Below, one piece after another: positions 1 through 64,000 of a stretch of 64,000 nucleotides of DNA; the first letter of the stretch is position 1; each line of letters opens with the position of its first letter. Below the pieces are notes generated by a model. It saw only the letters and a program-made list of their open reading frames with translations. It ran no database searches and was not told the DNA's origin. Both the position numbers and the translations under genes were made by a program. The stretch comes from Capitulum mitella (taxonomy: Eukaryota; Arthropoda; Thecostraca; Pollicipedomorpha; Pollicipedidae), in NCBI GenBank assembly GCA_030062745.1, contig CP099843.1, forward strand, positions 21,240,583 to 21,304,582. The letters run 5' to 3'.

Positions 1-1198
1 TCACGCCCGACTGAGGGGAGGACAGTTGGCCGACCCCTCTAACTCACGAACGGTTGGTCGCACGATAAAAATAAGCACATCGTTGGAAAGCTTATGACGA
101 GTAGAGCTTGAAATTGGTCTCATTTTTAGTTTTAGATAATATGCAAGCAATTTACGTCCTATATATGTGCTCTCCTAGCCGACTGCATGAGACCGAGAAA
201 CGGCCTGAATCTCAAGGGCCATGACTAATAATGCACCAGGCACCAGCGCACAAGAAAAGGTCCGCAAATGCCGATACACATCTGATTTCTCGGATTTGTT
301 CAATATATACGCCGAAACGTTGAGTTAAAGACACGGCAATTTTCGCGCCGGTTGTCGGCGTGCGCCGGAGCCGTACGCAGTAAGAAATTAACGGAAACTA
401 ATTTTAGCGTTGCTTTATTTTCGTAAAAAAGCCTATCCATGTCAATTTTATTGATCTTAGTGGTTTTTGTGATGGTTTTTTCGTGTTTAAAGTTTGGAAA
501 AACCCATTAGTTACCAATCTACACAACTGGCGGAGCTTTATTTGCGGGAGCCTGTTTATTTCCAAAACATGCAATTTTTCAAACTTTTTGAGGTTCATGG
601 CATTACTTACGCCTGTGCAAGCCAGTTCTGCGATTTTCTATCCATTCTGAGTAATTCATCGCTGATTTTGACGGTGTTACATTTGGCTCACAACAGTTAT
701 TCGTGACCTGACCTCAGGTCAATCGTTGGAAGTCATTGATACTTTGCCCAACGACGGTAACTAGATGTCTGCTTCACTCCACACTAAAAAGTTTATGAAA
801 AATTCCGCCAATTTCCGAAAAAACGACGACATGTCTTAAAAATGGGTTTAACCTTAGGTCATTGACCCGGAAAATTCCTAGAAATCTGAGATAGCAGATT
901 TGTTGCATTTATCAAGATCACTAATCCCTGGAAGTATTATTGTGATATCTTGTTTTGCGAAAACGTTAGAGGGCGCTACAGTTTTTTGGACATAGGTGCG
1001 TTTGACCTGACCTGGGTCATGCATCTGACCGGACCTGAGGTCAAAACTTCGATACAAGGTGTAAAAACGATCAAGCAAAAGGTACACAGAGTTTCGTGAC
1101 TCTGTGTTTGTTCGTTCTCTCGCAATCCCAGAAAAACCTCAGGGGGGACGGTCAACTGTCTCCCCCCGCCCCAGTCGGGGCGAGTTAACATTTTGGCA
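1..1198 (+). mobile_element. TTAA-flanked inverted-repeat element, family A, copy 1 (left end cut by window)
   Basis: Begins near its left inverted repeat (cgactgaggggaggacagtt) and ends with the complementary repeat and TTAA at 1195-1198. It is about 1.2 kb, carries no credible gene, and matches 11126-12372 directly and 52115-53346 in inverted orientation. The TTAA target suggests a piggyBac-like non-autonomous element. Confidence 0.75.
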
Positions 1199-1519
1199 TG
1201 CATTTGATGCAGAAGATCGTGACCTTTCGTTCGATATCCAGTTGAAAGCTCTGAGACCACTATTACCGACAATATGATGTGCAAACCGATGTTAGTTTTT
1301 CCGACGTCGTGTTATGCGTTTTACGTGTCCTGTTACGTCATCAGTCACGTGACCAGGTTAACATAATATTTCTTTTGAATTGCGAGAGTCAGGGCTATCG
1401 ATTAGTGGTAGACCGGTTCAGACCCGATGATAAGATCCTGAGATAACAGGGGTTGCCGTTTTTTCACACCCCCACAGGCGGTCGCGGGTACAAAAACACG
1501 CGAGGCAGTACTGGGTTAA

Positions 1520-1950
1520 GTCATAGACGCCATTTTTTTAGAATGTCTCCCTTGTGACACAGAAGCACAGAAGCTTCTCACGTTCAAACTGGTGCTTGAC
1601 TCAAAAAGCAAACTTGATAAATTTCCACGCTGATACAAAGACGCTCTATTGTTAAAGATATTATGTGCTCCTGTAATAGGAGATGGACGCCCTTCTGGTG
1701 AAACAGCTCCCTTGTGTCATCGAGCAGGCGGCCATGTCTTGTAACAATGGCTTCCTTGTGGCGTAGAAGCACAGAAGCACCTTATGTTCAAATTGGTGCT
1801 CGACTCAATTTTTCACGCAGAAATTTGGTCCGTTGATACAAAGGCGCTCTGTCATTGAAGGGAACATATGTGATATTATGTGTTCTTGTAACAGGGCAAG
1901 GGCGCCCTTGTATTAAAAAGTCCCACAGGTAACATCGAGGAAGTGACCGT
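1520..1950 (+). repeat. Degenerate satellite-related stretch
   Basis: Two imperfect direct repeats (agaagcacagaagc, aaactggtgcttgactc and aaattggtgctcgactc) near 1560-1620 and 1765-1820. It matches 24880-25150 in the same order. Confidence 0.6.
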
Positions 1951-2649
1951 AATATACTACATTTACATCCCTCGTCGGACGGGAATTCTCACTCCCACCG
2001 ACGACGAGAGAGGATAGTTATCCCCTCGCCATCTGGCCCCTAAATAAGCTAGCACCTCGTGACAAAATGCAATCGGTAACTGTGTCCCCAAGAAATTCCA
2101 CAGTACCCCGTTCAGCCCAATGAGGCTGATCAGTGACCTAGGTCAGGTTAAATTGTATTCATGGGGATTATACGTCGATTTTCCGGAGTTAAAAACGACA
2201 GATTTTGGGCCAGGTAGACCTGAAATCGTCTCCTTTATCACATCCAATACGAAAATTAGTTTAGGAGCGTGCTAAGGTCAGAAAGATCACCTAGGCCGCT
2301 GACCTTGTTTGACCCTGAAAAGATCATCGACCTATCTAAAGTAACCTGTTCTTATGTCGACTGCCAATCTGAACCGATTTCATGCCCGTCATCTATCGTT
2401 TATGCATGCCTATTGTCCTAAAGCAGAAAAACCGACGTTAGGCACAAAAATCGCCCTGCAAGGCTTCAGCAATGGCGTCATAGCTCGGTGACCTGAGACG
2501 ACCTGGAGTCACTCCTTTTCAGAACATGTGCAATGACTGCATCATCAGGTATGCCAAATCCCACGGCACTGTCGTGCGCCGTATTGCCGTGTTGCTGGAT
2601 GCACTGCTTGGAAAGGGGTGGCATCCACCCCCTCGGCCGGCGAGGAATA

Positions 2650-2930
2650 TATATATAAGACAAATACACATGCCAATTAAGAATATGGGCCTCCCGCTTT
2701 CTGATAAGAACGAGTCAAAACAGCCTCATGGGTAGTTTTATTGCCGCCCGTCACATACAAGTGAATATTCAATGTGATTTACGCGTTACAATGATCGAGT
2801 TTGGCGACGTTAAGGCGAGGTCTGAACAAAATCGTCCTGTCAGTGCCATTTCGTGGCCTCCGCATTATCGTTTTGACAGCGCTAAACAAATCCGCTTGAC
2901 AAAATTCTGGATACATCCGTGCTCGAAAAG
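2650..2930 (+). repeat. Dispersed repeat D, copy 1
   Basis: Shares order and wording with 9390-9625 and 25280-25520 (for example cctcatgggt, gtcacatacaa and ctggatacatccgtg). An AT-rich or (TA)n tract precedes each copy. In the first two copies it ends at RFX exon A. Confidence 0.7.
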
Positions 2931-2933
2931 CAG

Positions 2934-3214
2934 ATGTCGTGTCCACAGTGCCGGTAACGCCTGCGGGGCCTCCAGCGGCAGCAGGTCCTCCAGCTGCGGC
3001 TTCCCCTGCAGCGGGAGGGAGAGAGCGGCACGCAGCCGGTCGGCCGCCGGTGCAGCTGCGCTCCCACAGCACGCCCGTCACGCTGCGCTGGCTGCGCGAC
3101 AACTACGAGCTGCGCGACGGCGTCTGTATCCCGCGCAGCGTCATCTACCAGCACTACACCGTCTGCTGCTACGAGTACGAGATGATTCCCGTGAACGCGG
3201 CCAGCTTCGGCAAG
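2934..3214 (+). CDS. Rfx4-like: RFX DNA-binding domain, first half, cassette 1 (exon A)
   Basis: This exon encodes the N-terminal half of the RFX winged helix, including [19 protein letters not shown] and PVNAASFGK. It ends exactly after the FGK codon, a boundary also expected in RFX genes. The reading frame is open back to a stop near 2897. The best acceptor is ttcccctgcag at 3001-3011, which would start the exon at 3012 in phase 1; a weaker AG at 2932-2933 also gives phase 1 and adds a Pro/Ala-rich stretch. The donor is AAG followed by GCAAGT, a GC-AG type intron. The core from 3012 differs from cassette 2 at only two of 203 bases. Confidence 0.88.
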
Positions 3215-4712
3215 GCAAGTGCATCGCTGGGTCCGGATAGTCCCGGTATACCGCCTGCTCCTAGTGTGTTTATCTTTAAGTGGCAATAGTGCAGGCTAAG
3301 GTCCCAGGGGGCTGTTTATTTTGACGGGTGCTAATTTAAACCGCCACTGAGTGTATTTAAACATCACCACTGGAGGCACGTATAAATGACCCCGCTACCC
3401 GCTATCTTTGGGCCAAGAGAAACGGAGAAGTCGCGTGAAGATCAATCGGCGAGCAAAATTTTATTGGTAGAAATGCAGTGCTGCTCCTGATGACCTGTTC
3501 CTGACGTGTCGAATCTGTGCCATCAGAAGTGAACTTAACTTTTGGTGCAGCAAAGAGTGTGCGGAAAGCTCACCGCCGTCAAACGCAACAGTTTGTATGT
3601 TTAATGATTTTAATGTTAAATGTTTAATGAGATGTCAGAATTTTGGAAGGCTTTTACAGGCATTTAACAAGAAAGCCCAGTTCCGTTACGGCCCATCTAT
3701 GGGATTGTGGACATAAATTTAGTCCTTAATTCACAAACCAGTAGGAAACCTTGTAGGGTGCATGACGGGCTATGCCCACTTCGTTTTCGCTTCCATTGTT
3801 ACTCTCACTTTATACATTTTTCAACACTACGGAAAATGTATCGATCGATTTCAGTACCCCGTATCCAAAGATATCCAAGTTTGAACGTCACATGCATTCA
3901 TGGTGTTGTTCGCGGCCATTGATGAGTATCTCAAAAACGCCCCTGTAAAAATAAGTCTGAAAGCGAAAACATTCCTCTCGGAATAACTCTGTGGACGCAA
4001 ATGCTTGAAAGCTAACATAATGAAAATGCAAACACACTAGATTTTAAGGCCTGAGCTGCCATACTCTGCTTCTCATGAAAATTTCGTAATTCAGTGCCCA
4101 GTGATTGCAGTCATTAGATTTCAGGGAGGTGTCACTGCTTGCCCGGGCTGGGCCGGGCCAGGGTGGGTTGGGTTGTAGTGCTCAGTTTGATTTTTCGAGA
4201 TAAGGTAAGGCCCATTCAGACTCTGCCTTGCTGGTGAGAATCCAATGCCAAAATTACTCTACACAATGATCGTGACTTATTTAACTGCAGGGCCTGTATC
4301 TACTACACGGTCACAAAAAGTCAATTTTTGTCGTTTGCCAATCCGACCATTGCTCCAAAAGTTCAGAACAGGTCTCCAGGAAACCTGAAGGTTCTCGGCT
4401 TAAAAAATGCTTGACTTGTTCTTGCTTTTGTTTTTTTCAGTAGAGACTTGATAATCTTACTAAAAGGTACCGATTCAGAGCAGAATTTCCTCGCTGATAA
4501 CCGGTAATTTTTCATGTGCCACTCTAGGGGTGGCACATGAACCATTTAGTCTCTTTATTGCGAGAGGTTTGCTGAACAATAATTTTGCTAGGCCTACATT
4601 GGTTTCTCCGTCATTTATGTTCAATTTTATTTCGTATTTGTATGCTTGACCGTGAGCGCCAAATAGGGCCATTAGCCACCTGGTGTATGATTCGTTAACC
4701 GAATGTTCTCAG

Positions 4713-4849
4713 ATTGTCCGCCAACAGTATCCGAGCCTCACAACGCGTCGGTTGGGCACACGGGGCAAGTCCTGCTATCATTACTACGGTCTGGCCATCC
4801 GCTGTACGTCTCGGTTCTATCACCCCGTCTACTCCAAACAGCACTCCAG
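4713..4849 (+). CDS. Rfx4-like: RFX DNA-binding domain, second half, cassette 1 (exon B)
   Basis: A 137-nt exon with acceptor gttctcag and donor gtaaac. It encodes recognition helix and wing: [19 protein letters not shown], then [11 protein letters not shown] and a tail ending in QHSR. The intron before it is phase 0, the one after it phase 2. Phase 2 fits exon C at 14944 but not the exon at 7103, which needs phase 1. So cassette 1 could reach the rest of the gene only by skipping 7103 and cassette 2. The family's invariant Lys in the SKYHYYG wing motif is Cys here. Confidence 0.88.
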
Positions 4850-7102
4850 GTAAACGCGACGGGGTACGATCGGACCCCACCGGCGGCAGTTGTGACGGGT
4901 AAGGTCGGACCTCGCTAGCGGTAGCTCTGACGGTGTAAGATCGTACCCCGTAACTGCAGCGCGTCTGAGCCGAAACAGGAATCCTCTCTGCGGCAGAGTA
5001 TGGCAGATACCATCAGCGTGAAGCACCCTGCCCTTTTCAGGTCATTTGCGTCTTTAGTGACATATTAGAATAAAACAGGTCCACTGGATTCAAGGACAGA
5101 AACTGCGTTGTGGAGTTTGGAAAACACGAGACATTGTGTCAACACTAATAAGAATGCAAGTTTGGCGTGAATTGGGCAAATGCCGGATTTTACAAGGGGA
5201 CGTTATCCTGATCTCCGATTCACAAGTCTGATGTCATTTCGAGGTTTAGACCAGGGAAAACCATCTTAGCCCATGCTAGCGTTTCACGAAGCCAGGGTAG
5301 CAAATTGACGGATGTATGGTAAAAATCCGTGGAGATGTACAAAATCGTGTAACTTAATGGCACCCCATTTTAAATGGGACGTTTCCAGCTTCACGCCCCT
5401 GCAACCTATCTCTGGTTATATTTCAGACAGCTGGCAAACAGTGTCTGGTTGTCTGCAGACGGCCTCGACACGCTTCATACTGGTGAAGCTCTCGGAAACC
5501 AGGAAGGCAAGCAGATCCACCTTCTCACAGATTCTGTCCGAACTTTCCGATGACCGAAACGCTTGCTTTGCTTTCCACTACAGTGCATTCCGCTATTCGC
5601 GGTGGTTATGTACTCAACCCCCCCCCGTGAATAAGACGAGTCCGCGAATACACCGAACCTACCCGATAAAACCACTATTTTTGCTTTTTAAATTGTCCCC
5701 ATTAACTAGACTCTCCATTAAATGCATTTTTGAGATATAGTTATGCAGTAATACTTCCTGAACAAAATTACTTGTCATGAGGAAAGAGTTCGAGATTTAT
5801 TTGTACCAAAGAAAGCACGTTTCCTGTACCGTACAGTACGTACCTATAGCGACTGTATAGCATAACCATAGAACAATATTTTTCATCAGAAACATGTAAT
5901 AGTATAACTGTAATGCATCAGTGGAATTTTGATTCACTCCATGAAGGAGCTGCAGGCGAGTTCGTAAACTGAATCTTTAATGTCACGAATATATAAAACG
6001 ATGTAGTGCGTGGCCATTTCGTGAGCACACATTTTCTGCGTTGTACGGTGATAATCTATTCTTTCTTGGAATGTATGCTTTAAAATATGTCGTGATCAAA
6101 GCACGTGACTACAAAGACAAAAAGAAAGTTTCAGAACCTCAGCAAAAGGTTACATGTATGGCCGTATGGCCAACCATGCATTAAATACATCTATCGTATG
6201 GCAGGGCATTAACTGATCTGTTCATATACTAATCAACTTTAACACGTGGCCAATGGCAGAGCCATCCTCGGTCATGCACTAAACGTATTATTGATCTCAA
6301 GGTACTGTTCACACTGCAGATAATGTATGAAATGTCTTCATGTGATTTTTACAACTAATTCCTCTAAAAAAAAATCCGCGAATACGCGAACACGTAAATG
6401 GCGAAGTTGCGTCTAGTAGGGGCTCATCATATTGACATTATTTGGATTAGGTATTTATTTGAATTTGGATTGATCAGTCCTCATATATTTTCCCTTATTC
6501 CACATAACCTCATTATTCGTAGTGTCCCTCCTGTAGCGTACTGCATCCGTGGCAAAATATTGCCGTGCCCGCGGCACAATATTTTTCGACGTCGCTCGCG
6601 ATGCACATCCTTAGGGTTCAAGCTAAATGTCAGAAATGTGGAGCGGCCAATGCAGCCTGAATTTCCACCGTTCATGTGTCTTTTTGTACGTTTGTCTTTA
6701 AATCTACCTGCCTGTGCATGTTCTTTTCTCTTCTTCTTTTTCCTTCCTTGTTTTTTTTTTCTCCGCACTCTATTACTCTATTTAGTTTTTTGTTTGTTTT
6801 GTAAATACAGATATGCAGTCTTACATTGTGACCTTTTTCTACGGCGCAATTTTGTTAGAGGTCTTTCCATCACCTTTCTGTTTTTTCCCCAGGCAGTCTC
6901 GTTACCTATGACATCGTAGTGTGTGCAGCTAAGTCGAGCGGGCTGGGAACTGTTGTCTGCTGGTAGAACGACCTATGAATACGATGATGAAGGTCATGCA
7001 TTCTGCAGCACGGTAGTAAGACAACTGAATAAGTGGATTTTCAAAACCTGGGGCATCCCTGGTGTAACAAACCGGGCTCGCCTGACCTGGGCCCCGTTAC
7101 AG
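4850..7102. other. Non-coding stretch between RFX cassette 1 and the next exon
   Basis: AT-rich with no recognisable exon. It was checked for a counterpart of exon C after cassette 1; none is visible. Confidence 0.6.
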
Positions 7103-7399
7103 CGCTGTGGGAGCCCCCAGCTGGGGCCGGCGCGCAGCTGCCCGGCTGTGACACCAGCTGGCTGCCCCCGGCGACCTGTCGGCTGGCTCCGGACGGCTCG
7201 CCGCTGCCGGTCGAGCTGGTCTCCGTCCTGCCGGAGCCGCGGTCGGCGCCAGGCGACGACTACGGGCCGTGTTATCCGGCTGAGGCCGGCAGCGGATCGT
7301 CGGTTCCACCGCTGCCTCCCTGTCGGCGACAGTCAGCTGGACCCAGGTCACCGCAGGGCAACGCCATTGACGCTCAGACAGCGCCAATGTACCAGCTCG
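7103..7399 (+). CDS. Probable upstream RFX exon, Pro/Ala/Ser-rich
   Basis: A GC-rich open stretch of 297 nt bounded by a good acceptor (ccccgttacag, AG at 7101-7102) and a strong donor (CTCG then gtgagt). It enters and leaves in phase 1, the phase needed by exon A' at 9693. The encoded roughly 99 residues are Pro-, Gly- and Ser-rich with no recognisable domain, as expected of the variable region before an RFX DNA-binding domain. The call rests on splice signals, phase and position, not homology. It could be an unrelated exon. Confidence 0.5.
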
Positions 7400-9328
7400 G
7401 TGAGTGCCGGGTGCGGGCCCGTCGTCGTCGTGATTTTGCTGTACTCGAAAATGTCAGAATTGAATTGCTGGATATTACGCCACCGAGGGATCCAATCTCA
7501 AATATCACCTTAGTCAGCCTCTGAGAAATAGATTCAGCTGGTCCGCAAAACGTTGCTGACAACATTTTCAAAGCACCCGTTTTTCTCGGAAATACGGAAA
7601 TACCTAGAGACATCGGCGAATGAAATTAAAAACAAACATATTTTGGTGATGTTGATTGCTATCGACGTAACACCAGTCTCATTTTGGAAACATTTAATGG
7701 CCCGCACCCACGCATGTCACTGCGGAACAGCTCACGGATAGAATATGGGTGCAGAGAACACAGAGAATTTCAAGGGAAAACATTTGAAATTCGGTGAATA
7801 TGGGGATTTCAGACATATAGTGTATCGGAAATCGATTTCGGAAACCGCAGGCTACAACTTGACTATATCATTGCAAAACACAAGGTTAATGGCTGCTAAC
7901 CGAAGACATTTTGGGGATAAGTTCCGATGTCCTCGGTGTGTTAAGCTTTTACTTGAACGTCACCTATCACTAATTATGTTTTCGGGTCAATATCGCAGCA
8001 TTCCGAGTGTTGATTTTCATGTATTGGCAGTTGCTAATAACAGCGGTCATATGCGTGCCTGCCCCCTCCATCGTTCGGCCAGCGGCCAGTGCTCGGAACG
8101 GAAGCAGACACGGATCCAGGAAGGGAGAGGGAAGAAATGGGCGGCCGCCCCTCCCCTTGGAACTTTGATACCCTTGCCCGCCTTCGGCGGGTAAGGGCTG
8201 TATAACGGCTTAAGGATCCTACGGGTAACTGGACTAAGACTTGTAAACCAACGGCTTGTAAGAGGAAAGGTTCGTAAACATAAGGTTCGTGTCGGAGAAG
8301 ATGCGTTTCGAACGAGGTTCGTATCGGAAAAAAGATTCTAAGCGAAAAATCGTATGGGACAAAGATCGTGGGGAATAAAGACCGTAACGACAAAGCACCG
8401 TATTGGCAAAAGTCGGTCAGCCGTAGACTTAGTAATCGGTTTGCCGTAGGCATAGTAATCGGTTTGCAGTAGGCATAGTAATCGGTTTGCCGTGAGAGCT
8501 GGGTTAGGTTAGGTTAGGTTATGTTTGGAGATATTGTCTTATGACTACTTTTGTCACATGATATTTTTTGCGAACGATCTTTTGCCATACGACCTTTCAC
8601 CCAATGCGATCTTTTCTTACGATTTTCTGGATGCAAACTTCTTCCATAAGATCTTCTACCCAGTAATATTCCGATGCAAACCTTATCCTATTCGAACATT
8701 TTCCAATGCAGACCTTACGTTAACAAACCTTTAGTTATGAGCCTTTTCCCTGGCGAACCTTTTTCGTTCGTAACCTTTGCAATACGAGCCTTTTCCGTTA
8801 CGAACCTTTTCCGATGCAAACCCTTTCCGACATATACCTTTTCCGATGCGAACCTTTTACGATACGAACCTTATGCTTACAAACCTTCGGCTAAGAACTT
8901 TCTCCCATATGAATCCTTGATTTACGAACCTTGTCCTAGACCCGACTCTGCCATGTTTCGGCAGTGTTGGATCCATAAGGAGAGGGGGAGGGGAGCGGGG
9001 GGGCGCATACACCTTTTCCTTTTTCACGCCATTGCATGTGGTAATCGCCATTTGAGTATGACTAGTTACTCTACCGACCATGCACCGCGCCCCCATTTTC
9101 AGAATACTGGACCGGTATATGGTGGGGCGAGATAAGGGTTGCTGGGTACGTGTTTTGCCAAGGAGAAAAATTGGAGATAACTGGGAATTTTCTACCTTAT
9201 AATATCGTGGACAATAAGACAGAAAGAGTCAGTAACTCCCTAGCAATATGCCATTGTCTAATTATCATTGTCATCGACAACGTCTCAAAAGGCGTTTAAA
9301 GGCTGACCTACGAACTGACCTTAATAAT

Positions 9329-9385
<57 letters not shown>

Positions 9386-12300
9386 GGTATCTCACTTTCA
9401 GGGCGTTCGAGTCAAAATGGCCTCATGGGTCGTGTTGTCGCCGCTCGTCACATACAAGTGAACATTTCGCGTAATTCACGTGTCATTACTATCAAGTTTG
9501 GCGCCGTTCCGTCTAGATTTTGGCGCCCCCTTGATGCAATTCTTGGCGCCCCCGCGATACCGTTTTGGCGCCCCTAAACAAATCCGCATCCTTAACACAA
9601 TCCTGGATCCATCCGTGCTCGAAAAGCAGATGTCGTGTCCACAGTGCCGGTAACGCCTGTGGGGCCTCCAGCGGCTGCGGCTTCCCCTGCAGCGGGAGGG
9701 AGAGAGCGGCACGCAGCCGGTCGGCCGCCGGTGCACCTGCGCTCCCACAGCACGCCCGTCACGCTGCGCTGGCTGCGCGACAACTACGAGCTGCGCGACG
9801 GCGTCTGTATCCCGCGCAGCGTCATCTACCAGCACTACACCGTCTGCTGCTACGAGTACGAGATGATTCCCGTGAACGCGGCCAGCTTTGGCAAGGCAAG
9901 TGCGCAGCTGAGTCCGGAGAGGCTCGGTTTACCGCCTGGTCCTGGCGTTGAAGGGGCACTATCTGTCTGTCTATGTATGTATGTATGTATGTATCTATCT
10001 ATCTATTTATCTATCTATCTGTCTGTCTGTCTATCTATTTATCTATCTATCTTAAAATGGCAGTAATGCAGGCTTAGGTTCCATGTGGGATGCTTGCTCT
10101 AACGGCTCCTAATTTTAACGCCCGTGGAATGTGTCTACTTACACCTTTCTACTGGAGGCACGTATAAATCAACCCCGCTATCTTTTGGACCAACAGAAAC
10201 GGACAGATGGCGTGAAGATCGGCCGGCGAGCAAAATTTTATTGGTACAAACGTAATGATCATTCTCCTGATAACCTGTTGCTGACGGGAAGGCCTGTATA
10301 ATGAGAGGTGAACTTAACCCTATTCCCGGATGGCTAAACGGTATAGCCGATTCCCGGCGGGGGGAGAAGTGGAGGACGGATTCGCCCTCCCTGGGGTCTC
10401 GAGAACTACACATCCGTTTCGTCGTAACAAAGGCAATCAAATCGCCATGACGCTAACTACATTCTTATAGAAATTGAAAGGGGTGCATGCAGGGCGGAGG
10501 GCAAAAGGTCAAAATGGGGGTTATTTTTGACTGTTCAGTCTCACTGCTTATGGAGCGATTTTGATGCAATTGGCGCAAATCGGGAGCTTTTGGATGGGAC
10601 TTTTAACATTGGTTCATACGTTCCGGATTTTGAGAGAAATCGTTCTCGTCCACAGGGTTTCAAATAAGCGAACTGCTTTTTTCAAAAACAGAACTAACAA
10701 AAATGTGGAAAGAACTGAGCTTTGGCTAGTTACGTTATACTACGGAAGTACGAATCGTATAACATTGTGGAACGTTAGCATAGGCGACGCCAGAAACATG
10801 GAAAAGGGAAGCCGCCATGGTCAGGTATTTATGAGGCCAGCTTACGACCATTGACCTTAAACGACCACTATTGCCCTAAGCGTCAAACGGACTGGCTTTG
10901 AGTTCATTTTATATTGTCTGAAAACATTTCCAGTCATTCAAATTCACTCTATTTCGAAAGTTACAGTTTATGACTGTCGTGATATAAAATACACACGTTA
11001 ACATTTTATGTCATAGTTCCGTGACCCGACCTGATATCAACCTAAAATTTGAAAAGATAAGCAGAGAACACTTTGCTGAGCCATATACGTTCCGGATTTG
11101 GCATTCAAAGTAAGGGTTGAAAATATTAACCTGCGCCCGGTTGTGGGTCGGCGCCATACATGCTCGACTGGGGGGAGGGCGGTTGACCGTCACCCCTCTA
11201 GCTCACGAACGGTTGGTCGCACAATAAAAATAAGCACACCGTTAGAAACCTCGTGGCAAGTAGAGCTCGAAACGAGTCGCATTTTTGGTTTTGGGATAAT
11301 ACGTAAGCCAATTACGCCTCGAATAATATGTAAGCCAATTATGCCCTACATATGTTTTCTCATAGACGACTCTATGACATCGAGAAACGGCCTGGATCCC
11401 AAAGGCTGTGACTAATAAAGTCTAAATAAAGGTACCAACGGACAGTTAAAAGTCCACAGATGCCGATACAAGCCTGTTTTCTTTGATTTGTTTAATATGT
11501 ACACAGAAACGTTGAGTTAAAGACACGGTGATTTTCCGCATCGCTGCAAGGCGGGCGCCGCCCACGAAGGCGGTATGAAATTAACGGGAACTAATTAAAG
11601 TGCTCATTTATTTTCGCGAAATATGCCATTCCTAGTGTCGTTTCTTGATTCTGGTGGTTCTAGGGATGATTTTTCATTCTTAAAGCTTGTAAAGCTCATT
11701 AGTTATCAATATATACAATTGGCGGGACTTTATTCGCGATAATCCATTTATTTCCAAAATAAGCAATTTTGGGGACAATTTTTTCACTTCTTGGTATTAG
11801 TCGCAACTGTGCGAGCCAGTTTTGCCATTTTCCACCCCAGTTCAGTCATTCATCGTCGATTTTGATGGCAGTGCATTTTGACTAATAACAGTTATTCATG
11901 ACCTGACCTCGGGTCAGTGGTCGGAGGCCAATGAAACTTTACCCATTGACGAAAGCTGGATGTCTGGATCCCCACACTCAAAATGCTTTAAAAAAATTCC
12001 GCCGATTTTCGGAAAAACAGACTTATGTTAAAAAAACGGCTTGACCTTAGGTCAATGGCCCGGACATTTCCCAGCAATCCCAGATAGCAGGTTTGTTGCA
12101 TCTTTCAAAATCTCTAAGCCTTGAAAGTTTTATTGTGATATCACGTTTTGCAAAAAAGTTACAGGGCGCTAAACTTTTTTAGGCATAGATCCATTTGATC
12201 TGATCTAGATCAGACATCTCATTTGACCTGGGATCAAAAATTGGGTACAAGGTGTAAAAGTGACCAAGAAAAAGGTACACAAAGTTTTGTGGCGCTGCGT

Positions 12301-15300
12301 TTGTTTGTTCTCTCGCAATCTTGGAAAAACTTCTGGGGGCGGTCAACCGCCCCCCAGTCGTGGACGGGTTAACATCAAACCATATTTTCTTGTCTGACTT
12401 TGATCTGGCCTTGCGAAGTTGCCTTGAGACTAAAAAAAAACCTTGCGTATTTGCCCAGTTATTTACCTTTAACGGCATGCGAAATTTTAAAGTCTGTCTT
12501 AAAAACGTTAATTTTTGCAACCATTCTTGTTTACACAGCCAAAAATGGCCTGAGGAACCTTCCAAAGGCGTGGCCTGGCTTCGATATGAGCAAAATGAAA
12601 TCATGGAATATGGACATAGCACGTAGAAAGGATAGCTAGGAAAAGTGACCAAGTTTCGTGAAGCTGCGTCAAAAACCCTGGAATTCGCAAACAAAAAAAC
12701 AGAGGGGAGATTCAACACTCCCGAGGGGGCTAAATCCCCCCAAGTTACCAAGCTCACCTAGTTGTGTTCTAAGTCACATTTGTTTCAAAAGGTCTTCGGT
12801 TCTCGGCTTATGTCCACCTGCTGGCATATATATATATATGACAAATTTAGCCTGAATGTGTTGAAGTAAAGCCATAGGCTTAAACATGGCTTATATAAAC
12901 TCATTAGATATTACATTAGATCAACACTGCTTAGAAGAACAGTGAAGTTGGAAATATCGTTACAGCACTTCTCCCCACGTAGGCAGTTTTTTTTTCTCGC
13001 ACTGATTCAACCCGAATACGGATCAACTATATCTCGGCTTTCTTTCCCATGGTGCAAGCAGTAGTGCTAAAAGCTCCCACTGTAAAAGATGTTTTTTTTG
13101 CACTGACGCAGGTCGCCGCTGAAGGTCCTTCATCCTGCCGTCTTACAATGCTCAGGAAATTATCAGACCGGCACTTCAAGCGTGCGCACGCCACACGCAG
13201 CGGCCATCCAATAAGCGCACACCGGCGACGTTCGCACCTCCCCGCCTCCTCCTACCTTTGTGCGTCCTCTGGGAAGTCGCATAGCAACCGACCGCTCTCA
13301 CGAGATGCCGGCGGCGGTGGTGGCTGACGCAACACGTTCAGAAGTCGTCCGAGGCGGTTGGCGTTGGGGAGAGAAATGAGCCCGGACGTCGAGGGCTGTT
13401 CCTTACAATAATTCGCATCGGTGCTGTGAAAAGGAAAGCCTAATTTGGCATGATATTCCTTTTACGAACAAGTAGGTTACTTGCGCCGCTACAGATGTCA
13501 GCACGCATGTCAGTCAACTCACTCAGGGGTCATGCGACAGTGACAAACGTGGATCAGAATTAATGGAACTTTGCTCAAATAATGTTTCCCATGCGTCTAA
13601 CATGAAGTATACAAAAGCACTTTCAAAAGTTAACAAAAACATCTTATGATCACCCATATATAGGCAAGGACGTGGCGAAGGAGGGAGGGGCCGGGCATGG
13701 AGGCCATGCCCCTATTCTTGGGGGTTAAATATGAGGACATGTATATAAAATTGCTACTTCTTCCTATGAATTTCATCATGTGCCAGTGGCATATGAAAAA
13801 ACTGACATTGGCCCAGCAAAATCCCTGCTACGTGGCTGTATAGAGGTAGTTAGGTACTTGTGGGCGTCCAAAACGCATGATTCCGCCACCAGTCAAATAT
13901 CAGCAGAACAGCGGACTGCTTTCGTGTTCATTTGACATTATTCTTTTGATCCGGGGTTTTATGATCGAGCGAATCGGTGATGCGTGAGAAAGGGCCCAGC
14001 AACGTTTTGTCTGGGGTTAGGGAACAATGGTAGAAAACTTCAGAAAGCCTCACTGACTGGCCCAGCCAGGCCGGGTTGGGCCTTGCTCTTCAGTTTCATT
14101 TTTTGTCTTGCTAGATGAAGAAAGACTCACTCACCTGGCGCCTGGCTGGTAACAAACCAATACCAAAATTACTCCGCGCTATGGTCTTCATCTATGTAAC
14201 TGCATGGACCTGTACCTACTAAACGGTTACACAAGGTCGGTTTTCACCTGTTGCCTATACGAACATTGCTCCATAAGCCTGAACAGGTTTCCAAGAACCT
14301 GAATGTTCCTGGCTTTAAAAAGAATTGCTGATCTTGTTTCTGCTTTTATCATTTTTTATTGGAGAACTGGTTGGCCCAAGCAAAAGGTATCGAGTTAAGG
14401 GTGGAATGTTCTCGTTGCTAACACGTGTTTTTGAAGTCAAGGATGTTTCTTTTGCAGAACTCACTTTAAGGATGGTACACGAACCATTGAATCCCTGTAT
14501 TGTAAAGGCTTGTCGAACAGTAAGTTTACAAGACGTACATCGATTTTCCGCCGTCTTTTGCTCAATCGTGTTTCGTATTTGTATGCTTGACCGTGAGCGC
14601 CAAATAGGGCCATTAGCCACCTGGTGTATGATTCGTGAACTGAATGTTCTCAGATTGTCCGCCATCAATACCCGAGCTTAACGACTCGCCGGTTGGGCAC
14701 GCGGGGCAAGTCCTCCTATCACTACTACGGTCTGGCCATCCGCTGTACGTCACGGTTCTATCACCCGGTCTACTCGAAACAACACTCCAGGTAAACGGAT
14801 GCACAACGACATCAGCCGGGATTTGCGGCAACCTTTTGCACCTGTAACGAGTTTATGCTAGCACGAGTCTATGCTATTAGGGCTTACCAATTTGCAATGA
14901 TTAGCTAGTTCCAAGCTGCTTCTGATTCGTGTCTTTCTTGCAGAGTCAAAGTGAAGAAGACTCCTCCAAAAGTATACAACAATGAGGTACGTACGATTGT
15001 TTGAGAACGTGTTTGATTTTTTGTACACCACTTGCAAAAAGTTAACGTCAAACGGTTTTTAAAAACTGTGGGACGATACAATTGCCCATCGCCGGACGAG
15101 GCGGGGAGGGGGGGAGATGTCATCCACCAAGTAGTCTGTCCGCAGCCACGGCAAAATGACGCTCGACAGCGCCGTGAAATTTGGCATAGTTGATAATACA
15201 TTCACTGAATGCTCTGAAAAAGAGAGTCTAGGCTATCTCAGGTCGTTGAACTACGATGTCATAACTGAAGGCTTGCAGGTCGATCGTTGCACCAAATGGA

Positions 15301-18300
15301 AATGGCATTCCACGTGCAAACAGGTCACTTCAGATAGGTCAATGACCTTTTAAATGTCAAACAAGGTCAGTGATCTGTGATGACCCTTTTGGCCGTAGAA
15401 CGTCGCTACACCATTTTTTGGCATTTACTATGATAAAGGGGCAATTTTAGGCCTATTTGCTCTAATATGTCGTTTATACACCGGAAAATTGACGTATAGT
15501 TCCAAACATAAAGTTTGACCTGACCTGAGGGTCGGATTGGGTACCGTTGGCTTCCTTGGGGGCACAGTTATCGATTAATTTTCGTCCCGAGGCGTCAACT
15601 CAATTAGGGATCAAATGGCGAGAAGGGGTGTCTACAAGCCCCCTCGTCATCGTTACGAATGAAAGTCCATTTTGTCCGGCGAGGGTTAAGAGAAATCGGC
15701 ATAAAACCTCCCGAGCAACGCGTTCATGAATTCATAGAATGCATCCCAACTGACATGCCCACAACTGATTCCTACTGGAAATATGTTTATGGAGGAATAA
15801 TGATTAGAAAAGGCGTCTTATTTCCAGAAGACCAGTGGAGACACACATAGTCGATGTTCGATGCGGTTTCTGGCTAAAGCGTCCCTCAGACCAGTTGTGT
15901 GACCGGCTGAATTCAGTCAAGTAATTCTGGCTCGCGGTAGGAGGCATACCAAACAGTTTCCTGACCTCTGGTTGATGTTTCTAATTTTGGCAACCGAAAA
16001 TAAGAGTACTTGGGGCGGTACAAACTGTATAGAAGAAAGTCATAGATATGGTTCTTATCATTTGTGGTCATACAGAGTGTGTTCGAATTGGAAACAAACA
16101 TGGCATTTCAAAATGTTAAATCAAGCAGTCAGGCAAATCAGACGGGTCAAATGGGATGGGGTTACCCTTGGAAAATATAATTGGTGTATGTTAGTGCTTC
16201 CGAAGCGTATACGACCCCCAATAAACATTCCAAAACTGTAAACCAAAGGACTGTACTCGGTTGCGGACCTCAAAATTCGGTATTAACCGTGACCTGACCC
16301 CAGGTCTCGGATCAAGGGGTGCAGTTACGTATGAAAATGATATGCAAAGCACGATGGTATATAGCCAAGCTTCAAAAAAGCCGAACCAGACGCGCAGTCT
16401 CAATGGCAAACGTGAAAAAGGTTAAATGCTCCACTGACCAAAGTTCAATGGCCTGGCGTGACCCTCAGTTGACACAAGATACAGCAATGATGTATGGAAA
16501 GGAATCCCAGTCTCCGAATCTCCGCACAGCTTCTTTTCTTAGCCAGCGCCAGAAAATCGGAGAGGATTTTCTGCCACCCCGACTCGGCGAAGATTAACAT
16601 TATGTTAAAGACGACATTCCAAGTTTTACTTTGGCATATAGTTTATTATTTTTTGACACTAAGGCCTCTTTACAATTATTCTTTAAAGAACTAGAATATT
16701 TACACCAGAAACTTTTGTTGTGTCAAACATAAAGTAGCCGAAATGTGACTTTTAAAAAGCACTTTAAATAATCTTTTTCTCCAACAATGCTTGACATGAA
16801 ACAGTGGCTTGAAGTTTTTCCCTGGGGAAAAATGCGGAGTAAACTGCCACTTTCGGAAAATTTGGCCCCGGCTGAAACCTAGGTAAAACCCTGTGCTCTG
16901 GAGAAGCTTGGCAGAGTGTGCGGCGCTGACCTCCGTCTGCCCGCCGTTTTGCTCAGACGGCGGACAGCAGAATCTGCTGCCCTTACCGCCGGCCGCTCAG
17001 TGTCGTCGGCAGGTGCCGCTGCCGGAGTTCCCGGACGTCGGTCGGATGGTGTGGAGGGAGCCGGGCCTGCAGCCGGCCACGCTGCACCGATTCGTCGTCA
17101 TGTACCGCACCCACTGCCAGCGCCTGCTGGACCTGGTGGCCGGCGGCGACTTCGACGGCGTGAGGAGAACCGCCGTTACCAGGCGGAAGTGCCAAAAAAA
17201 AGAGGCGTGATCGTGACGTTTGAATCGTACAACAATCGAAGGGGTGCAGAAATGCAAAACTGGGAGTACCGATTCAGGTTATGCACTGCGTGGCTTTGTT
17301 TTAACTAACGCTAATTTGAAGGTAAGATTGCTGGCTTGCCAATTTATATGGTTGGGCAGACCAAATGTGAAGGATTGGTTATTTATTCAATTGTGTGAGT
17401 CACGTAAATTGATTTGATGGTTGTAGCAGTGAGTGAATAAGAACTAAAAAACAGTCAGATGGTGGCGTGCAATGCCTGCACGTTACATAACCATGACAAC
17501 ATTTAAGTGTTTTCAAATTCAGTTGCATGATGTAACAGAGAACTTTCTTCTGGTGTGTTCACTCTAGCACTGCCTCCCGCCAGGTATACGGCGCCATTAT
17601 ACACTTCTGGCGGGGAATGCCGCAGCACGTGCGCGGTCTGCTGAACCATAGCGTGGTCGTCCGGCTGGTGGGGGCCTGTGACGGCATCCTGTACGACACG
17701 GTCGTCGAGACGCTGCTGTTCTCAGACTGTGAAGTACGGCAGGGTCGCGGGTCGCCGGCCAGGTCTTGTTTGTTGCGGAGCGCGCAGCTGGAGATGTTTG
17801 CGGTAACGTCAGCAAAGACTGCTGATGTCGGAGAATATGCTGTGGCGTATGGTGGGATTCAGAGACGTCCGTTTCATTGCTGTTTCGTCTTGGGCAGCTC
17901 GTAATCGCAGTGTTGTGGGCTGGGGGTCCAGCTCTCGGTCGGCGACACGTGTGGATGGTGGAGACATCCGACGCCTGAGCCCAGGTCCCCGGGCGCCCTG
18001 ACCGATCTCAGGCGGCCGGCCGGCCGGCCTGTGGACTGCGGAATTTTGCGATCTAGCTCAGTCTCACCAGGGCTTTATTGCAGGAGCCGGTAGAGCTGGC
18101 GGCGGCTTGTGCTGATGTTGCCACCGACCTGCGAGGCTGGCTGAGCGCCTGTCTGGCCCAGACGCCCCAACAGCTGCAGAAGACCAAGCTAGACTGTGAG
18201 AGCCTACCGTCGCATTCTGCTATTGTTGATTCGTTCACGCAAGACGTGTTTTAATTTCACAGCATTAATTTAATTATTTTTATTTTTATTTATTTATTTA

Positions 18301-21300
18301 ATTTAATAAAATTAACTTAATTTCACTACAACATTAATGTAGGTCAGATTATCGGAAAAAAATGGTTATAATCATTATGGTTATCATCATGATAGTGACC
18401 ACCATAATGATCATAGAAATCACTGATATCAAATGTCGCACCTATCGCACTGTAAAGTTCACATGAACAATAGATATCTTCCAACCATCTTAAAAACGTA
18501 TCGTGTTTTTAATGGGAACAGTAGAAGGTGCGTAATTAACAGCCCAATTTTTGTGTCTACTCGTGGCATCTGTTCTCACTCACGCCCAATCGACAATCTG
18601 AACGATAATGCGGAGGCGAACGGGCGCGTGGTTCCAAAACAATAAAGGGATAACGGTCCCGGATTTTGCGAAATTTCATTACGTCTTCAACTGCCGAAAA
18701 CTTGCCTGTGACGTTGCTTGCCGATTCTGTGTTGTCTGCCTATGTCATGTAGATGAAGTCGATTCCTGTGCACAGAATAACACGACACATATTGCTGTTA
18801 GTTGGTGCGCAAATTGACTATTCGATTTGCATCATAAGAAACGAAATGCCTGTACCTTTTGGGCATTGAAACTTCGTCGAAAATGTTGAGAACCAAATGG
18901 TTGGATGTATACCGGTACTTGATATATCAAATATCTGACTGCACACCGTACATCTTGACAGCTTCCAGATACAGGTCTCAGCCAAAATATATTAAAGAGA
19001 GTGAATATTAATCGGAAATATAGCAACGTGAGTATTTAAATATCGGGACAGTCATCGGTACATAATCAACTTGTATAGTGGCTGCAGAAATCGAACATGC
19101 CTGAGACGTGCATATTTGCTCGGTCTTTGGTCGCTGTATGCTGGCACGGGTTCTCAGACGGTTGACCTCTGGCCGATTCCGTCACACGGACCTTTTCCGT
19201 GACAAGTGGCAAAGAATGTCACTCACAATCTAGGCCCAAATATTCCTTGCGCATGTGTCTTATAATTATTATGCTATTAATAAATGTTACTCATATTATT
19301 AATAAATTTATTGATATTGTTATGTGTAATGTTATTGCTATTAATGTTACGTTATTTACATTATTAATGTTATGTTATTATCTTTTAGTACTGCGCAGTG
19401 CAGCCGTCGTTGAAGCGTCAAATTTCCTGATATCTTGACTTTTTTTAAATTTCAAGTGAACAACTACCTGTCTGGAATACATATTCGGATTCAGTACTGC
19501 GTCGAGTGCTGACGCTTATCACACAATAACTGCTAGCTCTTACAGGCTCACCGGCAGTGGTCATATATACAACAAATGAGTGAATGGTCGTCTGGGCATT
19601 TTCTAGTGATGGCCTTGACTCTGTCTTGCATTACAAATGAGTTATTCTGCGAAAAATCTCCAACCGGTATTGTTTTATCTGGGGGAAGATCTGTTTTCAA
19701 GTCTCTTTCGTAAGCGGTTTTGCCCCTTGGCAATGTGGTGGTGGCGACGCAGTTAAACAATGAAATTTGTTGGAGTGTCGATGAACTCTTTCACGCTTTG
19801 ACTTATCGATATTAAAGTTCTCATGTCAGTGCCCACCCACTGCGTGCATTCTATCTCATCTACTTCAGACAGCTGTTTCATATCAGACAAGTAAATCGTT
19901 ACAGCAGATTCGCCGGGGCACCTACCGTATTTCACGGCCTGCAGTGTTCGCTGTCTGTAGAGCACACAGTTTCTGCTGTGCAGTCATTTGTTAAATTCAT
20001 ACTGATTGCTCTTGTCATGAGCTTTGGATTTCGATGGTGAATGCACACACAGACGAAGTGTGTGCCGCCAGCGCCAACCGTTGCACACCATGGAGGCGCC
20101 AAACTAGCGAATGCTGAAAATCCTACGGGTGCCGTTGTTTCATCCTCATATTGTTGGCATACTGTCTGACATTACACAAAACCTTTTTTGTGATGTCAGT
20201 CAAGTTTTTGATTGTGATGTTTTTCGCCGTCCTGGCCCGGTACCCTCGCATCTTTTTTTCCAGGACAAACCTGATGATGTCGCCTCGTTCGTAAAATTGC
20301 CGCACAGTCTGAGACCCATTTTGCACAAGGAGTGCCCAATGCACCACCTGACGCCTTTATTTTTCTGGTCTTTTTGACCTTGTGTGCAGTGGTACCAAAC
20401 TTTGGAGCGGTTCTCTCTGCTGTGAACGGTGAGGTTGTGATAATCTGGACTTTGGTCGCGCATAACGTCGATGGATGATTAAAGTTGTGCACAAGCTCGA
20501 TCATCATTTGTCTGACGTAGCGCGCTGTCTGTATGAACTGTCCTGTCTTCCTCAGTCACGGCTGCATCTAAATTTACTCCACACGAAGCTGGTAAACGTT
20601 TTAAAACTGCTACATTAGCAGATGTTATTTTCTGTACGCCTTTTTTCATGTGCTGAGATGAGTCCACCTGAAAGGAGTGATGTCAGTTAATCTGTCCGTA
20701 GATTGGTAAAGACGACACATGGGATTAGTGTATGGAATTAGGTTTAGATGCCAGCATGCCACCCACCAAAATTAGATGTTCCAGGTGACACACAAAATAA
20801 TACAAGCTGCAAAGTGGTACGGACGCACCTCGCACTACCGCCAGTACATTTTATCTACGTTGAATTGAAAATCAATTGCACAGAGCATTGTTTCTCCAAT
20901 GGTGGACATTATGACGTCCAGATCTTCAGCGGCCATTTGCCTGCTCGGGGTTGTTTCGTTCAAAGATAACGGTACTGTCGGTGGCGTGTCAGTCGTTGAC
21001 GACGACTCCATCTCTTGGTGCTTTGAAGAGGCTGCCCGCTGCACAGTTGGCTGGCTTAATGATCCCAGTTGTGACAGATCTCGAAGATTAGGGTCCTTTT
21101 GCGCAGCTTTTTTCAGGCACTGAGGACATATTTTGTCACCAGCAGTGAGGAAGACTTGAAGGGACCGGTGCTTGCTGATATGCACTGGCCGTCACTGTTC
21201 GGACCGATGCTTTGCGCGTTTCCGCGTGACTTAACATGTACAGGTTTGCAGGACTCTTACTTATTTAATGAGCGCAAATGCTTCATGGCCACGACGCTTA

Positions 21301-24300
21301 TGGAACTGCCGATATCAAATCTTCCGGGGCAGAATTGCGCGTATATTATGAGTATCGAGATTTGAAGAAAGTCACGTGATATTGTTTTTCATAAACTGCG
21401 GTGGTTTCAGTTTGCAAACAGGAGCTGAACCATTTCTGGAATGTGTTTTCTTAGAGATGGCCAAAAACACGATGTTTTGTACAATAACGTCATTCCCAGA
21501 TCTGTAAAATTCGCACTAGTTCTTGAGATACGGCGCATTTTGAGGTGCACTGCATGCCGTGACGCCATTTTGACGTCACTGTCAACGTCGCATTGTTAAT
21601 CGGAGGAGTATATAAGCATCAGGAATCGTAATAGGGCATGATACAACCACATTCACGTCATTTCATAAAAATCTGAGATGGTGGTGTGTAGCTGACCGGT
21701 TGAGTTGGCACCCGGCAGCCATTTGAATTCTGGTGCCAGGATAAGTACTCGAAGGCATTTATTTGGAGGTGTATGATGTTCATGGAGTTTCACGCGCCAA
21801 ATTATGCATACTTGAAGTTAAAGTGCACTCGACATCTTGGTACCGTATGACCTAGCTTGACCCGTATCCCCATTTTGCTCAGGCAGATATGAACTGGTAT
21901 TGTATGCAGACGTATTTCGGTTTTATTTCGCCTGTACCTGATGAAATATTAACCAGTGATCCGTGACCTTAGGTATGATTTTTAGGCTTAAAAAGGTGGC
22001 ATGTCCAAGGCCGTATCAAGCTGTTGCGTTAGCCAAATCAATGCGCTGGTTGCGGAGTTACTGAATAGGGGTGCCTGACGCCCCTCCCCCTCCCGCTCAT
22101 GGAAGGCGGCGACATACACCCGCTATTACAAGGTGAAGAACGTTTATCCTATCCTCCTGTTCGTTTTGTATATTTTCTCGTAGTGTCCGTCTGGATCGTA
22201 GCTGGCCGCTCGAAGACTAAGTGTGTACGGTTCGCTCCCCTGGCGGCCAAATCCCGTCCGTCAGGTTGTCGCGACCTGATGAAGGTGCTGCAGCGGCTGC
22301 CGTCGCTGAGCCGGGCCCAGCGGGCGTGTCAGGCGCTGCTGCAGGACCGCCAGACGGTGGCCGCTCTGCTGACAGAGTGGCGGACCGTCAACATGCACGA
22401 GCTGGTGCAGAAGACGCTGGCCGAGTCGCCCAGCACCGACTTCTGCTGCCTGACCAACGGTGGGTGCTCGCCGAGTGACTGAATTCTCCTGTTTCCAACG
22501 GCGGGTAATTGCTGATCGGTCAGATTACCTCGCACCAACCATGGGTATTCACTGGTGGGCTGAATTTCACTCTTCCAGCGATGGATGCTCAGACTGCTCA
22601 GTGAGTGGTCAGTTTCAACGACTTCATCGAGGGATTCTGTTGATCGGCCGAATTCTGCAGTTTCAGCGATGGGCACTTGCTGATTGGCCGAACTGCAGTG
22701 GAAAATAAATCGCTCAGTCATAGAAATCAAGATATGAACGGAAATCAAAGCACAAAGGAAGTTAGGGTTAGGAGCGGGGGGGGTGGTTGGGTTAGGGGGC
22801 TATCCCCTACTTTTTTGAAAGTTAATTTACCTTTGTGTTAAAGTTAAAACTGGCTCTGTGGGGAGAAACGCTTTTGGCGCCTCATTTTTTGGGATGTTCC
22901 CACGCCCCTACAAATGAAGCAGAAAAAGTTTGTTCCATGCATTCATGCAACTGAAAGAATCGAAGCAGACAGCTTTTACATGTCGTTTGTGCAAATCAAA
23001 TTCTATGATGCTCTGTGCTCTGTTTTGTCGACCATTCTCATTTACTTACTTTAGCTGTTTCCCTACCATTTGGTCTTCAAAGAGGAGTTCTACCTTGAGT
23101 TTGCCGTAAGAATGATGCAACACTCGGCAATAGGTTTTTATACCCCTATCCTTGCCTGCCCGTCTGCCGGTGTCTAGACTTGGATGCAGCGTTGTACAAA
23201 TAACAGCGCTCAGCTAGATATCTGTTGTATTCTTACCCTGCATAGTCGCGCTCATTCGTTGTCCAAATGCCATAGCGGTTTGGTATTTTTTCTTCTCTTT
23301 CCATTGCTTTTTTCATGCGCATGATTATATTTCTTTGATGAAGACGCACATGTGTATTAGTTTGATATAAAGTAATGTCGCTGTGATACGTGCTGTAATA
23401 GTGTTCCAGTTAATAACAAAATACTGCTTGTTCGTCTTTGGTCGTGATGAAGTGCAGTACTGTGTACTCAAAACAATGCCGGGAACGTCAGTGAATTAAC
23501 CATTTAAGTGTGCCTGTGCGCTAAAACGACATTGATTGGCCCTGCCGACGGGGGTTCGTTGTTCTGATGCTCCGCCGGCTGGCTGATCGTTGTCGGTCCG
23601 TTTCAGCTGTCTCCGAGTTCGAGGCCCTGCTTCAGGCCGGCTCGACGGCCGGCTGCTTCACCAGCTTCATGGACAGGCTGCTGAAGCGCTTCCTGGGCAG
23701 CACGGATGGCTGGCTGCGGGGCGAGGTGGTAGATGCTGCACGGTTGGAGAATGCCGTCCGATGCATCCTGCCCACCTGGGACGCCTTCTGCAGTCAGCTG
23801 CTGCGCCGCATTTCACGAACCGGTGAGCAAGTCCTCCGTCACTGGCGTCATACTGGCCGAATACTGGCAGAGCGGGCTCGCACGCCCGGCCGAGATATTA
23901 CAGCTCAGGCGTGCTACAACAACAGTTTTGTTGCCTTCGTGCTTCGCTGTCATCTTACGAAAAACACAGGCTTGTGTCATCAGAGATGGATGCAGAGGAG
24001 GGCGGGGGGGGGGGGAAGCGTGGGGCAGCAGTTCCCTTTTGGCATTTTGGCCCTCATCCGTCTTCGGTGGGTAAGAGCACCAAATGAAAAGCTTTCATTT
24101 GTCCAAGGTGACGATGGAGTATGGGCATTCCTGTGATTGGAGTATGGGCGCCCCGTCATACAAAAGTGGACCCTGTGACGCCAGGAGGACATATCTTGGA
24201 TGTTTTATGGGAACCCAGTCGTTGAAAACGACCCCCTGTGACACCGTGACACCAAGGAGACGCCCTTGCAACAGTGTTTGGGCTCCCCGTTAATAAAAAT

Positions 24301-26113
24301 GAGGACCCTGCGACGCCGAAGAGACGTCTCTGGGGTGCAGTATGGCTGCCTCGCCGTTCATAGAGTGCTGTTGTGACACCAAGAATGCGTCCCTGTGATG
24401 GAGTGTGGGCTTCCTGTCCTTGCAAAGGCCCATGTGGCATCAAGAAGGCACCATTGTGATGATTTATGGTCAACCTGTTGAACAGACGGCACCATTGCGA
24501 CATTAACGAACCGCCCTTTCAACAGAGTATGGTTGCGCCGTCATTCAAAAGATACTCCTGACACCAAGAAGGCACCTCTGTGATGGAGTATGGGCGCCGT
24601 ATCGCTCAAAAGGCACCCTTTGACATTAAGCAGGCGCCCACGTGGTGGAGCATGAGTCGCCTGTCGTTGAAGAGGCGCCGCTATGGTACCAGAAAGGTGC
24701 TCCTGTGTTGGGGTATGGACGCCTTGTCATTCAAATGACGTCCCTAGTAAGACAAAGGCACCTCGGTGAAGAATCACGGCACTTTATTGTTGAAAAAGAT
24801 AACGCCTTAGTCACATTGAAGACGCTATATGTTTTATGAATGGGCCATTTTTGTTAAAATGATTCCATTGTCGCACAGAGGCACAGCGTTTATGAATGAC
24901 ATTTTTTCCATTGTCATTCCATTGTCACACAGAGGCACGTTTTATGGATGAACCATTTTTTGTTAAAATGATTCCACTGTCACACAGGGGAACAGCGCTA
25001 GACTTTACGTTCAGACTGGTGCTTGATTTGATTTTTTTACAGAGGAGTTTTGTCCATGGATACAAGGAAGCAAATGCGACATCGTGCGTTCTTGCGATAG
25101 AGCACAAGCGCCCTGCTATTAAAAATGCACCCTTAATATCTAGGAAGCGGCCATATTTATAATATAATAACCATAATATAATATAACATAATATAATATA
25201 ACCTTATAATATAATAAGACTGATACATATTTAACATATTACATATTACGGTATATATTTATAATACAACAGCCTCAAATACAATGTAGCGGCATCCCGC
25301 TTTCAAGCACCTACCAGTCAGAACGCCCTCGTTAGTCGTTTTGACATCGCCCATCACATACAACTAAACGTTTTGCGTAATTTAGCCGCTGAGAGAATGG
25401 AGTTTGTCACTTTTCCGACATGATTTTGTCGCCTTTTAGTGCGATTTTGGCGGCCATAAAATATTGTTTTCGCGCCCATAAAAAAATCCGCCTTTCCCTC
25501 TGGCAAAGTCCTGGATTCGTCCCTGTTTGTCGTTATGAATTACAAAATCCACGATCTCCGAGTTTGAATACCATGTCTGACGTTTGACTTGGACATAACT
25601 TGCATAAAAATTATGGATGTGACCATAAACGAACTGAATGCGATGCATTGTTATATGACCCTACAGATTATCAGCATTGGCTTTTCCTTTATTTTTCTCC
25701 GTTGGGCTTTGTTGTCTTGGAACAGCTGTGCCTCTAAAAGACCAAATGCCCCAAGTTAAACTGAGGCAAAAATGCCAGTTTTAGCTTTCTGTGAAAAATC
25801 AGCATTTGAAATGTACTGAATTTCAAAGTTTGCTCGGAGCTATCTCTGCTCCGTGGCCTCGGCTGACTGGGTCGCATTGTAAATCCGTCTTGATCGCCCC
25901 GGGATCTAAGCTGTTCTGAGCGGAACCGAGCTGTACCGAGCCGCGCACTTCCGTCGACAGACTCCGTCCAGACGCTGTGCACGTGGCTGACGGAGTACAC
26001 CCAGTACCGGCTGCAGCAGCTGCTCCTGCAGCGGGCAGTTGCCGGCCGGCTGTCCGCCCTGTTCACCGTCGGCGAAGATGCGGCCGACGTTTGCTGCGAA
26101 AACAGGTTCCTCG
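7103..26113 (+). CDS. Rfx4-like: RFX4/RFX6-type winged-helix transcription factor, spliced gene (exon span)
   Basis: RFX proteins bind X-box DNA in the nucleus through a winged helix and dimerise through a conserved C-terminal region. Exons seen: 7103-7399 (by phase only), 9693-9895, 14654-14790, 14944-14986, 17013-17159, 17584-17733, 18084-18195, 22265-22459, 23607-23822 and 25961 to 26105 or 26113. All junction phases agree (1,0,2,0,0,0,1,1,1). The DNA-binding domain contains [16 protein letters not shown] and YHYYG. The later exons follow the extended dimerisation region of RFX4/RFX6, with landmarks LPEFPDV, MYRTHCQRLLD and [16 protein letters not shown] followed by IVRQ favours RFX4 over RFX6. 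A second DNA-binding cassette lies upstream at 2934-4849. The start codon, any exon before 7103 and the C-terminal end were not found. Family assignment is very secure; the RFX4 versus RFX6 call is less so. Confidence 0.92.
8215..8940. repeat. Fold-back array of degenerate 16-17 bp units
   Basis: From about 8530 to 8940 the + strand repeats units like cgaaccttttccgatg every 16-17 bp. From about 8240 to 8400 the complementary form (ggttcgtatcgg and similar) is repeated, so the two arms could pair. Between them are a 23-bp direct repeat (agtaatcggtttgc, 8431-8494) and a TTAGG tract. No protein function is supported despite open frames. Confidence 0.7.
8501..8521 (+). repeat. Interstitial TTAGG tract
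   Basis: About four TTAGG units in the loop of the fold-back array. TTAGG is the common arthropod telomere repeat; the tract is too short to be decisive. Confidence 0.55.
9333..9382. repeat. (TA)n microsatellite
   Basis: About 25 TA units preceding repeat D copy 2 and RFX exon A'. Confidence 0.98.
9390..9625 (+). repeat. Dispersed repeat D, copy 2
   Basis: Directly upstream of RFX exon A', after the (TA)n tract at 9333-9382. It contains several tggcgcccc-type repeats near 9515-9575 not seen in copy 1. Confidence 0.7.
9693..9895 (+). CDS. Rfx4-like: RFX DNA-binding domain, first half, cassette 2 (exon A')
   Basis: Almost identical to exon A at 3012-3214: one CAG to CAC change (Gln to His) and one silent TTC to TTT in 203 nt. 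It carries the same acceptor (ttcccctgcag) in phase 1 and the same GC-type donor (AAG then GCAAGT, GC at 9896-9897). It encodes the first helices of the winged helix and ends at FGK. The frame is also open upstream through a Pro/Ala-rich stretch from about 9630, as in cassette 1. It is the copy nearest the common downstream exons. Confidence 0.9.
9961..10051 (+). repeat. Compound (CTAT/CTGT/GTAT) tetranucleotide repeat
   Basis: Runs of gtat, ctat and ctgt, 65 bp into the intron after RFX exon A'. Copy 1 of the duplication lacks it. Confidence 0.95.
10314..12745 (+). mobile_element. Family B TTAA element, copy 1, interrupted by a family A element
   Basis: Starts with ttaaccctattcccgg at 10314 and resumes after the family A insertion at 12373. 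The right end near 12745 is degraded. It is non-coding and sits in the intron between RFX exons A' and B'. Confidence 0.72.
11126..12372 (+). mobile_element. TTAA-flanked inverted-repeat element, family A, copy 2
   Basis: Full-length copy between TTAA at 11126-11129 and TTAA at 12369-12372, with terminal repeats around cgactggggggagggcggtt. It interrupts a family B element: flanking sequence rejoins as the uninterrupted family B copies read (near 46030 and 54170). Confidence 0.82.
14654..14790 (+). CDS. Rfx4-like: RFX DNA-binding domain, second half, cassette 2 (exon B')
   Basis: Same length, acceptor (gttctcag), donor (gtaaac) and phases (0 in, 2 out) as exon B. It encodes [19 protein letters not shown], then [11 protein letters not shown]. 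Compared with exon B, twelve codons differ silently and only two change the residue (Gln to His; Cys to Ser in the wing), so both copies have evolved as protein. Here the invariant wing Lys is Ser. It joins exon C in frame to give QHSRVKVKK. Confidence 0.92.
14944..14986 (+). CDS. Rfx4-like: Small linker exon of the RFX gene (exon C)
   Basis: A 43-nt micro-exon between a pyrimidine-rich acceptor (gtctttcttgcag) and a canonical donor (gtacgt). It takes the frame from phase 2 to phase 0 and encodes RVKVKKTPPKVYNNE after the exon B junction. In RFX4 and RFX6 the same position, between the wing and LPEFP, is a basic variable linker. No counterpart was seen downstream of cassette 1 before cassette 2, so this exon is probably shared. 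Confidence 0.8.
15640..16600 (+). repeat. Dispersed repeat C, copy 1 (approximate limits)
   Basis: Shares ordered segments with 50600-51400, for example atcatttgtggtc with atcacttgtggtc, and gtgcttccgaagcgtat with gtgcttccacggcacgtat. It is non-coding and lies in the RFX intron before exon D. Confidence 0.55.
17013..17159 (+). CDS. Rfx4-like: RFX dimerisation-region exon D
   Basis: Encodes VPLPEFPDVGRMVW, then VVMYRTHCQRLLD and ends at DFDG. LPEFP and MYRTHCQR.LD are hallmarks of the conserved region after the DNA-binding domain in RFX4 and RFX6. The donor is GGC then gtgagg. The acceptor at cggcag (AG 17011-17012) is phase 0 as required; an alternative in-phase acceptor would start the exon at 16971 and add 14 residues. 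The reading frame joins exon E at FDG/VYGAIIHFW, matching the family spacing exactly. Confidence 0.9.
17584..17733 (+). CDS. Rfx4-like: RFX dimerisation-region exon E
   Basis: Fifty codons, phase 0 on both sides, acceptor cctcccgccag and donor gtacgg. It encodes HFWRGMPQHVRGLL and LVGACDGILYDTV, which match the RFX4 HFWQGMP and VCDSILYK landmarks in order and spacing. Confidence 0.9.
18084..18195 (+). CDS. Rfx4-like: RFX dimerisation-region exon F
   Basis: A 112-nt exon with acceptor ggctttattgcag and donor gtgaga, ending in phase 1. It encodes EPVELAAACADVATDLRGW and a following amphipathic stretch, corresponding to the RFX4 segment around FAKQLDEWL. Sequence identity is low here; placement rests on position, length and the Trp. 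Confidence 0.8.
18196..22264 (+). other. Large RFX intron
   Basis: Mostly AT-rich. Several open frames at 20.1-21.2 kb overlap on both strands, lack splice context and resemble no family I know, so none is called a gene. Confidence 0.6.
22265..22459 (+). CDS. Rfx4-like: RFX dimerisation-region exon G
   Basis: A 195-nt exon, phase 1 in and out, acceptor cccgtccgtcag and donor gtgggt. It encodes CRDLMKVLQRLPSLSRAQRA and, further on, TEWRTVNMHELVQKTL. These align with the RFX4 segments containing SRRFSQILRRQTSL and EDWRNVDLNSITKQTL. It is strongly enriched in G and C compared with the surrounding intron. Confidence 0.88.
23607..23822 (+). CDS. Rfx4-like: RFX dimerisation-region exon H
   Basis: A 216-nt exon, phase 1 in and out, acceptor gtccgtttcag and donor gtgagc. 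It encodes AVSEFEALLQAGSTAG, then SFMDRLLKRFL and a Trp-containing helix. These fall where RFX4 has YQEFDHLLEEQ, IEWLDTMVD and FLLMWSCFG. The match is to pattern and order more than to identity. Confidence 0.82.
24085..24900 (+). repeat. Degenerate satellite, about 60-70 bp units
   Basis: Phrases like gatggagtatgggcgcc, gtcattcaaaag and gacaccaagaaggca recur roughly every 60-70 bp, about ten or more times. Related wording occurs at 1520-1930. The long open frames through it look incidental. Confidence 0.7.
25280..25520 (+). repeat. Dispersed repeat D, copy 3
   Basis: Third copy, not followed by an RFX exon A. It ends with cctggattcgtccctg about 440 bp before RFX exon I. The stretch before it (about 24840-25150) also resembles 1540-1950, upstream of copy 1. 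Confidence 0.62.
25961..26105 (+). CDS. Rfx4-like: RFX dimerisation-region exon I, last one recognised
   Basis: Acceptor ccgtcgacag is in the required phase 1. It encodes DSVQTLCTWLTEYTQYRLQQ and a Leu-rich helix, the position of the RFX4 stretch [21 protein letters not shown]. Two donors are possible: gttcct (exon end 26105) or gtgggt (exon end 26113). No further exon could be recognised between here and 34.8 kb, so the C-terminus is unknown. Confidence 0.75.
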
Positions 26114-27604
26114 GTGGGTCGCCGTGCGTTGAACTGGAGTGACACCGTGCTTTATCGCAAGTCAGTCTGACGACTTCGATTTTTTGCTGTTGAATGTTTT
26201 ATCCTTTCACACCTGGGCATCGCACTAACGTAGTAAGGGCTAGCGTAAAACATTGTGGAACATCTATACGAATAGATGCCTCCACTCACTACCCTATCAA
26301 TATCTCCCACATTAGCGCTTAGAAATCCAACGCAAAAATAGGTGGAAGAAATGCAGAAATTTTGTGAAGTTTGCAAGGATTGTTTTTGTTTATTAATCAT
26401 GGGTACATCTTTTGTACACCTTGTGCACCTCTGAAACGGATTTGAAGATGCTCCGTGAGTGACCTTCCGTGTTGCCCAGTACGTTTCTGGCTTCGGTTTA
26501 TAAATACTGCACTAGTTTAGATTTTGCAAGTAGGGATCGGTATGGCAAAAGATTCAGCCTAATCGCCCTGCCTGTTTGCAATAAGGGTAGAGTTTCTTTT
26601 CGTTATGGCCTTTTTCGCTACGTTTTTTTTTGCGCGACGTGGTTTCTATACATCTTGTGCAAAAACATCTTCCGGTGCTTCCTCGATCAAGCGGATTTCT
26701 GTTGCAGACCATGTCGACGAACAAAACCAGAAGAACTCTCCGACAGTAGCCGAAGTGAAAACCTGGAGCACAGACTCCTGCGAACAGCCCGTCAAGTATA
26801 TGATGTCACCGACTTCATCATTTACGTAAAAAAATGCTTGGCGAAGCTGCAGAACATACGGTCTGAACCATAGGTGGGCACTGGTCCGTTACTCCGTTAC
26901 TAACGAAGTTACTTTTTTGAGTAACGGAGTAACGGACCCGTTACTTTTATTTTACGGTAACGGACTGAGTAACGGAAGTTACTTTTGTGGTCCGTTACTC
27001 CGTTACTTTTTGGTCCGTTACTCCGTTACTCCGTTACTCCGTTACTTTTTAAACTCCTTACAGACAACGCCCGGCTTTATTTGCATCGGCACACCCATTG
27101 GCTACTTGAATAGCCAACACCCAACAGCGTGCGGCGATACAAGCGCGGCTGGGCGCGCACTCAGCTGACAATCGCGGAGTCGACTTGTTGACAATATTCG
27201 TCAGCTGATAAACGTTGACGGCAAGCTGGCGGCAATGGTTCAGTGTAAAGGCCAGCTGACTTTGGTCTCTTTTGGGACAAAAGTATTGAATTATGCGTAA
27301 GTTTGATATGATTTAAAATGATAAATTAACCAGTCGTCATTTTTCAGGCTAAAAGATATCAAAGTTATTGTCATTTATACTGGAACGGCCAGCTGACGGC
27401 AGTTTTCAATGTTGTCTCAAGTCAGTCACGGATTGCTTACCACCGCCACACGGTTCCCCGCCAAGATCACTCAAGGCTGTTGAGCACATGATTACTGCCG
27501 CCATGGCCTTGGATCTGTGATGTCCATGGGGCGATGGAGTGGTGATTGATTCTTGACTGGCCTGAAATTTTAACTACCTGACGCTAAAATGTCCCCATCA
27601 AGGC

Positions 27605-27823
27605 GTGTTTACGCCGCCACTGGAGGTCGAAAACCTTGACTCCGAGTCCGACGGTGCCTCAGCTTCGGAGGCAGAGGACGAGCCCGGTCTGGGTCACCCA
27701 TGGCCACATCTAGAAACGTACTTTCAGTTTAAAGAGGAGGGGAAAAACGTCATTTTTACGTATGTCCTGTGCCGACCGAAAGAGGTTATAATCAAGGGTC
27801 ACAAGAGTAGCCTTTCAAACTAA
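27605..27823 (+). pseudogene. Fragment resembling a BED zinc-finger N-terminus of a hAT transposase
   Basis: The acidic stretch DSESDGASASEAEDEPG is followed by a BED-like segment (TYFQFKEEGKN, then TYVLCRPKEV and KSSLSN). The frame stops at 27823, but the adjacent frame continues with a basic His-containing stretch typical of a BED finger end, indicating a one-base shift. The expected Cys pair is not complete. No remaining transposase domain was seen. Confidence 0.6.
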
Positions 27824-28290
27824 AGGCACATATCAAGAGGAAGCATTATTTACGGTATTTCCAGGTGAGAACAGAACGTGCACAATAAGTTGCCAGTAGT
27901 GCAGCATAATTATGAAGCCTGTCGACTATTGCTTGGACTATTTGCCTTAACCATGTTCTCTGCAGGCAGTGAGATTCACGTTACCCTGGGGGGGGCAGAT
28001 CTGCGGTAATCTACCTTTCGGCCGACGCTTACGCGTAATTTTTGGAGACGCGGAAGTGGCAACACAAGGTGTGAACAATTTAGCCCATTCAGGTATTTTT
28101 CTAAGCACTGGCCCCTACTGGGTGTGTAAACTGACTTGGTTAGGTAACTCTTGAATTTTGATTCAGTTGACACATGTTTGCCTTCAGCCGATACGAGCTA
28201 ACCAAACCAAAAAACAGGCAAATTGAACCTAACAAAAAATTAGTTTTACATGCCCATCTAGGGCAATCCCTGCAACCATACAGTAGGTTT

Positions 28291-28307
28291 TAGGTTAGGT
28301 TAGGTTA
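28291..28307 (+). repeat. Interstitial TTAGG tract inside the hAT element
   Basis: Three TTAGG units in taggttaggttaggtta. Same remark on telomere type; it may be chance. Confidence 0.45.
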
Positions 28308-31300
28308 AATCATTTTTAACTTGGAGGACAGGCTACATTGTCCATGTGATTCGAGTTACCACTTATGCGTTCCCGAAAAAAATATCAACTGGCCGAAACA
28401 CCTTTTGGCTGACACATTATGTTTTGTAGACGCAGAAGTGAGGACCCAAACTCAAACATGATATGAGCCGTTGCCACTTTTGCACCTTCGAAAAATATGC
28501 ATTGGCCGAAAGGTGAAGATTACCAATTCTGCCCCCTCCCTTCCCCGCCCTTCCAGAGATCTCGAGATTCATTCGTCCAATGTTGATGGGATGAATGCCA
28601 TTTAATATGTTTCAACGAGATCTCCAATTCCGGACCTCAAAAATTCAAAAATTGCGAAAATAGGGCGTGGGGCAAACAAAATCCAAAATTTGGGGATTTT
28701 TGAAAGGACACTACTGCCGTGTTTACCAACCAATTTTCATGGGAATAACACGGTTCAGCATGGAATGTTCAAGTCTTTTATATACCGAAAGCTGAAATTT
28801 AAAATAGAAAACCATAGGCAGTTCCAGAGAGGGCAAGAAGGGTGATTTTTGAAATAAGAAATTTCCTTTGTTTTTGTTTGTTTTGAGTGATATAAACATC
28901 AGATGTACAACTAGCAAGCCAGTTTAAGTTTATATGTAGCGCAGAGGTGGATCCAGGTAAACAAAATTGGGAGGGCACCATAAGCACAATAGTGTGCTCC
29001 CCCATTTTTTCAGTACCTGGGTGTGCGTTCGCCTGAAAATGTGTGTGCATACGCATTGTTTAGGATGTGTATGACTATATAAATGAGTCAGTGATCTTTA
29101 TTTCTACTCAAAATGTCACGATAGTGAACCGCACAACTTTGCAGCTTCACGTACAGCACATTACCGCCGAAAACGGGGGCTTGGAGCCGCCTCTTCGGGA
29201 CCGATTTTTTTTTAAATGCTGACAAAACACATGTGTATCAATTCCATGAAATGCCAGAAAATCTTGTGGCGCTGCGGCAAACAGTGTGGGAGCGACAAGC
29301 AAAAAGACACGGGTAGCAGAATCGACCCCCCCCCCAGGGAATAGGGTTAAATGAAGTGTTTATAACCCGTCTCCGGCCGGGCTCAGAATGTCCTTTGCCC
29401 GGCCGGAGGGGGGGGGGGCGCGGATTTCCGCACCTCCCAGGATCTCGGCTCCCATATATCGCACGGAAAAAAGGAAAACACCGGCGGAAAGGTTTTGTCA
29501 AACCGAGACGAAAACATTCAAGAGTTTTGACCTCAGGTCAATTTTAAGGCCACCAGACGCCATGAAAGGTCAAAACACGTCCTTGGAATTAGGTAAATAG
29601 ACACAATACCTTGTCCCTGAAAAGCTGAACTTAAGCGACATATACTGAACCGTAAGACAATAGCGAGTTCATTGATATCAATTTTGGCTTTTAACAGGGG
29701 TCAAGTCAGGTCACGTCATTGTTCCAAAATGTTCCATTTGTGAACGGCTAACATCCTCCGTTGCATCTTACTTATGACCATGTTTTTATAGCTAATTTGT
29801 CTTTTCAAGGGTGCTGAAGAGGTACTAAAACACCTTTTTTAGTCTTTTATTTCACAATAATAAAATCCATATCAGTCATGTTTTTTTTGAGTCCTTCGTC
29901 GTTTGGTATTCAAAAAACGTCAGGGGTATCAGGAATCTTACCTCCACGCACGCGCACGTACACAAACTAATACACACACATAATTTCAAAACAAAACAAG
30001 AAGTTCGCGAGACCGAAACGAGCTCTGAACGGAGACAATTATGTTCAGGGCGGATACTTCGAGAGGCATTGTTGATCAAACCCAGTCGATAGATGTCCGC
30101 TGTTTGTCGCATTTTGCATGCGTCCGCTCCAGCGCCGGTTGTTCCCGCTCCGTCGGCGCCGCGGGCAATGAACAGGAATTCGTTGGTTTGAACATTGTGG
30201 CTAACACAGTGGTAGAATACCCGCCGCGGCTGTTGTCCCGGTGCCGCCGACTCTACAACGGCTGGTGAGGGCAGTGGGCAGCTAGCGGAGTGTTTGGGGT
30301 AAGCGCTTTTTGTTTCTTCCCTTTGTATATGGAATGCGTTTTACAACCACAAAGCAGCATAAAAGACTTAAAACCCGCGTTCGCTCGGTTTTCACTGCAT
30401 TTCAAAAGTAACGGAATAACGGAGTAACGGTAACTTCCGTTACTTTTTAAGGCAGAGTAACGGAGTAACGAGTAACGGACTGGCTTTTTTGAGTAACGGA
30501 GTAACGAGTAACGAAGTTACATTTTTTAGTAACGATGCCCACCTATGGTCAGAACATGCAACTCACAGCGTCGTGCTTTTAAGGTTCTAAGTATATTGGT
30601 AAATAATCGAAAGAAGAAGAGGCGGATGGGCAGTCTGCAACGTAACTTCGTATACAAGGGCAGCGAAGTAAATGCTTCTCAGTTGTGATGTTTTGTTTCA
30701 GATGCGTATTGCCACAGCCACTTGCTGGCTCATGGAAGACACACTAAGAGTGGGTACCCGACTGAGAAGTGGCGTATTTACCGGCGACTGATGCCTGTTC
30801 TGTCAGTTCCGGGAAGTTGTACCACGAGGTAGTCCAGTGCGAAGGGAAGAGGATATCGAACTGAGGCCGGCGTGCCCGGCCGGCACAGCTGGTGCCGAAT
30901 AATCTCCACCTCGTCTTTGAACGGGGAGAATCAATACGTTATGGATGTGGGTGGCATGGATATGATATCGACATGGTCGCGCCGGGATACGAGGCGGGCA
31001 TGCGCGCTCGAAATCTTTCGTGACAAAAGCGTTCCCGATGGTCTCAAGAAGACGCACTGTCCACCGGAGTGATGTATGATCCTCTGGATATCGATGATTC
31101 TCATTCCCGTGGTGACTGATATCTCAGTACAGTCTTGCGCGGCGACCCCGCGCTTTTGTCGGTGCGGAGCTGCTGTCTGCCAGAAGATGGACCCACCAAT
31201 CCTGTATCAGACGTGCTAAATCAGCCTGTGATCAAGCCCTGAGCAGGACGCAGTGCTGGTACTGGATGTAGAGCCATATACGTGGGAACTGATGTTTCTA

Positions 31301-31329
31301 TTGCGAAGAAAAGCCCACACCTGTTGCCA

Positions 31330-31493
31330 GGGGTGTCGATTTCTGTAAATGGTTTGGGGGTCAAGCCGGGGCCCGTCAATCTAACCTTCCCCAAATGTGG
31401 GTTTCTGAACGGATTTAGCTCAATTTGTCGATCAACGGAAATGTTAAAGTTTTTGTTACTATTTATCAAATAAAAATTGCATCTTGCCCTGTG

Positions 31494-31547
<54 letters not shown>

Positions 31548-31780
31548 GGATAGGTACAAGATAGAAAGGTTGATAGATATATCACTTTATGCTTGATTAT
31601 ATAGTTCCCGTCTGTCTGTTATCCATTGCGGCCGTTCTTTCCGTTATTTTTACCCATTCCCATTTAAAATCGGCAGAAAATATTGTTCAGTTGCCCAATC
31701 CAAATAAAACCGGCAAAAGTATTGGAGTCGAAACCAACATTGGAGGGGCCCAAATCAGTATCAGGGGAGGGGACAGTGCC
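31330..31780 (+). repeat. Dispersed repeat E, copy 1
   Basis: Matches 35400-35770 in order: tgtcgatttctgtaaa, then ccttccccaaatgtggg, a (TA)-rich stretch, and a region with tttaaaatcggcagaaaatattg. A short open frame here belongs to the repeat. Confidence 0.72.
31496..31544. repeat. (TA)n microsatellite
   Basis: About 24 TA units in the region between the two genes. Confidence 0.98.
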
Positions 31781-32122
31781 CTCTTAAAGGAATACCAATT
31801 GACGCCCCTGCCTGGTGCCGTGCAAGTGGCTGACCCAGCTCTGCAGCATTGTGAGTCTTGTGGATGCGGTGTTTGCGACTTCTGATGAGTTCACCGTGAC
31901 AGCATTATAGCTTCTGATACTCATGAAAATCTGATGTCGTCCGACATGGAGACGTCAGGAGATGATGATCATCATCATGGCCGTGCAGTTCGCGTGCTCC
32001 AGGTATCCAATAAAGATCGATACGATGAAATCAAACCTCCACTTGCCTTTTCATAATCGTTGTTTTGTTGTTGCCAAAGACAAGCCTCCACATAAACATG
32101 AGAGACAATACAAAACAGTGGC

Positions 32123-33309
32123 TAAACCATATTCCCGGCAGGCGACTGAACCCGCCTTCCCCTCCTTGCTTTCATTTCCAACGCTTGAGTTGCACCTTCA
32201 CGAAACGTGGTGGCTTTTCCTAGATATTCGTTCTACGTATTGTGACAAAGTTTCGAAATTTTATTTTGCTCAGGGGCGGAGTCAGGCAACGTTTTTGGGA
32301 CGCAGCTCAGGCCATTTTTGGCCCTGACCAGGGTAAAAGGAAAATGACGTACAAAAACAGGGTTTTTAAGATAGAACTTAAAACTTTATATGGATGTTTA
32401 GCTAAATAGCTGGACAATGTGCAAATACAATTTCATTTATGTGAAGTCACTTTGCAAGGTGAAAAAGTCAAAATTTGATTTTATAGTGATAATTTCGGCG
32501 TTATTTCTTTCAAATGCAAAATCCGGAACACATGACGTATTAGAGTGCCCTCTACTTGTGTACTAAGTTTCGGCTTAATATCATGTTGGGTTATGGAACT
32601 ATGACCTAAAATGTCAGTACTCGTACCCTATATCACAATAGCCGTAACATAGGCGTTTTTAAATAGGGTGAATACAAATGATGGAAAACGTTTTCAGACA
32701 ATATGATAATACGCAAGACCATTCCAAGTGACTCCAAGGTCACTGGAGGTCATTTAAGGTCAAAGGACATAAGTTGATCTGAAGAACGTGACCACGACCG
32801 TTCCTCTTTTTTCATGTCCCTGACACCGCCTATGCTAACATTATGCAAACACTGTAGTACGCTTTGTATTTCTTTAGCATAACATGACTAGCAGAAGCCA
32901 AAAAAGCGCTTTTATCTTTTTTATTCATTCAGTTGTCGAAAAACTAATTCTCCTATTTTTGAAACCCTCTGAACGCCCATGAATTTTCTCAAAATTTCAC
33001 ATGTGTGTGTCAATGGTAAAAGTCCCATGCATAATCTCTCGATTCATGCCAATTTGATCGAAATTGGTCCATAAACAACGGAGTTATGAGAAGTCCAAAA
33101 ATCCCCCCATTTTGACATTTTTGCCCCCTGTATCAACCCTTTCCAAAACTCTGAAACCTTCTTTTTAAAAGTGTAGTTTACGTCATGAAAAATCAATTGC
33201 CATTTGTTGCGATGAAATCGGATGTGCAGTTCTCCAAATCTCAGGGGGGGCCGAATCCCCCCTGCCGGCAATCGGCCATACCGTCTAGCCCTCCGGGAAT
33301 AGGGTTGAA
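32123..33309 (-). mobile_element. Family B TTAA element, copy 4, inverted
   Basis: Reverse orientation copy. Its left end reads taaaccatattcccgg and its right end ccgggaatagggttga, so the TTAA borders are mutated. Internal stretches match the complement of the other copies, for example near 32270-32330. It lies between the two genes. Confidence 0.72.
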
Positions 33310-34827
33310 AACCCCACCTGACTTTCTGTAATCTGTGTTTTGCTGTTGCAAAAGACGATGCTCCACATTCACATACTGTCGCAAAAAAACGAACCGAAGT
33401 CAAATTAGGGCGCGGCTACATCATATGGTTCGTAGGCTGTGATACACAAACCTACCACAACCCGTTTTCCTTTGCAAAGAGGCTTGTCAAATTCCATCAG
33501 GCCCAAAACCGAAATCTAATAAGCATTATTTCCTGTTTCTGGAGTTGCTTTCAAACAATGCCTTCATGTGGATAGGTGCCTGGAAACAGCATCTACGGAG
33601 GGTGGCCAATTTCTTTCCGTAAAGTGTCATCGAAAAATATTCCTGGAACTAGGCACTCCTAGCCAAGAAACACGTTGTTGCATTAGCTCTTTTCTACATC
33701 TCGACCTCCCACTAGACGAATTTGATCATCCTCGGTCATGCTAAGCACCTGAACAATGATGGTACAGTGGTCTTGTTTTGTCGAAAGGTAGCTAACTATT
33801 TGCGTAGAGGACATGTGAATTTCAGGTTGCCGGTTTTCTCCCTACGTAGGATATGGCATGAATTCAACGGGACGCAAATATCCTAACTGTCGGCTTAACA
33901 TGGACGGGTACCGTATAACCGTAAAAACAGTAATATTCTAATGGTGACACGAAGGGCTTCCGTTTAACATAATTGTGGTTATTCGCAATTCAACTGAATG
34001 TCATGCCTGACTTTCGATCCACTCGCTTACAAATCTGTTGTTTTCATGAAGGGCCAGGCGATGCTTCGTAGTACCTACTCAAAGCATTATGAATGAATTT
34101 TTTTCTACATTCCGGTTCTTAGACGACAGCCGCACTTAACGACACTCTCCTCGCAGGGGAAATCGTAATGCTGTGACCAAATGCATTTGGCACTCGCGGT
34201 AAAACAATTCACGTCCACATTGTATTGATAAGAGCATAACACATACAAATAATGTCTAACAGGTTTGACAAATTACAAATGCATTTGCATGAAAAGGGCT
34301 CGACCACCTCAGTATCATTAATGCTTCTCGAACTTCTCCATGACCGACACGATAATCAAACACCCGTTTCCAATCATTGCCACGAATGGTCTCGCATCCT
34401 GTGTATCGGTGGCCGGCCATCGATGACTGCACACCAATGAGTGTCAGTCACAGCATCTTACAGAGAGCAGCAAAATCAGTAAAGTAAACAAACAGGTAAA
34501 TAAATAAATAAAAACAAATAGGCGGGCTTACCAAAGATAAGTAATACATATCTGAGGGCATGTAGGCAACATTTTGTATTCATGTTCAGAAAAGTCTAAA
34601 TGATATGATATGCAGCGAAACACGGAATGTAGACAGAGCCCACGGTCGTACAATGGAGGAATCACGCTGCGCTGACATGTGAAACCCTGCCGCCCGGCCC
34701 ACGTGCAGTCCACGCCCGGCCAGCACCCGGACAGCCCGCCAGGGCCGTTCACACCACGGTGGGCGGGGCAGCGGCCAGACATCACCAGAGGCGGCAGGGA
34801 GTGGCGCTGCGGGCGGGCCGTCGCCGC

Positions 34828-34980
34828 TCACACCACCGCCCCGTTGGCACCTGTCAGGCGGGCCTCGAGCGAAGGCCGACTCTGGCAAAGGCTGGTGCAC
34901 GAGTCGGGCCGGTACAGCCGGCCGTCGCCCGGCACCGCCAGCCACGCCTCCACAGCGTGGTACAGATACAGGAACTCCCG
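34828..34980 (-). CDS. Ptp99A-like: RPTP last exon, C-terminus and stop
   Basis: Acceptor cacctgttgacag, phase 0. It encodes REFLYLYHAVEAWLAV (family EQYQFVYKAMLSLV), then a 34-residue tail ending NGAVV and TGA. Vertebrate R5 receptors also have a short tail after D2. Open frames on the opposite strand here are shadows. No obvious polyadenylation signal was located just downstream. Confidence 0.9.
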   Translation of the reverse strand, partial: REFLYLYHAVEAWLAVPGDGRLYRPDSCTSLCQSRPSLEARLTGANGAVV

Positions 34981-37900
34981 CTGTCAACAGGTGCCCCGGG
35001 TGTTAACGGGGTGTCCTGGTCCCACATACGCGTCCCCAGCGTGGTACACGAACTCCGGCTGTCAGCAGGCACACGACATCGCAGGGTGTCCCAGTTTCAC
35101 ACGTACCTGCGGAGTAATACAGGAACAAGAACTTCAACTGCCAGCAGATAGCCGGCAACACACGGAGCCGCAGTTTCACATGCACACGCCGATATTTTTC
35201 CCAGAAGACCTACCATAGTTTTCCATATTCCTGGTCGCCTCTGGTGGTAGAGTTTGGCGTAGTAGAAAATGTCAAAGCTAGCCTCGTGCTGTAACTGTCT
35301 GAGCGTAGAGCCGAGCAGACAGAAGCTGGCGCCCTCTGTTCCGCCATACCTGCCAGCACGGCACGCCCCGGTCACCACAGCGCGATCATCAACCAGGGAT
35401 GTCGATTTCAGTAAACGATTAAGGGGGGGGGGGGCGAGCCGACAGCCCGACAACCTAACCTCCCCAAAATTTGGACTTCTCAACGGATTTAACCACTTTG
35501 TTTTGACCAACGGAAATTTATAAGTTTTTTTTTCTTATTTACCAAATTAGAGATTACTTTTATATGTATACGGGTATATATAAACATGGAAGATAGAATG
35601 ATAGATAGATATATCCGCGTTAGACTTCATTCTTTGCTTTCTGTCTATCTCGTGTCCATTTGGGCCATTCTTTTCGTTATTCTTATTCATTTCCATTTAA
35701 AACCGGCAGAAAATATTGGGTGGCCCCAAACCAGCATTGGGTGGGCCCAAACTAACATTGGGTGGGCCAGGGCCTCTTCAAAAGAACAAAAATCGACTCA
35801 CATGCCATCAGCACAGCTTATCAGGCTCAGAACATAGCATTTGCAGGCGGTCGGCGAGTCGCTACGCAGTGCCGTCGACAACACAGCTGATACCAGGGCC
35901 AGAACGCTACGTCGCCAACAGTGTTACAGCGAACCATTGAACAACATCGTAGACAACACAGCATGCCAGGACCCGGACACAGTGTTGTCAGTTACATATA
36001 TTGCTGGAACATCTAAACAGTGTTTAGGCATCAGACAGTCACAAAGAGATAAATTTGTCTCTCTTACCACCTTTAGGCATGATACAGTCACAAAATGATA
36101 AATTTACCTCTCTTACCACAGAGCCTTTCTCCTGTTAATGCGTATGGCACGTTCTCTGCATGATAAAGAAACGACTGAACAGCCTATCACTGACCTATCA
36201 ACCACGAGCAGCGGCGTCCGCCGCTCCCCTTGGATCTCGTTCACCCCCAGAACACCCTCCATCACCGAGTCTATGGAGCACTCTTCCGGCCACAGCGGCA
36301 GGTACACGATACGGACCGTTGCGTCACCAGTGCCCTGAAACAAACACACAACCTGCAGACAGACGCCCCCAAAAACGTGAACTGATGTGAAGTGTCTTAC
36401 ACTGCAGTCAGACTTAAAAGGGACATCTATTCTGCCTTGTACTGTTTTGCAGTTTGTCATTTAATGAACAACTAACTAGTCTCCAGACTTCCATTTTCCT
36501 CACTCATTTGAAGTCATAGAGAAATATACAGCACTCCATCACTGTACAGGATACGAATTACAGGAAATATGTGTATCCTTTTATGTTTTGATGGAGAAAA
36601 ATAATACCATGTTTTCCGAGAAGTTATGTACATGTCCCAGCCACAAAGGATCAAACAGAATTGAAACGCACGAACTGAGGCTATCTTTTTTCTTTTTAAC
36701 ACATTCACCAGGTCAACTGACGACATCTACCTCGGTTGGCTCCATGAGAAATGACCGGATGATCCACGAGGTTTTAAAGGTGGCGCTACAGTCGGCACTC
36801 TCCGACATGTATCGCACAACGAAGTTCTGTCCGTGAAGTTCCTCTTCCTCCAGGGGCCAAAATACTTCAAAATCCTGCCAAGGATATTGTGTCTCAAAAT
36901 CCATACCGATCGACATCCATATTCCAGAGGCATTCTGATTGAATAGTGAAATATCAAACGCAGGGGTTGTCATTTTCCTGGATCACAAGTACGTATACAC
37001 CGAAACAAATATTTTTCAAATCATTTCGCTTGAGGAATGAAACCAAACTGAATTAGATTCCAGTGTTTGTAAAAGGATGGTGCCCGCAATTAAAGAAGCC
37101 CATTCTTATCACGACAAGATGCGACGTATTCAAAGCAGAAAATCCTCAATAAAAAGAGCACCTATAAATATGACTATATATATATATGTGGTCATATGCA
37201 CATATGACGACATTTATGACTCATTTTCAAGGCAGTACATCGGATGTCTAAAGTGTCCACCCCACAAAACCCACCTCTGGCGACAGGCAGGTGACAGTTG
37301 ACACTCGGTTGTCCCAAACCATCTGCCAGAAGTCCACTACGGTGCTTGGAAGCGGGTGCTGGGTGAGAATGTATTCTTGCATATCGCGGTATCCTGCACG
37401 CAGAGATATCGACAAAGATATGGCACGTGCCAGCACCAGGCAGTTTCTCCCCAGAAATAACCATGCATAACAGAAAACATCGGGCGAAATATTAGGGAGC
37501 TCGATACCAATTACTTATCCGAGACACGTGTGTGGCAACCCACCCAGCACTATTACGACGAGGTAGCAGCGATTTCGATACAGCTTAACAGAACTGACGG
37601 AATAAAGGTACGTGTGGGAAAAAAGCAGAAAATCCGTAGTTTGCACAAGAAAAGAACAAAGCTAAGCAGTTACAGAATGTTGGTGTTGCTGGTGAGAGAG
37701 CTCTGGTATTTTCTCGCGTGCTGCTGACACCTCTCAAAGATAATTTTTTTTACGCACGAGAAACGGACACTACGGTTCAGAGTGAATGAAGAACAATGAG
37801 TGGTGCATTCAGAAATTCCGACAATTTACATTTTCCCATTACAAAAACTGAGGGGATGTGCTTTCATTTTTTCAAATAAAGGTAAAAACAACGAATTGGA

Positions 37901-38331
37901 AGCACTGTCGGCTAACGCTGAAACAAAAACGCGCTGCTTGGAAATTTCTGACGCGATGAGACCGGGCAGGAGTCTGGCGACGCTCCGTTTAATGAGTAGC
38001 GGCGTGGCCGATCATTTTCGTGGTCCGCTGAAGACTGCACTTCCACAATATCGAGCACAACAATGCAACATGTTACTGATGTGTTTAGTTTTCCTTAGAT
38101 TCGCGGCCGGTGTTCGTCGCAGAATGCCAGTTGCCGGCATCCAAAGATCGGCGACTGAAGAAAGCCTGAACAATATCGCTAACCTGGCCCTCTTGGTCCG
38201 AACATGGGCTCCGCCGAAGGAGGGTGGAACGGGGATGCGTACCCTCCGACCAGCTGACTGGGGGATTGCCCCCAGTAATTACCGAATGTATGCTCCAATA
38301 TTTATACTCCACGGTTGCTGGATGTTGCAAA

Positions 38332-38378
<47 letters not shown>

Positions 38379-39652
38379 ACCTCGCGCTTTCCTTCCTGTT
38401 GCTGAATCTGGCAGCACATGGTAAATACAATGAAATTCAAAAATCATGCAATCCGAGGCAGGACTATGCATGGGAACCTGCATACTAACGCTGCTGAAAC
38501 GGCTTCATGATCAGGATGTATATAACAGATGTCCAGTAAGAGCTTATTCATATTTTGTATGTTATCGAATGCTAATAAATTAAAATGCTCGAAAATACGG
38601 ACACTTCTGTTCTTATTTCTGTACCGTTCGCTAACGATGGAACAGGGAGGTACTGACGGAGTCAAGGGGCAGGTAATCTGCGAGTTGGCATTATCTCACC
38701 ATTCAGGAACATTACCAGTGACAGTGGCACCACAAGTAACGACGGTGCAACCAAGCACAGAACTACAGGAAACTGGTCTTAGCGGTCAAACCTTCGTCAT
38801 TTTCCAACACGACAGCTTGGCTATCGGAAAACATGAGCGTAGCGGCAGGAGTAGGCGTAGTAGTAGGTGTAGGACAGGTTAGTTGGTCAGGTAAGGTATT
38901 ATTAGGTTTGAGCATGCATTTAAAAGCTGTCAATAGACACAGGTTGTATGCAATCCGGCTAGCGACTGGAGGCTTGCTTAGCTGTCGTTGGTAGCATCAC
39001 CGTCATGTGACGTTTGCCTTTTGTGAGGCGGAGCCAACTCGTGTAAACCTGTTTTCGGGGATCTCGTCTCCAAACAGTTCAAGAATTTTGGCATTAACCC
39101 TGTATGACATTGCACAGTGCAGAATGGGTTGAAAATTAACGTTTGCCTCCCCGACTTCAACTACGCCAGGTTTGGGTGAAATCTAGTTGGGAAAATGGTT
39201 GAAAAAGTCAGCAGTTTGGAGCGGACGTTCAAGGTCTGGGGACAGTTCATTACCTTTCCTGATGAAATGGAACTGTGCGATGTTTCGTCGTTTCCGTCGC
39301 ACAGATGATGCAAGTCGAATACGTTCATGACCTTAGCAGCGCGTAACGTGGTAGTGTGACCTCTGAATTATTTTGGTGTGGGGTCAGGCGCCGCGGTACC
39401 CTGACTGATGAGGAGCCGGGCAACAGAACCCGTGCGTGGCAGGAACTGGGTTCGTGACCCAGAACGGACACCTGCATTTGGTCCCAGCCCAAGACTGAAA
39501 GGGTCTGCACGCACGGGCCGGCCGTGTCATGGAACCACACGGCACGGTAAAGATCCTCTAGTGCCACCTAATTCGGCGCCTGGTGCAAAACCGCCCCAAA
39601 TTTGGTTTACACACTCACACGCACACGCACACGCACACGCACACGCACACGC

Positions 39653-39725
<73 letters not shown>

Positions 39726-42700
39726 TATATATATATCAAGTCCCGACCCCCGCCCGCATTGTGTGATTTCAAGCAAGAGGGAAGTCACATTGCATCTTTA
39801 TTGAAATATAACACCATTGCATCCATGCAATGCTATAAAAAATCGACCTGGTACCCGTAAAAATGCAAGTCCAATGAGTTGAAGCCGTAAAATTCCGTGC
39901 TTTTCTAATTTGCTACACTGGTCTCTGGAGCAATCGGCCTCTGCAATACCCCTAATCAAGATGACGTGGCGGAGCCCCTGGGTCCGAATCTGTCTGGCTG
40001 AGAGAAAAAGAGTTGTTGCTGTTAACCGTCAATCCCCCTTGAACTGTCGGCTTTGGAGGCTGTTTAGATCGAAACATCCGATCACGACTGTACCGCTGAA
40101 TGGTTGGTAATGTGACACAGCTTACCGGTTCAGGCATCAAAACTGGGTGGGAACGTTTTTTGACGCCCACGACCCCATCCCACGGAGCCATAAACCACGT
40201 GAACAAGAGGGAGGAGTGACGTCATCTGAAAGCACGGTATGCCTCGCCTATCTGGGGCAGCGTTGAAGCCACCAGACTCGTAATCGAATCAGAATCGATT
40301 CTGGTTCTCTGATTTTTTCGTGATCAGAATCGATTCCCTGTTAAAAACACGTGAATCAGTCAGAACCAGAATCACTTCTGGGCTGGGAATCAGAAACGAA
40401 TCGATTTCTAAAGTTGTTGGGAATTGATTCCCTGAATCGATTCCCAGATGCCGTTCCATTTGAATGCATACTTTGCTTACCTAATAAACGAGGTCATTTA
40501 TTGCCAATGTTTTTAAGAATAACAACGATGGCTATCAGCATCATGAGCAAAACTAAGTCAGAACAGAATTTGGAAATTCAGTTGTGACACAATGGAAAAT
40601 GAGATATTTCCTTTACTGTTTTAATAAATGCCTAGGTCATAGGTACCTATGGCTAGAGCCTGCCCCAATGCAGATTATCTTTGCAGTTTTCGATCCATAT
40701 CACTTAGAAAGGTGACAGGGACCCTATTCTAAGTATCAGCTTCCAAACAACATGTCTGATATGGTTTTTCAGTCTGGTGTCAGAAAACCACAGAAGATAG
40801 GCATCCTATTACCCATTTGTGGCTTCGCATAGAACTGAAATGTGAATCACGGTAGTCCAACGGTTATAAACGTAGTTAAAAATGGTCTTTGGATCAGGAT
40901 CGAATCAATTCCCCGTTTTTCAGTATGAATCAGGAAAAGAATCAGCATCGAGTGTTTGGGCTTCGAACCAGAATCGAATCGATTTTCAATTTCGTGATTT
41001 GTTTGCATGTCTGGTTGTCACGTCGATGTACGGCAATAATTGTATCTAACTGCTGCAATTTTAGGCACTCCAGTACATTTCCAGTCATATGCAAGATTAT
41101 AGAGAGGCTAATCTGCAACACGTTGTCTAACTATATTGAACATGTCACTTCTTCAGCACTGATCCACATGGTCTTCCGGAAAATCACTCCACCCGCACGG
41201 TGCCTGCGTGACTGTGCTTTGCGTCATATATACCCCTCGCTATTCCAATTACGCTGGATATTGTTCGCCACAAGGGAAATCGAATTAGGACCATTCGTCA
41301 TCGCATCTGACTTATCTTGTCGCTGCATAACGTGTACATCTGGTCTCATCGAGCTTGAATAATCTACAACACGTGTCAATCGAAAAATAATCTATATGTT
41401 GTGGACTCTCCACATGCTGTTCGATAATCAAATCGTACACATCACGTAATTAACCGAACTCGGTTCGGAATGAACCGCGACCATTTTCTTGTCACGTGAC
41501 CGGTCAGCAAAAAGTGGCCGGCTAGCTCCTGCTGTCTTAAGGGTTCGGAGCTTACTGCCCTATGGTTTTAACACATGCCCATCAATATACAACGAAAACT
41601 ATTCGGACAGACAAATTGCAACCGTGTTGGGTTGCTGTTGTCAAAAGGAACTGGATATTTCCTACACTTATCGAGGATCGAGCAGCTTAAAGTGCATGAT
41701 TGTGCAGCAATCCGTGTAGACTGTAAAACTTCGCTATGATTCGGTAACGTCTTTACGTATTCAAACGATCTCGCGTTTTAAGTGACTGAGGAGGAAGAGG
41801 AACTTCCGTCCGAAGCCGGCATGCCCTGTCCGGAAACGACTGACGCGAGCTGAAGCCCCAGCGTCCCGCCGGGTCGGCACGAGCTCCGAGCTCTGGGAAC
41901 GTCGAGACGTCAGGCTTCGGCCGGAGGAGTGTATTTCTGGGAGCACCTCACATTCCAGGTGCCGGCCGCCTGACACGGACAGCTGGACATACAGTCTGAC
42001 AGTTCACAGATCACGGCGCCGTGCCGGGGCAGCCATCAGGATGGTCTGCTAATGGCTGTCTTGAAACAACAGCGAGCATGTATGATAACCGTCTCGATGA
42101 ATGAATGAATGATATTTCGCAGTCGCATCAATAGCTTTCCATTATTTACAGAGGGATGGCCATCTTCTCATTACATTGGGCACCGCGCGTAGAATCATCG
42201 TCATAAATGGTCTAAGAATGCCAGTTTCATTCATGGCCACGAGATGTCTGAGGGAATACAAGCAGTGTCACGCCCCAGTAAAGGCCGTGCGACGCGCTGG
42301 CTTTTGTTAGGAGCAGACCATATGTTCCGACTTTCTGGACACTCGGTTTATGCTCGCGCCTCTGTTTAAATTGCATTATTCCCCGAAAACGGGACGTGCC
42401 AGTATTAAAGCAATCTGCTTGCAGTCTTAAAAATCGATGCAGTGAGATAAGGTGGGTATCTGAATTCCTATTGCATGACTGGTTTCCCATGCTGCTGTCG
42501 CGCTCCGCCATGTGTATGAGTAACAGACTGTAGTCGCACCACGGCCAGATTTACCTGGAAGCCAAGAGGCGTTGATATAGTCGGCCCCCTCGATGGGCGC
42601 GCTGCACTGCAGTCGGACACGGTACGTTTCCATGGGGATAAAGCCGAGGCTGCGATTTTTGGCCTCGTTACACGGCTTTGCAGCCGACACCACCGTGTAC

Positions 42701-42930
42701 TGGCGGGCCTCCAGCGCTATGACGTGCTGAAATACCAGGGAAAGTACATAACATGCAATGACAGCGACAGCGTCCATCCGACAGTGTAACAACTCAGCAG
42801 AAACAGGCAAAGGAATTTTGGCACGCTCAAGCAAATATATACATTACGATGACAGAGTCGATACTAAAGTTAACATTTCAGTTTCGCGTAAAGGAAAACA
42901 GAGAAAGAGAAAAAGAGGGAGGAGGGATGG

Positions 42931-43004
<74 letters not shown>

Positions 43005-46000
43005 GATTCCTGAGACGGCGGCTGTCACCTTGTACTGTTTCTCAGCGGCCGGATACGGGAAGCTGTCTCTGTAGCCGCCCTGCAGCTGCTCTATGTAGTG
43101 CCGTACTCCGTCCCTGAAGACCAGCGTCTCCCCGGCTGTGACCCGCTCCAGCAGACAGTCATGCAGGAACGCATACTCCTCCACTGTCCTCAGTAGGTAC
43201 GGACACTGGCCTGTGGGGAGAGGACAGTCATGCAGGAAGTCGGTCACCTCCATTGTCCTTAGCAGATACGGACACTGGCCTGTGCGGAGAGCACAGTCAT
43301 GCAGGAAGGCGTACTCCTCCACTGTCCTGAGCAGGTGCAGACACTGGCCTGCGGGGAGAGGACAGTCATGCAGGAAGGCGGTCACCTCCACTGTCCTGAG
43401 CAGGTGCAGACACTGGCCTGCGGGGAGAGGACAGTCATGCAGGAAGGCGGTCACCTCCACTGTCCTGAGCAGGTGCAGACACTGGCCTGCGGGGAGAGGA
43501 CAGTCATGCAGGAAGGCGGTCACCTCCACTGTCCTTAGCAGGTACGGACACTGGCCAGTGGCAAGAGGACAGTCATGCAGGAAGGCGTACTCCTCCACTG
43601 TCCTCAGCAAGTACGGACACTGGCTTATGGGGAGGGAACAGCTGTGCATTTCTTGTCCGTTTTATCTTTCTAGCCATCAGGAAGACTCTCCAAAATGTTT
43701 CGATGCCTGACCCGGCACCGCCTGGCGTGTTTTTGTACCTGCGACCGCCTGGGGGTGCCAATGGGGCACCCCTTGTTATTTCAGGATCTCACCGCGTCGG
43801 ATCTGAACCTGTCTGCCACCAGTCGATGGCCTGAGCCCTGCGGTTCAGAAAGTACTATGCAAGCCCTGGTCACGTCACTGATGACGTCATAGCCCATGTA
43901 AAACACATAACACGACATTGGAAAACTGGCATCGGTTTGTACATGATATCGTCAGCAATAATGGTCTTACAGCCTTCAACTGGGCATCAAACGAAAAGTT
44001 AACAATATTCTGCATCAGAGGCATGCCAAAATGTTAAAAAATGTCGGGTCACGGTCAACCTAGGCCAGGTGAAATACTGGTCTTGCTTGACATGCCAAAT
44101 ATCGCTAATAAATATACGTATATTTATTAGCGATCTCAGCCGTTTCGGCCCACGTGGCAAAAAGAACGGGAGTGAAATCTTCTGATGATCGGTTCTGCAT
44201 TACCTGCTTTTCATCCAGTCAACGTCAGTCTAGGTCAGGTCGGATAACGTTACATTACTCTTTGACAAAGAGCGATATTTACTTCCTGGGATTCTTAACT
44301 AATCAGATCTACTCTGTCTGCTCTTTATTGGGTCCAGGTCAAGCCAGGTCACGACAGATAGTCATTTTTTATTTCCTAAGGGCAATAATTGCTCTCTGCT
44401 GCTACTGGACGATCTTCGACAACAATGTTGTATTTCATTTCGTTTTGGCATCTACCTATGACGTGACCTGACATGGCCTCACGTTGCATTTAGTGAACCT
44501 TGCTAAGAGCCGGATATAGATTTGCTTGTCTGGCTCGAATGATGGAGAAGGTTGGCAGCAACCACTTCATCACCCACAATGCAAATCAGTCCAATTGTCA
44601 TCATGCATGTGACCTAGAATGGCCTCTAATGTTGACGTGTCACGGTTGCATATACTTTTGGAGCGTCCTATGCAAAATTAAAGAAATCGTGAATAATATT
44701 CGCAAATGTTAAAAAAGAAGCATGTTCGCGCCACCGCCCAAACCGGCGAAAACATCCAGGTTCATTTATAACGTCATATTTCCACGCCCGGACCTAGTGT
44801 GGACATGTTTTGGATGTAAGTAAAAATGTAAAATTGATTGATGAATGGGTGTTAAAAATTATGTGGGGCTGCCTTTAACGGTTCAGAATTTATTCAAGAA
44901 AAACCGAGGCGTGCCCTATTTGACACACCCCAAGCGGTTACGCGTCAAAACAACCTGGCAACCGAAGACAGAACAAGTCCGATGCCTCCGTGCTTCCATA
45001 AATGCCCCGTACTTCGTGCACTGCTTGCTCACACCTTCTTTCGCACACTTCGCAAACCTGCAGTGATTATTCAAACGGTGAAACCTGCGGTGATTATCAA
45101 CATTCACCAGCAATTTTGCGTCTAAATTCAACAATAGAGAATTTTGTGCTCCTAATCAATCGTACTACGCCATTCTGGAGTATTCTCGAGAAACCCTGCA
45201 TGGTCTTCACATTTAACCCTATTCCCGGAGGGCTAGACGATATGGCCGATTCCCGGCAGTGGGCGGATTCACAACCCCCCACAGTGAGATCTCGAGAACT
45301 GCACATTCGATTTCATCGCAACAAACGGCGATTGATTTGCGATGATGAAAACTACATTTTTATAAAAAGGAGTATTCAAAATCTTCAGAAAGGTGGATTC
45401 AGGGGGCAAGAAATCGAAATGGGAGATGTTTTCGGACTCTGCTGTTTATGGACCGATTTTGATTAAACTGACATAAATCGAGAGCTTGCCAATGGGATCT
45501 TTACCATTGGTCCATAAGTTTGAAGTCTTGAGAAAATCCATTGGCGTTCACAGGGTTTCGAAAATGGGAGGATTCTTTTTCTCAAAAACTGAGTTAACGA
45601 AAAAGTTCAAAACTCTCTTTAGCTTTTATTAGTCATGTTATGCCAAAGAAGCACAAATCGTATTACACTGTTTGTATAATGTTACCGCAGACAGTGCCAG
45701 GGACATGAAAAAGGGGAAATGTCATGGTCACATGCTCATCTGCTACGACCTTTGACCTTAAATGACCTCCAGTGACCTTAGAGTCACATGGAATGATCTT
45801 AAGTGTTTTATATTGTTTGAAAAAGTTTTCATTCATTTGAATCTATTCCATTTCTAAAATTCCAATTTTCGGCTGTCGTGATAAAGGGCACGCGCACTGA
45901 CATTTTAGGTCATAGACCCATTTAGCTCCATGACCCGACTTGATATCGACCTGAGACTTGGTACACAAGTAGAGGGCGCCTTTCTACGTCATATATGTAT

Positions 46001-49000
46001 TCCGAGTTTGCCATTTGAAAACAAAAGCGCTAAAATTATTACCATAAAACCAAATTTTGACTTTTGACCTTGACCTGACCTTGTAAAGTGATCTCAGATT
46101 AACAAAACAGGTATCTCTATGCTTTCCTAACTATTTGCCCATGCACCCATAAGAAAATTTCTATCTTAAAAAGCGATTTTTTCAGCCGTTTTCCTCTCAC
46201 CTTCAACAACGCCAAAAATTGCCTAAGGTGCCTCCACAAGACGTTACCAGGGTCCGCCCCCGAGGAAAATGGAAGTGCGAAATTTTGGTACAATACGTAG
46301 AAAAAATAGGTAGAAAAGGTGACCAAGTTTCGTGAAGGTGCGTCAAAACCCTGGTATTGGGAAACAAAAAACCCGAGGGGGGATTCTGCCCCTGTCAGGA
46401 ATAGGGTTAAAATGCGCTAACGCTTAAAAAATGGGGTCAGTCAAATATCTTACAATCCAAACATTTAAATAAATATCAGCCAATCCTTTGCAGCGCGACC
46501 AACTCCCAATGATGAGACATGAATTCAGTAGTCACAAGGTCAAACAAGGTATGCTATGACTTCAGGGCCATTTATGAAATGGAACCACATCGAGAGATTT
46601 CAGTAATATTTCTAAGTATCCATCGCTCCCAAAGGGTCTATAAGTTGTTATCATAATGGAAAGAATGTTTTCCGAGGTCACTGGTCATGCGCAGACATGT
46701 CAACAATCAGTCGAAACCATAATGATTTATGCAAAGATTGTAAGAACATCAAACCTGTGCAACAGAAATGAGAGTGCTATAAAATCGAACTGCGCCATGA
46801 ATGGTGAATCGATTTCAAAATTAGTCCACTTGTGTAAAGAATTCATTTTTAGGATGAAGCTTAAACTATTACCGACCCATAATGTGTTGCCAGTAGGAGA
46901 AAACTCCGAGTTCTCCTTTGTACTTGAGCTGGGACAGGAGGGTGACCAGTCCGACGTACATACCGGCAGAACAGTAGGATGTGCTGAAAAGGAAGAACAG
47001 ACCAGCCGTGCTATTAGAAGTAAAGGCAAAAATAGCCTTTGGACCACAGAAAAACATAAATCTATCAAACGACATCAAAATGCAAAATTGGGTTGCAAAT
47101 GTGTTCCCAGGTACCTTGACAAATCAAAACCAAAATCAGTACGCAGGTTCGTAGGTCACTGGTACCAGATATGTAAATGATTCAATTGTTTGCAGCTGCA
47201 CAAAAATACGTGGGTGAAATGACACTGATTTTATATATGGCTCAGGTCATGTCTAAGAGAAACGATAAAACAAGTATTCAGCTGGTGAGCACGCTCTTTT
47301 TTCTCCCGCATTTTGCATTTTCGTCACGGAAGAGGAACGGGGCTGCTCTGGAACACATCCTCACCTGCGTTTGATCAAGCCTGAATCTGAAGAACATTCG
47401 CCACATGTCAACAAAGTTAAATTAGCAAAAACCCTCCGTCCCTACACCATTAATAGCATGCAAATATGTTTCAGGATCAAACATGTATAGTTTCATGTGT
47501 CACTGCCCCCACCTCTATATCTGGCTCTGGCCAGGCCCACCTGTATCCCCATAAGCCGGCGTTAATGCCGCGTTAACGAGCGGCCGTCGGCAAATGACGC
47601 CGTGGGGCCTGCGAATGCCGCCGGCCGGCCAGTAAAGCGCGACTGGGGCCCCTGGGACCGGCCCAGGCCCCGACCTCTGAACCACCAGCACCGCTCTGCA
47701 CCGGCTCCGCTCAAACAGCCGCCGGCCGCGGGCGGCCGGTCCTGGCTCCTGGTGAGGCGCGGACGCAGCGGCACGGGTTGACGTCAACGAAAAGGCCCAG
47801 GCACGCCCTCCCACGTATGCCAGGAGGTTCGCCTACACCTGGCAGCGCGATGGCCTCGTGTTGCTGCAGCTCCTTTTGGGTCCGCGGAAGTGCCGGAACA
47901 TGGGGCCCCAACCCCAGCGCAGAGACAGAATGATCAAATATTACAGACCATCTTGTGACAATGCAACACTGGTAACGAAACTGGCACGGTCACTGGCAAC
48001 TCACTGGATCTATATACGAGACAAACACTGCACAGAAAGATGGCGCATAATACGAAAGCGATAAAAAAGGCAACAAGGAATAAAACGCACGAAACAATTA
48101 CCAACCAAACAGGGGACATGATCAAATGTGGCATGCAAAAATAAACAGTTATGCTTGGCGTGAACAGTTTAAAACAAAGAGTACAACATAAACATTAAGG
48201 TTCAGTCGCAGCACATAGAACTATCGCATAGTATTGATATTTTGCGACATTTTGCAAATACATATCCAACAATGGCAGTCCCCTAAGGAGACTGCATTTC
48301 AAACTTGTTGAGAACTATGCCCACAATGAGAGAAACGTCTTTAGAGCATGCCCTAAACATTTGCCACCAGCATAAAACGCAGGAAACGTCACGATGCAAA
48401 CAAGCTTTCCCATCATACAAAAGCTAAGTGACCATGATGATGATGATGATGATGAATGATGATCCGACCACGACGCGCTGTGATCACCGGCACGGCCGCC
48501 GCTGCATACCCAGATATGAAGAGTACGGGATGTCTTGGTGCGGGCCCGTCCTGCTGAGTGCGTTGCACAAAATCCAACAGCGGCAGCAGGTCTTCCGGAA
48601 GACCATACTCGGGCCAGAGCGCGTACTGGAAGAAACTGACGCTCCGCTCCTTCTTGCTGATGTCCGACTTATTCTGGCGGAGGTAAACCAGTAACTGGTA
48701 TTCCAAATTTCTGGCAGTTTCCTGGTTGACTTCGGTGGCATTTCTTTGACTGGTGTGAAAAGATTATGCTGCAGACCGTTACCGTTCCTAATTACGATCC
48801 AGCGCATACCAAACATCACACTAAAGGACAAAGAACACGAAGCTCAGATGCTATTGCCTGCATGCTAATGCCTAAAATTGTTTTTGAATGTGTCCAAAAA
48901 TGCTCCAAACCAGATTAATTACTTCCATGTAACAAAGCCACCATGACCTGCAAACGTCCATACTTATGAACAAAACGTCGATCAAGCAAACCTGAACTGT

Positions 49001-52000
49001 CAACTCCACTATCTTTGCGTCACTGTATTGAAACGACAGTCTTAACGGAAGTTCCCTGGCGCAAGCAATTTACACCCACTGGCGCAAGCAATTTCAGGTC
49101 ACTTGCCATCACGGATTACACGACCGCCACGATTACATGAATTATCGAACGCGTTCGCTGGCATTCATTCGATTTGTCACGCGTGTCGCTGGGTTCGGAA
49201 ACAAACGCTGCCGGTGTCTTAAAACGTGCAGAAACAGGATTCCCACAGCGACAAACCTTCGTTTGTCCGTCTCTGTCACAGAATCGTGGACAATGGGAGC
49301 TTTTTTATCGGGGCAAAAAAACCCTTTCAAGTCATTTCTTCCCATGCCATGCTATCCAGCTAACATTTAATTTCCGAAGTTTTAGGAGGTCGCTGTCCCT
49401 GCACCCACACAGGCTTTCGCCGTTCATGTACTCATTACACCCAAGAATTTCTGCCGCGAGGTTTCGTTGAAGGCGAGCACTGCCTCGGACGTCGGCCACC
49501 TCCAGGCCCGCCAAATCCCCCCGGGGCATTGCGGCCCGTTCTGGTCCGATATTTGCCGCTGCAGCTGAAATAAAATCGATGGCCGGATTCAATGAGCGGG
49601 GTGGCCGTAAGCCAGCACGCCGGGAAATGGAGAAAACTTGGTCCGTTATGAAGGCAAGGCGCACAGCGGCGTGCAGCGCTACCTTCAGTTTGGAGATGAC
49701 CAGCTTTCTGACGCAGCAGGCGGCCAGAGCCAACTCCTGACGGTGTTCGATCCGCAGACCACCAGAGGGCAGCACGGCATCCCTCTCCGGCCAGAACCGG
49801 TCGGATTTCTGCGGCAGAACGGCAGCTGCGGTCACAGACTGGTCAGCCAGGGGACGGGAATCCGGCGAGCAGCGGTACCAGGGCCAGGTGGCGCCTGTGC
49901 GCTGCGAGGCTCCAAATATCTGCGTTCATCGGGGTCATAAGTGCGTCGCACGTTTTCACTTTCAGCGAATTGGGTAGGTTAAAAATACGTGATGAGGATG
50001 CAGCTGGCAGTAGAATTTCTCGCACCCAGTTTCCCTGGAAATTTCAGAAGCACGAAAACGCGACTCTAAGCAGCCTGTGTACCAGTCGAAGTCGCTCTCC
50101 CCCACACCAGGCCGGGGATCAGCCGGAGGTATTGGCACCGCCGGCAGTCTGGGCCCAGTATTTGCGGCCGGATCTGGGGCCGACTTTATAGGTACCCGCT
50201 GCTCCCTGAAGGGATCGCCGAGAATTATTCAAATATCGACGGCGGCTTTCATTTGCATCCAAGATAATCGACAGCTCTCGCGCGCCAGTAGCCCTCTGGA
50301 GCTATGTGAAGCCACACCCGAAGCAAGAGGGGCTGAAGTATTCCCCAGGAAGGAAGGATTTTCGGGATCTCGATGATGCAGTTCGAAAATCTATGTGGTT
50401 TACGTTCAGGCCGGCTGAACCTCATTGCCCCCAAAAGGAAATCCACGTGTCCGAGCGAATGAGAATGTTTCACTTCAGTCGCGTTATTAAGGTGCAAAGG
50501 GCACACCCACATTTGAGCAAATGTCACCACTAAGCCGTGGAACAAAGCGACCGCCGCGGCCAAAGGCACACATTGATTTCACCGACAAGTATTAACACGA
50601 CAAAAAATAGTTTAGTTTGATAGTTCACGGAAAGTCGTTTTCTCAAAAGACAATGTTGTATTCTGGCAACCAAAAACGAAGGACTCGAAAAGTACAGACT
50701 GTTTGGAAAAGGGATATGGGTGTAGTTTTTATCACTTGTGGTCGCACAAGGCGTGTTCATGTGAAAAACAAGCAAAATATTTCAAAAGGTCACTCTTGGT
50801 AGGTAAGGTTCTTATCAAAGTGCTTCCACGGCACGTATTACTACAGACAGGCATCCCAAGAACAAATCCCAAACAAATACGTTTAGTTGTGGGCCTGAAC
50901 ACTCTGTAAAAAACGTGACTTAGCCCTAGGCCAAGTGTCAACAGGTCAAATTGCCTACTTATGATCGCAAAAATATTCAATGGGCGTATTTGAACTTTAA
51001 AACCAACGAACCAGGTACATCAGTGCAAGGACGAACGTAAAGAGAGCAGAAAACTGACTGGCCCTAAGATCGCTGATCAAGAAACTTTCCCAAAAATTCG
51101 AATAGCAGAAATGTTGCATGTATCGTGTTCTGCCAATGAGGCAAGCTTTATACTAATCGATGCATTTCACAAAATGATACTTTTATGTTTCTTTTCATTT
51201 GCGATTTTGGTCCACTTTAACCTATTCCAAATCAGTAATCTGCGTTGACCCTTAGTTTTTAAACATTCACAAAAGATGGAAAGGACTGTCTACAAGGTAC
51301 CCAGGCTTCGTGGCTCCGTGCCTATTTACTTTTTCTTGTATTTCCAGAATGCCGGAGGTGTTTTCATGAAGCTCAGTCCAGTGAGGGTTAAAACAATCCA
51401 AGTTGATCCGGAAGGAAACGACGCTGGAATCCGGGCCGGGTGGCACCACGCTTCAGTTAGTTACACTTATGCCTTACCACCCGTTAACTCCACAACCACA
51501 GCAGGCTGGTAACAGACTTTAATCGACTGGTAGCGAGGCCCACCCACTGACTCACTGAAAGCTATCCACCAATATCGTGCCATAGCCCATTGAGGTGCCG
51601 ATGATCAAACCACTGACAGAGCCACAGCTCAGTCGGTCTGTTCCCGTGTTCATGTCCCAAAAAGGATGAGAGGAGGTTAGAGGAGGTTGGATAAGGCGCC
51701 GAATTCGCGCCCAGGGGAACGTTTCGGATGAGTTTGGGTGGGGTACCAGCTGTCTGTTTTGGTATGACATGACGAATCAAGTTCAGATTTAAAGAAGCAA
51801 GCGAATGAATTGTGCGCCACTATTGTCAACCGTCGAACCTCCTCCAAACTCCTACCAAAACCTAGGTTCCATTCCGGAGGAGTTTGAAAGAGTTCCGCGG
51901 CGATCTGGGATAAGTTAAGAGGGGCTTGACGGAGGTTAAAGAAGCCACAGGAATGATCAGATGAGTTTTGATGAGCTTCGAGGAGGTCTGATGTCCAACA

Positions 52001-55000
52001 GGAACAGACCAATTTGGGGCGCAGATCAGACCCAATGATACCGGTCCGCGATAGCCACGCGGTACTGGTTCCCTGGCGACAGTCCACTGGCACCGGGCAC
52101 TCACCCACTGATATTTAACCCGTCCCCGACTGGGCGGGGCAGTTGACTGCTCCCCTGAGGATTTTCTGGGATTGCGAGAGAACCAACAAACACAGAGTCA
52201 CGGAACTTTGTGTACCTTTTGCTCCATCAATTTTACATCTCGTGTCAAAATTTTGACATCAGGTCAGGTCAGGTCAGGTGTCTGACCTAGGTCAGGTCAA
52301 ACGGACCTATGTCCAAAAAAGTTTAGCGCCCCCTAACTTCTTCGCAAACCAGGATATCTCAAAAATACTTTCAGGGATTAGTGAACGTGATAGATGCAAC
52401 AAATCTGCTATCTCAGATTTTTCGGAATTTTCCGGGTCATTGACCTAAGGTCATGCCCAATTTTAAGACACGTCGCCGTTTTTTCGCAAATTGACGGAAT
52501 ATTTCATAACATTTTTAGTGTGGAGTCAAGCAGACATCTAGTTACCGTCATTGGGCAAAGTATCAGTGACTTCCATCCATTGACCTGAGGTCAGGTTACC
52601 AATAACTGTAGTGAACCAAAATGTACCACCGTCAAAATCGACGATGAATTACTCAGAATGGCTAGAAAATGGCAGAACTAGCTTGCACAGACGTAAGTAA
52701 TACCAGGAACCTAAAAAAGTTTGAAAAAAGTAGCATATTTTGGAAATAAACAGGCTCTCGCCAACAAAGCTCGGCCAATTTTGTAGATTCGAAACTAATG
52801 AATTTTTCCAAAATTTAAGCATGAAAAACCATCACAGGAACCATAAAGATCAATAAAATTTACATAGATCGTCTTTTTCGCGAAAATAAAGGAATGCTAA
52901 AATTGGTTCCCGTCAATTTGGTACCGCATACGGTAGCGGCACACACCGACAGCTGGCGGGAGAATTGCCGTGTCTTTAACTCAACGTTTCGGCGTATATA
53001 TTGAAGAAATTTGGGGAAATTAGACGTGTATCGGCATCCGCTGACCTTTACTTGTGAGCTGGTGCCTTTACCTATGCGTTTTTAGTCACAGCCCTTGATA
53101 TTCAGGCCATTTCTCGGTTTCATGCAGTCGGCTATGAGAAAGCATATATAGAGCGTAAATTAGCTTACATATTACGTAAAACTAAAAATGAGACCAGTTT
53201 CGAGCTCTACTCGTCACAAACTTTCCAACGGTGTGCTTGTTTTTATCGTGCGACCAACTGTTCATGAGTTAGAGGGGGAGGCAGCCAACTGCCCCCCCCC
53301 CCAGTCGCCCGTGTTCGAAACGGACCGACGGTCGTGCGCGGGTTAACCCTATTCCCGGAGGGCTACGCAGTATGGCCGATTGCCAGCAGGGGGTGGGCGG
53401 ATTCGGCCCCCCCCCCCCGAGATCTCGAGAACTACACATCCGATTTCACCGCAACAAAGGGCAATCGATTTCCCATGACGCAAACTACACTTAAAGTTCT
53501 TAAAATTTTGAAAGGCGTGGATACAGCGGGGGGGGGGGCAGAAATATCAAAATAAGGGACAATTCTGGACTTGTTATAACTCCGTTGTTTATGGACCAAT
53601 TTCGATGAAATTGTCATGAATCGAGAGATTATGGGTAGAACTTTTACCATTTGTACACACATTTGAAATTTTGAAAAGAAATCATGGGCTTTCACAGGGT
53701 TTCGAAAATAGAAGGACTAGTTTTTCAAAAACTGCATGAACAAAAAAAGTAAAAGCACTTTTTGGGCTTATGCTAGTCATGGTATGCTAAACAAGTGCAA
53801 ATCTCATTACAAAGTTTCTAAAATGTTAGCATAGGCGGTGCCAGAGACATGAAAAAAGGGGAACTGTCGTGGTCATTTTCTTCAGACCAACTTGTAACCT
53901 TCGACCTTAAATGACCTTCAGTGACCTTGGGGTCACTTGGAATGATCTCGTCTGCAATTAGTATTATCTGTAAACGTTTTCGATCAGTTGAATTTACTCT
54001 GGTTCAAAAATTCTATTTTACGGTTATTGTGATACAGGGTACGCGCACTGACATTTTAGGCCCTAGCTCCGTGACCCCACCTGATATCAAACTGAAACTT
54101 GGTACACAAGTAGACGACATCCTTCGACGTCATATAATTCCGGATTTGGCATTTTGAAAAATGGCACCGAAATTATTACAATAAACCAAATTTTGACCTT
54201 TGACCTTGACCTGACCTTGTAAGATGACGTCAGACGAACGAAATTGTATTTCTATGTTGCCCAACTATTAAGGTATACGTCCGTATAAAGTTTTAAGTTC
54301 GGTCTTAAAAACGCTATTTTTGGCAGTCATTTTTTTTAGTCTCAATACGGCCAAAAATGACCTGAGATGCCTCCCAATAACGTTGCCTGGCTCCGCCCCC
54401 GAGCAGAATAGAATTTTGAAATTTTGTGACAATGCGTAGAAAAAATAGCTAGGAAAAGTCACCAAGTTTCGTAAAGCTGCGTCAAAAAGCCTGAAATTGG
54501 CAAGCAGAAAATCCGAGGGGGGGGGCGAATTCAGCCCCCCCCCTGCCGGGGTCAGGGTTAACCCCAACCCACTGATACCCAGGTGCCTATGCTCGGCCAA
54601 TGCCACGCCCCCCGAACTTCAGCTCGACAGTGCACCCACCTCGACCGAGCCGACCAGGACGACAGAGGTGACGTTCTGCTCCCAGAGCAGGCGCCACAGA
54701 GCGTCGCGGGAGGCCGCCCCCGGCAGGCAGGTGACGAGGAAGGCCCGCGCCTTCTGGTAGCCGTCCACGTAATAGGCGGCCGGCACGGGTCCGCCGCGGT
54801 ACCGCCGCGAACTGATGGCCGCTCTTGTTCGCTGGTCTGCAACGGATTGGCGCACAAGTGGCCGGCGTATGTCAACCGGAAAACACATTTCACGAATTGC
54901 ACTTTGTGATCTTCTCTTGCGATGTTTTAACCATTTAAACTATGCAATCGTTGATGGTATTTTGTTCGTCATTTATGTGATGCCACCGGCGCAGATACCT

Positions 55001-58000
55001 TGGAACGTTTTGAAAATGACAAAATACAGATGCTAAAGGCGCTCAAGCAGCCCCTCCGACCTCTCTCCCGACTGGGCTACGGGACACAACAAAAAACTCA
55101 CATGTCGTCGTCGACACATTAGTGCCAGCAGCCAGCTCGCTCTTCGGTTTGGAGCCGCTAGTTCCCAGGTCGTCCGCCAGGGGCGCGGCCATCTGCAGCA
55201 TCTCCCACTCCCGCCGGAAGCCGTCGTCGTCCAGTGCGTGCTGCTGACGCACGTGCTGCGCGAACACATGCGACGGCACGGCCTCGTGTGAGGGCGCCGG
55301 CCAGCCGGAGAGGACGGTGCTCGTGGCCAGCAGCTTGTCGCCCGGCCGAGGCTGGTACCGCCGCAGGCGCCGTCTGCGGAATAGCGCCGCACAAGAGCTT
55401 CAGCAGCCTGTCAGTCAGGCGTCGAGCCAGGTCATGGCAGAAGACATAACACTCTTGCAGGCACGGCATTACTGTAAACTATCACGGTGCTCATTGGAGG
55501 CAAGGTAGTGAGCCAGCCGTGCATTCGTGAAGCTGAATGCTCAACAACGTGAACCGGCATCTTCAATGAGCTGGGCAAGAGCATAGCGCATTGCAATTAA
55601 GAACATCCACCGCAATTTCGCACAAGGCCAAGAAGAAGTACTGTTTTCAAACACCGCTTTCCAGCTGAAATATCGGGCCGCTGCTAATAGTGAATGTTCC
55701 GACTGTTCGACATATCTATCATGATATACGTAATACATAAGCTGACTGCTTGGTGGCTTTCCCTCAGAAAAGAAAGGACAGGTGCATGCTGTCACCGTGC
55801 ACAGTCTACCATGGATTTCTCACCAGGATGGCAAAGTTGTTAACCTATGGACAATCTTCGTTAGAAGTTCGATCCCGCCGGCAGGGCTTGCTGTCCCCCC
55901 CCCCCCTCTCGGAAGGTTAGTTTCTCCAAAACCAACATTCCGATTTTCCTGCAATTAGCTTAAACGAATGTGTGGGATCAAGTTCACTTCTACGAATTTA
56001 CGCATCTCCCAGTGGCGGTGCCAGTAACCTAGAATGGGGTTTCTTGTCTTCTCATTTGCACCGAGTCCAAACGTGTCTAAAATGGTTCTTGTGTTCTGCT
56101 TGTGTATGCCTGAGGCTTGCCAGTATGACAATGTGTCCATACACATTATCATGGCGGTGCATAGTAGCGGTACATATTACAACATACATCAACGGCGTAG
56201 CCGGAATCCCCGCATGGCAGGCAACGGTAGTTCTCTTCCTGTCAGTGTGTTTTGACAGATCGAACTCGAAATAGTTACTATCACACAGCATGTATTTCCC
56301 TCAAAATCCCATTTGCCAATGGCAAAGTCAGGAGTCTGAAAGGGATAGTAAAATGATTTGACTTAAACATCACCATGCTTAGTTTTCGTGGTATGAACAT
56401 TGTCACGGTGCTACGCGCATCAACTGAGACTGATGTTAGAGGGCATCAACTGAGATTTCTCTGGGGCAGCCAAAGGTAATATTCACTTTAGCGTGTGTTA
56501 AAAAGCATATACTACAGGCACATGTCTCAGAACTGCACATATTCGTACCTATAATCACATTCGGCGGACGTTAGTTGCAATGCGTGGTCGCCTGAGGTCT
56601 ATGGACTGCCGTTACATTACTGGTCCTCTGGATCCACCCCTGGCTTTCGTAATGTCTTTGTGTGTGAAAATGAATGACAATGACGAATAAAACGCAAAAA
56701 TCGCTGAAATATCCGTCCACGATATGGCGAAATACATTAGCTATTTCCCCAAAATTAATGATCAGAGTATCGCATTTTCCTTCCTGGATCCGCCATTTTT
56801 GTCATAACATTAAAACATTAGAAAGCATAAAAAATGTGTTGCATAACAAAACATTAGAAATGTGATGAAAGGCATGAAATGAACAGGTACATTGCAAAAC
56901 ATGGCTGCTTTTTCATCCAACATTCCACAGGGCATATGTAGGAGCAGCATGCAAAGTCGCGAAAGATGGCAATACAGACTTCCCGAAAACCTATGCTGGA
57001 GGCCGTCTACGATAAACCTTGCAAACCTAAATTGTTTAGTAAATGTTAAGTTAAGACAAGCTACCAAGTTCCATTGTTATCCCTCACTGTTCGCAAATAG
57101 AAAATGATTACACTTCTGGGCCTACGCAGTCCGGAACAGGGCTAAAGAGTACGAAAAGGGAGCAATACAAAGAATCTTGAACCATTTTATTGTGATCTGT
57201 AATATCGGACGGCAGACAATGCAAACGGTGTTTGTAACGATTGCTGGCCGAGCCATGGATGCAGAGGATGACTTTTTGTCATCGCAGCCTCGAAATGTTA
57301 TACCTGGTGGTAATAAAGCAATGTCAAAACGCTACGCGAAGAGAACGCCTTGCTGAGACCCAAGTGTATTCCAAAATCAGAAAGCGATCAGCTGAGGCGG
57401 GCGAAAGAACTGTTTGGGTGACGCCGTGTTGAACAATTCCTAGATCGTGGCTAACAGTGCACCATGGGAATGCAGACCAGGCAAATACCATTTCAATCAC
57501 GCTTTTAGTCGCCTGTAATTTATTTTTTCAGACATTTACGGCCCGGAGCAGTCGCTGTCTTTTCATCCAAACCTTGCACGAAATCCATTCGACATGCCAT
57601 CAAGGCCGGAAACAGCGTTTCAAAAGTTTTAGGGAGTGTGGTCATTCTGAGCTGGGAAGTTTGCTGCTACTTAATCCCGCTCTCCGACCACTCAATCACT
57701 CCAGAACCAACCGCCACCAGATAGAAACTTACCTCGTTAATCCCTTTTTTCTATTTCTACAAAAGTATTTCTGCGAATTCGCTTAGTTTTCGGACGCTTA
57801 AGACATTGAGCATCACCAAAGCGTTGCGTTCATCTCGGACAAACAAGATATTGCCTGCAGTCGCGAATTCCTACAGCAGCACTTTGCAAGATCGGATTCT
57901 GTCTCGTGACGGACATGTCCGTCGTGTTCGTTGATCTCTTCCACGAAGTCATTCAACATTAAAGTTGCAGCTGGGGGTTAGACCAGATTTCCAACAGCTC

Positions 58001-60855
58001 TAAAATGAAGTCCAGGTCGATGGTATTCGCTGTAAACTAGCTGTCGTCCCATTTGATTTTCCAAACGCTCAGCCGTTTCTTCGGTGCAATGTGATTTAAT
58101 AGCCCGTTTTGTACCTCTCTGAACGAGTAATCGCCTCCTGTTATAGTGCGGAAATCATTCACACAATATGTTGCACTGCAAATGTAAAAAAGCAAAGCTA
58201 TGACGTGAGGGTCCGATTCCTCTTTACCAAATGAGCTCCTCCAGGTCCTCGAAGTTCACCTTCGATTATCCAGGTGAAACATCACTGTAGCCTATTTTGC
58301 TCAACGCGCTGTATTTAATCCTACGACCCACCGACCCCTCGACCCACCGACCCGGGGTCCGCCCCGCGCCGACCCGGCGATCCGGCGGCGGCCTGGGATG
58401 ATTTCGGCCGCGGGCCGGCCGGCGGACCGTTTGAAGCGGCCGTCGGCGCGGCCATCTTCGGCTCCGACAGGGTCCGTCGCTGCCGTCGGCCGTGTCCTGT
58501 CCGGCGACGGCCGCCGTAAAGCTGCGACGACGGCCGGCCGCGAATAAACGCCTCCCGGCCGCCGGCGACTCCAGACAGTCTTCCCGGCTGACCGGCACAG
58601 CCGACTCCAAACAGTGTTCCCGGCTGACCGGCACAGCCGACTCCAAACAGTGCTCCTCGCTGACCGGCAGAGCCGACGCCAAACAGTCCTCCCGCCTTTC
58701 CCGCCTCGCACAGCCGACTCTAAATAATCCCCGCTGCTCAGCAGGGCCCACTCGAAGCAATCCCTCCCGTCCAACTTACGGAGCTGGGTCCCAATAGTTC
58801 TTGCTGCAAAGTACAGCCGACTCCAAACAGTCCATTCTTCCCAGCAGAGCCAACTCCAAATAGGCTCTGTTGCCCCTCAGAAACGTCTCCAAACAGGAAA
58901 TGATCACCAGCGGGGCTGGGTACCTCCAGATGGGGCACAACGCCAAACAAAACCCATTTCAGCAGGATATAATGGACAATAGAGTAACAAATGGCCACAG
59001 TGAACACAATCAGAGCAACAAGGCCACTGAGCCGTACGATCTGCAACATGGGCTAACCACATCTAAGCAAAAACCTCTCATCATGTCTATATCCTTAGCA
59101 TTTCGATGCTTCTTTCAGCCGAAACATCATGTTAAGTGATGCAATAATGCTATGCCATCCAAGCAAACAATGAGTATACAAAACAATCTTTGGATTTCAG
59201 GTTTTCAGGGTGTCGGTTTGCTGATAACAGTTTAGTAGAGTGACCAAGTGCATTCAAAACAAGACAGGTACAGACAAGGTAATATTATAAGTTGGCCGGG
59301 ATATAAAGGTATGCACTAAATATGCAGTTTCCTCCACGTTATGTGAAGAACACGTTCCTTTCTACCACTGGGTAACTAAAATTTTCCACTGTTATCTCCG
59401 ATGCACGGCATAGTTTTTGGCCTTAGCCTGGACGATCCGCTTCTCGCAGAGATCTCAGCCGGTGATTCGGCCTGGCCCGAGCCTCCGGCGACGTTTACGG
59501 TGGCGTATTTTTCTGGCTGCCGCTCGCCGGACCCGGAAATGGATGGCCAGCTGGCGACCGATGACAGCGCGCCTCCTAAGTGGAACGGTCGCCTCGATAG
59601 GACAGAGAGGGTGGGCAACTCGAGACGGACGGTCAACTCGATAGGACAGAGGGTGGGCAACTCGAGACGGACGGTCAACTCGATAGGACAGAGGGTGGGC
59701 AGCTCGAGACGGACAGTCGCCTCGACAGAGTGGGCAGCTCGACACTTGGTCTGATTCATAACCCGGACAAAACGAGATGAGGTTGTTGCTGACGTGTCGG
59801 AGGCACTCGTCTCCTCGTGTCGACCATTAAGGTTTAGTGCAGCTTTGATGTTACATAATTTCGGTTTCGATATTAATCAAGTTGTTGATGAAATCTCGCA
59901 CTGCTGCATATTGTGTCTGAAATCAGTTAGTGGGAAACATGCAACAAATTCGAGAACAAACTTAATTATGGAAATGGCACATAAAGCCACATGGACGTTC
60001 GACAGGTTCTTTGGCACCCTTTCATCAAATACAGTAAATTAAATTTTAAGTTGCAACCTCCCCTGGCTACGTTTCAACTTGTTTTCAAAGCCAGTAACTG
60101 GGGACGGAAAGTGATGCCAAGGAGCGCCGAGTTTTAATAGTTGAATGAAACAGGTATGAACACAAAAATACGCAAAAGCGGTTAAAGGAACAAAAACGGC
60201 AGCACAGCGGAATGCGAATGAGCTCGAGCGGCAACGTTTTCTGCAAAACAGCTTTACCCCAGCATCAGGCTAAAATTGGAATTCAAAGTCCACCTCTGCG
60301 TGATATTGCTCACCCGTGAGCACCTCGGATTTCTGAGCAGGCGCCAGGCCCTCGCGAATTCATCAAGCCATTATTCGTTGGCGCAGGACCCTGAATAGTT
60401 GGCGGTCGGCCATAAATTACGCAAACTGCACGCGCAGATGGGCGGCGTGATGGGGACGGCCAGCAGCGGCAGATAAACAGCTGAACCCGAGCCCGATTAG
60501 GTATTAACGCCGGCGTATGCGTGTGAGTGATTTGGCAGGCTGCTGTTACGCCGCCTTCGCTTTGTCTGCGACGTTCGGCCTTCTCGTGATGTCACGGGTT
60601 AATCCATTTTAAAGCCAAAAGCGCAAATGAACGTAGCACGCCGACGCAAGATGTGCTTTGTTCGCTTAGAAGACCAACTCCGATGGACACAGAGACTGCG
60701 TCTGACCTCCAGATGATGGCGACGATGACGAAGAAGAGGACCAGCAGGCTGCCGACGCAGATACCCGTGACCTCGGCGCCGGCCAGAGTCGTCCGAGGCC
60801 GGTGCTTCCACGTGCTGTACAGCTGGATCTCCTCACAGCCACGCTCGATCCTCAC
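34828..60855 (-). CDS. Ptp99A-like: Receptor protein tyrosine phosphatase, R5/Ptp99A type; transmembrane and cytoplasmic part (exon span)
   Basis: R5 receptors are cell-surface proteins with an ectodomain, one membrane segment and tandem cytoplasmic phosphatase domains; D1 normally dephosphorylates phosphotyrosine. Thirteen exons on the - strand (60855-60707, 55373-55102, 54836-54640, 49808-49683, 48673-48510, 46983-46877, 43210-43029, 42726-42555, 37393-37275, 36874-36731, 36334-36195, 35349-35214, 34980-34828) join in frame for 2,061 nt and end in TGA. Order: ectodomain stub, membrane helix, RRRLRRY stop-transfer, R5-like juxtamembrane, D1 (about residues 120-380), D2 (about 395-660), short tail. 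D1 lacks the catalytic motifs; D2 has Asp for the catalytic Cys, a known R5 feature. All junctions obey GT-AG. Ectodomain exons must lie at higher coordinates and were not found before 64 kb. Confidence 0.94.
35214..35349 (-). CDS. Ptp99A-like: RPTP D2 exon after the pseudo P-loop
   Basis: Acceptor gtgctggcag completes an Arg codon, giving VVDRYGGTEGASFC across the junction. It continues LRQLQHEASFDIFYYAKLY and RRPGIWKTM, matching R5 D2 ALTTLSQQLE and VFQVAKMINLMRPGVF. The donor is gtaggt, phase 0. Confidence 0.94.
35400..35770 (+). repeat. Dispersed repeat E, copy 2
   Basis: Partner of 31330-31780; it begins with tgtcgatttcagtaaa about 50 bp from the RPTP exon that ends at 35349. Its tail carries three short repeats of attgggtgggccc. 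Confidence 0.72.
36195..36334 (-). CDS. Ptp99A-like: RPTP D2 exon with WPE and start of the pseudo P-loop
   Basis: Acceptor tgtttgtttcag, donor gtcagt. It encodes RIVYLPLWPEECSIDSV and ends TPLLVVDR. The Asp of VVD stands where an active phosphatase has its catalytic Cys, as known for R5 D2 domains (HDEYG in RPTP-zeta). Confidence 0.93.
36731..36874 (-). CDS. Ptp99A-like: RPTP D2 middle exon
   Basis: Forty-eight codons, phase 0 on both sides, acceptor tatccttggcag and donor gtagat. It encodes DFEVFWPLEEEELHGQNFVV and SWIIRSFLMEPTE, the D2 counterpart of EFVYWPSREE and IIIHDFILEAT. Confidence 0.92.
37275..37393 (-). CDS. Ptp99A-like: RPTP D2 exon with ILTQHPLP
   Basis: Acceptor ctgcgtgcag and donor gtgggt. 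It encodes GYRDMQEYILTQHPLPSTVV and DFWQMVWDNRVSTV. These match the R5 D2 hallmarks FIITQHPLP and DFWRMIWDHN. Confidence 0.95.
38334..38375. repeat. (TA)n microsatellite
   Basis: About 21 TA units within an RPTP intron. Confidence 0.98.
39611..39722 (+). repeat. (CACACG)n then (CA)n microsatellite
   Basis: Seven or so CACACG hexamers followed by about 31 CA units, in the RPTP intron between 42555 and 37393. Confidence 0.98.
42555..42726 (-). CDS. Ptp99A-like: RPTP D2 start exon
   Basis: A 172-nt exon, acceptor cctggtatttcag, donor gtaaat. It encodes HVIALEARQYTVVSAAKPCN, EAKNRSLGFIP and EGADYINASWLPG. The match to R5 D2 (CNKEKNRN, GTDYINASYIMGY) is clear, and D2 is more conserved than D1. 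Confidence 0.94.
42935..43001 (+). repeat. (GA)n microsatellite beside an RPTP donor site
   Basis: About 33 GA units, that is a (CT)n tract on the coding strand starting roughly 27 nt after the donor of the exon at 43029-43210. Confidence 0.98.
43029..43210 (-). CDS. Ptp99A-like: RPTP end of D1, with tandemly repeated acceptor end
   Basis: A 182-nt exon with acceptor ctccccacag and donor gtgaca. It encodes QCPYLLRTVEEYAFLHDCLL, then RHYIEQLQ and EKQYK. The family has YLVQTEEQYIFIHDALLE and LEKQFK. The Q-loop Gln is Arg (LRT for VQT). The acceptor and first 54 nt of this exon form unit 1 of a 69-bp tandem array running to 43638, and the open frame continues through that array. A (GA)n tract begins only about 27 nt past the donor. 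Confidence 0.9.
43156..43638 (-). repeat. Seven-unit 69-bp tandem array built from an exon's 5' end and its acceptor
   Basis: Units start (plus strand) at 43156, 43225, 43294, 43363, 43432, 43501 and 43570. On the - strand each holds a pyrimidine tract, an AG and codons like LLRTVEEYAFLHDC. The length is a multiple of three and no stop interrupts the array, so it stays in frame with the RPTP exon at 43029-43210. Usable AGs in the same phase lie at 43211, 43280, 43349, 43418 and 43487. The unit at 43501 has lost its AG, and the last has a shifted one. Two unit types alternate, EEYAF and EVTAF. Confidence 0.95.
45213..46410 (+). mobile_element. Family B TTAA element, copy 2
   Basis: Bounded by ttaaccctattcccgg at the left and ggaatagggttaa at the right, a perfect short inverted repeat including the TTAA target. 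It is 1,198 bp with no gene and lies in an RPTP intron. Confidence 0.85.
46877..46983 (-). CDS. Ptp99A-like: RPTP D1 exon at the catalytic P-loop, CX5R motif absent
   Basis: A 107-nt exon, acceptor ccttttcag and donor gtcggt. It encodes TSYCSAGMYVGLVTLLSQLK, then GELGVFSYWQHIM. After the splice the segment reads PVLFISGTSYCSAGMYV where the family has PVLVHCSAGVGRTGTYI. Neither an ungapped alignment nor one anchored on CSAG gives a Cys followed by five residues and Arg. A strong internal donor (gtatgt) occurs just after CSAG, at 46963. Confidence 0.88.
47515..47930 (-). other. GC-rich open stretch in an RPTP intron
   Basis: Very rich in CpG and open on the - strand, but it carries no phosphatase motif and would break the matched exon pair 48510/46983 if included. 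It could be a CpG island, an alternative exon or an inserted fragment. Confidence 0.4.
48510..48673 (-). CDS. Ptp99A-like: RPTP D1 exon with WPE loop
   Basis: A 164-nt exon, acceptor ttacctccgccag and donor gtatgc. It encodes VSFFQYALWPEYGLPEDLLP, then HPVLFISG at the exon end. The family has QYHYTQWPDMGVPEYALP. The general-acid Asp of the WPD loop is Glu here. The residues leading to the catalytic loop read PVLFI instead of PVLVH. Confidence 0.93.
49683..49808 (-). CDS. Ptp99A-like: RPTP D1 exon with DRFWPE
   Basis: Forty-two codons, phase 0 on both sides, acceptor cgttctgccgcag and donor gtagcg. It encodes KSDRFWPERDAVLPSGGLRI and ends at KLVISKLK, the same boundary as ..RNTK in vertebrate R5 receptors. 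It replaces the family's KCDQYWP with KSDRFWP. Confidence 0.92.
50600..51400 (+). repeat. Dispersed repeat C, copy 2 (approximate limits)
   Basis: Partner of 15640-16600, diverged. It lies in the RPTP intron between 54640 and 49808. Confidence 0.55.
52115..53346 (-). mobile_element. TTAA-flanked inverted-repeat element, family A, copy 3
   Basis: Inverted relative to copies 1 and 2, between TTAA at 52115-52118 and 53343-53346. Its right TTAA is also the left TTAA of the adjoining family B element. It lies in the RPTP intron between 54640 and 49808. Confidence 0.8.
53343..54561 (+). mobile_element. Family B TTAA element, copy 3
   Basis: Left end ttaaccctattcccgg, right end gtcagggttaa. It matches 45213-46410 along its length and directly abuts family A copy 3. 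It ends about 80 bp from an RPTP exon. Confidence 0.82.
54640..54836 (-). CDS. Ptp99A-like: RPTP D1 exon with YVDGYQKARA
   Basis: Acceptor caatccgttgcag in phase 1 and donor gtgggt in phase 0. It encodes VPAAYYVDGYQKARAFLVT, then LWRLLWEQNVTSVVLVG. The family patterns are YINANYVDGY.KAKAYIATQGPL and FWRMIWEQ. The usual ATQGPL segment reads VTCLPG, and DYINA reads PVPAA. Confidence 0.92.
55102..55373 (-). CDS. Ptp99A-like: RPTP juxtamembrane and start of D1
   Basis: Begins with RRRLRRYQPRPGDKLL and continues with VPSHVFAQHVRQQHALDDDG and FRREWEMLQ. This parallels the R5 juxtamembrane of RPTP-zeta (IPVKQFVKHI, then GFSEDFEEVQ). At the position of the phosphotyrosine-loop motif KNRY it has KSEL, so the substrate-stacking Tyr is absent. 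The donor gtgagt leaves phase 1. Confidence 0.9.
58549..58860 (+). repeat. 36-bp GC-rich minisatellite
   Basis: Best units start at 58585, 58621 and 58657 (core accggcacagccgactccaa); decayed units with ccgactccaaacag continue to about 58860. It lies in the 5.3-kb RPTP intron after the membrane exon. Both strands are open through part of it, which the period (a multiple of three) explains. Confidence 0.88.
59599..59745 (+). repeat. 42-bp minisatellite
   Basis: Units with gtgggcaactcgagacggac start at 59611, 59653 and 59695, plus a shortened fourth. The period is a multiple of three, so frames stay open by chance. Confidence 0.9.
60707..60855 (-). CDS. Ptp99A-like: RPTP transmembrane exon
   Basis: Encodes a membrane-proximal outer stretch, then the hydrophobic helix GICVGSLLVLFFVIVAIIW. 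The acceptor is ctgtgttctag (phase 0) and the donor gtcaga (phase 2). Joined to the next exon it reads IIWRRRLRRY, a classic basic stop-transfer signal, which supports the long 5.3-kb intron between them. Confidence 0.88.

Positions 60856-64000
<3,145 letters not shown>

Follow-up and report, generated by a model that had tools for sequence, protein, structure and literature searches.

Gene structure and subfamily

The window analysed here, a stretch of 64,000 nucleotides, carries on its minus strand the gene of a receptor-type protein tyrosine phosphatase (RPTP) that is, by the descent read from its sequence, a member of subfamily R5, the kin of PTPRG and PTPRZ. When joined at GT-AG sites, thirteen exons (TM and a to l, 60855-34828; Table 1) give a single open frame whose sole stop is the last codon. 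The splice sites are predicted: AG precedes all 13 exons, GT follows the first 12, and the phases are compatible, which bears out the claim of the initial annotation that all 13 exons run in frame to a stop. Its interval of 46877-54836 covers exons b to e exactly, from the first base of b to the last of e, but the gene extends down to 34828-34830. In protein order, the joined exons encode a transmembrane (TM) helix, then D1, then D2. The nine cytoplasmic exons b to j are of equal length or differ by 3 bases across this gene and three paralogues, and because the exon structure is common to these paralogues the gene structure is more than chance. The ectodomain exons lie outside the 64-kb window and 5' exons were mapped as far as the FN3 exons; FN3 and TM exons are present at all four genes. 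The joined FN3 pieces score 75.6 bits against PF00041, and there is one TM helix. Exon f shares 57 bases with a 69-base tandem array that is otherwise intronic.

Table 1. Exons of the R5 receptor gene and the associated tandem array, with comparisons to its three closest paralogues
Feature	Coordinates	Strand	Comparison or remark
TM exon, helix VTGICVGSLLVLFFVIVAIIWR, exit phase 2	60707..60855	-	83, 64, 46% aa identity to 3 paralogues
Exon a, juxtamembrane and former KNRY (pTyr) loop, now KPKSELAAG	55102..55373	-	dN/dS 0.46-1.09 from EAVPSH onward
Exon b, D1: PAAYY replaces DYINAN, then VDGYQKARAF..LWRLLWEQN	54640..54836	-	197 bases in 4/4 paralogues
Exon c, D1: KSDRFWPERD..CVRKLVISKLK	49683..49808	-	129 bases in 3/4, 126 in this gene
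Exon d, D1: WPE replaces WPD; end PVLFISG at phase-2 intron inside P-loop	48510..48673	-	164 bases in 3/4, 167 in C4_13M
Exon e, D1 P-loop second half: TSYCSAGMYV replaces AGVGRTGTYI	46877..46983	-	107 bases in 4/4
Exon f, D1 Q-loop: LRT replaces VQT; D1 end	43029..43210	-	182 bases in 4/4
Exon g, D2 start (AKNRS..RVRL..DYINASWLPG)	42555..42726	-	172 bases in 4/4
Exon h, D2	37275..37393	-	119 bases in 4/4
Exon i, D2 (VFWPLEEEE..)	36731..36874	-	144 bases in 4/4
Exon j, D2 WPD-loop region (LPLWPEECS)	36195..36334	-	140 bases in 4/4
Exon k, D2 P-loop region VVDRYGGTEGASFC; Asp replaces Cys, like PTPRZ D2	35214..35349	-	exon read in this gene and C5_24M
Exon l, D2 end and C-terminus; stop codon 34828-34830	34828..34980	-	joined frame
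69-base tandem array, 7.1 copies, 89% matches	43154..43641		unit = acceptor site and beginning of exon f

Among 242 distinct PDB sequences (E up to 0.001), PTPRZ (2.6e-80) and PTPRG (2.1e-78) rank first for the second half of D1 together with D2. With D1 alone, two-domain PTPRS and LAR chains stand above PTPRG by summed score (3e-43 vs 7.7e-40), and PTPRG D1 comes first among single-domain chains only (1.3e-28). Descent from R2B is not indicated, PTPRU D1 matching at 1.7e-24 vs 8.3e-34 for PTPRG D1 (both single-domain chains). PTPRN2 is likewise a weaker match (7.2e-20) than PTPRZ or PTPRG; PTPRN and PTPRN2 (IA-2) are receptor PTPs without activity that have a single PTP domain and a different ectodomain. 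The catalytic Cys of D2 is replaced by Asp, VVDRYGG aligning with VHDEHGG of PTPRZ D2 and VHDEYGA of PTPRG D2, and this D2 is of the inactive type, like that of PTPRZ. The gene is thus like PTPRZ and PTPRG in its best matches along D1-D2, its D2 Asp and its domain order, but differs in D1, which in those receptors is intact (HCSAGVGRTG, WPD, VQT). A carbonic-anhydrase-like domain is a feature of vertebrate R5 members. Ptp99A of Drosophila, an arthropod R5 receptor, has an FN3 ectodomain and tandem PTP domains as here, but its D1 is active, a comparison that goes by its general description.

Loss of the D1 catalytic motifs

D1 has KSEL for KNRY, WPE for WPD, LRT for VQT and a P-loop, ISGTSYCSAG, without HCX5R, so that by sequence the general acid, both catalytic P-loop residues (Cys and Arg), the glutamine of the Q-loop and the phosphotyrosine (pTyr) loop are lost. 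The joined exon translation agrees on every one of these motifs with the initial annotation and, with D2 inactive as in PTPRZ, supports its prediction of a doubly inactive RPTP, catalytically dead in both domains.

The P-loop is interrupted at TCTGG/gtatgc ... ccttttcag/CACATCC, which reads PVLFISG/TSYCSAGMYV. In each of the seven R5 paralogues whose D1 motifs are intact, a phase-2 intron splits the Ser codon of HC(S), in the same place as here, and 124 residues around the P-loop align without gaps in all 11 R5 genes (four dead and seven intact). Of the two readings of this loop that had been offered, the ungapped one of equal length stands. The other, in which Cys follows a gain of five residues and precedes a loss of VGRTG, is rejected because the phase-2 intron is common to this gene and its intact paralogues. 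The "CSAG" of this gene occupies the old GRTG position. The idea that this downstream CSAG is splice-acceptor sequence, the exon starting later, was rejected (the acceptor ccttttcag lies upstream and the exon has 107 bases in four of four copies), as was an insertion-bearing exon e of 161 bases in C4_13M, where an acceptor 54 bases on gives 107 bases in the same phase.

Four dead and seven intact paralogues

This gene forms a four-member clade of dead copies with C5_24M, C4_11M and C4_13M (support 100/100; 100% of 200 bootstrap trees). Their D1s have WPE/WPA/WPE/WPE at the WPD position, the P-loops ISGTSYCSAG / VCGTQHCSAG / ISGSSHCSLG / ITGRSGGGAC and the Q-loops LRT/LRT/LTT/LSA; the search of the genome for an active R5 paralogue found seven genes with WPD, HCSAGVGRTG and VQT in 7/7, which we call intact or active by their D1 sequence motifs (KNRY was observed in two, those for which that exon was read). 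The suggestion that the gene is a diverged duplicate is supported by these intact paralogues and by the four-member clade. Three further genes, C1_35M, C10_7M and C1_21M, match weakly, were taken for other PTP genes and are excluded from all counts. In the tree of 124 columns, the branch that separates the dead four from all other rows is very long (1.26 + 0.97 changes per column around the midpoint root), and these four are not placed within the intact R5 genes of the genome, which are themselves not one clade (29% of bootstrap trees). D1 is fast-diverging and D2 is not: against PTPRZ D2, D2 stands at 41-47% in the dead four, no further away than in the two of the seven intact paralogues compared (43 and 47%), while D1 stands at 34-39% in the dead four and at 60% in those two (D2 exon k was read in this gene and C5_24M, and taken by search match in C4_11M and C4_13M).

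Among the dead paralogues, dN/dS of D1 (exons b-f) is 0.27-0.34 in six of six pairs at a dS of 1.00-1.35, that of D2 is 0.08-0.37, and that of the pTyr-loop exon, which is weakly constrained, is 0.46-1.09; these values are rough because dS is about 1 or above in most pairs, and they compare paralogues of one genome rather than orthologues of other species. Gene conversion between two copies may have lowered some distances.

Discussion

We propose, with a probability of about 0.62, that this locus holds an intact R5 RPTP whose D1 turned pseudophosphatase once, in the common ancestor of the four present paralogues, and that the dead D1 has since been retained by selection in four copies and works without catalysis. 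The protein would reach the membrane and could serve as a scaffold for docking, compete with active R5 receptors by binding ligand or dimerising, or do both. With the enzyme parts lost in both domains and most of the protein under selection in four copies, the sequences suggest that the receptor probably acts by binding, not catalysis. Trapping of phosphotyrosine by D1 is unlikely, since both KNRY and the P-loop, and with them the pTyr pocket itself, have been lost; the receptor would more likely dock via D2 and the remainder of D1, or compete by way of its ectodomain.

The closest precedent is PTPRU, a human R2B receptor. A 2020 report (PMC7320164) describes it as unique among RPTPs in having two pseudophosphatase domains, with WPE and an altered, disordered pTyr loop (GSRQ for KNRY), and as keeping its catalytic Cys and binding PTPRK substrates. 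The present gene is like PTPRU in its two pseudophosphatase domains, its WPE and its changed pTyr loop, but belongs to another subfamily, has also lost Cys, Arg and Q, and exists in four copies. Because PTPRU is already known as doubly inactive, this gene is, on its sequence, a further case and not the first, one that differs in its subfamily, in the larger number of catalytic residues lost and in its four copies. Among the matches listed from the PMC literature, no title or abstract opening mentions an R5 receptor whose D1 is dead, and no paper there pairs barnacle with receptor-type tyrosine-protein phosphatase. The PTPRU parallel makes it conceivable, but unlikely, that D1 here still binds and shields the substrates of active kin: PTPRU, by the same report, retains the catalytic Cys, whereas Cys and Arg are both gone here, and a shared substrate-binding surface would therefore have to be outside the pocket.

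It is rather more doubtful that the ectodomain alone matters, as a ligand decoy, the cytoplasmic part being kept for folding only. The FN3 and TM exons at the four dead genes speak for it, as does the kinship of the ectodomain with that of intact paralogues: near five of the seven, pieces of the membrane-proximal ectodomain and TM match at 33-44% identity, the match near the other two being weak (E 0.007-0.03). However, the D2 constraint given above and the 63-72% identity of this D2 to the other three dead copies (95 residues) seem to go beyond the need of a passive anchor.

We regard it as very unlikely that D1 has changed its chemistry rather than died. HC or YC stands at the former VG position in three of four copies, C5_24M (VCGTQHCSAG) has a Cys at the catalytic position and another five residues on, and D1 is under purifying selection; yet Arg, the WPD acid, KNRY and Q are all lost together, and the four P-loops are mutually different, as expected of a non-catalytic surface. 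Slow decay of four pseudogenes is more improbable still. The catalytic motifs are gone and three pairs show almost no constraint in the pTyr-loop exon (dN/dS 0.95-1.09), but the joined exons a to j are free of stops in four of four copies at the D1 dS found, and a neutral simulation of the 259-codon D1 (Jukes-Cantor model without indels) left 21, 3 and 0 of 400 copies stop-free at 0.1, 0.2 and 0.3 changes per site. Exon lengths are kept as well, and because D1 is constrained (dN/dS 0.27-0.34) decay is unlikely, in line with the initial view that this is not an ordinary pseudogene. Finally, although the splicing is predicted only, it is scarcely credible that the P-loop model is wrong and that HCX5R is supplied by a mutually exclusive or otherwise unseen exon, since six-frame and tblastn searches of the gene region (33919-55918) found no alternative catalytic exon (its two HCX5R strings, one per strand, lie outside any PTP context, and with an intact paralogue's exons for KNRY, WPD and the P-loop as queries only D1 exons b, d and f and D2 exon h are hit at E <0.1), HCX5R is missing as well from the three paralogues, whose exons are the same, and WPD, KNRY and Q are lost in further exons too.

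We would give even odds to a broader picture: an arthropod lineage, perhaps barnacles after their whole-genome duplication, would have built a dedicated, doubly dead R5 subfamily of four members beside seven intact ones. Its origin would be independent of vertebrate PTPRU and its change more extensive, with the pTyr pocket itself dismantled and D1 in a new, selected non-catalytic use, and the ratio of active to dead receptors at the membrane would set receptor signalling. Four dead and seven intact R5 paralogues form a natural experiment in one genome, and since they have common introns the D1 surfaces kept after the loss of catalysis are directly readable. The dead P-loop of C5_24M is also a trap for motif scans, as it contains the string HCSAG through a shifted resemblance. 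C1_21M, one of the genes set aside as other PTPs, seems to carry the P-loop intron too (GPILVHC, then a donor), and this intron is therefore probably older than R5.

Results

Thirteen exons with compatible phases, spliced as predicted, join into a 687-codon minus-strand frame whose sole stop is the last codon (table), in a genome of 477,042,490 bases and 16 contigs (window at C5:21240583-21304582).

Predicted exons of the receptor phosphatase gene, in coding order
Feature	Window position	Strand	Basis
TM helix	60707-60855	-	joined reading frame
Juxtamembrane segment and pTyr-loop exon (a)	55102-55373	-	joined reading frame
D1, five exons (b-f)	54640-54836, 49683-49808, 48510-48673, 46877-46983, 43029-43210	-	joined reading frame
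D2, five exons (g-k)	42555-42726, 37275-37393, 36731-36874, 36195-36334, 35214-35349	-	joined reading frame
C-terminus (exon l)	34828-34980	-	joined reading frame

The initial annotation, whose interval of 46877-54836 corresponds to D1 exon b to exon e, had reported the loss of all four catalytic motifs from D1, and the joined frame bears this out: KSEL, WPE and LRT replace KNRY, WPD and VQT, and HCX5R is absent. The Pfam match of D1 to PF00102 (97.7 bits) begins only at profile position 32 and thus does not cover the KNRY segment; that of D2 (125.4 bits) runs from position 1. D2 has Asp in place of the catalytic Cys (VVDRYGG versus VHDEHGG in PTPRZ D2), and the catalytic residue set is missing from both domains. 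The membrane-proximal ectodomain contains FN3 (75.6 bits, Pfam), its exons lying outside the window, upstream of the TM exon.

Six-frame scans and tblastn point to no hidden catalytic exon in window 33919-55918: the scans found two HCX5R strings, neither with PTP context, and when the KNRY, WPD and P-loop exons of an intact paralogue were used as queries, only exons b, d and f and D2 exon h matched below E 0.1.

When PDB sequences were searched with a query joining the latter half of D1 to D2, PTPRZ (2.6e-80) and PTPRG (2.1e-78) ranked first among 242 distinct sequences, and we therefore assign the gene to R5 by descent. When D1 was the only query, the highest summed scores went to two-domain PTPRS and LAR chains (best 3e-43) because both their domains were counted; among single-domain chains only, PTPRG D1 ranked first (1.3e-28).

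Searching the genome with D1 and D2 revealed three close paralogues, C5_24M (C5, ~24.24 Mb), C4_11M (C4, ~11.75 Mb) and C4_13M (C4, ~13.68 Mb). It also yielded seven R5-like genes whose D1 is intact, as judged by motifs (C4 at 4.14, 4.15, 15.11 and 17.52 Mb; C5 at 24.15, 24.46 and 24.48 Mb). WPD, HCSAGVGRTG and VQT occur in all seven intact genes versus none of the other four, hereafter the dead genes. TM and FN3 exons were located at all four dead loci, and the ectodomain is related between the groups, with 33-44% identity near five of the seven intact loci and a weak match (E 0.007-0.03) near the other two. C4, with six of the eleven R5 genes found, and C5, with five, may be a duplicated chromosome pair. 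The cuticle domain PF00379, from a family that marks arthropods, is matched by 150/150 scored candidates of this genome (627 candidates in an initial screen) and was absent from 14/14 control genomes. For thoracican barnacles, to which the genome may belong, an ancient whole-genome duplication is reported, along with a Capitulum mitella assembly of 512.06 Mb and, for two barnacles, 16 chromosomes (PMC11331182).

A phase-2 intron within the Ser codon of HC(S) splits the D1 P-loop in 7/7 intact genes and, at identical position and phase, in the dead genes. Four dead, seven intact and four vertebrate sequences can be aligned gap-free over the 124 residues between the WPD region and the D1 end. 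HCSAGVGRTG therefore turned into four different P-loops: ISGTSYCSAG in this gene, VCGTQHCSAG in C5_24M, ISGSSHCSLG in C4_11M and ITGRSGGGAC in C4_13M. The former GRTG position is now taken by CSAG. Exon e of C5_24M (sequence L020) carries HCSAG in its dead P-loop, five residues downstream of the true place, and a motif scan would wrongly take it for catalytic. An extra intron immediately before the Q-loop is common to the four dead genes and absent from all seven intact ones, in line with a single origin of the dead four.

The tree unites the dead four in one clade (100/100; recovered in 100% of 200 bootstrap trees), and a long branch, with 1.26 + 0.97 changes per column either side of the midpoint root, separates this clade from the 11 remaining rows. 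The tree does not nest the dead four inside the intact R5 genes, nor does it show the intact genes as one clade. D1 is better kept than D2 between the two intact genes compared (83% and 66%) but worse kept between dead and intact genes (30-41% and 46-55%), and D2 is equally far from PTPRZ in both groups (dead 41-47%, intact 43-47%); it was therefore D1 that changed fast.

Codon comparisons show most of the cytoplasmic part to be under constraint. Exons a-j join without a stop in 4/4 dead genes, and exons b-j are of equal length or differ by 3 bases. Among dead genes, dN/dS is 0.27-0.34 for D1 (exons b-f; 6/6 pairs, dS 1.00-1.35), 0.08-0.37 for D2 (exons g-j) and 0.46-1.09 for the juxtamembrane and pTyr-loop exon. 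When D1 frames were simulated under simple neutrality (400 per setting), 21/400, 3/400 and 0/400 still lacked a stop at 0.1, 0.2 and 0.3 changes per site.

Discussion

We infer, with a probability of about 0.95, that the gene is catalytically dead and maintained. A model for its product as a putative non-catalytic receptor is PTPRU: its pTyr loop is altered and disordered, it has WPE, and it showed no activity, yet it binds substrate proteins of its active kin and is proposed to be a competing scaffold (PMC7320164). The pocket is lost more fully here than in PTPRU, which favours docking via D2 and the outer D1 faces, together with competition against active R5 receptors via related ectodomains. 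Taken together with this mechanism, the whole statement has a somewhat better than even chance of being correct.

A tandem array at window 43154-43641 (also sequence L029, ~7801-8153; 69-base, 23-codon unit; 7.1 copies) repeats the 3' splice site and first codons of the Q-loop exon (f). Since it reads open in the frame of that exon and five copies, including the used one, have an AG acceptor in identical phase, alternative acceptors could insert 23-residue repeats at the Q-loop. In a related array of C5_24M, the copies stand in differing frames. About 30 bases downstream of exon f lies an (AG)n dinucleotide run that is 100 bases or longer (42900-43001, examined from 42900).

The FN3 exon region at C5:21310697-21310918, outside the window, is near-identical to C5:24264970-24265185 of C5_24M (198/206 bases, counted by eye in the alignment), even though D1 exons b-f of this pair jointly give dS 1.00. 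This FN3 region looks like recent gene conversion between genes 3 Mb apart. Exon f is likewise close (88.5%). A dispersed repeat of ~1.2 kb, with window copies at 53343-54540, 45213-46410 and 1-1188, occurs in C5_24M too; identity is 73-79% for the first two copies and 85% for the third.
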